From Halocaridina rubra (taxonomy: Eukaryota; Arthropoda; Malacostraca; Decapoda; Atyidae): a DNA stretch of 64,000 nucleotides. The stretch covers positions 1-64,000 of the forward strand of contig JAXCGZ010002307.1 of the NCBI GenBank assembly GCA_037179515.1, read 5' to 3'. Within the stretch, counting starts at the first letter, position 1, and each line of letters begins with the position of its first letter. The notes under the pieces are model-generated. The model worked only from the letters and a program-made list of their open reading frames with translations. It was not told where the DNA came from and did not search any database. Positions 1-64,000 of this stretch are shown piece by piece. The position numbers and the translations under genes were made by a program.

Positions 1-633
1 AGGAGTAAACATACTGGCAGATTTGTCTCCAGAAATACATATGCATTCTTATCAAATGTAAGGGTAGCCTTCAGGCACATGGACAAGGAAATGTTCAGAA
101 ATATTTATGTAACCTATGTGAGGCCAAAACTCGAATATGCAGCCCCCTTTTGGAATCCGCACTTGAAAAAGCACATAGCTAAGCTTGAAAAAGTTCAAAG
201 AAATGCCACGAAACTTGTGCCAGAAATACGCAATCTCAGTTATGATGAGAGGCTGAGGGAATTAGACTTACCATCACTCGAAGCTAGAAGAGTGAGGGGG
301 GATATGGTGACAGTCTTTAAATTCCTTCATGGTTATGATAGAGTGGATAGGGATCGATATTTTGATATGGCTGGCTCTAGAACTAGAGGTCATAGTTTGA
401 AGCTTCGTAAGAAAACTTCTTTGCAGGATGTAAGGAAATACTTTTTCAGTGTAAGAGTAGTTGATAACTGGAATTCGCTAAGCGAGGAGGTAGTCAATGC
501 TATCTCAATCCATAGTTTTAAGGACAGGTATGATAAGTATCACTAAGTCTAAAATGGAACCGATGAGGAGACGGGAAGATACGAGCTTTGGGCTCTTTCC
601 CGTAAGCACAATTAGGTAATCACAATTAGGTAA
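1..633 (+). mobile_element. LINE family A copy A1, 3' fragment
   Basis: This is the 3' end of a CR1-like LINE, cut by the window edge. The readable part (79-546) is the C-terminal region of ORF2 after the reverse transcriptase, starting near HMDKEMFRNIYVTYVRP and ending FKDRYDKYH, followed by a short 3' UTR and two AATTAGGTAATCAC-type tail units (about 607-632). Compared with the other copies, 25 nt are missing near position 43 between short CATAT repeats, which shifts the frame, so the fragment is dead. An A-rich stretch follows instead of the usual (AC)n. Confidence 0.9.
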
Positions 634-785
634 AAAAAGAAAAAAAACTCTCTTACAACTCCATAAATATACAAATTGAACTGCCATGGTGACATCACTC
701 ATCCCTGTCTCAGTCCCACACTCACTGGAAACCACTCACTCACTTCATTCCCTACCCTAACACAAGCTCTACTGCCCTCATACAA
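634..785. other. Spacer between converging LINE copies
   Basis: A-rich start (634-650), then about 130 bp that matches nothing else in the window. It separates plus-strand copy A1 from minus-strand copy A2, whose 3' ends face each other. No ORF or RNA signal seen. Confidence 0.5.
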
Positions 786-2590
786 AGTCTAATTGTGTTT
801 ACGGGAAAGAGCCCAAAGATCGTATCTTCCCATCTCCTGATCGGCTTCATTTTATACTTAGTGATACTTATCATACCTGTCCTTAAAACTATGGATTGAG
901 ATAGCATTAACTACCTTTTAACTTAGCCAATTCCAACTATCAACTACTCTTACACTGAAAAAGTATTTCCTTACATCCTGCGAAGAAGTTTTCTTACGAA
1001 GCTTCACACCATGGCCTCTAGTTCTACAGCCTGCCATATAAAAAAATCGATCCCTATCCACTCTATCATAACCATGAAGGAATTTAAAGACTGTCACCAT
1101 ATCCCCCCTCAATCTTCTAGCTTCGAGTGATAGCAAGTCTAATCCTCTCGGCCTCTCATCATAACTGAGATTGTGTATTTCTGGCACCAGTTTCTCTGGT
1201 ATGTCTATGAACTTTTTCAAGCTTAGTTCTTTGTTTTTTCAATTGCGGATTCCAAAAGGGGGCTGCATATTCGAGTTTTGGCCTCACATAGGTTACATAA
1301 ATATTTCTGAACATTTCCTTGTCCATGTGCCTGAAGGCTACCCTTACATTTGATAAGAATGCATATGCTGCCCTTACTATGCCATTTATATGCATTTCTG
1401 GAGACAAATCTGCCAGTATGTTTACTCCTAGATCTCTCTCATTTTCTGTCTCTTGAAGTTGTACTCCAGCCACCGAGTAGTCAAGCTTGGGCCTTCTTGC
1501 ACTTGTACCCATTCTCATTACCTTACATTTTGAAGTATTGAAATTCATTAGCCACTTTTCTGATCATTCATGCAGACTATTTAGATCTTCCTGAAATTCT
1601 CTACCATTGTTCTCGTTTCTTACTTTCTTCACAATCTTTGCATCATCTGCAAATATATTCATGAATGAATTTACAGACTCTGGTAGGTCATTTAAATATA
1701 CAAGGAACAAAAGTGGCCCTAAAACTGAACCCTGTGGAACTCCACTACTAACTCTTCTCCATTCAGACACTGAGTGTCTTACTCTATCCCTCTGTTCCCT
1801 TCCTTCTAAGTAAGTTTTTATCCATTACAAGACATTTCAATCTATTCTAGCCATTGCTTGCAGCTTCCTAATAAGTCTCCCATGTGGAACAGTGTCAAAC
1901 GCTTTCTGGAAGTCTAGGAATATGCAATCTGCCCAGCATTCTCTTTCCTGTAAGATTTGGCTTACCTCATCATAAAATTCTAATAAGTTTGTTACTGTTG
2001 ATCTACCTTTTCTGAAGCCATGTTGCCTCGCTGACAAAAAGTTGAAGGATTCCAAGTGAAGAGAATGTTTCCTTAGTAGTTTCTCCATAACTTTGCAAAC
2101 TATGGTGGTCAAGGAAACTGGTTTAGAGTTCAGAACCGTGTCCCTCCTTTCCCTTTTTGAAGATAGGTATCACGTTTGGTTATTTCCAGCATCTTAGAAT
2201 CTCCCCTGACTCCAGTGACTTTTTAAATATCATACTTAGTGCCACTGATATTGATTTTGCACATTTTTTAAGTACATGAGGGGATATGTCATCAGGACCT
2301 GTAGCTTTATGAACATCTAACTTTATCAGCACCTTGCATACCTCTGGGGCTGTAAGGTTTATATTCTCTAATACCGGCCCTTGAGCTTCTATCTCTGCAA
2401 TCTGAGGAGGTGGGGTATTTTCTACTATAAATACTGACTATAACGCCTTGTTCAATTCTTTGCAGATCTCTTCATCCGTCTCAGTGATGCTTCCATCCTC
2501 TCTCTTAAGCCTTAAAACCTGTTCTTTTGCCTTCAGTTTTCCTCTGATAAGGCTGTGGAAAAGCTTGGGATTTTCTTTAGCCTTCCTGTG
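786..2590 (-). mobile_element. LINE family A copy A2, 5'-truncated
   Basis: Minus-strand LINE A copy reading from about 2590 down to its tail at 786. It keeps the RT and C-terminal region in several frames: QHGFRKGRSTVTNLLEFYDE and the motif A block FLDFQKAFDTVPH (1837-2112), the motif B and C block [14 protein letters not shown]...FADDAKI (1564-1770), and C-terminal pieces (918-1548). Frameshifts and stops separate them, so it is a pseudogene. It is truncated within the linker between endonuclease and RT, where the sequence turns into (TG)n at 2591-2603. The tail is short, with a single unit. Confidence 0.88.
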
Positions 2591-2692
2591 TGTGTGTGTG
2601 TGTGATTACCTAATTGTGATTACCTAATTGTGTTTACGGGAAAGAGCCCAAAGCTCGTATCTTCCCGTCTCCTCATCGGTTCCATTTTAGAC

Positions 2693-5515
2693 TTAGTGAT
2701 ACTTATCATACCTGTCCTTAAAACTATGGATTGAGATAGCATTAACTACCTCCTCGCTTAGCGAATTCCAATTACCAACTACTCTTACACTGAAAAAGTA
2801 TTTCCTTACATCCTGCAAAGAAGTTTTCTTACGAAGCTTCAAATTATGACCTCTAGTTCTAGAGCCAGCCATATCAAAATATCGATCCCTATCCACTCTA
2901 TCATAACCATGAAGGAATTTAAAGACTGTCACCATATCCCCCCTCACTCTTCTAGCTTCGAGTGATGGTAAGTCTAATTCCCTCAGCCTCTCATCATAAC
3001 TGAGATTGCGTATTTCTGGCACCAGTTTCGTGGCATGTCTTTGAACTTTTTCAAGCTTAGCTATGTGCTTTTTCAAGTGCGGATTCCAAAAGGGGGGCTG
3101 CATATTCGAGTTTTGGCCTCACATAGGTTACATAAATATTTCTGAACATTTCCTTGTCCATGTGCCTGAAGGCTACCCTTACATTTGATAAGAATGCATA
3201 TGCTGCCCTTACTATGCCATTTATATGTATTTCTGGAGACAAATCTGCCAGTATGTTTACTCCTAGATCTCTCTCATTTTCTGTCTCTTGAAGTTGTACT
3301 CAAGCCACCGAGTATCAAGCTTGGGCCTTCTTGCACTTGTACCCATTCTCATTACCTTACATTTTGAAGTATTAAATTTCATTAGCCACTTTTCTGACCA
3401 CTCATGCAGATTATTTAGATCCTCCTGAAGTTCTCTACCATTGTTCTCGTTTTTTACTTTCTTCACAATCTTTGCATCATCTGCAAACATATTCATGAAT
3501 GAATTTACAGACTCTGGTAGGTCGTTTACATATACAAGGAACAAAAGTGGCCCTAAAACTGAACCCTGTGGAACTCCACTACTAACTCTTCTCCATTCAG
3601 ACACTGAGTGTCTTACTCTAACCCTCTGTTCCCTTCCTTCTAAGTAAGTTTTTATCCATTCCAAAACATTTCCACCTATTCTAGCAATTGATTGCAGCTT
3701 CCTAATAAGTCTCCCATGTGGAACAGTGTCAAACGCTTTCTGGAAGTCTAGGAATATGCAATCTGCCCAGCCCTCTCTTTCCTGTAAGATTTGGCTTACC
3801 TCATCATAAAATTCTAATAAGTTTGTTACTGTTGATCTACCTTCTCTGAAGCCATGTTGCCTCACTGACAAAAAGTTGAAGGATTCCAAGTGAAGAGAGA
3901 TATGTTTCCTTAGTAGTTTCTCCATAACTTTGCAAACTATGCTGGTCAAGGAAACTGGTCTATAGTTCAGAGCCGTATCCCTCCTTCCCTTTTTGAAGAT
4001 AGGTATCACATTTGCTTGTTTCCAGCATCTTGGAATCTCCCCCTACTCCAGTGACTCCTTAAATATGATACTTAGTGCCACTGATATTGTGTTTGCGCAT
4101 TTTATAAGCACATGAGGGGATATGTCATCAGGACCTGTAGCTTTATGAACATCTAAATCCATCAGCGCTTTGCATACCTCTGTGGCTGTAAGGTTGATGT
4201 TCTCTAATACCGGCCCTTGAGCTTCTATCACTGCAATCTGAGGGGGTGGGGTATTTTCTACTGTAAATACTGACTGGAACTCCTTGTTCAATTCTTTGCA
4301 GATCTCTTCATCCGTCTCAGTGATGCTTCCATCCGCTCTCTTTAGCCTTAAAACCTGTTCTTTTACCTTCAGTTTTCCTCTGATAAAGCTGTGGAAAAGC
4401 TTAGGATTTTCTTTAGCCTTCCTGGTGATGTCCCTCTCATAGTCTCTCTCTGCCTCTCTCCTTTTACTTAGGTAGTCATTTCTTGCTCTTTTGTAGGTTT
4501 GCCAGCAATTTATGTTTTTTCTCCTCCTATACCTTTTCCAGCATTTGTCTCTCCACTCTTTAGCTCTTTTACACCCATTATCGAACCATTTCTCTCTGGC
4601 ATGAATTACACCTACTTTGGTGACAGGTATGCAGCAATCTACTATCTTCCCATATTTCTCACAAAAGATGTCATACATTTCTTGTACAGATTTGTTGTAA
4701 AATAAGGTTCTCCAGTCAATAACTGCAAAAAGCTCATTCATTTTGATGTAATCTCCTTTCCGATAGTTCCTCCTCATGTCCTCAGTGCCTCTACTCTCAG
4801 GAAGAATATCTTCAATGATATACTCCATCAACAACACACATCAGTCACTCTTTCCAATTGGTGGTTCATACTCAATTTTTTCAATATCCAACACATTATC
4901 TGTGAACACTAGATCAAGTAGTGATGGCTCATCCCCACCCCTGGCCCTTGTTGGTTCCATTACATGTTGGTGTAGGAAATTCCCTTGTACGCAATCTAGG
5001 AATCTTGCCCCGAATGAGTCCTCACCACTGTGTGGGTCAAGATTTATCCAATCTATCTCTTTATGATTAAAGTCTCCCATAATCAAAATCCTACATTTTT
5101 TTTCCCGTGCCATGTTAACAACTGAGTTTATGACTTCAATAGCACTTATATGACTTTCCTCATAAACTTCAAGCCTATTTTGGTTCCTTGGTGGGTTGTA
5201 TACAACAGTTATTATAATGCTCTCTGACCCAGTATTTATGCGAGCAACAAGAAATTCCTTGAACTCACTTTCTATAGCCAAGTTTATTTCTTCGACTTGA
5301 ATCCTTTCACTTATCAGCAGTGCTATCCCTTCACCAGTTCTCTCAGATCTTTCAACCCTTAGTATTCTGAAACCCTTAGGAAAAACTGCGACACTGTTTA
5401 TGTCCTCACTCAACTTAGTCTCTGTAATTGCTACTATATCTGCCTTACTATTGTGAATCCTATCTTTTAATTCTACTGCCTTACCAGCTAATCCATCAGC
5501 ATTTGTGTATAACAA
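2693..5515 (-). pseudogene. LINE A ORF2 (endonuclease-RT), copy A3
   Basis: Degenerate ORF2, read from 5515 down to 2693. The APE-type endonuclease (4841-5515) starts LYTNADGLAGK and has ETKLSED, YNPPRNQNRLE and GDFNHKEIDW. It ends at a stop (TGA) where the catalytic His codon of the terminal SDH motif should be. The linker and RT N-terminus follow (4043-4837), ending in a TAG in the LESGEIPRCW block. RT motifs 1 to C (3263-4009) include [46 protein letters not shown] and FADDAKI. The C-terminal region is at 2693-3242, with a frameshift from an extra G near 3095. The intact family protein is about 940 residues. Confidence 0.9.
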
Positions 5516-5517
5516 TC

Positions 5518-6369
5518 TTAATGAGGCCCCTTCCCCTGATCTTCTGTCTTTATCTTCTTTATCTCCCCTTTGTCTGGAAGAACTCTGTAATGAAAATTTT
5601 TCTTTTCTTCTTCATTTCTTTCATCATTTAACCTTCTTGCCTCTTGCAACAAGTTTTTGATCTTTCCCATCTCTTCCTGTGTTCTGTATTGTCTAATGAA
5701 CACTTCTTTGAATTCTTGAAGGTCTTTTAGACTTTTTTTTCTCAACAATATTTCCCTACATGTTTCCCCTCTCTCAAAGGTTACTTTTGTTGGTCTCGGC
5801 TTTCCTTCCCTCGAATATTTACCTAGTTGGTGTATGTTTACAATATCCTCAGGACCACATACTACTCCAAGCTTTCTTATCAGGTCTACAACCCTAGCTT
5901 TATTTTCTTCAAGTCTCCCCTACCATGTTGGCTCCTAGGACTCGCTTATGCCTGAGATTACCACTGTCTTCTCCTTATCAAGTGCCTGTCTGATGAGTGG
6001 GTTTGCCCTTTCCATCACAACGTCTTTCATTTTTTTGATTACTGTCTCTTTATAGTCAACTGTTTGTATGTTTTCCAGTGCCACCACCTTTACAGCCTCT
6101 TTTACTGCCACATTCCCCTTTAGTGCATCAGCAAAGGAAGTTTTCATGGCATCATTTTCCATATTCAGCTCCTGGAACTCTTTTCTGAACTGTTCAATGT
6201 TTTCCTTAATCTGGACATTCCAAGCAGCAATCTCGTCTCTCTCAGAAGAGAGCAGTGAACTAACATCTAATTCCTTTAGGTTGTCATTCAGCTGTTTGTT
6301 TTTATCTTCTTGTTTAGAAAGTCTAGATTCGAATTGACTCTTTTCCCCTTCCAGCTTCTTTATTCTTTT
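5518..6369 (-). pseudogene. LINE A ORF1, copy A3 (partial)
   Basis: C-terminal two thirds of ORF1p: part of the coiled coil, the RRM-like block [14 protein letters not shown], the HQLGKYSREGKPRPTKVTF segment and the basic C-terminal domain ending TEDQGKGPH. A stop replaces the Gln after EPTW (about 5932-5934), and the segment around 5750 is frameshifted. The 5' part is lost at the truncation. ORF1 proteins of this type bind the element RNA. This copy cannot make one. Confidence 0.85.
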
Positions 6370-6845
<476 letters not shown>

Positions 6846-6932
6846 TTACCTAATTGTGATTACCTAATTGTGTTTACGGGAAAGAGCCCAAAGCTCGTAT
6901 CTTCCCGTCTCCTCATCGGTTCCATTTTAGAC

Positions 6933-9755
6933 TTAGTGATACTTATCATACCTGTCCTTAAAAATATGGATTGAGATAGCATTAACTACCTCCTCGCTTA
7001 GCCACTTCCAATTATCAACTACTCTTACACTGAAAAAGTATTTCCTTACATCCTGCGAAGAAGTTTTCTTACGAAGCTTCAAACTATGACCTCTAGTTCT
7101 AGAGTCAGCCATATCAAAATATCGATCCCTATCCACTCTATCATAACCATGAAGGAATTTAAAGACTGTCACCATATCCCCCTCACTCTTCTAGCTTCGA
7201 GTGATGGTAAGTCTAATTCCCTCAGCCTCTCATCATAACTGAGATTGCGTATTTCTGGCACCAGTTTCGTGGCATGTCTTTGAACTTTTTCAAGCTTAGC
7301 TATGTGCTTTTTCAAGTGCGGATTCCAAAAGGGGGCTGCATATTCGAGTTTTGGCCTCACATAGGTTACATAAATATTTCTGAACATTTCCTTGTCCATG
7401 TGCCAGAAGGCTACCCTTACATTTGATAAGAATGCATATGCTGCCCTTACTATGCCATTTATATGTATTTCTGGAGACAAATCTGCCAGTATGTTTACTC
7501 CTAGATCTCTCTCATTTTCTGTCTCTTGAAGTTGTACTCCAGCCACCGAGTAGTCAAGCTTGGGCCTTCTTACACTTGTACCCATTCTCATTACCTTACA
7601 TTTTGAAGTATTGAATTTCATTAGCCACTTTTCTGACCACTCATGCAGATTATTTAGATCCTCCTGAAGTTCTCTACCATTGTTCTCGTTTTTTACTTTC
7701 TTCACAATCTTTGCATCATCTGCAAACATATTCATGAATGAATTTACAGACTCTGGTAGGTCATTTACATGTACAAGGAACAAAAGTGGCCCTAAAATTG
7801 AACCCTGTGGAACTCCACTACTAACTCTTCTCCATTCAGACACTGAGTGTCTTACTCTAACCCTCTGTTCCCTTCCTTCTAAGTAAGTTTTTATCCATTC
7901 CAAAACATTTCCACCTATTCTAGCCATTGATTGAAGTTTCCTAATAAGTCTCCCATGTGGAACAGTGTCAAACGCTTTCTGGAAGTCTAGGAATATGCAA
8001 TCTGCCCAGCCCTCTCTTTCCTGTAAGATTTGGCTTACCTCATCATAAAATTCTAATAAGTTTGTTACTGTTGATCTTCCTTCTCTGAAGCCATGTTGCC
8101 TCACTGACAAAAAGTTGAAGGATTCCAAGTGAAGAGAGATATGTTTCCTTAGTAGTTTCTCCATAACTTTGCAAACTATGCTGGTCAAGGAAACTGGTCT
8201 ATAGTTCAGAGCCGTATCCCTCCTTCCCTTTTTTGAAGATAGGTATCACATTTGCTTGTTTCCAGCATCTTGGAATCTCCCCCTACTCCAGTGACTCCTT
8301 AAATATGATACTTAGTGCCACTGATATTGTGTTTGCGCATTTTATAAGCACATGAGGAAATATGTCATCAGGACCTGTAGCTTTATGAACATCTAAATCC
8401 ATCAGCGCTTTGCATACCTCTGTGGCTGTAAGGTTGATGTTCTCTAATACTGGCCCTTGAGCTTCTATCACTGCAATCTGAGGGGGTGGGGTATTTTCTA
8501 CTGTAAATACTGACTGGAACTCCTTGTTCAATTCTTTGCAGATCTCTTCATCCGTCTCAGTGATGCTTCCATCCGCTCTCTTTGGCCTTAAAACCTGTTC
8601 TTTTACCTTCAGTTTTCCTCTGATAAAGCTGTGGAAAAGCTTAGGATTTTCTTTAGCCTTCCTGGTGATGTCCCTCTCATAGTCTCTCTCTGCCTCTCTC
8701 CTTTTACTTAGGTAGTCATTTCTTGCTCTTTTGTAGGTTTACCAGCCATTTATGTTTTTTCTCCTCCTATACCTTTTCCAGCATTTGTCTCTCCACTCTT
8801 TAGCTCTTTTACACCCATTATCGAACCATTTCTCTCTGGCATGAATTACACCTACTTTGGTGACAGGTATGCAGCAATCTACTATCTTCCCATATTTCTC
8901 ACAAAAGATGTCATACATTTCTTGTACAGATTTGTTGTAAAATAAGGTTCTCCAGTCAATAACTGCAAAAAGCTCATTCATTTTGATGTAATCTCCTTTC
9001 GGATAGTTCCTCCTCATGTCCTCAGTGCCTCTACTCTCAGGAAGAATATCTTCAATGATATACTCCATCAACAACACACATCAGTCACTCTTGCCAATTG
9101 GTGGTTCATACTCAATTTTTTCAATATCCAACACATTATCTGTGAACACTAGATCAAGTAGTGATGGCTCATCCCCACCCCTGGCCCTTGTTGGTTCCAT
9201 TACATGTTGGTGTAGGAAATTCCCTTGTACGCAATCTAGGAATCTTGCCCCGAATGAGTCCTCACCACTGTGTGGGTCAAGATTTATCCAATCTATCTCT
9301 TTATGATTAAAGTCTCCCATAATCAAAATCCTACATTTTTTTTCCCGTGCCATGTTAACAACTGAGTTTATGACTTCAATAGCACTTATATGACTTTCCT
9401 CATAAACTTCAAGCCTATTTTCGTTCCTTGGTGGGTTGTATACAACAGTTATTATAATGCTCTCTGACCCAGTATTTATGCGAGCAACAAGAAATTCCTT
9501 GAACTCACTTTCTATAGCCAAGTTTATTTCTTCGACTTGAATCCTTTCACTTATGAGCAGTGCTATCCCTCCACCAGTCCTCTCAGATCTTTCAACCCTT
9601 AGTATTCTTAAACCCTTAGGAAAAACTGTGACACTGTTTATGTCCTCACTCAACTTAGTCTCTGTAATTGCTACTATATCTGCCTTACTGTTGTGAATCC
9701 TATCTTTTAATTCTACTGCCTTACCAGCTAATCCATCAGCATTTGTGTATAACAA
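6933..9755 (-). pseudogene. LINE A ORF2 (endonuclease-RT), copy A4
   Basis: Read from 9755 down. Endonuclease domain at 9081-9755, with the same TGA in place of the SDH His codon as A3. Linker at 8739-9077, ended by a stop. RT N-terminal piece at 8283-8531, ended by the TAG shared with A3. RT core plus part of the C-terminal region at 7169-8188 (QHGFREGRSTVTNLLEF, FLDFQKAFDTVPH, SGVPQGSILGPLLF, FADDAKI), and the last piece at 6933-7175 in another frame after a one-base loss near 7180. It is not functional. Confidence 0.9.
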
Positions 9756-9757
9756 TC

Positions 9758-10609
9758 TTAATGAGGCCCCTTCCCCTGATCTTCTGTCTTTATCTTCTTT
9801 ATCTCCCCTTTGTCTGGAAGACCTCTGTAATGAAAATTTTTCTTCTCTTCTTCATTTCTTTCATCATTTAACCTTCTTGCCTCTTGCAACAAGTTTTTGA
9901 TCTTTCCCATCTCTTCCTGTGTTCCGTATTGTCTAATGAACACTTCTTTGAATTCTTGAAGGTCTTTTAGACTTTTTTTTCTCAACAATATTTACCTACA
10001 TGTTTCCCCTCTCTCAAAGGTTACTTTTGTTGGTCTCGGCTTTCCTTCCCTCGAATATTTACCTAGTTGGTGTATGTTTACAATATCCTCAGGTCCACAT
10101 ACTACTCCAAGCTTTCTTATCAGGTCTACAACCCTAGCTTTATTTTCTTCAAGTCTCCCCTACCATGTTGGCTCCTGGGACTCGCTTATGCCTGAGATTA
10201 CCACTGTCTTCTCCTTATCAAGTGCCTGTCTGATGAGTGGGTTTGCCCTTTCCATCACAACGTCTTTCATTTTTTTTATTACTGTCTCTTTATAGTCAAC
10301 TGTTTGTATGTTTTCCAGTGCCACCACCTTTACAGCCTCTTTTACTGCCACATTCCCCTTTAGTGCATCAGCAAAGGAAGTTTTCATGGCATCATTTTCC
10401 ATATTCAGCTCCTGGAACTCTTTTCTGAACTGTTCAATGTTTTCCTTAATCTGGACATTCCAAGCAGCAATCTCGTCTCTCTCAGAAGAGAGCAGTGACC
10501 TAACATCTAATTCCTTTAGGTTGTCATTCAGCTGTTTGTTTTTATCTTCTTGTTTAGAAAGTCTAGATTCGAGTTGACTCTTTTCCCCTTCCAGCTTCTT
10601 TATTCTTTT
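9758..10609 (-). pseudogene. LINE A ORF1, copy A4 (partial)
   Basis: Same span and layout as the ORF1 remnant of A3: coiled-coil end, RRM-like [14 protein letters not shown] block followed by the same stop (near 10160), then the basic C-terminal domain ending TEDQGKGPH (9758-9988). The N-terminal third is missing because of the truncation at 10609. Confidence 0.85.
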
Positions 10610-10716
10610 GTATGTGTATGTATATGTGATTACCTAATTGTGATTACCTAATTGTGTTTACGGGAAAGAGCCCAAAGCTCGTATCTTCCCGTCTCCTCAT
10701 CGGTTCCATTTTAGAC

Positions 10717-13540
10717 TTAGTGATACTTATCATACCTGTCCTTAAAACTATGGATTGAGATAGCATTAACTACCTCCTCGCTTAGCGAATTCCAATTATC
10801 AACTACTCTTACACTGAAAAAGTATTTCCTTACATCCTGCAAAGAAGTTTTCTTACGAAGCTTCAAACTATGACCTCTAGTTCTAGAGCCAGCCATATCG
10901 AAATATCGATCCCTATCCACTCTATCATAACCATGAAGGAATTTAAAGACTGTCACCATATCCCCCCTTACTCTTCTAGCTTCGAGTGATGGCAAGTCTA
11001 ATTCCCTCAGCCTCTCATCATAACCGAGATTGCGTATTTCTGGCACCAGTTTCGTGGCATGTCTTTGAACTTTTTCAAGCTTAGCTATGTGCTTTTTCAA
11101 GTGCGGATTCCAAAAGGGGGCTGCATATTCGAGTTTTGGCCTCACATAGGTTACATAAATATTTCTGAACATTTCCTTGTCCATGTGCCTGAAGGCTACC
11201 CTTACATTTGATAAGAATGCATATGCTGCCCTTACTATGCCATTTATATGTATTTCTGGAGACAAATCTGCCAGTATGTTTACTCCTAGATCTCTCTCAT
11301 TTTCTGTCTCTTGAAGTTGTACTCCAGCCACCGAGTAGTCAAGCTTGGGCCTTCATACACTTGTAACCATTCTCATTACCTTACATTTTGAAGTATTGAA
11401 TTTCATTAGCCACTTTTCTCACCACTCATGCAGATTATTTAGATCCTCCTGAAGTTCTCTACCATTGTTCTCGTTTTTTACTTTCTTCACAATCTTTGCA
11501 TCATCTGCAAACATATTCATGAATGAATTTACAGACTCTGGTAGGTCATTTACATGTACAAGGAACAAAAGTGGCCCTAAAATTGAACCCTATTGAACTC
11601 CACTACTAACTCTTCTCCATTCAGACACTGAGTGTCTTACACTAACCCTCTGTTCCCTTCCTTCTAAGTAAGTTTTTATCCATTCCAAAACATTTCCACC
11701 TATTCTAGCCATTGATTGCAGCTTCCTAATAAGTCTCCCATGTGGAACAGTGTCAAACGCTTTCTGGAAGTCTAGGAATATGCAATCTGCCCAGCCCTCT
11801 CTTTACTGTAAGATTTGGCTTACCTCATCATAAAATTCTAATAAGTTTGTTACTGTTGATCTACCTTCTCTGAAGCCATGTTGCCTCACTGACAAAAAGT
11901 TGAAGGATTCCAAGTGAAGAGAGATATGTTTCCTTAGTAGTTTCTCCATAACTTTGCAAACTATGCTGGTCAAGGAAACTGGTCTATAGTTCAGAGCCGT
12001 ATCCCTCCTTCCCTTTTTGAAGATAGGTATCACATTTGCTTGTTTCCAGCATCTTGGAATCTCCCCCGACTCCAGTGACTCCTTAAATATGATACTTAGT
12101 GCCACTGATATTGTGTTTGCGTATTTTTTAAGCACATGAGGAAATATGTCATCAGGACCTGTAGCTTTATGAACATCTAAATCCATCAGCGCTTTGCATA
12201 CCTCTGTGGCTGTAAGGTTGATGTTCTCTAATACCGGCCCTTGAGCTTCTATCACTGCAATCTGAGGGGGTGGGGTATTTTCTACTGTAAATACTGACTG
12301 AAACTCCTTGTTCAATTCTTTGCAGATCTCTTCATCCATCTCAGTGATGCTTCCATCCGCTCTCTTTAGCCTTAAAACCTGTTCTTTTACCTTCAGTTTT
12401 CCTCTGATAAAGCTGTGGAAAAGCTTGGGATTTTCTTTAGCCTTCCTGGTGATGTCCCTCTCATAGTCTCTCTCTGCCTCTCTCCTTTTACTTAGGTAGT
12501 CATTTCTTGCTCTTTTGTAGGTTTGCCAGCCATTTATGTTTTTTCTCCTCCTATGCCTTTTCCAGCATTTGTCTCTCCACTCCTTAGCTCTTTTACACCC
12601 ATTATCGAACCATTTCTCTCTGGCATGAATTACACCTACTTTGGTGACAGGTATGCAGCAATCTACTATCTTCCCATATTTCTCACAAAAGATGTCATAC
12701 ATTTCTTGTACAGATTTGTTGTAAAGTAAGGTTCTCCAGTCAATAACTGCAAAAAGCTCATTCATTTTGATGTAATCTCCTTTCCGATAGTTCCTCCTCA
12801 TGTCCTCAGTGCCTCTACTCTCAGGAAGAATATCTTCAATGATATACTCCATCAATCAACACACAGTGGTCACTCTTTCCAATTGGTGGTTCATACTCAA
12901 TTTTTTCAATATCCAACACATTATCTGTGAACACTAGATCAAGTAGTGATGGCTCATCCCCATCCCTGGCCCTTGTTGGTTCCATTACATGTTGGTGTAG
13001 GAAATTCCCTTGTACGCAATCTAGGAATCTTGCCCCGAATGAGTCCTCACCACTGTGTGGGTCAAGATTTATCCAATCTATCTCTCTATGATTAAAGTCT
13101 CCCATAATCAAAATCCTACATTTTTTTTCCCATACCATGTTAACAACTGAGTTTATGACTTCAATAGTACCTATAAGACTTTCCTCATAAACTTCAAGCC
13201 TATTTTCGTTCCTTGGTGGGTTGTATACAACAGTTATTATAATGCTCTCTGACCCAGTATTTATGCGAGCAACAAGAAATTCCTTGAACTCACTTTCTAT
13301 AGCCAAGTTTATTTCTTCGACTTGAATCCTTTCACTTATGAGTAGTGCTATCCCTCCACCAGTCCTCTCAGATCTTTCAACCCTTAGTATTCTGAAACCC
13401 TTAGGAAATACTGTGACACTGTTTATGTCCTCACTCAACTTAGTCTCTGTAATTGCTACTATATCTGCCTTACTGTTGTGAATCCTATCTTTTAATTCTA
13501 CTGCCTTACCAGCTAATCCATCAGCATTTGCATATAACAA
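10717..13540 (-). pseudogene. LINE A ORF2 (endonuclease-RT), copy A5
   Basis: Endonuclease at 12836-13540, complete through the SDHCVL motif. A 4-nt insertion just after it (near 12850) shifts the frame. The linker and RT N-terminus continue at 11803-12855 through NYRPVSLTS and QHGFREGRSTVTNLLEF to a stop after QILQ. The RT catalytic core between about 11340 and 11800 has lesions; for example, the PQG of motif B is altered. The C-terminal region is open at 10717-11331. Close to intact but dead. Confidence 0.88.
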
Positions 13541-13542
13541 TC

Positions 13543-14620
13543 TTAATGAGGCCCCATCCCCTGATCTTCTGTCATTATCTTCTTTATCTCCCCTTTGTCT
13601 GGAAGAACTCTGTAATGAAAATTTTTCTTCTCTTCTTCATTTCTTTCATCATTTAACCTTCTTGCCTCTTGCAACAAGTTTTTGATCTTTCCCATCTCTT
13701 CCTGTGTTCTGTACTGTCTAATGAACACTTCTTTGAATTCTTGAAGGTCTTTTAGACTTTTTTCTTAACAATATTTCCCTACATGTTTCCCCTCTCTCAA
13801 AGGTTACTTTTGTTGGTCTCGGCTTTCCTTCCCTCGAATATTTACCTAGTTGATGTATGTTTACAATATCCTCAGGACCACATACTACTCCAAGCTTTCT
13901 TATCAGGTCTACAACGCTAGCTTTATTTTCTTCAAGTCTCCCCTGCCATGTTGGCTCCTGGGACTCGCTTATGCCTGAGATTACCACTGTCTTCTCCTTA
14001 TCAAGTGCCTGTCTGATGAGTGGGTTTGCCCTTTCCATCACAACGTCTTTCATTTTTTCGATTACTGTCTCTTTATAGTCAACTGTTTGTATGTTTTCCA
14101 GTGTCACCACCTTTACAGCCTCTTTTACTGCCACATTCCCCTTTAGTGCATCAGCAAAGGAAGTTTTCATGGCATCATTTTCCATATTCAGCTCCTGGAA
14201 CTCTTTTCTGAACTGTTCAATGTTTTCCTTAATCTGGACATTCCAAGCAGCAATCTCGTCTCTCTCAGAAGAGAGCAGTGAACTAACTTCTAATTCCTTT
14301 AGGTTGTCATTCAGCTGTTTGTTTTTATCTTCTTGTTTAGAAAGTCTAGATTCGAGTTGACTCTTTTCCCCTTCCAGCTTTTTTATTCTTTTTTCTAGTT
14401 CCTTTCTCTCCTGCCCTTGTGCTTTATTTGCTTCCTCCAAAGATCTTATTTGCTCTCTGAGTGTTTCATTCTCTTTCATTTCTCCATCCATATTCTGAAT
14501 TTTATCATCAAGGCTTATAACCATTTCCTCTATATTCTTGATTTTCTGTTTGAGTCTCCTGATGGCTACCCCTCCTACCGACCCATGGATGGGAGAGGTT
14601 TGGGACAGAGATGGCGTCAT
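13543..14620 (-). pseudogene. LINE A ORF1, copy A5 (single frameshift)
   Basis: Starts MTPSLSQTSPIHGS (ATG 14618-14620). A heptad-rich coiled coil (about residues 25-150) is followed by the RRM-like block [33 protein letters not shown], then RGETCREILLRKKS. One base lost in the A-run near 13760 shifts the frame, so that reading ends at 13718. The proper C-terminus (ending TEDQGMGPH) is at 13543-13728. The intact A12 form is 359 residues. Confidence 0.88.
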
Positions 14621-14736
14621 TTTTATGTTCTCCCTCTCACAGAATATAGAAAGAAGACGAGAAAGAGGAAAAAAAAAGAGAAAAACTTTTAATTAAGCTT
14701 CACACCGAATTTTTATATCTCCATATAAGTGCTATT

Positions 14737-15066
<330 letters not shown>

Positions 15067-15141
<75 letters not shown>

Positions 15142-15165
15142 ATATATATATATGTCTGTGTGTGT

Positions 15166-15206
<41 letters not shown>
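15067..15206. repeat. (TA)n and (TG)n microsatellite
   Basis: (TA)n with one phase slip near 15130, then TGTCTGTGTGTG and (TG)n, which abuts the tail of LINE copy A6. Confidence 0.96.
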
Positions 15207-15208
<2 letters not shown>

Positions 15209-15821
15209 TTACCTAATTGTGTTTACGGGAAAGAGCCCAAAGCTCGTATCTTCCCGTCTCCTGATCGGTTCCATTTTATACTTAGTATTACTTATCATAC
15301 CTGTCCTTAAAACTATGGATTGAGATAGCATTAACTACCTCCTCGCTTAGCCAATTCCAATTATCAACTACTCTTACACTGAAAAAGTATTTCCTTACAT
15401 CCTGCAAACAAGTTTTCTTACCAAGCTTCTAGAGCCAGCCATATCAAAATATCGATCCCTATCCACTCTATCATAACCATGAAGGAATTTAAAGACTGTC
15501 ACCATATCCCCCCTCACTCTTCTAGCTTCGAGTTATGGTAAGTCTAATTCCCTCAGCCTCTCATCATAACTGAGATTGCGTATTTCTGGCACCAGTTTCG
15601 TGGCATGTCTTTGAACTTTTTCAAGCTTAGCTATGTGCTTTTTCAAGTGCGGATTCCAAAAGGGGGCTGCATATTCGAGTTTTGGCCTCACATAGGTTAC
15701 ATAAATATTTCTCAACATTTCCTTGTCCATGTGCCTGAAGGCTACCCTTACATTTGATAAGAATGCATTTGCTGCCCTTACTATGCCATTTATATCTATT
15801 TCTGGAGACAAATCTGCCAGT
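15207..15821 (-). mobile_element. LINE family A copy A6, 3' fragment in a microsatellite
   Basis: About 615 bp of LINE A 3' end with a single tail unit. It encodes only the C-terminal ORF2 region (about 15300-15815), with a small deletion near 15427. Its 5' truncation at ACTGGCAGATTTG lies within a few bases of that of plus-strand copy A9. Both sides are (TG)n plus (TA)n, so the fragment appears to have landed inside a microsatellite. Confidence 0.88.
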
Positions 15822-15838
15822 GTGTGTTTGTGTGTGTG

Positions 15839-15922
<84 letters not shown>
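15822..15922. repeat. (TG)n and (TA)n microsatellite
   Basis: GTGTGTTTGTGTGTGTATG followed by (TA)n, between LINE fragment A6 and repeat R. Confidence 0.96.
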
Positions 15923-15925
<3 letters not shown>

Positions 15926-16239
15926 AGGAAGCCCATCAGTGAAACAAAACTTATAAAACAATGCTATATTTCGGATCCTAACTGGATCCCTTCTCAAGCA
16001 CAACTGAGACAAAGTAACAAAGGAGGAGACATAAACAAAAGGACTCATGAGACCTGAGGGATTAAAAATTTTTATAACAGGACAGGTCTAATCCAAACGA
16101 ATTATCCTCAACAAAGAAGCCGCCAAGATCATTAAACCATTAACAAAGAAAAATGTTAATCCTTAAATTGATAAATGATCTGAAAGAAGATAGCCCCCAA
16201 CATATTATTATAATTAAAAGAATATTAATAAATATGCAC
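15923..16239 (-). repeat. Dispersed repeat R, copy 1
   Basis: On the minus strand it includes CTCAGGTCTCATGAGTCC, GTGCTTGAGAAGG, a TATAGCATTG-type block and CTGATGGGCTTCCTTACTA, then (TA)n. The same order recurs on the plus strand at 19579-19778, and the last part at 25003-25088. All three copies abut (TA)n at the same side. No coding potential. The family is unidentified. Confidence 0.65.
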
Positions 16240-16920
<681 letters not shown>

Positions 16921-16997
16921 ATAATTTATGCTTATTGGTCCTTGTTTTTTTTTCCACATATTTTTATGTATTAAATGGATTATCTACTTACTGATCT

Positions 16998-17199
16998 TGT
17001 TGTTCTTCCGGTTTTATGTCACGGACTCCCTTTTCTACCAAGGGCTAGGACTGTTGCCTTCTTGCGAAGGATTTGTTTTAGCAAATGTAATCGTTACCCT
17101 GAGTGCATGCCCTTGCTAACTTCAGACCGTGACGGGGCGCGAACCCTCGACCTGACGCCTCATAGTCGCGGAAGCTACCGCTTGAGCCACGGTGACTAC
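16998..17199 (-). mobile_element. tRNA-derived SINE with 17-bp target duplication
   Basis: Minus-strand element of about 202 bp. Its head (about 17199 to 17120) is tRNA-like, with A box TGGCTCAAGCGG and B box GGGTTCGCGCC. The body runs to a tail ending GAACAACAAG at 16998. It is flanked by direct repeats TATCTACTTACTGATCT (16981-16997) and TATCTACTTACCGATCT (17200-17216), which differ at one base. That fits a target-site duplication made by LINE machinery. A pol III promoter is implied by the boxes. The bases at 16921-16980 on its left show nothing recognisable. Confidence 0.75.
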
Positions 17200-17216
17200 T
17201 ATCTACTTACCGATCT

Positions 17217-17439
17217 ATATTCGTAAATAGAAATTAACATATTGTTAATAGATTTTTTATGACTCGGTTTTTCTTTCATTGAGTGCATTTTTTCTTTTGG
17301 ATTACCCCGAAATTTGGGTACCACATGCCAAGGATTATCACAAGATAAGATCAATACATTAAATTCTCTCACAGGAAAGAACAGCAGTCCGTCAGTTAAT
17401 ATAAATTTGGATGAGGAATATAACAATTTTGTCATGACT
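17217..17439. other. Unassigned AT-rich sequence
   Basis: About 220 bp between the SINE and the CR1/L2-like LINE. The right part (from about 17390) can be read as a possible frameshifted upstream extension of the LINE ORF2, but I could not confirm it. Otherwise nothing recognisable. Confidence 0.4.
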
Positions 17440-19578
17440 TAAGAATAGTCAGAGAGAATATATTCCCATGAAACATTGCAGATCAAGAAAAAATGACCCT
17501 AAATGGATGAACAATAGAATAAAGAATCTTATAGGTATTAAAAGAGGAATATACAGGAAACTAAAAAGAGGTGAAGAGCATGTGAGGCAGCAATATATAC
17601 AGTTAAACAGGGAAGTTAAAAAGATAGTTAGAGAGTCGAAAAGAAAATACGAAGTTAGAATAGCAGGAGAAGCTAAAGAAAATTCTAAAGGGTTTTATCA
17701 ACATTATCAAATAAAACTTAAGGAAAAAGTCGGACCAACTGAAGTAGCCAATGGCCATATCACAGATGACGATAAAGTGATGTGTACATGTTTAAATGAT
17801 TATTTCTCATCTGTATTTACCAATGAAAACTTGGAAAATATTCCGGAAGTAGAATCCATTTACAGAGACAGTCCCGATAAAATACTTAGTTCAATAAATA
17901 TTACGAGAGAGGAGGTAATAAAAGAAATAGATATATTAAAGGCTCATAAATCTCCGGGACCTGATGGAATATATGCTAGAATATTAAAGGAATGCAAGGA
18001 AGAGCTTAGTTGTCCACTAACTGCATTATTTAATAATTCAATAAAATTAGGATAGGTACCCATGGAGTGGAAATTGGCAGATGTGGTACCAATATTTAAA
18101 AAAGGAGAACGAGTTAAAAAGAATAATTATAGGCCGGTAAGTTTAGCGTCAACAGTGGGTAAGATTCTAGAATCCATAATTGCAAATAAAATAAGGGCAC
18201 ATCTAGAATTACACAGACTGATAAAACTTTCACAACACGGGTTTCTTAAGGGTTTTTCGTGCCTTACAAACTTACTGTCTTTTTATTCAGAAGTTTACGA
18301 GGCAGTAGATTGTGGCAAAGAATATGATACAATATATCTAGATTTTAGCAAAGCTTTTGATAGAGTTCCTCACAAAAGATTAGTTAAAAAGCTGGAAGCT
18401 CATGGTATAGGAGGAGCTGTTCTCAGATGGATCAAACAATGGTTAAAAGACAGAAAACAGAGGGTTTGCATAAATGGAGAGAAATCAGAGTGGGGCTCGG
18501 TTACTAGTGGGGTACCACAAGGCTCGGTACTGGGTCCCCTATTATTCATCGTATATCTAAATGATCTGGATTCGGATATCAGTAGTAACCTAAGTAAATT
18601 CGCAGACGACACTAAAATAGGTAGAACTATAAATGGAAAAGAAGACATTCATGCTTTACAGGAAGATCTAAATAGATTATCTGAATGGTCGGACAAATGG
18701 CAAATGGAATTTAATGTTGAAAAATGTAAAGTAGTTAAAATGGGTACTATAAAAGACAATACTAGTTATAAGGTAAATAACCATGAAATCATGAGTTCTC
18801 AGTGTGAAAGGGATTTGGGAGTTCTTGTGAGTAGTAGTCTTAAGCCAAGAGAGCAATGCACAGCAGTCAGAAATAAAGCAAACAGAATTTTAGGATTTAT
18901 CTCAAGAAGCGTTAGCAATAGGACGGAAAAAGTTATTTTGCAGCTCTATCTTGCATTAGTTAGGCCCCATTTAGATTATGCTGTGCAATTCTGGTCACCC
19001 TATTATAGAATGGAAATTGAATCCTTGGGGAGAGTGCAGCGAAGAATGACCAAGATGATACACAATATCAGAAATCTACCATATGAGGACAGATTAAAAA
19101 AACTTAATCTACATTCTCTAGAGAGGCGAAGAGTTAGGGGGGATATGATTGAAGTGTATAAATGGTTTAAAGGGATTAACAAGGGAGATATTAATAAAGT
19201 TTTAAAAATTCATGATCAAACCAGAACTCGTAATAATGGATTTAAGCTTGATAAATTTAGGTTCAGAAGGGAAATTGGTAAAAATTGGTTTGGTAATAGA
19301 GTAGCTGATGCATGGAACAAGCTTCCTAGTAGGATAGTAAATGCCAATACCTTAGACACCTTCAAATGTAGATTAGATAGACATATGACAAAGGTAGGGT
19401 GGGTATGAATAGGTTAGTGCTCATTAGAAAAATCATAAAAAGAAAAATAGAATAAATAAGTAGAGTAGAATAGAATAGGTTAGACATGCTGAAAATACAA
19501 TTCAAAAATGGAGCTGCCTCGTGTGTGCCAGTAGGCATGTTGAAGTGTCCTCTATTCTTATGTTCTTATGTTCTTATG
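17440..19578 (+). mobile_element. LINE family B (CR1/L2-like), 5'-truncated
   Basis: The endonuclease is missing. The remaining ORF2 spans 17468-19408, followed by a 3' UTR of about 170 bp. It ends in TTCTTATG repeated at about 19554-19578. An 8-bp tandem tail of this kind is the known signature of CR1/L2 elements, which lack poly(A). The protein is related to family A but clearly distinct in sequence and tail. It cuts off the left end of repeat R (19579). Confidence 0.9.
17468..19408 (+). pseudogene. LINE B ORF2 RT, one in-frame stop
   Basis: One frame from 17468 to 19408 (about 645 codons) broken only by TAG at 18053-18055, in the block that normally reads LGxVPxxWKLA. Motifs: SPGPDGIYARILKE, ADVVPIFKKGERVKKNNYRP, QHGFLKGFSCLTNLLSFYSE, motif A YLDFSKAFDRVPHKRL, motif [21 protein letters not shown], motif C FADDTKIG. 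The typical CR1/L2 C-terminal region (VQRRMTKMIHNIRNLPYEDR, RRRVRGDMIEVYKWF) is also present. RT catalytic aspartates are kept. The N-terminal endonuclease is absent through truncation, so the copy cannot move by itself. Confidence 0.92.

Positions 19579-21394
<1,816 letters not shown>

Positions 21395-21446
<52 letters not shown>
21395..21446. repeat. T homopolymer, about 52 nt
   Basis: An uninterrupted T-run at the position where other units have a 5-7 nt T-run, just before the first minus-strand tRNA-like unit. It is either a local expansion or a sequencing artefact. Confidence 0.9.
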
Positions 21447-21450
<4 letters not shown>

Positions 21451-22800
21451 CGACCGGGACTCGAACCTAGGGCTTATGATTACTAAGTCAAGGCGCTACC
21501 ACTACACCACAGAAGGTTAAAAGGAACCCAACCTTATAGCTTATATCTGCTATACTTAGGAATGAACGCATTCTAACTGAATGCCACTATGTTCATATTA
21601 CAGATTCCCCAACCTCACTCGTGGCTTCATTTTAGCATTTAATTCAATTCCCAATCTCATTCGGGCCATGAAATTATCAAATAAGCACATTACATATGTG
21701 AAAACATGAATCATTTTTTACCCCGACCGGGACTCGAACCTAGGACTTATGATTACTAAGTCAAGGCGCTACCACTACACCACAGAAGGTTAAAAGGAAC
21801 CCAACCTTATAGCTTATATCTGCTATACTTAGGAATGAACGCATTCTAACTGAATGCCACTATGTTCATATTACAGATTCCCCAACCTCACTCGTGGCTT
21901 CATTTTAGCATTTAATTCAATTCCCAATCTCATTCGGGCCATGAAATTATCAAATAAGCACATTACATATGTGAAAACATGAATCATTTTTTACCCCGAC
22001 CGGGACTCGAACCTAGGACTTATGATTACTAAGTCAAGGCGCTACCACTACACCACAGAAGGTTAAAAGGAACCCAACCTTATAGCTTATATCTGCTATA
22101 CTTAGGAATGAACGCATTCTAACTGAATGCCACTATGTTCATATTACAGATTCCCCAACCTCACTCGTGGCTTCATTTTAGCATTTAATTCAATTCCCAA
22201 TCTCATTCGGGCAATGAAATTATCAAATAAGCACATTACATATGTGAAAACATGAATCATTTTTTACCCCGACCGGGACTCGAACCTAGGACTTATGATT
22301 ACTAAGTCAAGGTGCTACCACTACACCACAGAAGGTTAAAAGGAACCCAACCTTATAGCTTATATCTGCTATACTTAGGAATGAACGCATTCGAACTGAA
22401 TGCCACTATGTTCATATTACAGATTCCCCAACCTCACTCGTGGCTTCATTTTAGCATTTAATTCAATTCCCAATCTCATTCGGGCCATGAAATTATCAAA
22501 TAAGCACATTACATATGTGAAAACATGAATCATTTTTTACCCCGACCGGGACTCGAACCTAGGACTTATGATTACTAAGTCAAGGCGCTACCACTACACC
22601 ACAGAAGGTTAAAAGGAACCCAACCTTATAGCTTATATCTGCTATACTTAGGAATGAACGCATTCTAACTGAATGCCACTATGTTCATATTACAGATTCC
22701 CCAACCTCACTCGTGGCTTCATTTTAGCATTTAATTCAATTCCCAATCTCATTCGGGCCATGAAATTATCAAATAAGCACATTACATATGTGAAAACATG
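21446..22800 (-). repeat. Tandem array of 273-bp tRNA-like units, minus half
   Basis: Five units with an exact 273-bp period. tRNA-like parts lie at 21446-21516, 21719-21789, 21992-22062, 22265-22335 and 22538-22608, all minus strand. Each has B box GGTTCGAGTCC and A box TGGTGTAGTGG, and the units are almost identical. The strong hairpin GACTTA-GTAATCA-TAAGTC sits where an anticodon arm would be (loop triplet AAT), but three extra bases precede it and the acceptor ends do not pair well. It is therefore tRNA-derived, not a canonical tRNA gene. The spacer holds TATAGCTTATATCTGCTATA. Confidence 0.93.
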
Positions 22801-24701
22801 TGAATGAGATTGGGAATTGAATTAAATGCTAAAATGAAGCCACGAGTGAGGTTGGGGAATCTGTAATATGAACATAGTGGCATTCAGTTAGAATGCGTTC
22901 ATTCCTAAGTATAGCAGATATAAGCTATAAGGTTGGGTTCCTTTTAACCTTCTGTGGTGTAGTGGTAGCGCCTTGACTTAGTAATCATAAGTCCTAGGTT
23001 CGAGTCCCGGTCGGGGTAAAAAAATGATTCATGTTTTCACATATGTAATGTGCTTATTTGATAATTTCATGGCCCGAATGAGATTGGGAATTGAATTAAA
23101 TGCTAAAATGAAGCCACGAGTGAGGTTGGGGAATCTGTAATATGAACATAGTGGCATTCAGTTAGAATGCGTTCATTCCTAAGTATAGCAGATATAAGCT
23201 ATAAGGTTGGGTTCCTTTTAACCTTCTGTGGTGTAGTGGTAGCGCCTTGACTTAGTAATCATAAGTCCTAGGTTCGAGTCCCGGTCGGGGTAAAAAATGA
23301 TTCATGTTTTCACATATGTAATGTGCTTATTTGATAATTTCATGGCCCGAATGAGATTGGGAATTGAATTAAATGCTAAAATGAAGCCACGAGTGAGGTT
23401 GGGGAATCTGTAATATGAACATAGTGGCATTCAGTTAGAATGCGTTCATTCCTAAGTATAGCAGATATAAGCTATAAGGTTGGGTTCCTTTTAACCTTCT
23501 GTGGTGTAGTGATAGCGCCTTGACTTAGTAATCATAAGTCCTAGGTTCGAGTCCCGGTCGGGGTAAAAAAATGATTCATGTTTTCACATATGTAATGTGC
23601 TTATTTGATAATTTCATGGCCCGAATGAGATTGGGAATTGAATTAAATGCTAAAATGAAGCCACGAGTGAGGTTGGGGAATCTGTAATATGAACATAGTG
23701 GCATTCAGTTAGAATGCGTTCATTCCTAAGTATAGCAGATATAAGCTATAAGGTTGGGTTCCTTTTAACCTTCTGTGGTGTAGTGGTAGCGCCTTGACTT
23801 AGTAATCATAAGTCCTAGGTTCGAGTCCCGGTCGGGGTAAAAAATTATTCATGTTTTCACATATGTAATGTGCTTATTTGATAATTTCATGGCCCGAATG
23901 AGATTGGGAATTGAATTAAATGCTAAAATGAAGCCACGAGTGAGGTTGGGGAATCTGTAATATGAACATAGTGGCATTCAGTTAGAATGCGTTCATTCCT
24001 AAGTATAGCAGATATAAGCTATAAGGTTGGGTTCCTTTTAACCTTCTGTGGTGTAGTGGTAGCGCCTTGACTTAGTAGTCATAGTCCTCGGTTCGAGTCC
24101 CGGTCGGGGTAAAAAATGATTCATGTTTTCACATATGTAATGTGCTTATTTGATAATTTCATGGCCCGAATGAGATTGGGAATTGAATTAAATGCTAAAA
24201 TGAAGCCACGAGTGAGGTTGGGGAATCTGTAATATGAACATAGTGGCATTCAGTTAGAATGCGTTCATTCCTAAGTATAGCAGATATAAGCTATAAGGTT
24301 GGGTTCCTTTTAACCTTCTGTGGTGTAGTGGTAGCGCCTTGACTTAGTAATCATAAGTCCTAGGTTCGAGTCCCGGTCGGGGTAAAAAATGATTCATGTT
24401 TTCACATATGTAATGTGCTTATTTGATAATTTCATGGCCCGAATGAGATTGGGAATTGAATTAAATGCTAAAATGAAGCCACGAGTGAGGTTGGGGAATC
24501 TGTAATATGAACATAGTGGCATTCAGTTAGAATGCGTTCATTCCTAAGTATAGCAGATATAAGCTATAAGGTTGGGTTCCTTTTAACCTTCTGTGGTGTA
24601 GTGGTAGCGCCTTGACTTAGTAATCATAAGTCCTAGGTTCGAGTCCCGGTCGGGGTAAAAAATGATTCATGTTTTCACATATGTAATGTGCTTATTTGAT
24701 A
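22801..24701 (+). repeat. Tandem array of 273-bp tRNA-like units, plus half
   Basis: Mirror image of the left half. Seven units have tRNA-like parts at 22948-23018, 23222-23292, 23495-23565, 23769-23839, 24042-24111, 24314-24384 and 24587-24657 (periods 272-274 bp). The two halves meet head to head around a spacer of about 44 bp (22759-22802), so any pol III transcription would point outward from the centre. The fifth plus unit carries small changes in the hairpin. The array ends in TTATTTGATATC and then (TA)n. Confidence 0.93.

Positions 24702-25088
<387 letters not shown>

Positions 25089-25174
<86 letters not shown>
25089..25174. repeat. (TA)n microsatellite
   Basis: Pure (TA)n between repeat R copy 3 and the foldback element. 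Confidence 0.97.
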
Positions 25175-25177
<3 letters not shown>

Positions 25178-25775
25178 GTTAAAATTGATTTAATGCACCC
25201 CTTTCAAAGCCTACCTGAGAAATCAGTGTTACCACCTCTTCCTGAATGTGCCGTGCTTCTGTAGAAACACCCAACTTTACCCTGTTACCTTATAATAGAC
25301 ATGAAATATGATTTAGCTATGGTTAGATTAGGTTAGTCTGGTTAGGTTATTTATGGCCAACCAATGTTGGTCTTTGCACATAAAATAGTGACATCCGAGA
25401 AAAACAATTATCAGATCACTTCAAAACATATCGAACCTGTTCAATATATTTAGTTTACTTCAAAACTAGAGAGAGCATAAAATGAATCTAAACCAATGGT
25501 CAAGATTTGTTGGAAATTAAAATTTTTTTGTGTTAAGGCCGATATTGCTGGTAGGTGGTTGGTTCTTGAATAACATAAGCTAACTAACCTAACCTAACAG
25601 ACTTATTCTAACCTAATCTAACTCAACTATCCAAACCTAACTCATATTTGAAGGCTAACATACCTTAATAAGGTGAATTTGGCTGTATATACACCAGCAA
25701 GGCACATATCAGAAAGTTGTGGTAACACTGATTTCTCAGGAAGGCTATGGAAGAGGTACATTAAACAAATCTTAA
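25175..25775. mobile_element. Foldback / MITE-like element with long imperfect TIRs
   Basis: The left part (about 25183-25345) and the reverse complement of the right part (about 25580-25775) align. Both contain CCTGAGAAATCAGTGTTACC, then a TGTGCC block, then TTAGATTAGGTTAG-type sequence. No transposase ORF lies in the 230-bp centre. The inner ends are short runs of TTAGG (25316-25345) and CCTAA (25575-25640). The outer ends are not sharp because (TA)n lies on the left and the old LTR on the right. Class unknown. Confidence 0.6.
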
Positions 25776-26074
25776 CTTACATATATACATATTTTGTTCA
25801 ACTATGGCGACTCAGTTTCTGAACTCGGTTAGGAGTTCACAGACATACAAGGGACTAGAATTTTTTTTTTTGCACAACTCTCCGAATACCACTACTTGGA
25901 TAATAAACTCAGAATTTAACTTTCTTTTAAATTTGGAAAGCATAAAAAAAAATTGATTTTATGGAATGCAGCCTCTAATCCCCGGGTGGTGGTGAGCACT
26001 TGTTCAATTCCAGGCACCACATACGGATGCCAAAACTTGGTACTTGAATAACCTCTGTCACGCAGGCAAAGTAG
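25776..26074 (-). mobile_element. Old gypsy LTR, segment 1 (LTR 3' end)
   Basis: Aligns, in reverse complement, with the last 300 bp or so of the LTRs of the gypsy element at 38262. Shared blocks include GCATACGTCCGTGGTGCC-like, CACCACCTCCGGGATTCGAG-like, AAAAGAAAGTTGAATTCTGA-like and AACCGAGCTCGGTACT-like sequence, all with substitutions. It stops at 26074, exactly where LINE family C ends. The terminal bases near 25780 are blurred. Confidence 0.8.
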
Positions 26075-26331
26075 TCATAGTCATATATTTTATTGCCAAA
26101 TATTTCGCATACATACAGGAAATAAATAAGCACATTATATTCAGAGGCACTAGCCTGCTGAGCAAGAGCTCCTTAGCAGGCAGTTTAATATACATTTCAC
26201 ATAATTTAAAGTATGGCGGCAATAGTTAACAAAAGCTCCAATATAGCAATCTCATACTTATCTTGTAATAAAACAAAACAGTAAACTGACCTTAACCTGG
26301 ACATAATGATGCACCAATACTGTATTAACTT

Positions 26332-29300
26332 TTAATCAACAGCTGTTTGATTTTGCCTAGTAAATAAATGCTGTTTGAGTTTCTTTTTAAATAAAGTTGT
26401 GCCAGTTATTGTTTTTAAATCTTCTGGTAATGCATTCCAACATTTTGGGCCAAAACAGTGAATAGAAAATTTGTACAAGGTTGTTCTCGGCTGTGGACAT
26501 ATCAAATTTATATTGTTACCTCTGGTTCCATGGTTGTGTTGAATAAATCTAAATAATTTTCTGTTATCATTAACATCACTATGTATAATAATAAAACAGA
26601 AATATTGTATCAAGTAATTAAATTTAAGCAAGTTTAGCTCCTTGAATAAAGAGGAAGTTGAGTCATATTTTCCACTATATGTAATAGTTCTGATCAGTCT
26701 TTTCTGAGTTACAAATACATCCCTTGCAATTGAAGACCAAGTACAACCCAAGATGGACAAACAGTATATAATATGAGGATAACACAGGGAATAGTATATG
26801 CTTTTTAAGGCCTCATTTGTTAGGTTATGGCGAGTTTTATACAAAATTCCACACGTCTTGGACAGTTTTGAGCAGACAGATTGAAAATGATATTTCCAAC
26901 TTAAATTTTCGTCAATAATTACTCCCAAAAATTTCTTACAAGCAACTCTTTTAACTTCATACCCATTCACATTAACTTGACCAATATTGTGTACTACAAA
27001 TCTATTTTGAAATAAGATATAGTCAGTTTTGGAAACATTTATCTTTAATTTATTAACAGAGACCCAGTTGTTAATTTTTTCTAGTTCACTATTTAAAACA
27101 GAATGCAGGTGGTCAAGGTTATTATCATGCAAGAGAAGGTTGGTGTCATCTGCAGAAAGAATATATATGAATTTATTACTGGTATTAGAAATATCATTTA
27201 TATAAACTAAAAATAACCAGTAATGATCCCTGTGGTACTCCCCTCTCAATAGTTTGCAACAAAGATGCTATCCCATTACAATATACGGCTTGTTTTCTAT
27301 TTTTCAAGTAGCTCTTAAATAACAGTAATGGTGTTCCCCTAATACCCACACAAGTTAGTTTTTCTATTAGTATATCATGGTCTAATGAGTCAAATGCTTT
27401 GGACAAGTCTAGGAAAACCCCTGCAACAAAGTTTTTATTTTCCAAATTTTGATAAACATCACTTGTAAAGTTCATCATTGCTTTTTCAGTGGTCTTATTA
27501 TTACGGAATCAGTATTGATTTTCGGATAATAGGTCGAACTTTTCAAGGAATTCTTTAAGTTTGTGAACAATCGCTTTTTCAAACACTTTACTTAAGGAAG
27601 GTAAGATTGATATAGGTCTATAGTTATTTTCATCATCTACAGTGCCTGACTTAAATATAGGTATTACTTTAGCACTTTTTAGTTTGTCTGGAAAACATCC
27701 TTGCTGAAAACATAGATTGATTATGTGGGTAAGTGTGGTACCAATGTAATGGGCAGTGACCTGGAGTAGTGTTGATGAAATTTCATCATATCCCGGCGCT
27801 GTATTTGGTTTTAAGGTTTTTATATATTTAGTGACTTCCTCCCTTGTTACAGGATACAAGTAAAACGAAAAGTCTGGTGGATTATTAAGAAACTGTCGGT
27901 GTGAGTTTTGTTGCACATTAAGTTGTTCCTGTGTTGGTTGTGCTATAGTTAAGAAATGATTATTAAAGATATTAGCAGTGTGATCATTATAATTTTTTAA
28001 TTTGATTTCCTTTGAATGATTAATTTGTTTTCGTCCCATTAGGCTCTTTATTGCATTCAAGGTAGACTTGCTGTTTCCTTGTTCCTTCTTAAGCTTATCC
28101 TGAAAATATCAATTTTTTGCAGCTCGGAGTAGTGTTACTAATTTGTTCCTGCAAGCTTAATATCTGGTTCCAAAAGACAAAGGCCATTTTGATGAAAGCC
28201 TCTCTAATCGGTGTTTTTCTTTGATGCTATTTTTTAATCCTGCAGTTATGTGTGGGCATCTGTTGTGTTTATTATTACAGTCGATTTTCTTAAAGGAAAG
28301 CAGTCTAGAAATTTATCTCTAAATGTACCGTGAAATTTGTTAAAAGCTTCATTTCATTATTTAGGTCTATGATATGTTGCCATTTTTCATGTGATATATC
28401 TCTAGTAAATTTAGCTATGTTTTCATCAGAGTAATGTCTTTTTTCTACATATGCATCAAATTTATGTTCTTCTTTTTTAAACTAGGAGTATACTGCAAAA
28501 TGATCTGTTATGTCGGTGTACACTATGTAATTACTTATATTGTCTTTAAGATTTGTGGTCCAGATATGATCGATTAGAGACGCACTATTTTCAGTTACTC
28601 TCGTAGGTTTAGTAGTTATTGGAATGCAGCCACGTGAATACATTAAGTTTATAAAATCAGTTACTCTTTGATCATTTATTTTAAACAAATCTAAGTTCCA
28701 ATCACCGAATAAATAAATAGTTTTGTACTTTTTTCTTGCTGCAAAATCAAATACTTTCAGTAAAGCTTCAATGAATTCAGGCATGTTCCCCTTTGGTGGT
28801 CTATATACAGATGCAAAGAAGCAATTTTCCTTACCGTTATGTACCTGTACACTAACACATTAGATGAATCGTTCCATCATACTGCACTCCTTTATAACAT
28901 TCGAGCTATACTTATTAGCTACATACATACATACACCTCCACCTTTCCTGTCTCTGTTCTGTGTTAACATATTGTACCCTGTTATATTATACAATGATTC
29001 AATATCATTATCCAGCCTAGTCTCCGAAAAACCCATGACATCACATATATTATTTTCTGTTAAACATTGATCAACAAATCTTTGAAAATTATTTGCAAGA
29101 CTTTTAATGTTCCTGCACAAAACCGAAAATGCATTAGATTTATTTAAATTTAAATACAGTTCATTTTAGTATATATAAATTGAAAAAGTGTTGGTTGCAT
29201 TTCTCATATTATTCAAAAACAAATCTGTCTCATTTTCAAGATCAAGTGGGTTAACTATCATCTTATCAAGCTCATTGATACATAAATAATTGGGAAGTAC

Positions 29301-29375
29301 TTTGTCGTTGTTTGTTAGCCTTATAAGTTCATCGTCATTAATGGAATAGTATGGGAGGTATCTATTTACAGTCAT
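26332..29375 (-). pseudogene. LINE C ORF2 (endonuclease-RT), degenerate
   Basis: Starts near MTVNRYLPYYSINDDELIRL (29375). A TAG at 29166-29168 interrupts it. The endonuclease follows in the same frame (NIKSLANNF, GFSETRLDNDI; 28860-29120) and continues after a break with LFGDWNLDLF, SLIDHIWTTN and TDITDHFAVYS (28482-28784). RT pieces: APGYDEISSTLL and AKVIPIFKSG...NNYRPISILP (27509-28060), FLDLSKAFDSLDHDIL and GVPQGS (27194-27478), then motif C as SADDTN, where Phe or Tyr is usual, and the C-terminal part (26332-27249). Several stops and frameshifts. Confidence 0.85.
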
Positions 29376-29420
29376 GGTGAAGAAATAAATTACACTACTT
29401 TTACATTACTGACTTACAAG

Positions 29421-29884
29421 CTACCATTTACTTCTACCAAATCTTACTGGGTTCTTCCGGTCATTTATTGGTTTAGGGTGCGAGCGTTTTATAGCTCCCG
29501 TGGCAGGAGACACGGCAGTAGGGGGTGCGGGTGATGACATATCACACTCCCACCCCCCCACTCCCGTGCCCCCCACCCCCGCACCACCGATCCTGGTCAA
29601 CTCCTCATCCACGCCACCCACAGCACCCACAGCACCAGCCACACTCTCGGTGTTGCATCGTTCCTTCACGATGAGCTTCGTATGTTTAAAGTAGGCAAGT
29701 TTCCCTTCTGATCTAGCCTTTTTTAGTTGTGGCATCTGTGGAGATTTTATTGCCTGTGATGCGGCACACAGGTCATCATTAAGGTAGATCTTGATGCCTT
29801 TCAACTTTTTGGCATTTCGCATGACCGTCTCTCTGTCACAGTAGTGGGAGAAACGAGCCACTATGGTGCGAGGTTTGTCATCAC
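29421..29884 (-). pseudogene. LINE C ORF1 C-terminal part
   Basis: The block KPRTIVARFSHYCDRETVMR...KLKGIKIYLNDDLCAASQ resembles the RNA-binding C-terminal domain of L1-type ORF1 proteins. It is followed by basic KKARSEGKLAYFKHTKLIVK and a Gly/Pro-rich tail to 29421. The reading frame continues upstream of 29884, but that sequence belongs to the LTR, so the N-terminus of this frame is a chance fusion. The true N-terminal part was lost at insertion. Confidence 0.75.
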
Positions 29885-30690
29885 AAATACGACACAGCAA
29901 TTGCAGAAACAGAAACGACACACCGTTAATAATGGAAAAGACCGAAGGTGCAAGCACACAAATAATGGGTTTCCAAATATAAATCTGCAGGATAAACATG
30001 TAATCATTTAATCACAGTTGACAAGAAACGTTTACACTACCAAAAGGCATGAACAGATTCCTAATTGTTTGCAAGCAATGGCATTAAACACTTTATTGAC
30101 AATGAAAGAAAAGGATCTAATGAAATTAGAATGTGTTAGAAGAAGAGATAGATATTCCATGTGGCAGTGAGCAATCTTCTGAGGGCGAAATCTTTACCTG
30201 AACAATGAAAATGAATGATGTTCCTTATCAATGTATATCCATGCAATTTTTATGTCAAGGAATTAAATTTGGCAAATGAGATTACAGTTGGGTAATAAAC
30301 AAAAGTTTTTTTTTATGGGAATGGGACTGAACAAAAATTTCTTATGGATTTTTGCCTGTACTAATATTAAAAGCAAACTTTCTTGACTTCCCAGTTTGCT
30401 TGGTCAATGAGCATTACCATGCACTGTCTCTCACCTTGTTTATGCCAGATGAATTCCTGGGAAGACATTCTTGGAAATTTTAGCCATGTGGTGCAGGTTG
30501 GGAGTGAGTTGGACTGGGAAGATATTACATGTTGACAGTCCGCTGTTTGTTCGCCATCTGAGAGCAATCCAGGTCCAGTCTGGTAGAATTTTGACTTGGG
30601 CAAATCTGCAAAGTTGACGAAAAGCATTATCTGTTCTTTGTTTTTCCTTAAGGGGTTACTATAGTGGTGGTTCCTGGCATGATTAGTAGG
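29885..30690 (-). mobile_element. Old gypsy LTR, segment 2 (LTR middle)
   Basis: In reverse complement it follows the middle of the 38262 LTR over about 800 bp. Shared blocks include the GTGTGTCATTTCTGTTTCTG-like stretch, the TTTGGTAGCATAAATATTTC-like stretch, AATTCCTTAACCTGTAAATT-like sequence, GGAATTCATCTAGCACAACA-like sequence and the CCAGGGACCACCACTA-like start. Divergence is far greater than between the two young LTRs. Open frames here (such as 30367-30747) are chance. Confidence 0.82.
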
Positions 30691-33600
30691 TTGTCCATGG
30701 CTCCAGCCGCCCATTGAAAGACTACGACTGAAGGTATTAAGATGCAACTAGGACTGGTCCAGACAGTTCCAGGTTGAGCCTTCCTTCAGGACGGTTCTTT
30801 CCTCATGTCTACATCTACACTGAATATTCTGGCGTATTCATACACATCTCTTGCTGTTCCATTACATTTGACAAGTCACAACTTTTCCCAAATCTGTCTC
30901 TTTTTCTTTCCTTTTTCCTCACAATTGTTATTATTTATGGAAGGTCCACAGCTAATGGCCCCCAGTACCCTGCATAGATGGGTGCAAAGAATCTCCAGGG
31001 ATTGTGTTGACCCCACTATTGGCTTGAGGGCAGACACGCCTGGTGGTAGTAATGGTTCTGTCCTTAACCTTGCACCTCCCAATAGATCTGCTTCTTTCAC
31101 TCTTCACTATTCTAACATTCGTGGGCTGAGCTCTAATCTTTCGTCTGTGGAACAGCACTTGGGCACTTTCCTCCCTAACCTCCTCCTCCTATCTGAAACC
31201 CAGCCTTCTATACATGTTTCCACTGACCCATTTCAAATCTCTCACTATAATCTGTATACTCGTTTTTGTTCCAAAGGTGGGGTCTGTGCATACTGCAACA
31301 CTAACACTATTACTGAGAGGCTCATGGACCTTGAATCTCCCGACTTTGATGTTCTCTGGCTAAATGTCTATCTCTCCACTACCAATATCTTCCTTTGCTT
31401 CTGCTACTGTTCTCCAAACTCCACCGACTTTGTGTCTTTCTTTGAATATCTGTCCTCGTGCCATGAGTCCTTGCTATCTTCTCACCCACATGCCGAAGTT
31501 CTCTACATTGGAGACTTCAATGTACACCACAGTGAGTGGCTTCATTGTTCTCACACTGATGTGGAAGGAAGCAAGGCCCTTGCATTCTCTATTACTCATG
31601 ATCTGAAGCAAATTATCAAACATCCTACTCGTGTTCCTGATCGTCAAAAACATGCTGCAAACATTCTTGACCTATTTTTTACTTCAAACCCTTCAAACTA
31701 CTCTTACTCTGTGCTTTCCCCTCTTGGTAAATCTGACCACTCTATGATCTCAGTCTCTTTCATATTTGCTCCCCCACCACCAATCCCTCCTACTCAGTGC
31801 TGCCTTTGCACTTCGAGCGTACCCAACATGAAAATTTACGTAACTTCCTCTTTGACTACCCATGGGATGACTACTGCTTTCGGTCCCACAACCCTGATCA
31901 GGTAGCTCTAAAAGTTGCCGAGATCATGACCACGGGAATGGAGGCGTACATCCCCTCTTCTACAAAAACTTTTTCTCCCCCTAAACCTTGGTTTGACCAT
32001 GCCTGCTCCATAGCTATCCAGGCTAGGAATCGGGCTCACCGATCTTACCAAGCCTCTCCTTCCGATTTAACTCGCTCTGCTTTTATTATAGCTAGAAATC
32101 ACTGTACTGCTCAGATTCAAAGGTCTAAGGCTTCCATTATAAGAAGGAAAGTTGATGACCTTAACTCCTCTCCCATTGACAAAAGCTTCTGGTCCTTAGC
32201 CAAAAACCTCTCCAAAAACTTCTGTAACTCAAGCTTTCCCCCTCTCATTCGTTCTGATGGTTCTATAGCTTGCTCTCCCAATGACAAAGCCACTCTCTTT
32301 GGCTCTCATTTTTCTGCCAACTCTTCTATAAACGGTTCCAGCAAACCTGTTCCTCAGTCTTTACCCCTCTCTAACCCTATGCCCTCCTTTATCCTCTCTT
32401 CATGCAAAGTTCATAAATTTCTTCGCTCGCTAAAGATGAACAAGGCATCTGGTCCCGAAGGTATCTCTGAAAAGTTACTTAAGAAGTTTGCAGATGAACT
32501 GGCTCCCGTGCTTTGCCGTATTTTTTACCTCATTCTGTCAACCAGTATCTATCCTTCATCTTGGAAGAATGCTTTAGTTCAACCTGTTCCTAAGAAGGGT
32601 GACCGCTCTATTCCTTCTAACTACCGACCTATTGCCCTAACCTCCTCTGTTGCTAAAGTTTTCGAAACTTTGCTCAATTCTCAAAATCTTGAAATGCCCT
32701 GAATCTAACTCACTTATCTCCGGTCACCAGAACGGCTTCTGCAAGGCAAGATCCACTGGTGATCTCCTATCCAATCTTACTCATGTATGGTTATCTTCTC
32801 TGAGGAACTATGGGGAATCCTTTGTCGTTGCCCTTGATATCTCTAAGGCTTTTGACAGAGTCTTGCACAAGGCTCTGTTGGCCAAACTCCCTTCCTATGG
32901 CTTTACCCCTTCTTTCTGATCGCTGATTTCCAGTTTTCTTACTGAACGTTTTATATCTGTAGTTGTTGATGGCGACCTAGCCCTTTCTCTGTTACCAGTG
33001 GTGTTCCACAGGGCTCTGTTCTTTCACCTACTCTCTTCCTTCTCTTCATCAATAATCTTCTACAATCCCCATCTTCCTCTCTTCTTCATGCCTTTGCTGA
33101 TGATTCTACCCTTCACTTTTTCTCTGCCTTTTCTACAAAACCTTCATCTGTTACTCGTAATCAATTTCGTATCACTTTTTCCTCTACTCTTAACTCTGAT
33201 TTGCAGAGAGTATCTGAGTGGGGCACTCAAAATTTAGTTAAATTCAATGCCTCCAAGACAGTTTCTGGCTATCTCTGTATCTTCTTCTCCTCCTGATAAC
33301 CCTATTGTCTTCAAAACTAACAAAATTTACCCTCTTAACTCTATCAACATATTAGGAATTCATATAGCATCTAACTTGTCTTGGAGAAATCACATAATCC
33401 AAATTTCTAAAACTTCATCCAAAAAATTGGGGGTTTTGTTTCGTTTCCGCCATTACTTTTCCTATTTGCAGTTACTTGAAATTTACAAAGGTCTTATCCT
33501 TCCCTGCTTAGAATACTGCTCACACATCTGGGGTGCTTCTTCTTATACTTATCTTCGTGATAGGGTTGAATCTAAGGCAGTCAGACTCATTAATGATCCT

Positions 33601-34118
33601 TCTCTTACTTCTAATCTGGATTCTCTCTCTCTTCGCCGTAAGGTATCTTCCCTTTCGCTTTTCTGTCGCTACTATTTCCATCGCTGCTCTGATGAGTTGG
33701 CGAGTTGCATCCCTCCCCCACTGCCGAGGCCGCCTAACATTTGCCAAGCGGCCTCATCTCACAGGTACTGTGGGGAGATTTGTAGCTCGCGGATTGGTCG
33801 GTGCAGCAACTGCTTCTTCCCATCTACCTCCAGATTCTGGAACTCTCTTCCTCATTCTGTCTTTCCTAATTCAAATGACTATTCATCCTTCAAAAAGCAG
33901 ATCTATCGTCATCTCAGAGCCTTGTCCTCCATAGCTCTGGGTTTTCTGTACTTTGACTGTTTTTTTCTGTCTGTTGTTTTCATTTGTGTGACATTACCTC
34001 ATCTCTTCCTTGTCTTTAACCTTGTTCTTTTCCTTCGTCTTGGTATTTTCTTGTGCCCGGGCCTTTGTTGATGAGGACAGTTTCTGCCTGTCCTGGAGTC
34101 ACTTATAAAAAAAAAAGA
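30691..34118 (+). mobile_element. LINE family D (Jockey superfamily), inserted in old LTR
   Basis: Plus-strand LINE with a degenerate ORF2 and a short poly(A) (about 34105-34117). The old LTR breaks off at about 30690 and resumes at 34119, so this is a second, independent insertion into it. The exact 5' end is uncertain; 30691-30960 may be its 5' UTR or the end of ORF1. Proteins of this type are widespread in decapod genomes. Confidence 0.85.
31084..34071 (+). pseudogene. LINE D ORF2 (endonuclease-RT), degenerate
   Basis: Endonuclease: YSNIRGLSSNLSSVEQHL, LLSETQPSI, YIGDFNVHHSEWL, HPTRVPDRQKHAANILDLF and GKSDHSMISV (to about 31800). RT: KPWFDHACSIAI, KMNKASGPEGISEKLL, PVPKKGDRSIPSNYRPIALT (31797-32702), GHQNGFCKARSTGDLLSNL, motif A ALDISKAFDRVLHKALL (32650-32919), then motifs B and C in shifted frames (about 32995-33110). 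The C-terminal part is at 33247-34071 (NLSWRNHIIQISKTSSKKLG, LPCLEYCSHIWGAS). At least four frame changes. Not functional. Confidence 0.85.
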
Positions 34119-34693
34119 CAAGTATGGCATAGAGATGCAAGGGGGAGACAGTATTTTAGGTGCAACAAAAGGGAGGAAACAAAGGAAATGAGAAAATAAA
34201 TAATGGGAAAATGGGCTACTTGTATTTGCATTCTCGGACATTACGGGCGTAGTTCTTAATTATATTAAGGAAAATGGAGTTTCTAATATTTAAATATTAA
34301 AGAAAGTTACTGAAATGTATCTAGAAAAGCTAATGACATATCAGCAAGAGCAATTCTATAATAAGAAAAATTATGGGAGCAAGTATTTGTTAGATGCGTG
34401 AGAGAGAAAAGCAGAGAAAGAGAAACACTAACGTATTGCAATAATGCGTTTATTAAATTTCTTTCAAGTACAAGAATATTAAACAATTTGTAGCTATTTG
34501 TGAATGAATTAGGATATACAAATATGTAATGCTAGAAGTGATATGAATTGCAAACTATCGTAATTTTGCAAAAACGCAAGAAGTGAGTTTCTCAGTAAAA
34601 GAAAAGAAACAAAAACATGGTTAAAAGATCAATGAATAACTAATGGGGCATATATAATGAATCTGTTTAATTTGAGCAGAATACTTTGTCACA
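34119..34693 (-). mobile_element. Old gypsy LTR, segment 3 (LTR 5' end)
   Basis: Reverse complement of the first 380 bp or so of the 38262 LTR, somewhat expanded. It runs from the TTGTTGCACCTAAAATACTG block at its left end to the LTR terminus, which reads TGTGACAAAGTATTCTGCTC here against TGTGACAGAGTGTTTCGCTC in the young copy. The terminus at 34693 directly touches LINE A7. The three segments sum to about 1.68 kb of the 1.9-kb LTR. No internal gypsy sequence is linked, so it looks like a solo LTR. Confidence 0.8.
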
Positions 34694-35171
34694 CACACGT
34701 GAAATAATAGAATAATTATATATATACTAAAAATACAACTGTCAACAGTAATGAGTTAAGTTGCCAAGTAGCACAGCTGTCTTATTTTTTTCATTTAGTT
34801 TTCTCTTTCACTTTCTATTTTGTATATATTGAGTCAAATATAAAGTCTGATCCTGTGATAAAATACCTTGGTTAGAAAGTGAGTTTATTAGTTAAGAAGA
34901 ATATATATAGAAGAAACAGGTGGGTGTCTCCTCAGATACAAATTCAAATTTTCCTTCAAGTAGACTTTTGTTTTGCATTTTTTTCCACCTCAAATTACCA
35001 AAGTCAATTTTTAAGTTAGGATGTGCGTTATCAGAAAAGAGATAAATTGAGTAACTAAATAGTACTTATATGAAGATATAGAATTTCTGTGTGAAGCTTA
35101 AATAAAAGCTTTTCTCTCTCTTTTCTCTTTTTTTCTTCTTCTTCTTGCTATATTCTGTAAAAAGGGAAAAC

Positions 35172-36275
35172 ATGAAAATAAGGCCATCTCTGTCACAAAC
35201 CCCCCCATCCATTGGCTGGGGTGGGATGATAGAGGATTTCCATGGAATGTAGCAGCAGGAGGAGTAGCTATTATGAATTAAAACAGAAAATCAAGGATTT
35301 AGAGAAAATGGTTATAAACCTTGATGAAAAAATTCAGATTACGGATAGAGAAATGAAAGAGAATGAAACACTCATAGAGGAAATAAGATGCTTGGATGAA
35401 GCAAATAAAGCACAAGGGAAGGAGAGAAAAGAACTAGAAAAAAGAATAAAGAAGCTGGAAGGGGAAAAGAGTAAACTAGAAACCAGAAGATAACAACAAA
35501 CAGCTGAATGAAAACCTAAAGTAATTAAATGTTAGTTCACTGCTCTCTTCTGAGAGAGACGAGATTGCTGCTTGGAATGTCCAGATTAAGGAAAACATTG
35601 AACAGTTCAGAAAAGAGTCCCAGGAGCTGAATATGGAAAATGATGCCATGAAAACGTCCTTTGCTGATGCACTAAAGGGGAATGTGGCAGTAAAAGAGGC
35701 TGTAAAGGTGGTGGCACTGGAAAACATACAAACAGTTGACTATAAAGAGACAGTAATCGAAAAAATGAAAGACGTTGTGATGGAAAGGGCAAACCCACTC
35801 ATCAGACAGGCACTTGATAAGGAGAAGACAGTTGTAATCTCAGGCATAAGCGAATCCCAGGAGCCAACATGGTAGGGGAGACTTGAAGAAAATAAGGCTA
35901 GGGTTGTAGACCTGATAAGAAAGCTTGGAGTAGTTTGTGGTCCTGAGGATATTGTAAACATACACCAACTAGGTAAATATTCGAGGGAAGGAAAGCCGAG
36001 ACCAACAAAAGTAACCTTTGAGAGAGGGGAAACATGTAGGGAAATATTGTTGAGAAAAAAAGTCTAAAAGACCTTCAAGAATTCAAAGAAGTGTTCATTA
36101 GACGATACAGAACACAGAAAGAGATGGGAAAGATCAAAAACTTGTTGCAAGAGGCAAGAAGGTTAAATGATGAAAGAAATGAAGAAGAGAAGAAAAATTT
36201 TTGTTACAGAGTTCTTCCAGACAAAGGGGAGATAAAGAAGATAATGACAGAAGATCAGGGGATGGGGCCTCATTA
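35172..36275 (+). pseudogene. LINE A ORF1, copy A7
   Basis: ATG at 35172 (MKIRPSLSQT) in the usual context, but early stops follow. The coiled coil is open at 35242-35493. A short deletion after ETR and a stop break it. The RRM-like part is at 35633-35875, ending at TAG after QEPTW, and the C-terminal domain is at 36091-36276 (ending TEDQGMGPH). The slippery-type AAAAATTTT is kept near 36193. Confidence 0.85.
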
Positions 36276-38261
36276 AGATTGTTATACACAAATGCTGATG
36301 GATTAGCTGGTAAGGCAGTAGAATTAAAAGATAGGATTCACAACAGTAAGGCAGATATAATAGCAATTACAGAGACTAAGTTGAGTGAGGACATAAACAG
36401 TGTCACAGTTTAACCTAAGGGCTTCAGAATACTAAGGGTTGAAAGATCTGAGAGGACTGGTGGAGGGATAGCACTGCTCATAAGTGAGAGGATTCAAGTT
36501 GAAGAAATAAACTTGGCTATAGAAAGTGAGTTCAAGGAATTTCTTGTTGCTCGCATAAATACTGGGTCAGAGAGCATTATAATAACTGTTGTATACAACC
36601 CACCAAGGAACCAAAATAGGCTTGAAGTTTATGAGGAAAGTCATATAGGTACTATTGAAGTCATAAACTCAGTTGTTAACATGGCACAGGAAAAAAAAAT
36701 GTAGGATTTTGATTATGGGAGACTTTAATCATAAAGAGATAGATTGGATAAATCTTGACCCACTCAGAGGTGAGGACTCATTCGGGGCAAGATTCCTAGA
36801 TTACGTACAAGGGAATTTCCTACACCAACATGTAATGGAACCAACAAGGGCCAGGGGTGGGGATGAGCCATCACTACTTGATCTAATGTTCACAGATAAT
36901 GTGTTGGATATTGAAAAAATTGAGTATGAACCACCAATTGGAAAGAGTGACCACTGTGTGTTGTTGATGGAGTATATCATTGAAGATATTCTTCCTGAGA
37001 GTAGAGGCACTGAGGACATGAGGAGGAACTATCCGAAATAAGATTACATCAAAATGAATGAGCTTTTTGCAGTTATTGACTGGAGAACCTTATTTTACAA
37101 CAAATCTGTACAAGAAATGTATGACATCTTTTGTGAGAAATATGGGAAGATAGTAGATTGCTGCATACCTGTCACCAAAATAAGGTGTAATTCATGCCAG
37201 AGAGAAATGGTTCGATAATGGGTGTAAAAGAGCTAAGGAGTGGAGAGACAAATGCTGGAAAAGGTATAGGAGGAGAAAAAACATAAATGCCTGGCAAACC
37301 TACAAAAGAGCAAGAAATGACTACCTAAGTAAAAGGAGAGAGGCAGAGAGAGACTATGAGAGGGACATCACCAGGAAGGCTAAAGAAAATCCCAAGCTTT
37401 TCCACAGCTTTATCAGAGGAAAACTGAAGGTAAAAGAACAGGTTTTAAGGCTAAAGAGAGCGGATGGAAGCATCACTGAGAAGGATGAAGAGATCTGCAA
37501 AGAATTGAACAAGGAGTTTCAGTCAGTATTTACAGTAGAAAATACCCCACCCCCTCAGATTGCAGTGATAGAAGCTCAATGGCCGGTATTAGAGAACATC
37601 AACCTTACAGCCACAGAGGTATGCAAAGCGCTGATGGATTTAGATGTTCATAAAGCTACAGGTCCTGATGACATATCCCCTCATGTGCTTAAAAAATGCG
37701 CAAACACAATATCAGTGGCAATAAGTATCATATTTAAGGAGTCAATGGAGTCTGGGGAGATTCCAAGATGCTGGAAACAAGCAAATGTGATACCTATCTT
37801 CAAAAAGGGAAGGAGGGATACGGCTCTGAACTATAGACCAGTTTCCTTGACCAGCATAGTTTGCAAAGTTATGGAGAAACTACTAAGGAAACATATCTCT
37901 CTTCACTTGGAATCCTTCAACTTTTTGTCAGTGAGGCAACATGGCTTCAGAGAAGGTAGATCAACAGTAACAAACTTATTAGAATTTTATGATGAGATAA
38001 GCCAAATCTCACAGGAAAGAGAGGGCTGGGCAGATTGCATATTCCTAGAATTCCAGAAAGCGTTTGACACTGTTCCACATGGGAGACTTATTAGGAAGCT
38101 GAAAGCAGTGGCTAGAATAGGTGGAAATGTTCTGGAATGGATAAAAACTTACTTAGAAGGAAGGGAACAGAGGGTTAGAGTAAGACACTCAGTGTCTGAA
38201 TGGAGAAGAGTTAGTAGTGGAGTTCCATAGGGTTCATTTATAGGGCCACTTTTGTTCCTTG
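36276..38261 (+). pseudogene. LINE A ORF2, copy A7, 5' part
   Basis: The endonuclease starts LLYTNADGLAGK (about 36278). A TAA (about 36411) falls after SVTV, and a base gained in an A-run near 36700 shifts the frame before GDFNHKEIDW. A stop after RRNYPK (37039) and further lesions precede the RT part (37505-38230), which has ATGPDDISPHVL, QHGFREGRSTVTNLLEF and FLEFQKAFDTVPH (motif A reads LEF instead of LDF). It stops at TAG in place of the Gln of the PQG motif. Confidence 0.88.
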
Positions 38262-40164
38262 TGTGACAGAGTGTTTCGCTCAAAGTACCCATAGGCTGTT
38301 AGATGCCTTATTAATTAATTTAGTAACTTAACTGTTATTTTCTAACTAAAAAAAATAATTCCCACTTCTTGACTTTTGCAAATTATGATTATTTGCAATT
38401 TGTATTTTAGCTTATGGCTAATTTTAAATATACCTTATTTACTCTTCTTGTACGTGTAGAAGTATAGCCCCAATATAAAGGCTGCTCCTATTTTCCGTCT
38501 GCTACGAGCCAAAAACATTTTGGAGATTGTTTACCAGTAACCTAACTTTTCATTATTATTCTTGTTTTATTTTATTTGCTTCCACTTGTTGCACCTAAAA
38601 ATACTGTCTCTCCCTTGCATCTCTGCTATAAATGCCTGCCAGGGACCACCACTAAAATAGTCCTGAAATTATATCAGAGCCAGTTACTGCTCTAGAAAAT
38701 GTATCCTACAGATGAACTCATCAGGAGGGACAATGAGACGCCCTCGGTTGGCGCCCAAACTTCCAAGAGGCAACATCTCGCCTGAGCAGTCTAAGTTTAT
38801 TTCATACCTTATTTACGTGGCATCTTCACAGGAATTCATCTAGCACAACAAGGTGAGGGATAGTGTATGGTAAAGCTCGTGGGTCAAGCAAATTGGTTTA
38901 TTTTCGAGAATTAGTTACATTCGTTACTGGATAAATCTTATGGATTTTTATTCTCAGATTCCATTCCCATACACACGAAATTTTGTAGATTACCAAACTG
39001 GAATCTCACATGCCAAAGTTAATTCCTTAACCTGTAAATTACAGCTGATATACATTGCTAAGAAGTTTCTTTTCATTAAATGTGATAAACGAAAATCTCA
39101 TCCTCTGAAGACTGGTTATGAGCCCGTAAAAATCTATCTCTTTTCCTAATAAATTCTAATTTCATTTCACCCCTTTCTATCATCATAAATAAAGTGTTTT
39201 ACGTCAAAAACTCGTCAATAAAGCTATTTGCTATATAAATTGCAAATAATTAAAAGGTACTTTTACCCTGTTGGCCTTGCAAATATTTCCTGTTAACCAC
39301 AATTTAATGAATGCATACTGTATTTATCTTGCTAATTCTTCATATGTTGGTGATAAAGTGTTTTGAGTTATAAGTTGCAAATACCTCAAAAGGTGGTTTT
39401 GCACCCTTTTTTTTCATTGCAAACAGTTCTTGATAACCAAAAGTGAATGAATACTGTACTTATCTCGTAGATTCTTCCTTTATCCTAAATAGAGTGTTTT
39501 TACCATATTAATTGTTAATTAGTAATAAGCATTGCAACTTTTGTGGTTACACAATTTAAGGAATACATACAGTACTGTATTTGTCTTGCTTATTCTTCAT
39601 TTATTGTGAATATATTGTTTTCTTTAAAACCAGTAAAGAATTAATGGTATTGTATGCTATTTTGGTAGCATAAATATTTCTGGTTAGCTGTGAATAACCA
39701 ATATATTTTCATCCAGTAGAATGACATTGGAAACTCATTATATGTGTGCTCATGCTTTCAGTTTCCCGTTATAAATAGTGTGTCATTTCTGTTTCTGAAA
39801 TTGCAGTGTCCTGTATTCTACTCTGCCTGTGTGACAGGTAATCATCGAGTTGAGGCCAAGGTCTTGGCATACGTCCGTGGTGCCGGGAAACGAACTAATA
39901 CTCACTTCCTCCGGGATTCGAGGCAGCATTTCATAAAATTTAATTTGAGAAATTTAATTCAATTCTTTTAATGTCATTGCATTTCCAAAATTAAAAGAAA
40001 GTTGAATTCTGAGTTTCATTTAACCGACTAATGGTAATAGAGATGGGGTGTTCAAGTACAAATATCTGTCCTGTCTGTTTGTGAGCTCTTAACCAAGCTC
40101 GGTACTTTGAGTCCCCTTAGTAAAACAGAATCTTAACAACACTCTAGAATCCTAAACCCCAACA
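38262..40164 (+). repeat. 5' LTR of gypsy element
   Basis: 1903 bp, TG...CA ends. It has a TATA-type box, polyadenylation-like AATAAA sequences near 39147 and 39187, and long AT-rich stretches. It carries GTTGGCGCCCAAAC at about 38747, which resembles the start of the primer site. No coding function; the frame at 38940-39149 recurs in the other LTR by identity only. Confidence 0.95.
38474..38480 (+). promoter_or_regulatory. Candidate TATA box in 5' LTR
   Basis: TATAAAG about 212 bp into the LTR, conserved at 46835 in the 3' LTR. A second candidate (TATAAAT) lies at 38627-38633. Which one serves as the promoter cannot be told from the sequence. Confidence 0.4.
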
Positions 40165-40169
40165 AGATT

Positions 40170-40187
40170 TGGCGCCCGAACAGGGAC
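40170..40187 (+). promoter_or_regulatory. Primer binding site, tRNA-Lys type
   Basis: TGGCGCCCGAACAGGGAC, five bases after the 5' LTR. All 18 bases are complementary to the 3' end of animal tRNA-Lys(UUU), the primer also used by lentiviruses. Confidence 0.9.
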
Positions 40188-40849
40188 CCGAACAGACAGA
40201 CTGATTTTATAAATTTATTTTTATTTTGCTTTTTAACATTGCACATGAAACCCGATTACCATTGGCTCGATTATTGAAATGAATGAATCTTAGGCTGCAC
40301 ACGAAAATTTTCGCGCTAGAGACGTTGCGGATAAGAAAATTTTCTTTATTTTCAATATTAATTATGGTAACTAATATTTTCTTGTTTCCCATGTGGTAAA
40401 CAATATTTCAGGAAATCTACATGAAATTATGTGGTAGCAGACTTTAGAAATTTTGCATGACGAGAAGACGTGTTATATAAAATTTCATATAGTTGTGTGA
40501 TAAGATTGAGTTTTAAAGCATTCGTTTTTTATATCCGTTAAAGGGTGATACTTGTTAGGAATTGTTTATATTTCCTTGGGATTTAGGAATTGGGAGAAAG
40601 CATATTAAGTATTTTTGCCTATAATTGTGTTTTATATTCAAGCATTGACTGCTCATAGATTGGAAGAAAAATTTTGGCGTCATTTATTGAGCCTAGGCTA
40701 AGCCTTTCATGTGTCTGAGTTGTCACTTGAAAATAAATTTTCTCATTACTAGTAGAAATGTGTAATCTGGCTGCCTAGTAAGCTGTTAGCTTATCGTTGG
40801 TGTATTTTGCATGGGATCTGTGCCCTTTTGGTAACACTCCAGAATTTTA
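40188..40849 (+). other. Gypsy leader, first part
   Basis: About 660 bp of AT-rich untranslated sequence between the primer site and the first repeat array. No ORF of note on the plus strand. Confidence 0.7.
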
Positions 40850-41095
40850 CTTACGACATTTTATTTGTGGGTACTGCCATATATGCGCTCATACGCAGGC
40901 ACGACCGCTATACTGTACTTGTTCGTATTACTTACGACATTTTTATTTGTGGGTACTGCCATATACGCGCTCATACGCAGGCACGACCGCTATACTGTAC
41001 TTGTTCGTATTACTTACGACATTTTATTTGTGGGTACTGCCATATACGCGCTCATACGCAGGCACGACCGCTATACTGTACTTGTTTGTACTCTC
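40850..41095 (+). repeat. Leader tandem repeat 1 (81-82 bp, 3 copies)
   Basis: Three units with the core GTGGGTACTGCCATATACGC...GCAGGCACGACCGCTATACT. Core positions 40867, 40949 and 41030 give periods of 82 and 81 bp. The units are almost identical. Open frames through them are by-products of the repeat. Confidence 0.93.
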
Positions 41096-41124
41096 AGGCA
41101 CTGGGTGCGAGTCGGTAAAATTCG

Positions 41125-41680
41125 TTGTTACTCATTCCTTTCATTTGCACCATAACCGCAGGTACTGCCACGTATTGCTGTTAAGCAGGCACGACTGCCA
41201 TTCTGTATTACCAGTGTTTCATGCACTGTTTTGCAACATTTTGTTGCTGCTGCACTTGATTGTGTTACTCATTCCTCTCATTTGCACAATAACCACAGGT
41301 ACTGCCACATATTGCTGTTAAGCAGGCACGACTGCCATTCTGTATTACCAGTGTTTCATGCACTGTTTTGCAACATTTTTTTGCTGTTGCACTTGATTGT
41401 GTTGCTCATTCCTTTCATTTGCACGATTACCGCAGGTACTGCCACGTATTGCTGTTAAGCAGGCACGACTGCCATTCTGTATTACCAGTGTTTCATGCAC
41501 TGTTTTGCAACATTTTGTTGCTGTTGCACTTGATTGTGTTGCTCATTCCTTTCATTTGCACAATAACCGCAGGTACTGCCACGTATTGCTGTTAAGCAGG
41601 CACGACTGCCATTCTGTATTACCAGTGTTTCATGCACTGTTTTGCAACATTTTGCTGCTGTTGCACTTGATTGTATTTTG
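41125..41680 (+). repeat. Leader tandem repeat 2 (137 bp, 4 copies)
   Basis: Four units; the GGTACTGCCAC core lies at 41161, 41298, 41435 and 41572, an exact 137-bp period. The core GGTACTGCCA...GCAGGCACGAC...CATTCTGTA is recognisably related to that of leader repeat 1, so both arrays seem to derive from one module. Confidence 0.94.
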
Positions 41681-41866
41681 AGTCACTTTTTTGGTGAGGT
41701 TTTGAGATCACTTTTACGTTTAAGTTTGAACTGTGGTGTTGAATTTTTTTTTCTCTCCTTGGTGTTGTGTGGTTCTTTCATTTTTATTTCTACTATTGTA
41801 TTGTAGAGATTTGTTTTTTTGTGTGGTTGTTTTGGCACTTCGTTATTGACTGTTTAGGAAACCACC
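41681..41866 (+). other. Gypsy leader, last part before gag
   Basis: T- and G-rich untranslated stretch leading to AACCACCATGG at the gag start. Confidence 0.7.
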
Positions 41867-42544
41867 ATGGAAACCAGGCAGTCACAGGAAACAAACATGG
41901 AAACCATCAAAACATTCGATGAGGAGCGTTACCTAGACATACTGATTGCTAGGGGTGAGAGATACGGTTTTTCCCCAAGACAGAAGCTCTTCGAATGGGC
42001 TCATGAGAAGATGGTTGAACGCCGAGATATGCTGGAGAAGAGAGCAAGTGATGAGGCACAAGCACAACGTGATGAGGCACAAGCACAACTGGATGAGGCA
42101 CAAGCACAACGTGATCATGAGCTTGCGCTTGCTCGGCTTCGAGCGGGAATACCAGACAGTAGTCCTTTATCCGGAAATAGAGATTACAGGAACGGGAAGC
42201 ACAAGAGCCCCTCGCAGAACTTCAATCGTCCAGCTCCTCCTCCTCACACTCCTAAGCCTTATTACGGCCATGCACCCACACTCAAGTAGGATGACCCGGT
42301 AAGACCTAAGCCGCAGCAGTTAAGAGGCAAAGGCCATTACTCTGCTCCACCTTCCCAGGGTTTTCAGCCAAACTCTAAGAGCCACCACGCTCCCTCACAC
42401 AGCGGCGGCCCACATAGCCATCTGGCCACTCACTCAGCCCATGTTGTGGAAACAGGGCCAGAAAGGGCCAATGAGGAAAATGCCGAGGAACCACCACACA
42501 AACTTGCCAATGTGGATTCATCGAACATGATGATCTGGAAATGA
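41867..42544 (+). pseudogene. gag: gypsy gag, short and interrupted
   Basis: ATG in a good context (ACCACCATGG). The first 140 codons include RYLDILIARGERYGFSPRQ, a helical stretch KMVERRDMLEKRASDEAQAQ and three 8-residue DEAQAQ-type repeats. TAG at 42287-42289 interrupts. The frame continues with a Pro/His/Ser-rich stretch to TGA at 42542-42544. No capsid-like region and no CCHC knuckle are visible, and about 225 codons is short for a gag. An internal deletion or strong divergence is likely. The downstream ATG at 42541 overlaps this TGA (ATGA), with protease in the -1 frame. Confidence 0.7.
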
Positions 42545-42765
42545 TCCCAAAATGCCTAGAAACCATAAATGGTGTGGAAGCTGAGATAGCCCTTGACACA
42601 GGGGCCAATGGCATATTTGTTGACGAGAGATTCGTCAGGGATGAAGATTTTACCAGCAAAGTCGTTTGTGTGCGGGTTGCTGAAGGAACACCCAAATACG
42701 ACGCTGCTGTGTCATTAACCTGGATTGCAATTACTACAAGGGAAAAGCCCCAGCTGTGGCAATGA
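42490..42765 (+). pseudogene. gypsy protease (retropepsin), frameshifted at its end
   Basis: Reads MIPKCLETINGVEAEIALDT from 42541 with the active-site motif DTGA (ALDTGANGIFVDERF), the aspartic protease signature of LTR elements. The frame is open upstream to about 42490 (CQCGFIEHDDLE), so the true start may be a frameshift from gag instead of the ATG. Near 42715 coding passes to the next frame (LDCNYYKGKAP...), so this frame ends early at 42765. Confidence 0.75.
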
Positions 42766-43370
42766 TAGAGCTTATGTACCCTGTCTTGATGGGTCGTGCA
42801 CTGAACCTAGTTCCTACTTTCCAGGCCAACCTCTACCATAAGGACGTTTCTTGTTATAACTTCCCTCGGGGGAAGTCACATGAAGCCATTTCAGCAGCAA
42901 CTCCTGGCCTCGATGCAGTTAGTAAACGTAATGTGGAACGCGGAGAGTTTCCCCCTCCTTTACCAGATGATGCACCTCTCGAGCCATTGAAGTCCCATCC
43001 AGACTTTGCCAAATTGCAGCAAGACTGCCCCAGCCTCAAATGATGGATGCAGCAGGCCACCGAGAGAAGGACCTTCACGGTGAGAGGAGGAGGCCAGATC
43101 ACTTACGCCCTTGAAGATGGAATACTTCGTAGGCATGTGACTAAAGATGGCCACACCTTTAAACAGTTGGTGGTGTCCGCTTCGTTGCGCCGCCAGGCTA
43201 TGTGTGTGGCACACCATTAACCTCTGAGTGGACACAGAGGCAAAGCAAAAACTCTGCATGTCCTTCAGAAGGCTTTTGCATGGCCAAACATGTACACCGA
43301 GGTAGACAGATATGTACGCTCCTGCCCTATCTGACAATCCACCTCAACGGCACTGGTACCGAAAGTTCCC
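42715..43370 (+). pseudogene. gypsy pol: protease end and integrase zinc-binding region, three stops
   Basis: Same frame as the large downstream ORF. It includes YPVLMGRALNLVP, LPDDAPLEPLKSHPDFAKLQ, then TGA at 43041, the ITYALEDGILRRHV block, and the HHCC region with TAA at 43218 and PLSGHRGKAKTLHVLQKAF, WPNMYTEVDRYVRSCPI. A TGA at 43332 stands where the last zinc-binding Cys is expected. The integrase N-terminal domain therefore exists in sequence but cannot be translated in this copy. Confidence 0.8.
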
Positions 43371-45986
43371 ATGGGGATAACTAAGCTCTCAATGGAGCCA
43401 TTTTCCAAGGTCGCTATGGACATACTAGGTCCTATTAATCCAGCTTCGTCCACGGGGAAACAATTCCTCCTGGTATATGTTGACCTGGCAACAAGGTACC
43501 CAGATGCAGTGCCACTGTCTTCTATCACAACTGAAGCAGTCGCTCAAGCCCTATTTGAAATGTGCTCCAGGGTTGGCTTTCCTGAGCAGGTCACTTCTGA
43601 CAATGGAAGTCAGTTTACAAGTAGGCACTTTGAGGCTTTCTGTAACCTTTTAGAAATCAAGCACATTCGTACGAATGTCTATCACGCCCAATCAAATGGA
43701 GCATGCGAACGCTATAACGGGACATTGAAGCGATGTTTGCGCAAGCTAGTGATAGATATGCCTAGGCAGTGGGACAAGTACGTCCCTGCTGCACTTTTCT
43801 CCTTCAGAGACACGCCCCACGACACTACTGGATACTCGCCTTTCGAGCTGATTTATGGTCATAAGGTCAGAGGCCCAGTAGAAATCTTGGCAGAATGTTG
43901 GGATTCACCTACCATCGAAGATGACGATAGGGACGTTCATGAGTATATTTTGAAGTTTTTGTCTCACCTCAAAAAGGCTTGGAAAACTGCACAATTAGCC
44001 ATTAAGGGTCACCAGCAGACTGCCAAGCTCCTCCTTGACAAGCGTGCGCGGCGTCGTGCCCTGACACCCGGAGATCGAGCTCTGTTACTTCTTCCAACAG
44101 ATACCCGCAAGCTAATGCTACGCTGGAAAGGACCGTACACTGTGGTACACCGGGTGACCCCTGACAATTATGTGCTAAATGTTGATGGCAATAACCGGAA
44201 ATACCACATTAACCAGCTGAAGCTTTATTGTGAGGACCCGGAGGCCCACAGGGATCCTGCGCTGGCGCTCCCAGCAACCCCTATAGATGCCTCAAGCATC
44301 AACAGAACCTCCGAGGCTGCAGCAACACAGGTGCTCCATTATAGCCACCCCTTACTTCCTATATTGGAATACTCCACCCTTGCAGTGGAGACAGACTTAC
44401 GGGAGTGGAGTTTTTCTGAAGAAGCCCCTCTGGCCGCAGCCACCGCCCTTGCAATTGAAGACATAAGCTTAGCTTTTGATGATGGTAAGGATCCTGCCAT
44501 TCCCACACACGGAAAAGAAAGTGTGAGTAATTGTATTATTAACTCCAGACTGCAACCGAGTCAACGGGAACAGCTGAACAAGCTATTAGAGGACTATGAG
44601 AACGTCTTCAACGACCTCCCAGGCATAACCACTACCCTTGAGCATCATGTCAGATTGACTGACCCAGAGCCATTTCGGCATTCCTATGGTCTTCCCCACC
44701 AGCTGTCCTTACGGCTGAAGGAAGATCTTGACACTTGGGTCCGCCTCGGAATAGTTGAAAAGAGCATTTCGCCTTGGTGTTCGCCGTTACTGGCAGTGCG
44801 TAAGCGAGATGGCAGTCACAGGTTCTGCCTTGACTGTCGTAAGCTTAACTCCCGTACCATCTTTGATGGAGAGCCCATTGCTGACGCCGAGCATATTTTC
44901 TCAGTGCTTTCCCAAGCCCGTTACCTGTACAAGTTGGATTTGGCCAGTGGATTTTGGCAAGTCCCGTTGAGCGAGACTACCAAGCCTCTTACAGTTTTTT
45001 CCACAAGATATGGTCTATACCAGTTCAGGGTCATGCCTTTTGGTATGGTAAATACCCCTGGCTGCTTCAGCAGACTCATGAGGATAGTACTACAGGATCT
45101 CGACAATGTTTCGTGCTTTATAGACGACATTCTGGTGCATTCTCAGGATTGGTCATCGCACCTCGAGACTCTCCGCAGAGTTCTCACTCGTCTGAACCAG
45201 CATGGACTTCATTTAAAGCCTTCCAAATGTGAGATTGGTTTCACACAATTGCAGTATCTCGGCCACGTGGTTGGAGAAGGAGTTATGTCCCCTTTACATG
45301 ACAGGGTACAAGCTATTAAGGATATGGAGAAGCCTGCTACTGTCACTCAACTGAGATCATTCCTGGGTAGTGTCGGCTACTACCAACGGTTCATTCCACA
45401 CTTTAATACTATCGCTGCCCTTTTGCAGCAAATGACCTCCTCGAAGCAAAGTAAATCCTCCCCTGTCCAATGGACAGATGAAGCGGAGAGAGCATTTTTC
45501 AAGTTCCGAGAAGCATTGGCAGGTGAGCCAGTATTACAACTGGTAAACCCTGATTTTCCATTTATCTTGCAGACCGACGCCTCAGACGAAGGCCTGGGTG
45601 CCGTGCTCTTGCAAGCCCGATCAGACAACTCAGCAGAAGTAGCTCCAGTGCGATATGCAAGCCGCAGGCTTCGCCCTGCAGAGCGAAATTACTCCACCGT
45701 GGAGAAGGAAGCTCTAGCTGCATATTGGGCCATAAAGAAATTTGAAGTCCATCTGTATGGCCAACATTTTACACTGAGAACCGACCACCGACCTCTCCTA
45801 TATTTACAGACTGCAGACAAGCTAAATCCTCGTCTGAAAAGGTGGGCACTTTACCTGAATCTTTTCAAATTCACTGCCCAACATTTTCATGGCAAGGACA
45901 ATGACCTTGCTGATCTACTAAGTCGACGGTCGTTACCCTCAAATGAGGAAGCTGGTGCTGTTAGCCTAAATTTGACTAGTTGGTAA
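43371..45986 (+). CDS. pol: gypsy pol ORF: integrase core, GPY/F, RT, RNase H
   Basis: 871 codons uninterrupted. Integrase core: Asp17 (AMDILGPI), Asp77 (SDNGSQF), Glu113 (SNGACERYNG), giving the D,D(35)E spacing. GPY/F module at about residue 252 (RWKGPYTVV). A linker of about 150 residues follows, then RT with LRLKEDLDTWVRLGIVEKS, FCLDCRKLNSRT, motif A LDLASGFWQVPL (Asp523), FRVMPFGMVNTPG and FIDDILVHS (Asp585, Asp586). RNase H: TDASDEGLGAVLLQ (Asp736), EKEALAAYWAIKKF and RTDHRPLLYL. All catalytic residues are present. The first Met is internal to the ancestral polyprotein; upstream stops separate it from protease. The domain order is the reverse of common gypsy pol. Confidence 0.95.
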   Translation: MGITKLSMEPFSKVAMDILGPINPASSTGKQFLLVYVDLATRYPDAVPLSSITTEAVAQALFEMCSRVGFPEQVTSDNGSQFTSRHFEAFCNLLEIKHIRTNVYHAQSNGACERYNGTLKRCLRKLVIDMPRQWDKYVPAALFSFRDTPHDTTGYSPFELIYGHKVRGPVEILAECWDSPTIEDDDRDVHEYILKFLSHLKKAWKTAQLAIKGHQQTAKLLLDKRARRRALTPGDRALLLLPTDTRKLMLRWKGPYTVVHRVTPDNYVLNVDGNNRKYHINQLKLYCEDPEAHRDPALALPATPIDASSINRTSEAAATQVLHYSHPLLPILEYSTLAVETDLREWSFSEEAPLAAATALAIEDISLAFDDGKDPAIPTHGKESVSNCIINSRLQPSQREQLNKLLEDYENVFNDLPGITTTLEHHVRLTDPEPFRHSYGLPHQLSLRLKEDLDTWVRLGIVEKSISPWCSPLLAVRKRDGSHRFCLDCRKLNSRTIFDGEPIADAEHIFSVLSQARYLYKLDLASGFWQVPLSETTKPLTVFSTRYGLYQFRVMPFGMVNTPGCFSRLMRIVLQDLDNVSCFIDDILVHSQDWSSHLETLRRVLTRLNQHGLHLKPSKCEIGFTQLQYLGHVVGEGVMSPLHDRVQAIKDMEKPATVTQLRSFLGSVGYYQRFIPHFNTIAALLQQMTSSKQSKSSPVQWTDEAERAFFKFREALAGEPVLQLVNPDFPFILQTDASDEGLGAVLLQARSDNSAEVAPVRYASRRLRPAERNYSTVEKEALAAYWAIKKFEVHLYGQHFTLRTDHRPLLYLQTADKLNPRLKRWALYLNLFKFTAQHFHGKDNDLADLLSRRSLPSNEEAGAVSLNLTSW

Positions 45987-46623
45987 AGATTACTTCTCTA
46001 ATGTGTTGTTTATTTTTTATGTTTATCTTTTATGTCTTTAATACTGTACTGTACTTGTTTATTTTAGCGTACAAACGTTATTCCTAATGGAAGACGAAAA
46101 AGATGAAGAATAATTTTTTTATCGTAGTTTTATATTTCCCTTTGTGGGACTCTGAAAGCCAGAACATGGTGGAAACGTTTTAGTTTAGTGTTGAATAGCT
46201 GAAACTTTTAAATCCATTCGCCAATGTTAATGACGAAGTGGTTCAAATTTTTAATTTGCGTATACTGTATTTTATTTTTGTATATTATATTATTGCCTTC
46301 TTGCATGTGAAGCATTCATAAACTTAAATATTGATATTCATTGATATCTAATTGTGATTTAATTTTCTTGAAATCTGAATTTGATCACATTTCTTTTATG
46401 TTTTGCATGTCATTTAATGTTTTGTTTACAAGACTTGTTTACTTTTCCTAATAGTATGATATGTTCCAGTGGTGGATCCCATTCTTATTGTTCATTTGTT
46501 CTTTTCCATGAAAAGGATGTCTCATCCCTCATAATAACACTGAAGTCACCGTAACTTCCTCTGTTCTTTTTTCGCCTTCTGTAGTAGAATTTTGCTAAAT
46601 CAATATTTTCTAGAAAGGGCCTT
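45987..46623 (+). other. Gypsy 3' untranslated region with weak polypurine tract
   Basis: About 640 bp without an ORF, so no env gene. The last bases before the 3' LTR (TCTAGAAAGGGCCTT, ending 46623) contain a short purine run, AGAAAGGG, the best candidate for the plus-strand primer. Confidence 0.65.
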
Positions 46624-48530
46624 TGTGACAGAGTGTTTCGCTCAAAGTAACCATAGGCTGTTAGATGCCTTATTAATTAATTTAGTAACTTAACTGTTAT
46701 TTTCTAACTAAAAAATTAATTCCCACTTCTTGACTTTTGCAAATTATGATTATTTGCAATTTGTATTTTAGCTTATAGCTAATTTTAAATATACCTTATT
46801 TACTCTTCTTGTACGTGTAGAAGTATAGCCCCGATATAAAGGCTGCTCCTATTTTCCGTCTGCTACGAGCCAAAAACATTCTGGAGATTGTTTGCCAGTA
46901 ACCAAACTTTTCATTATTATTCTTGTTTTATTTTATTTGCTTCCACTTGTTGCACCTAAAAATACTGTCTCTCCCTTGCATCTCTGCTATAAATGCCTGC
47001 CAGGGACCACCACTAAAATAGTCCTGAAATTATATCAGAGCCAGTTACTGCTCTAGAAAATGTATCCTACAGATGAACTCACCAGGAGGGACAATGAGAC
47101 GCCCTCGGTTGGCGCCCAAACTTCCAAGAGGCAACATCTCGCCTGAGCAGTCTAAGTTTATTTCAAACCTTATTTACGTGACATCTTCACAGGAATTCAT
47201 CTAGCACAACAAGGTGAGGGATAGTGTATGGTAAAGCTCGTGGGTCAAGCAAATTGGTTTATTTTCGAGAATTAGTTACATTCGTTACTGGATAAATCTT
47301 ATGGATTTTTATTCTCAGATTTCATTCCCATACACACAAAATTTTGTAGATTACCAAACTGGAATCTCACATGCCAAAGTTAATTCCTTAACCTGTAAAT
47401 TACAGCTGATATACATTGCTAAGATGTTTCTTTTCATTGAATGTGATAAACGAAAATCTCATCCTGTGAAGACTGGTTATGAGCCCGTAAAAATCTATCT
47501 CTTTTCCTAATAAATTCTAATTTCATTTCACCCCTTTCTATCATCGTAAATAAAGTGTTTTACGGTCAAAAACTCGTCAATAAAGCTATTTGCTATACAA
47601 ATTGCAAATAATTAAAAGGTACTTTTACCCTGTTGGCCTTGCATATATTTCCTGTTAACCACAATTTAATGAATGCATACTGTATTTATTTTGCTAATTC
47701 TTCATATGTTGGGGATAAAGTGTTTTGAGTTATAAGTTGCAAATACCTCAAATGGTGGTTTTGCGCCCTTTTTTTTCATTGCAAACAGTTCATGATAACC
47801 AAAAGTGAATGAATACTGTACTTATCTCGTAGATTCTTCCTTTATCCTAAATAGAGTGTTTGTACCATATTAATTGTTAATTAGTAATAAGCATTGCAAC
47901 TTTTGTGGTTACACACAATTTAAGAAATACATACAGTACTGTATTTGTCTTGCTTATTCTTCATTTATTGTGAATATATTGTTTTCTTTAAAACCAGTAA
48001 AGAATTAATGGTATTGTATGCTATTTTGGTAGCATAAATATTTCTGGTTAGCTGTGAATAACCAATATATTTTCATCCAGTAGAATGACATTGGAAACTC
48101 ATTATATGTGTGCTCATGCTTTCAGTTTCCCATTATAAATAGTGTGTCATTTCTGTTTCTGAAATTGCAGTGTCCTGTATTCTACTCTGCCTGTGTGACA
48201 GAGGTAATCATCGAGTTGAGGCCAAAGTCTTGGCATACGTCCGTGGTGCCGGGAAACGAAATCGTGCTCACCACCTCCGGGATTCGAGGCAGCATTTCAT
48301 AAAATTTAATTTGAGAAATTTAATTCAATTCTTTTAATGTCATTGCATTTCCAAAATTAAAAGAAAGTTGAATTCTGAGTTTCATTTAACCGACTAATGG
48401 TAATAGAGATGGGGTGTTCAAGTACAAATATCTGTCCTGTCTGTTTTTGAGCTCTTAACCGAGCTCGGTACTTTGAGTCCCCTTATTAAAACAGAATCTT
48501 AACAACACTCTAGAATCCTAAACCCCAACA
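46624..48530 (+). repeat. 3' LTR of gypsy element
   Basis: 1907 bp, nearly identical to the 5' LTR. I noticed substitutions such as ACCCATAGG to AACCATAGG near the start and small indels in A-runs. It ends CCCCAACA and is followed by the CCTTG duplication and the rest of LINE A7. Confidence 0.95.
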
Positions 48531-49473
48531 CCTTGTATATGTAAATGACCTACCAGAGTCTGTAAATTCATTCATGAATATGTTTGCAGATGATGCAAAG
48601 ATTGTGAAGAAAGTAAAAAACGAGAACAATGATAGAGAGCTTCAGGAGGATCTAAATAATCTGCATGAGTGGTCTGAAAAGTTGCTAATGAAATTCAGTA
48701 CCTCAAAATGTAAGGTAATGAGAATGGGTACAAGTGCAAGAACGCTCAAGCTTGACTACTCGGTGGCTGGAGTACAACTTCAAGAGACAGAAAATGAGAG
48801 AGATCTAGGAGTAAACATACTGGCAGATTTGACTCCAGAAATACATATAAATGGCATAGTAAGGGCAGCATGTGCATTCTTATCAAATGTAAGGGTAGCC
48901 TTCAGGCACATGGACAAGGAAATGTTCAGAAATATTTATGTAACCTATGTGAGGCCAAAACTCGAATATGCAGCCCCCTTTTGGAATCCACACTTGAAAA
49001 AGCACATAGCTAAGCTTGAAAAAGTTCAAAGACATGCCACGAACCTGGTGTCAGAAATACGCCATCTCAGTTATGATGAGAGGCTGAGGGAATTAGACTT
49101 ACCATCACTCGAAGCTAGAAGATTGAGGGGAGATATGGTGACAGTCTTTAAATTCCTTCATGGTTATGATAAAGTGGATAGAGATCGATATTTTGATATG
49201 GCTGGCTCTAGAACTAGAGGTCATAGTTTGAAGCTTTGTAAAAAAACTTCTTTGCAGGATGTAAGGAAATACTTTTTCAGTGTAAGAGTAGTTGATAATT
49301 GGAATTGGCTAAGCGAGGAGGTAGTTAATGCTATCTCAATCCATAGTTTTAAGAACAGGTATGATAAGTATCACTAAGTCTAAAATGGAACCGATCAGGA
49401 GACGGTAAGATACGAGCTTTGGGCTCTTTCCCGTAAACACAGTTAGGTAATCACAATTAGGTAATCACACACA
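48531..49473 (+). mobile_element. LINE family A copy A7, part 2
   Basis: Continues A7 after the gypsy insertion: YVNDLPESVNSF, motif C FADDAKI, and the C-terminal region of ORF2 in one frame (48532-49377). A 3' UTR and two tail units follow (about 49438-49467), with only CACACATA between tail and the next copy. Confidence 0.93.
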
Positions 49474-49476
49474 TAT

Positions 49477-50450
49477 AAGCCTTGATGATAAAATTCGGAA
49501 TATGGATAGAGAAATGAAAGAGAATGAAACACTCAGAGTGGAAATAAGATCTTTGGAGGAAGCAAATAAAGCACAAGGGCAGGAGAGAATGGAACTAGAA
49601 AAAAGAATAAAGAAGCTGGAAGGGGAAAAAAGTGAACCAGAAACCAGAATTTCTAAACAAGAAGATAAAAACAAACAGCTGAATGACAACCTAAATGAAT
49701 TAGATGTTTGTTCACTGCTCTCTTCTGAGAGAGACGAGATTGCAGCTTGGAATGTTCAGATTAAGGAAAACACCGAACAGTTAAGAAAAGAGTTCCAGCA
49801 GTTGAATGTGGAAAATGATGCCATGAAAACTTCCTTTGCTGATGCACTAAAGGGGAATGTGGCAGTAAAAGAGGCTGTAAAGGTGGTGGCACTGGAAAAC
49901 ATACAAACAGTTGACTATAAAGAGACAGTAATCGAAAAAATGAAAGACGTTGTGATGGAAAGGGCAAACCCACTGATTAAACAGGCACTTGATAAGGAGA
50001 AGACAGTGGTAATCTCAGGCATAAGCGAATCCCAGGAGCCAACATGGCAGGCGAGACTTGAAGAAAATAAAGGTAGGGTTGTAGACCTGATAAGAAAGCT
50101 TGGAGTAGTTTGTGGTCCTGAGGATACTGTAAACATACACCAACTAGGTAAATATTCGATGGAAGGAAAGCAGAGACCAACAAAAGTAACCTTTGAGAGA
50201 GGGGAAACATGTAGGGAAATATTGTTGAGAGAAAAAAGTCTAAAAGACCTTCAAGAATTCAAAGAAGTGTTCATTAGACAATAGAGAACACAGGAGGTGA
50301 TGGGAAAGATCAAAACCTTGTTGCAAGAGGCAAGAAGGTTAAATGAGGAAAGAAATGAAGAAGAGAAGAAAAATTTTCATTTCAGAGTTCTTCCAGACAA
50401 AGGGGAGATAAAGAAGATAATGACAGAAGGTCAGGGGATGGGGCCTCATT
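49477..50450 (+). pseudogene. LINE A ORF1, copy A8
   Basis: Open at 49502-50284: coiled coil, RRM-like [33 protein letters not shown] and RGETCREILLREKS, to a TAG after FIRQ. The C-terminal domain continues in frame beyond it to the end near 50450. AAAAATTTT of the ORF1/ORF2 overlap is kept near 50371, followed by a different codon (CAT) than in A12. Confidence 0.85.
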
Positions 50451-53273
50451 AAGATTCTTTGACACATATGCTGATGGGTTAGATGGTAAGGCAGTAGAAT
50501 TAAAAGATAGGATTCACAACAGTAAGGCAGATATAGTAGCAATTACAGAGACTAAGTTGAGTGAGGACATAAACAGTGTCACAGTTTTTCCCAACGGCTT
50601 CAAAATATTAAAGGTTGAAAGATCTGAGAGGACTGGTGGAGGGATAGCTCTGCTCATTTGTGAAAGGATTCAAGTTGAAGAAATAAACTTGGCTATAGAA
50701 AGTGAGTTCAAGGAATTTCTTGTTGCTCGCATAAATACTGGGTCAGAAAGCATTATAATAACTGTTGTATATAACCCACCAAGGAACCAGAATAGACTAG
50801 AAGTTTATGAGGAAAACCATATAGGTACTATTCAAGTCATAAACTCAGTTAACATGGCACAGGAAAAAAAATGTAGGATTTTGATTATGGGAGATTTTAA
50901 TCATAAAGAGATAGATTGGATAAATCTTGACCCACACAGTGGTGAGGACTCATTCGGGGCAAGATTCTTAGATTGCGTACAAGGGAATTTTCTACACCAA
51001 CATGTATTGGAACCAACAAGGGCCAGGGGTGGGGGTGAGCCATCACTACTTGATCTAGTATTCGCAGATAATGTGTTGGATATTGAAAAAATTTAGGTTG
51101 AACCACCAATTGAATAGAGTGACCACTGTGTGTTGTTGATGGAGTATATCATTGAAGACATTCTACCTGAGAGTAGAGGCACTGAGGACATTAGGAGGAA
51201 CTATCCGAAAGGAGATTACATCAAAATGAATGAGCTTTTTGCAGTTACTGACTGGAGAACCTTATTTTACAACAAATCTGTACAAGAAATGTATGACATG
51301 TTTTGTGAGAAATATGGGAAGATAGTTTAGATTGCTGCATACCTGTCACCAAAGTAGGTGTAATTCATACCTTAGAGAAATGGTTCGATAATGAGTGTAA
51401 AATAGCTAAGGAGTGGAGAGATAAATGCTGGAAAAGGCATAGGAGGAGAAAAAACATAAATGCCTGGCAAACCTACAAAAGAGCAAGAAATGACTACCTA
51501 AGTAAAATGAGAGAGGCAGAGAGAGACTATAAGAGGGACATCACCAGGAAGGCCACAAAAAATCCCAAGCTTTTCCACAGCTTCATCAGAGGATAACTGA
51601 AGGTAAAAGAACAAGTTTTAAGGATAAAGATAGCGGATGGAAGCATCACTGAGACGGATGAAGAGATCTGCAAAGAATTGAACAAGGAGTTTCAGTCAGT
51701 ATTTACAGTAGAAAATACCCCACCCTCTCAGATTGCAGAGATAGAAGCTCAAGGGCCAGTATTAGAGAACATCAACCTTACAGCCACAGAGGTATGCAGA
51801 GCGCTGATGGATTTAGATGTTCATGAAGCTACAGGTCCTGATGACATATCCCCTCATGTACTTGAAAATGCGCAAACTCAATACCAGTGGAACTGGGTAT
51901 CATATTTAAAAAGTCACTGGAGTCAGGGGAGATTCCAAGATGCTGGAAACAAGCAAATGTGATACCTATCTTCAAAAAGGGAAGGAGGGATACGGCTCTG
52001 AACAATAGACCAGTTTCCTTGACCAGCATAGTTTACAAAGTTATGGAGAAACTATCAAGGAAACATATTTCTCTTCACTTGGAATCCTTCAACTTTTTGT
52101 CAGTGAGGCAACATGGCTTCAGAGAAGGTAGATCAACAGTAACAACTTATTAGAATTTTATGATGAGGTAAGCCGAATCTTACAGGAAAGAGAGCTGGGA
52201 CAGATTGCATATTTCTAAACTTCCAGAAGGCATTGGACATTGTTCCACATGGGAGACTTATTAGGAAGCTGCAAGCAATGGCTAGAATAGGTGTAAATGT
52301 CTTGGAATGGATAAAAACTTACTTAGAAGGAAGGGAACAGAGGGTTAGAGTAAGACACTCAGTGTCTGAATGGAGAAGAGTTAGTAGTGGAGTCCACAGG
52401 GTTCAGTTTTAGGGCCACTTTTGTTCCTTGTATATGTAAATGACCTACCAGAGTCTGTAAATTCATTCATGAATATGTTTGCAGATGATGCAAAGATTGT
52501 GAAGAAAGTAGGAAACGAGATCAATGGTAGAGAACTTCAGGAAGATCTAAATAGTCTGCACGAATGGTCAGAAAAGTGGCAAATGATATTAAATACTTCA
52601 AAATGTAAGGTAATGAGAATGGGTACAAGTGCAAGAAGGCCCAAGCTTGACTACTCGGTGGCTGGAGTAATACTTCAAGAGACAGAAAGTGAGAGAGATC
52701 TAGGAGTAAACATACTAGCAGATTTGTCTCCAGAAATATATATAAATGGCATAGTAAGGGCAGCATATGCATTCTTATCAAATGTAATGGTAGCCTCCAG
52801 GCACATAGACAAGGAAATATTCAGAAATATTTTATGTAACAGATGTGAGGCCAAAACTCGAATATACAGCAGCCTTTTGGAATCCGCACTTGAAAAAGCA
52901 CATAGCTAAGCTTGAAAAAGTTCACAGACATGCCACAAAATCGGTGATAGAAACACGTAATCCTAGTTATGATGAGAGGCTGAGGGAATTAGACTTACCA
53001 TCACTCGAAGCTAGAAGATTGAGGGGGGATATGATGACAGTCTTTAAATTCCTTCATGGTTATGATAGAGTGGATAGGGATCGATATTTTGATATGGCAG
53101 GCTCTAGAACTAGAGATCATAGTTTGAAGCTTCGTAAGAAAACTTCTTTGCAGGATGTAAGGAAATACTTTTTCAGTGTAAGAGTAGTTGATAATTGGAA
53201 TTCGCTCAGCGAGGAGATAGTTAATGCTATCTCAATCAATAGTTTTAAGGACAGGTATGATAAGTATCACTAA
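50451..53273 (+). pseudogene. LINE A ORF2 (endonuclease-RT), copy A8
   Basis: Endonuclease at 50557-51096 (ETKLSED, YNPPRNQNRLE, GDFNHKEIDW, to a stop after NVLDIEKI). Linker at 51130-51330. RT pieces at 51678-51962 and 51887-52153. Motif A is damaged near 52210. Motif C FADDAKI and what follows are at 52421-52909, and the C-terminal region at 52845-53273. At least six breaks make it one of the more decayed copies. Confidence 0.87.
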
Positions 53274-53343
53274 GTATAAAGTGGAAGATAAGAGCTTTGG
53301 GCTCTTTCCCGTAAACACAGTTAAGTAATCACAATTAGGTAAT

Positions 53344-53349
53344 CACACA

Positions 53350-53396
<47 letters not shown>
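53344..53396. repeat. (AC)n microsatellite
   Basis: About 53 bp of (AC)n with one CCC interruption, between the tail of A8 and the start of A9. Confidence 0.97.
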
Positions 53397-53399
<3 letters not shown>

Positions 53400-54038
53400 G
53401 ATTTGTCTCCAGAAATACATATAAATGGCATAGTAAGGGCAGCATATGCATTCTTATCAAATGTAAGGGTAGCCTTCAGGCACATGGACAAGGAAATGTT
53501 CAGAAATATTTATGTAACCTATGTGAGGCCAAAACTGGAATATGCAGCCCCCTTTTGGAATCCGCACTTGAAAAAGCACATAGCTAAGCTTGAAAAAGTT
53601 CAAAGACATGCCACGAAACTGGTGCCAGAAATACGCAATCTCAGTTATGATGAGAGGCTGAGAGAATTAGATTTACCATCACTCGAAGCTAGAAGAGTGA
53701 GGGGGGATATGGTGACAGTCTTTAAATTCCTTCATGGTTATGATAGAGTGGATAGGGATCGATATTTTGATATGGCTGGCTCTAGAACTAGAGGTCATAG
53801 TTTGAAGCTTCGTAAGAAAACTTCTTCGCAGGATGTAAGGAAATACTTTTTCAGTGTAAGAGTAGTTGATAATTGGAATTCGCTAAGCGAGGAGGTAGTT
53901 AATGCTATCTGAATCCATAGTTTTAAGGACAGGTATGATAAGTATCACTAAGTATAAAATGGAACCGATCAGGAGACGGGAAGATACGAGCTTTGGGCTC
54001 TTTCCCGTAAACACAATTAGGTAATCACAATTAGGTAA
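53397..54038 (+). mobile_element. LINE family A copy A9, 3' fragment
   Basis: Starts at GCAGATTTGTCTCC, within ORF2, and encodes the C-terminal 169 residues (53403-53912) to a TGA where other copies have a Ser codon (GCTATCTCAATC). Two tail units precede (AC)n. Size and truncation point are close to those of minus-strand A6. Confidence 0.92.
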
Positions 54039-54058
54039 TCACACACACACACACACAC
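54039..54058. repeat. (AC)n microsatellite
   Basis: Twenty bases of (AC)n between A9 and A10. Confidence 0.95.
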
Positions 54059-55365
54059 TAAGGAAACATATCTCTCTTCTCTTGGAATCCTTCAACTTTT
54101 TGTCAGTGAGGCAACATGGCTTCAAAGAAGGCAGATCAACAGTAACAAACTTATTAGAATTTTATGATGAGGTAAGCCAAATCTTACAGGAAAGAGAGGG
54201 CTGGGCAGATTGCATATTCCTAGACTTCCAGAAAGCGTTTGACACTGTTCCACATGGGAGACTTATTAGGAAGCTGAAATTAATAGCTAGAATAGGTGGA
54301 AATGTTTTGGAATGGATAAAAACTTACTTAGAAGGAAGGGAACAGAGGGTTAGAGTAAGACACTCAGTGTCTGAATGGAGAAGAGTTAGTAGTGGAGTTC
54401 CACAGGGTCCAGTTTTAGGGCCACTTTTGTTCCTTGTATATGTAAATGACCTACCAGAGTCTGTAAATTCATTCATGAATATGCTTGCAGATGATGCAAA
54501 GATTGTGAAGAAAGTAAAAAACGAGAACAAACTTCAGGAGGATCTAAATAATCTGCATGAGTGGTCAGAAAAGTGGCTAATGAAATTCAATACTTCAAAA
54601 TGTAAGGTAATGAGAATGGGTACAAGTGCAAGAAGGCCCAAGCTTGACTACTCGGTGGCTGGAGTACAACTTCAAGAGACAGAAAATGAGAGAGATCTAG
54701 GAGTAAACATATTGGCAGATTTGTCTCCAGAAATACATATAAATGGCATAGTAAGGGCAGCATATGCATTTTTATCAAATGTAATGGTAGCCTTCGGGCA
54801 CATGGACAAGGAAATGTTCAGAAATATTTATGTAACCTATGTGAGGCCAAAACTCGAATATGCAGCCCCCTTTTGGAATCCGCACTTGAAAAAGCACATT
54901 GCTAAGCTTGAAAAAGTTCAAAGACATGCCACGAAACTGGTGCCAGAAATACGCAATCTCAGTTATGACGAGAGGCTGAGGGAATTAGACTTACCATCAC
55001 TCGAAGCTAGAAGAGTGAGGGGGGATATGGTGACAGTCTTTAAATTCCTTCATGGTTATGATAGAGTGGATAGGGATCGATATTTTGATATGGCTGGCTC
55101 TAGAACTAGAGGTCATAGTTTGAAGCTTCGTAAGAAAACTTCTTTGCAGGATGTAAGAAAATACTTTTTCAGTGTAAGAGTAGTTGATAATTGGAATTCG
55201 CTAAGCGAGGAGGTAGTTAATGCTATCTCAATCCATAGTTTTAAGGACAGGTATGATAAGTATCACTAAGTATAAAATGGAACCGATCAGGAGACGGGAA
55301 GATACGAGCTTTGGGCTCTTTCCCATAAACACAATTAAGTAATCACAATTAGGTAATCACACACA
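54059..55365 (+). mobile_element. LINE family A copy A10, 5'-truncated
   Basis: Starts inside the RT domain (LRKHISL codons) directly after (AC)n. It carries the 3' 1.2 kb of ORF2, a 3' UTR and two tail units, then a short ACACAC and copy A11. Confidence 0.93.
54082..55269 (+). CDS. LINE A ORF2 fragment: RT core and C-terminal region
   Basis: 395 codons open: SVRQHGFKEGRSTVTNLLEF, motif A FLDFQKAFDTVPHGRL, motif B SGVPQGPVLGPLLF, motif C LADDAKI (Leu for the usual Phe) and the family C-terminal region to FKDRYDKYH. The frame is intact, but the endonuclease and RT N-terminus are lost, so no complete enzyme results. No promoter of its own is apparent. Confidence 0.85.
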   Translation: MESFNFLSVRQHGFKEGRSTVTNLLEFYDEVSQILQEREGWADCIFLDFQKAFDTVPHGRLIRKLKLIARIGGNVLEWIKTYLEGREQRVRVRHSVSEWRRVSSGVPQGPVLGPLLFLVYVNDLPESVNSFMNMLADDAKIVKKVKNENKLQEDLNNLHEWSEKWLMKFNTSKCKVMRMGTSARRPKLDYSVAGVQLQETENERDLGVNILADLSPEIHINGIVRAAYAFLSNVMVAFGHMDKEMFRNIYVTYVRPKLEYAAPFWNPHLKKHIAKLEKVQRHATKLVPEIRNLSYDERLRELDLPSLEARRVRGDMVTVFKFLHGYDRVDRDRYFDMAGSRTRGHSLKLRKKTSLQDVRKYFFSVRVVDNWNSLSEEVVNAISIHSFKDRYDKYH

Positions 55366-56064
55366 AAATATTAAAGGAAAAAATTGAGAACACTTTCGAA
55401 AGGGGAAACATGAAGCTGTCCTGTCCTGCCTTGAAGGAAGTTTAGAAGCATTGCCAGAGATGAAGCCAGCACATCACATTACCAAATTTTTTGTGTAAAT
55501 TGGCGGGAGCTCTTACAGCCGTTTACCTGATCCTGTGGTTCCATATATTGTTAAAATCAGTATCCTTCCCATTTATATTAACTTGATAGTTAATTTGGTA
55601 CACAAAATAATTGAATAATTAAATAAATACCAAAAACACACATGTTAACTGTACTGATTTAAGTTGCCAAGTAGCACATATGTCTAATTTTCTTTAATTT
55701 GTTTCTTTTATCTTTCTCTTTTATTATTTTTTAAGTTGTATATATTGAGTTAAATGTAAAGTCTGATCCTGTGATAACATATCATGGTTAACAGTGAGTT
55801 TATCAGTTAAGGAGAATATATAGCAGAAATTTTCTTTCAAGTAGACTTTTGTTTTTGCATTATTTTCCCCTCAAATTACCAAAGTCAATTTTTGGTTTAG
55901 GATGGGTGTTACCAGAAAAGAGACAAATCGAGTAACTAAATAGTTTTTATATGAAGATATAGAAATTCTGTGTGAAGCTTAAATTAAAGATTTTCTCTCT
56001 TTTTTCTTACTTTTCTCTTTCTCTTCTTCTTCTTCTTCTTTCTATATTCTGTGAAAGGGAAAAC

Positions 56065-57186
56065 ATGAAAATGAGGCCATCTCTGTCCCAAACCCCCCTC
56101 ACCCATGGGTTGGGGAGGGATAATAGAGGATCTCCATGGGATGTAGCAGCAGGAGGAGGAGTAGCTATTAGGAGATTAAAACAGAAAATCAAGAATTTAG
56201 AGGCAATGGTTATAAGCCTTGATGATAAAATTCGGAGTATGGATAGAGAAATTAAAGCAAAAGAAACACTCATACAGGAAATAAGATACTTGGAGGAAGC
56301 AAATAAAGCACAATGGCAGGAGAGAAAGGAACTAGAAAAATGAATAAAGAAGCTGGAGGGGGAAAAGAGTGAACTAGATACCAGAATTTCTAAACAAGAA
56401 GATAACAACAAACAGCTGAATGGCAACCTAAACGAATTAAATGTTAGTTCGCTGCTCTCTTCTGAGAGAGGTGAGATAGCAGCTTGGAATGTCCAGATTA
56501 AGGAAAACACCGTACAGTTTAGGAAAGAGTTTCAGGAGCTGAATACGGAACATGATACCATGAAAACTTCCTTTGCTGATGCACTAAAGGGGATTGTGGC
56601 AGTAATAGAGGCTGTGAAGGTGGTGGCATTGGAAAACATACAAACAGTTGACTATAAAGAAAAGTAATCAAAAAAATGAAAGACAATATGATGGAAAGGG
56701 CAAATCCTCTGATTAAACAGGCACTTGATAAAGGGAAGACAGTGGTAATCTCAGGCATAAGCGAATCCCAGGAGCCAGCATGGCAGGGGAGACTTAATGA
56801 AAATAAAGCTAGGGTTGTAGACCTGATAAGAAAGCTTGGAGTAGTTTGTGGTCCTGAGGATATTGTAAACATTCTCCAACTAGACAAATATTCGAGGGAG
56901 GGGAAGCAGAGACCAACAAAAGTAACCTTTAAGATTGGCGAAACATGTAGAGAAATATTTATGAAGAAAAATGTCTAAAAGACCTTCAAGAATTCAAAGA
57001 AGTGTTCATTAGACGATACAGAACACAGGAAAAGATGGGAAAGATAAAGGCTTGTTGCAAGAGGCTACAAGGTTAAATGAGGAAAGAAATGAAGAAGAGA
57101 AGAAAAATTTTAATTTCAGAGTTCTTCCAGACAAAGGGGAAACAAAGAAGATAATGAAAGAAGATCAGGGGATGGGGCCTCATTAA
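56065..57186 (+). pseudogene. LINE A ORF1, copy A11
   Basis: Begins MKMRPSLSQTPLTHGLG (ATG 56065; a second ATG is at 56071). It has about 15 extra residues before GGGVAIRRLKQKIKNLE compared with A12. A TGA at 56341 replaces an Arg codon after RKELEK. Later parts are readable at 56676-56978 ([29 protein letters not shown]) with a frameshift near 56665. AAAAATTTT is kept near 57102. Confidence 0.83.
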
Positions 57187-59988
57187 GATTGTTATACACA
57201 AATACTGATGGATTAGCTGGTAAGGCAGTAGAATTAAAAGATAGGATTCACAATAGTAAGGCAGATATAGTAGGAGTTACAGAGACTAAGTTGAGTGAGG
57301 ACATAAACAGTGTCACAGTTTTTCATAAGGTTTTCAGAATATTAAGGGTTGAAACATCTGAGAGGACTGGTGGAGGGATAGCACTGCTCTTAAGTGAAAG
57401 GATTCAGTTTAAAGAAATAAACTTGACTATATAAAGTGAGTTCAAGGAATTTTTTGTTGCTCGCATAAATACTGGGACAGAGAGCATTATAATAACTGTT
57501 GTATATAATCCACCAAGGAACCAACATAGGCTAGAAGTTTATGAGGAAAGTCATATAGGTACTATTGATGTCATAAATTCAGTTGTTAATATGGCACGGG
57601 AGAGGAAATGTAGGATTTTGATTATGGGAGATTTTAATCATAAAGAGATAGATTGGATAAATCTTGACCCACACAGTGGTGAGGACTCATTTGGGGCAAT
57701 ATTCCTAGACTGCATACAAGGGAATTTACTACACCAACATGTAATGGAACCAACAAGGGCCAGGGGTAGGGATGAGCCATCGCTACTTGATCTAGTATTC
57801 ACAGATAACATGTTGGATATTGGAAAAATTGAGTATGAACCACCAACTGGAAAGAGAGACCACTGTGTGTTGTTGATGGAGTATATCATTGAAGGTATTC
57901 TGCCTGAAAGTAGAGGCACTGAGGACATGAGGATGAACAATCCGAAAGGAGATTACATCAAAATGAATGAGCTTTTTGCAGTTATTGACTGAAGAACATT
58001 ATTTTACAACAAATCTGTACAAGAAATGTATGACATCATTTGTGAGATATATGGGAAGATAGTAGATCGCTGCATACCTGTCACCAAAGTAGGTGAACTT
58101 CATACCAGAGAGAAATGGTTCAATAATGAGTGTAAAATAGCTAAGGAGTGGAAAGACAAATGCTGGAAAAGGTATAAGAGAAAAAATATAAATGCCTGCC
58201 AAACCTACAAAAGAGCAAGTAAAAGAAGAGAGGCATAGAGAAACTATGAGAGGGACATCACCAGGAAGGCTAAAGAAAATCCCAAGCTTTCCTGCAGCTT
58301 TATCAGAGGAAAATTGAAGGTAAAAGAACAGGTTTTACGGCTTAAGAGAGGGGATGGAAGCATCACTGAGGCAGAGGAAAAGATCTGCAAAGAATTGAAC
58401 AAGGAGTTTCAGTCAGTATTTACAGTAGAAAATACCCCACCCACTCAGATTTCAATGACAGAAGTTCACAGGGCGGTATAAGAGAACATCACCCTTTCAG
58501 CCACAGAGGTATACAAAGCGCTGATTGAGTTAGATGTTCATAAAGCTAAAGGTCCTAATGATATATCCCGTTATGTGCTTAAAAAATGCACAAACTCAGT
58601 ATCAGTGGCACTAAGTATCACATTTAAGATGTCACTGGAGTCAGGGGAGATTCCAAGATGCTGGAAATAAGCAAATGTGATATCTATCTTTAAAAAGGGA
58701 AGGAGGGATACGGCTGTAAACTATAGATCAGTTTCCTTGACCAGCATAGTTTGCAAAGTTATGGAGGAACTACTAAGGAAACATATCTCTCTTCACTTGG
58801 AATCTTTCAAATTTTTGTCTGTGAGACAACATGGGTTCAGAGAAAGTAGATCAACAGTAACAAACATGTTAGAATATTATGATGAGGTAAGCCGAATCTT
58901 ACATGAAAGAGAGGGCTGGGCAGATTGCATATTCCTAGACTTCCAGAAAGCATGTGACTCTGTCCCACATGCGAGACTTATTACGAAGCTGCAAGCAATG
59001 GCTACAATAGGTGGAAATGTCTTGGAATGGATAAAAACTTACTTAGAAGGAAAGGAACAAAGGGTTAGAGTAAGACACTCAGTGTCTGAATGGAGAAGAG
59101 TTAGTAGTGGAGTTCCACAGGGTTCAGTTTTAGGGCCACTTTTGTTCCTTGTATATGTAAATGACCTACCAGAGTGTAAATTCATTCATGAATATATTTG
59201 CAGATGATTCAAAGATTGTGAAGAAAGTAAGAAACGAGAACAATGGTATAGAACTTCACGAAGATCTAAATAGTCTGCATGAGTGGTCAGAGAAGTGGCT
59301 AATGAAATTCAATACTTCAAAATGTAAGGTAATGAGATTGGATACAAGTGCAAGAAGGCCCAAGCTTGCCTACTCGGTGGCACGAGTACAACTTCAAGAG
59401 ACAGAAAATGAGAGATCTAGGAGTAAACATACTGGCAGATTTGTCTCCAGAAATGCATATACATGGCAAAGTGAGGGCAGAATATGCTTTCTTATCTAAT
59501 GTAAGGGTAGCCTTCAGGTACGTGGATAAGGAAATATTCAGAAATATTTATGTAACCTCTGTGAGGCCAAATTCGAATATGCAGCCCCCTTTTGGAAGCC
59601 GCACATGAAAAGGCACGTAGCTAAGCTTGAAAAAGTTCAAAGACATGCCACGAAACTGGTGCCAGAAATACGTAATCTCAGTTATGATGAGAGGCTGAGG
59701 GAATTAGACTTACCATCACTCGAAGCTAGAAGATTGAGGGGGGATATGGTGACAGTTTTTAAATTCCTTCATGGTTATGATAGAGTGGATAGGGATCGAT
59801 ATTATGATGTGGCTGGCTCTAGAACTAGAGGTCATAGTTTGAAGCTTCTTAAGAAGACTTCTTTGCAGGATGTAAGAAAGTACTTTTTCAGTGTAAGAGT
59901 AGTTGATAATTGGAATTGGCTAAGCGAGGAGGTAGTTAATGCTATCTCAATCCATAGTTTTAAGAACAGGTATGATAAGTATCACTAA
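57187..59988 (+). pseudogene. LINE A ORF2 (endonuclease-RT), copy A11
   Basis: Endonuclease at 57189-57434, to a TAA after EINLTI, and at 57591-57992 (GDFNHKEIDW, LLDLVFTDNMLDIGK). Linker at 58026-58238. RT core at 58677-59207 ([51 protein letters not shown]). Motif C region in another frame (59161-59499). C-terminal region at 59605-59988. Stops and frameshifts throughout. Confidence 0.87.
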
Positions 59989-60061
59989 ATAGAAAATGGA
60001 ACCGATCAGGAGACAGGAAGATACGAGCTTTGGGCTCTTTCCCGTAAACACAATTAGGTAA

Positions 60062-60062
<1 letters not shown>

Positions 60063-60095
<33 letters not shown>

Positions 60096-60103
60096 AATCA
60101 CAC
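60063..60103. repeat. (CA)n plus an extra LINE A tail unit
   Basis: (CA)n at 60063-60091, then AGGTAATCACAC, a second partial tail unit of A11, immediately before the 5' end of A12. This shows A12 sits inside the tail repeat of A11. Confidence 0.85.
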
Positions 60104-61017
60104 CGCGCGTTCAGTGACACACGGAATTGCTCCTCTTAAATTTTAATCTGTTTCGAGTGACTAAAGTGCTTAGTGGAAAACTTTACCATAATTTCCAAAA
60201 ATCTGAAATCCTGCAGAGTATTGTGAGTACAAAAACTAATATTTGTTGTAAGACGAGACTGTTCATATTAAAGGAAAAAAATTGAGAACTTTTTCGTGAG
60301 GAAGAGAGAGAAGCTGCCGTCCAGTTTCTGCCTTGAGGGAAATCTAGAAGAGTTGCCAGACGTGGAGCCTCACACCACATTACCTAATTTTTTGTGTAAA
60401 CTGGGGAAAGCTCTTAAGCCGTTTTACCTGATCCTGTGGTTCTATATATTGTTAAAAACAGTATCCTTCCCATTTATATTAACTAGTTAGTTAGTTTGAT
60501 ACACGAAAAAATTGAATAATAAAAGAAAAAAAAAATTACCAAATACCCACCTGTCAACAGTACTGAGTTAAGTTGCCAAGTAGTACAGCAGTCCTATTTT
60601 CTTCATTTTTTTTGCTTTTCTTTTAGCTTTCTCGTTTGCTATTTTGTTATGTTGTATATATATTGAGTTAAATGTAAAGTCTAAATCCCGTGATAACATA
60701 TCTTGGTTAGCAAGTCAGTTTATCAGTTAGGAAGAATATATAACAGAAACCAGGTGGGTGCCACCTCGAACACAAATTCGAATTTTCCTTCAGGTTTGAC
60801 TTTTGTTTTTCTTTTTCTTTTTATACTTAAATTACCATGGTCAAGTTTTTAAGTTAAGATGTGTGTTACCAGAAAGGAGACAAACTGAGTCACTAAATAG
60901 CACTTATATGGAGATATAAAAATTCTGTGTGAAGGTAAATTAGAAGTTTTTCTCTTTTCTTTTTTTTTTCCTCTTTCTCGTCTTCTTTCTATATTCTGTG
61001 AGAGGGAGAACATAAAA
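60104..61017 (+). promoter_or_regulatory. 5' UTR / internal promoter region of LINE A12
   Basis: 914 bp before the ORF1 ATG. Partial versions lie before ORF1 in A7 (480 bp) and A11 (700 bp), with the shared block GTTAAGTTGCCAAGTAG. It must hold the internal promoter if the element is transcribed, but no specific motif is evident. It is followed by a pyrimidine-rich stretch (60950-60990). Small frames within it are not conserved. Confidence 0.6.
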
Positions 61018-62097
61018 ATGAAGCCATCTCTGTCCCAAACCTCTCCCACCCATGGGTCGGGAGAAGGGGTAGTCATCAGAGGACTTAAACAGAGAATCAA
61101 GAAGTTAGAGGAAATGGTTACAAGCCTTGATGATAAAATTCGGAATATGGATGGAGAAATGAAAGAGAATGAAACACTCAGAGAACAAATAAGATCTTTG
61201 GAGGAAGCAAATAAAGCACAAGGGCAGGAGAGAAAGGAACTAGAAAAAAGAATAAAGAAGCTGGAAGGGGAAAAGAGTCAACTAGAATCTAGAATTTCTA
61301 ATCAAGAAGATAAAAACAAACAGCTAAATGACAACCTAAAGGAATTAGATGTTAGTTCACTGCTATCTTCTGAGAGAGACGAGATTGCTGCTTGGAATGT
61401 TCAGATTAAGGAAAACATTGAACAGTTCAGAAAAGAGTTCCAGGAGCTGAATATGGAAAATGATGCCATGAAAACGTCCTTTGCTGATGCACTAAAGGGG
61501 AATGTGGCAGTAAAAGAGGCTGTAAAGGTGGTGGCACTGGAAAACATACAAACAGTTGACTATAAAGAGACAGTAATCGAAAAAATGAAAGACGTTGTGA
61601 TGGAAAGGGCAAACCCACTCATCAGACAGGCACTTGATAAGGAGAAGACAGTGGTAATCTCAGGCATAAGTGAATCCCAGGAGCCAACATGGCAGGGGAG
61701 ACTTGAAGAAAATAAAGCTAACGTTGTAGACCTGATAAGAAAGCTTGGAGTAGTATGTGGTCCTGAGGATATTGTAAACATACACCAACTAGGTAAATAT
61801 TCGAGGGAGGGAAAGCCGAGACCAACAAAAGTAACCTTTGAGAGAGGGGAGACATGTAGGGAAATATTGTTGAGAAAAAAAAGTCTAAAAGACCTTCAAG
61901 AATGCAAAGAAGTGTTCATTAGACGATACAGAACACAGGAAGAGATGGGAAAGATCAAAAACTTGTTGCAAGAGGCAAGAAGGTTAAATGATGAAAGAAA
62001 TGAAGAAGAGAAGAAAAATTTTTGTTACGGAATACTTCCAGACAAAGGGGAGATAAAGAAGATAATGACAGAAGATCAGGGGATGGGGCCTCATTAA
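61018..62097 (+). CDS. LINE A ORF1 protein, intact (359 aa)
   Basis: RNA-binding chaperone-type protein. Basic N-terminus (MKPSLSQTSPTHG, GLKQRIKKLEEMV). A long Lys/Glu/Gln-rich coiled coil at about residues 25-150 should oligomerise. A central helical region ([20 protein letters not shown]) comes next. The RRM-like block at about 208-285 has [44 protein letters not shown] basic C-terminal domain (KNLLQEARRLNDERNEEEKK) follows. This order matches L1-type ORF1p. It has no CCHC knuckle. The last 31 codons overlap ORF2 in the -1 frame. Confidence 0.93.
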   Translation: MKPSLSQTSPTHGSGEGVVIRGLKQRIKKLEEMVTSLDDKIRNMDGEMKENETLREQIRSLEEANKAQGQERKELEKRIKKLEGEKSQLESRISNQEDKNKQLNDNLKELDVSSLLSSERDEIAAWNVQIKENIEQFRKEFQELNMENDAMKTSFADALKGNVAVKEAVKVVALENIQTVDYKETVIEKMKDVVMERANPLIRQALDKEKTVVISGISESQEPTWQGRLEENKANVVDLIRKLGVVCGPEDIVNIHQLGKYSREGKPRPTKVTFERGETCREILLRKKSLKDLQECKEVFIRRYRTQEEMGKIKNLLQEARRLNDERNEEEKKNFCYGILPDKGEIKKIMTEDQGMGPH

Positions 62098-64000
62098 GAT
62101 TGTTATACACAAATGCTGATGGATTAGCTGGTAAGGCAGTAGAATTAAAAGATAGGATTCACAACAGTAAGGCAGATATAGTAGCAATTACAGAGACTAA
62201 GTTGAGTGAGGACATAAACAGTGTCACAGTTTTTCCTAAGGGCTTCAGAATACTAAGGGTCGAAAGATCTGAGAGGACTGGTGGAGGGATAGCACTGCTC
62301 ATAAGTGAGAGGATTCAAGTTGAAGAGATAAACTTGGCTATAGAAAGTGAGTTCAGGGAATTTCTTGTTGCTCGCATAAATACTGGGTCAGAGAGCATTA
62401 TAATAACTGTTGTATACAACCCACCAAGGAACCAAAATAGGCTTGAAATTTATGAGGAAAGTCATATAGGTACGATTGAAGTCATAAACTCAGTTGTTAA
62501 CATGGCGCGGGAGAAAAAATGTAGGATTTTGATTATGGGAGACTTTAATCATAAAGAGATAGATTGGATAAATCTTGACCCACACAGTGGTGAGGACTCC
62601 TTTGGGGCAAGATTCCTAGATTGCGTACAAGGGAATTTCCTACACCAACATGTAATGGAACCAACAAGAGCCAGGGGTGGGGATGAGCCATCACTACTTG
62701 ATCTGGTGTTCACAGATAATGTGTTGGATATTGAAAATATTGAGTATGAACCACCAATTGGAAAGAGTGACCACTGTGTGTTGTTGATGGAGTATATCAT
62801 TGAAGACATTCTTCCTGAGAGTAGAGGCACTGAGGACATGAGGAGGAACTATCAGAAAGGAGATTACATCAAAATGAATGAGCTTTTTGCAGTTATTGAC
62901 TGGAGAACCTTATTTTACAACAAATCTGTACAAGAAATGTATGACATCTTTTGTGAGAAATATGGGAAGATAGTAGATTGCTGCATACCTGTCACCAAAG
63001 TAGGTGTAATTCATGCCAGAGAGAAATGGTTCGATAATGGGTGTAAAAGAGCTAAGGAGTGGAGAGACAAATGCTGGAAAAGGTATAGGAGGAGAAAAAA
63101 CATAAATGCCTGGCAAACCTACAAAAGAGCAAGAAATGACTACCTAAGTAAAAGGAGAGAGGCAGAGAAAGATTATGAGAGGGACATCACCAGGAAGGCT
63201 AAAGAAAATCCCAAGCTTTTCCACAGCTTTATCAGAGGAAAACTGAAGGTAAAAGAACAGGTTTTAAGGCTAAAGAGAGCGGATGGAAGCATCACTGAGA
63301 CGGACGAAGAGATCTGCAAAGAATTGAACAAGGAGTTTCAGTCAGTATTTACAGTAGAAAATACCCCACCCCCTCAGATTGCAGTGATAGAAGCTCAAGG
63401 GCCGGTATTAGAGAACATCAACCTTACAGCCACAGAGGTATGCAAAGCGCTGATGGATTTAGATGTTCATAAAGCTACAGGTCCTGATGACATATCCCCT
63501 CATGTGCTTAAAAAATGCGCAAACACAATATCAGTGGCACTAAGTATCATATTTAAGGAGTCATTGGAGTCGGGGGAGATTCCAAGATGCTGGAAACAAG
63601 CAAATGTGATACCTATCTTCAAAAAGGGAAGGAGGGATACGGCTCTGAACTATAGACCAGTTTCCTTGACCAGCATAGTTTGCAAACTTATGGAGAAACT
63701 ACTAAGGAAACATATCTCTCTTCACTTGGAATCCTTCAACTTTTTGTCAGTGAGGCAACATGGTTTCAGAGAAGGAAGATCAACAGTAACAAACTTATTA
63801 GAATTTTATGATGAGGTAAGCCAAATCTTACAGGAAAGAGAGGGCTGGGCAGATTGCATATTCCTAGACTTCCAGAAAGCGTTTGACACTGTTCCACATG
63901 GGAGACTTATTAGGAAGCTGCAATCAATGGCTAGAATAGGTGGAAATGTCTTGGAATGGATAAAAACTTACTTAGAAGGAAGGGAACAGAGGGTTAGAGT
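62004..64000 (+). CDS. LINE A ORF2: APE endonuclease and reverse transcriptase, partial at window end
   Basis: No stop from 62004 to 64000. From Leu at 62100 the protein reads LLYTNADGLAGK, ETKLSED, YNPPRNQNRLE, GDFNHKEIDW (about residue 147), SLLDLVFTDN and SDHCVL, an endonuclease with every expected motif. A basic Trp-rich linker and then RT follow: [49 protein letters not shown], motif A FLDFQKAFDTVPH (about residue 588). Motifs B and C lie beyond the window. No ATG precedes the endonuclease in this frame; the nearest is about 135 codons into it. The protein must start by frameshift, reinitiation or a non-AUG codon. Confidence 0.92.
62016..62022 (+). promoter_or_regulatory. Candidate -1 ribosomal frameshift heptamer
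   Basis: A AAT TTT in the ORF1 reading frame fits the X XXY YYZ pattern. The last stop of the ORF2 frame (TGA 62001-62003) is 12 nt upstream and the ORF1 stop is 72 nt downstream, so a -1 shift here would fuse ORF1 to ORF2. AAAAATTTT is unchanged in A3, A4, A5, A7, A8 and A11, while the next codon varies. I see no clear downstream pseudoknot. Confidence 0.5.

Follow-up and report, generated by a model that had tools for sequence, protein, structure and literature searches.

The Gmr1 clade comprises gypsy elements in which the integrase is encoded upstream of the reverse transcriptase (RT), as described in PMC6238403, PMC8220671, and PMC3587641. Four Gmr1-related elements of crustaceans (GyRex4, Gychoro2, GyMaja1, and GyLiva4) were reported in 2013 as the first in protostomes, their hosts being hydrothermal shrimps (two), a spider crab (one), and a prawn (one), according to the account in PMC3587641. 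In the same account two vent-shrimp sequences are fragments: GyRex4 covers RT/RNase H, and GyRex5, with 671 bp, covers integrase and resembles the bream element Saugg1, which has the integrase-first order. An annelid Gmr1 family, LGF3, was reported in 2021 (PMC8220671). A polychaete survey lists Gmr1 among the clades present in several phyla and, as it describes its own analysis, failed to find the annelid Gmr1 group there (PMC8556966). Table 2 of PMC11117352 gives four tetraodontiform fish Gmr elements with sizes of 6058–6465 bp, LTRs of 337–518 bp, and Gag-Pol lengths of 1506–1634 aa. A sequence-only reading of the locus analyzed here had proposed that a copy in an arthropod would extend the group; this is not supported, since crustacean (2013, PMC3587641) and annelid (2021, PMC8220671) members were already published, and the extension to arthropods dates from the first of these reports.

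The locus lies in the window, that is, the whole 64,000-nucleotide stretch of DNA analyzed in this work. A 10,269-bp LTR retrotransposon occupies positions 38262–48530 on the + strand, and all its features located below are given on that strand. It is delimited by a 5' LTR of 1903 bp (TG...CA; 38262–40164) and a 3' LTR of 1907 bp (46624–48530), the LTR beginning being TGTGACAG and its terminus CCCCAACA, and is flanked on both sides by the 5-bp target-site duplication CCTTG (38257–38261 and 48531–48535). The two LTRs displayed 97.75% identity over the BLAST alignment; in a global alignment 36 of the 1902 ungapped columns differed (20 transitions and 16 transversions; K2P 0.019). The insertion target was a LINE, parts of which form both flanks of the element. 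When the flanks were joined, the resulting 120 bases matched all seven other LINE matches within the window at full length (95–96.7% identity), thus revealing an empty site in 7/7 cases and giving good support to the borders and the duplication. The surrounding window was rich in microsatellites and LINEs, a composition that would suit a decapod. A primer binding site of 18 nt was read from the sequence 5 nt past the 5' LTR (40170–40187), which we take to be of the type complementary to tRNA-Lys3, and a short probable polypurine tract, with CCTT after it, was recognized by eye at 46612–46623. Scans of the window for tRNA genes and Rfam families gave no matches. The interval that the sequence-only reading had delimited, 40165–46623, coincides exactly with the internal region between the LTRs, and its estimates of 1.9-kb LTRs and of a large leader agree with the measured LTR lengths and with a leader of about 1.7 kb.

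The internal region contains an intact ORF of 871 codons (43371–45986) in which integrase core, GPY/F module, linker, RT, and RNase H follow one another. The longest stop-free run in the six frames of this region reached 883 codons, as compared to a maximum of 202 in 200 mononucleotide shuffles. The integrase catalytic core (43392–43868) spans residues 8–166, with the rve family at residues 9–105 (E 2.6e-14) and a match to PFV integrase over residues 8–166; its catalytic residues D17, D77, and E113 form a D,D35E motif, 35 residues separating the last two. The GPY/F module (44097–44228) was recognized by its WKGPY motif at residue 252 and by alignment to Ty3, the Pfam match to SH3_Tf2-1 at residues 243–286 being weak (18.9 bits, under the 30-bit cut-off). 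A stretch of about 100 residues between this module and the N-terminal region of the RT had no match in Pfam (E up to 1). The RT core, with FIDD at residue 583, extends over 44796–45269 (RVT_1, residues 476–633, E 2.8e-30), and the RNase H over 45471–45860 (RT_RNaseH, residues 727–830, E 3.3e-35; RT_RNaseH_2, residues 701–802, E 5e-32). The RT retains sequence upstream of its core, which can be aligned to other RTs starting at residue 391. The best match among solved structures was the Ty3 Gag-Pol (7q5b; E 3.2e-94 for the whole sequence), ORF residues 461–855 corresponding to Ty3 624–1011 and ORF residues 14–293 to Ty3 1172–1451. The blocks thus match in swapped order, the search serving as its own control for a swap, which indicates the same kinds of domains in the opposite arrangement. 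These positions, obtained from Pfam, motifs, and the Ty3 alignment, bear out what had been read from the letters: an integrase core of D,D(35)E type, GPY/F, RT with FIDD, and RNase H in a single 871-codon frame, with the integrase encoded before the RT.

All the parts recognized upstream of this ORF are broken in the present copy, a feature absent from the sequence-only reading. A Gag-like region (41858–42541), with an N part that appeared coiled-coil-like by eye, is interrupted by a stop at 42287 and matched no capsid or zinc-knuckle family in Pfam. The protease (42475–42815) has its DTGA half in one frame and its second half, the latter recognized by eye, in a different one, the break in frame falling within the domain; its Pfam matches (Asp_protease_2, E 0.0033; gag-asp_proteas, E 0.0045) were both below the cut-off. 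The N-terminal H2C2 zinc-binding region of the integrase (43221–43334) was matched (PF17921, E 1.2e-11 on the piece 43221–43331), and stops occur in the integrase N-terminal region at 43041, at 43218, just before H2C2, and at 43332, at the H2C2 end. The four stops upstream of the ORF include all three stop kinds, a pattern that looks like ordinary decay. Because the upstream frame is decayed, the ATG with which the 871-codon ORF opens is no more than the first to occur past the last stop and gives no sign of a separate gene. The four stops and the frame break in the protease, five lesions in total, all fall within 1513 of 4129 bases (probability by chance 0.0066), which is weak evidence because the pattern was noticed only post hoc; this count leaves out the frame change between gag and protease, which is possibly programmed. 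Four heptamers of slippery form were present within 42441–42800, and the gag-protease frame change could be a programmed event. Programmed frameshifting as a general explanation for gag, protease, and integrase is nevertheless disfavored, since a second frame change lies inside the protease and the region holds four stops, and decay is the simpler reading. As its sequence reads, the copy would be unable to encode a whole Gag, protease, or integrase.

Tandem repeats account partly for the large size of the element. The leader contains an array of three 81-bp units (40847–41090) and another of four 137-bp units (41126–41674), and LTR positions 957–1360 include a degenerate repeat measuring roughly 135 bp. 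Six colinear pieces on the - strand, running from 34693 to 25791 of the window, match parts of LTR positions 1–1870 at 66–75% identity. The best of them reached E 1.1e-55 and the weakest E 0.009; the latter alone tells little, since two matches attained E 0.01 in 20 shuffles of the LTR. LTR positions 145–270, 431–561, 946–1334, and 1871–1903 had no match in these pieces. The pieces at either side of LTR 946–1334 adjoin or overlap one another in the window (30079 and 30110), which indicates that this segment, corresponding to most of the repeat block, is missing there and not just diverged. In the simple reading, the - strand pieces would represent a related solo LTR of older date, interrupted by LINE sequence and devoid of the repeat block; as the old LTR is without it, the younger lineage may be where the block expanded. 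The same pattern would result from a deletion in the old copy. The internal part of the element was not found elsewhere in the window (blastn, E 1e-5), and its protein gave only the self-match there (tblastn, E 1e-4). The copy illustrates growth through tandem repeats in both LTR and leader. A mollusc survey sought, in its description, only LTRs of 80–1500 bp (PMC6238403), so elements as large as this one could be missed.

For comparison we assembled a control set of 14 loci with related RTs, three from plasmid records and 11 from bacterial genome contigs; several of them are probably contaminating eukaryotic DNA. Matches were present in nine plasmid records, of which the best three were used, the other six matching 11–16% of the query and the integrase part only. 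The genome-contig scan with the alignment A1 gave 70 pattern matches, 11 of them relatives; the ORF alone gave 29 pattern matches and no relatives in the same contigs, and viral contigs scanned with the ORF and with A1 yielded 11 and 16 pattern matches, respectively, and no relatives. No match was obtained in phage records, and the scans of the viral-contig, genome-contig, plasmid, and phage collections yielded no sequence named Gmr1. Both domains were present in 11 of the 14 control loci (L009, L011, and L014 hold the RT only), and the RT precedes the integrase in all 11. L006 consists of RT, integrase, and then a long second RT match, and L012 carries a short second RT match (39 residues) past the integrase.

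RT-RNase H and integrase trees were built separately from 12 rows, corresponding to the window element and 11 fetched gypsy loci. The window element had no supported sister in either 12-row tree, and its terminal branch was long in each: 1.85 in the RT-RNase H tree, where the program also issued a warning of long branches meeting, and 1.60 in the integrase tree. The integrase tree groups it with L001, L004, L005, L007, L008, and L010 (94/95), and the best RT tree joins it to L002 and L003 with a support of only 43/46. When the integrase group was imposed on the RT tree it was not rejected (p-AU 0.181). Neither was the grouping with L006, L012, and L013 rejected (p-AU 0.413 in the RT tree, 0.168 in the integrase tree), nor that with L002 and L003 (p-AU 0.168 for integrase). 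The two trees thus show no significant conflict, in a test of little power in which several placings all went unrejected.

Three other origins of the integrase-first order were weighed. In Ty1/copia elements the order integrase, RT, RNase H is the normal one, and this order is all that the locus shares with that superfamily. Its RT matches RVT_1 and its RNase H the gypsy-type models, while the copia-type RT family RVT_2 had no Pfam match in the ORF at E up to 1; moreover, the integrase N-terminus matches Integrase_H2C2, and the top solved-structure match is Ty3 (E 3.2e-94). A copia origin is rejected on these domain families (Pfam and Ty3 matches) and can be given practically no credence. The same combination of RVT_1, gypsy-type RNase H, and Integrase_H2C2 without RVT_2 justifies the former assignment to gypsy and not to copia. 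A local rearrangement confined to this copy, with the integrase of one ordinary gypsy copy fused to the RT of another, finds a possible starting point in loci such as the contaminant-like L006 and L012, with their second RT matches beyond the integrase. Against it, the element has a single LTR pair, a perfect duplication, and seven empty sites, the interval from integrase to RT contains no LTR match, the reading frame runs on without a stop where these two domains meet, and the RT keeps the sequence preceding its core; the trees, though weak, also lack significant conflict between domains. The empty sites, together with the presence of one LTR pair only, speak against tandem or chimeric copies, and we consider a fusion of this kind very improbable.

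A gypsy lineage independent of Gmr1, in which integrase and RT were swapped separately and which has large LTRs, leader repeats, and a short Gag of its own, would fit the long terminal branches and the lack of a supported sister in both 12-row trees, as well as the 10.3 kb and 1.9-kb LTRs of the element against 6058–6465 bp and 337–518 bp in the four fish Gmr elements. However, publications treat this domain order as the hallmark of Gmr1, crustaceans are already known to have Gmr1-related elements, and the tandem repeats explain part of the size. This origin appears unlikely to us, also in the form of an independent swap accompanied by a reduced Gag and by an LTR and a leader swollen by tandem repeats. 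If it were true, the pol order in gypsy elements would have changed more than once.

The explanation that we favor, with considerable confidence, is that of a defective copy of a Ty3/gypsy LTR retrotransposon whose pol follows the Gmr1-type sequence of protease, then integrase, then RT and RNase H. One LTR pair, a target duplication, empty sites, and gypsy-type domains swapped within one ORF are present at the locus. Both of the Ty3/gypsy features considered are found, namely RT and RNase H of gypsy type (RVT_1, RT_RNaseH, and RT_RNaseH_2, with Ty3 as top structure) and an integrase with H2C2, D,D35E, and GPY/F, the last of these by the Ty3 alignment and below the cut-off in Pfam. The feature that defines the Gmr1 clade, an integrase upstream of the RT, is present as well (Pfam and Ty3 alignment), and a gypsy-type integrase, RT, and RNase H in this order inside one LTR pair match the published arrangement, as the sequence-only reading had maintained. 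We infer membership of the Gmr1 clade itself from domain order and superfamily; the trees, built with the 11 fetched gypsy loci, leave the window element unplaced. The parent element presumably acted as other LTR retrotransposons do: its RNA would be packaged into Gag particles, reverse transcription would start from a host tRNA-Lys bound to the primer site, the protease would cleave the polyprotein to release the integrase from its middle part and RT-RNase H from its last part, and the integrase would insert the cDNA with a 5-bp stagger. The window copy may at most supply the RT part or be mobilized by intact relatives.

Ty3 (7q5b) aligns with the window ORF through both its RT-RNase H and its integrase-GPY/F blocks and differs in having them in the opposite order; the Ty1/copia superfamily shares the order integrase, RT, RNase H and differs in the domain families, which in the window are of gypsy type. 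The fish Gmr elements (PMC11117352) are described as having LTRs, gag, and pol but lacking env, and the window element is likewise organized. As compared to the sizes tabulated for them, it is much larger (10,269 bp, with LTRs of 1.9 kb), whereas its stretch from 41858 to 45986 amounts to about 1376 codons against their 1506–1634 aa of Gag-Pol; it has no recognizable capsid, which is unlike, or at least unmatched by, their description. The integrase-first layout is unusual yet already described, so this copy is a new example and not a new kind, and the picture of the Gmr1 group is unchanged by it. By their description (PMC3587641), the Gmr1-related elements of decapods carry an RT-RNase H of gypsy type, as the window element does, and are assigned to the integrase-first clade. 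GyRex4 and GyRex5 are reported there as separate fragments, whereas the window copy extends from LTR to LTR with the order contained in one ORF, and being open across the integrase-RT join it can serve as a reference for the gypsy group with integrase first, from a possible invertebrate host.

The leader of the focal element, between the 5' LTR and the Gag-like region, carried two tandem arrays, one at 40847-41090 with a unit of 81 bp and the other at 41126-41674 with a unit of 137 bp; a stretch of 48 bases was common to both, at approximately 77-81% identity. The Gag-like region that follows (41858-42541) comprised just around 225 codons before the protease, and contained a repeat with a 21-bp unit, the repeat being rich in Ala, Gln, Glu, and Asp. 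Pfam searches recognised neither a capsid nor a zinc knuckle in this region.

Six of the 36 differences between the two focal LTRs were packed into 13 alignment columns, corresponding to positions 39895-39907 in the 5' LTR. From the alignment, this cluster looks like a single event, either conversion or misassembly, rather than independent point changes. On the reverse strand, at 25791-34693, lay six colinear pieces of an older, related LTR, with 66-75% identity to the focal LTR; this older LTR was split by LINE sequence and lacked most of the internal repeat block found in the focal LTR. One LINE was represented in the window by many close copies, in at least seven places (e.g., 3480-3599, 52367-52485, and 59087-59204), with RT-like ORFs in its copies on both strands, and the focal element was inserted inside one of these copies.

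Among the outside loci with related RT, three deposited as bacterial plasmids (L001, NZ_CP087956.1; L002, NZ_CP065945.1; and L003, NZ_CP065944.1; stated sources, Wolbachia of Corcyra and Bacillus licheniformis, chicken ileum) contained pol genes of the gypsy type with the usual arrangement, RT before integrase; these records probably represent eukaryotic contamination. Two contigs from bacterial genome bins, L006 and L012, presented RT followed by integrase, with additional RT similarity beyond it (a long match in L006, one of 39 residues in L012); these are probably tandem gypsy elements and contamination.
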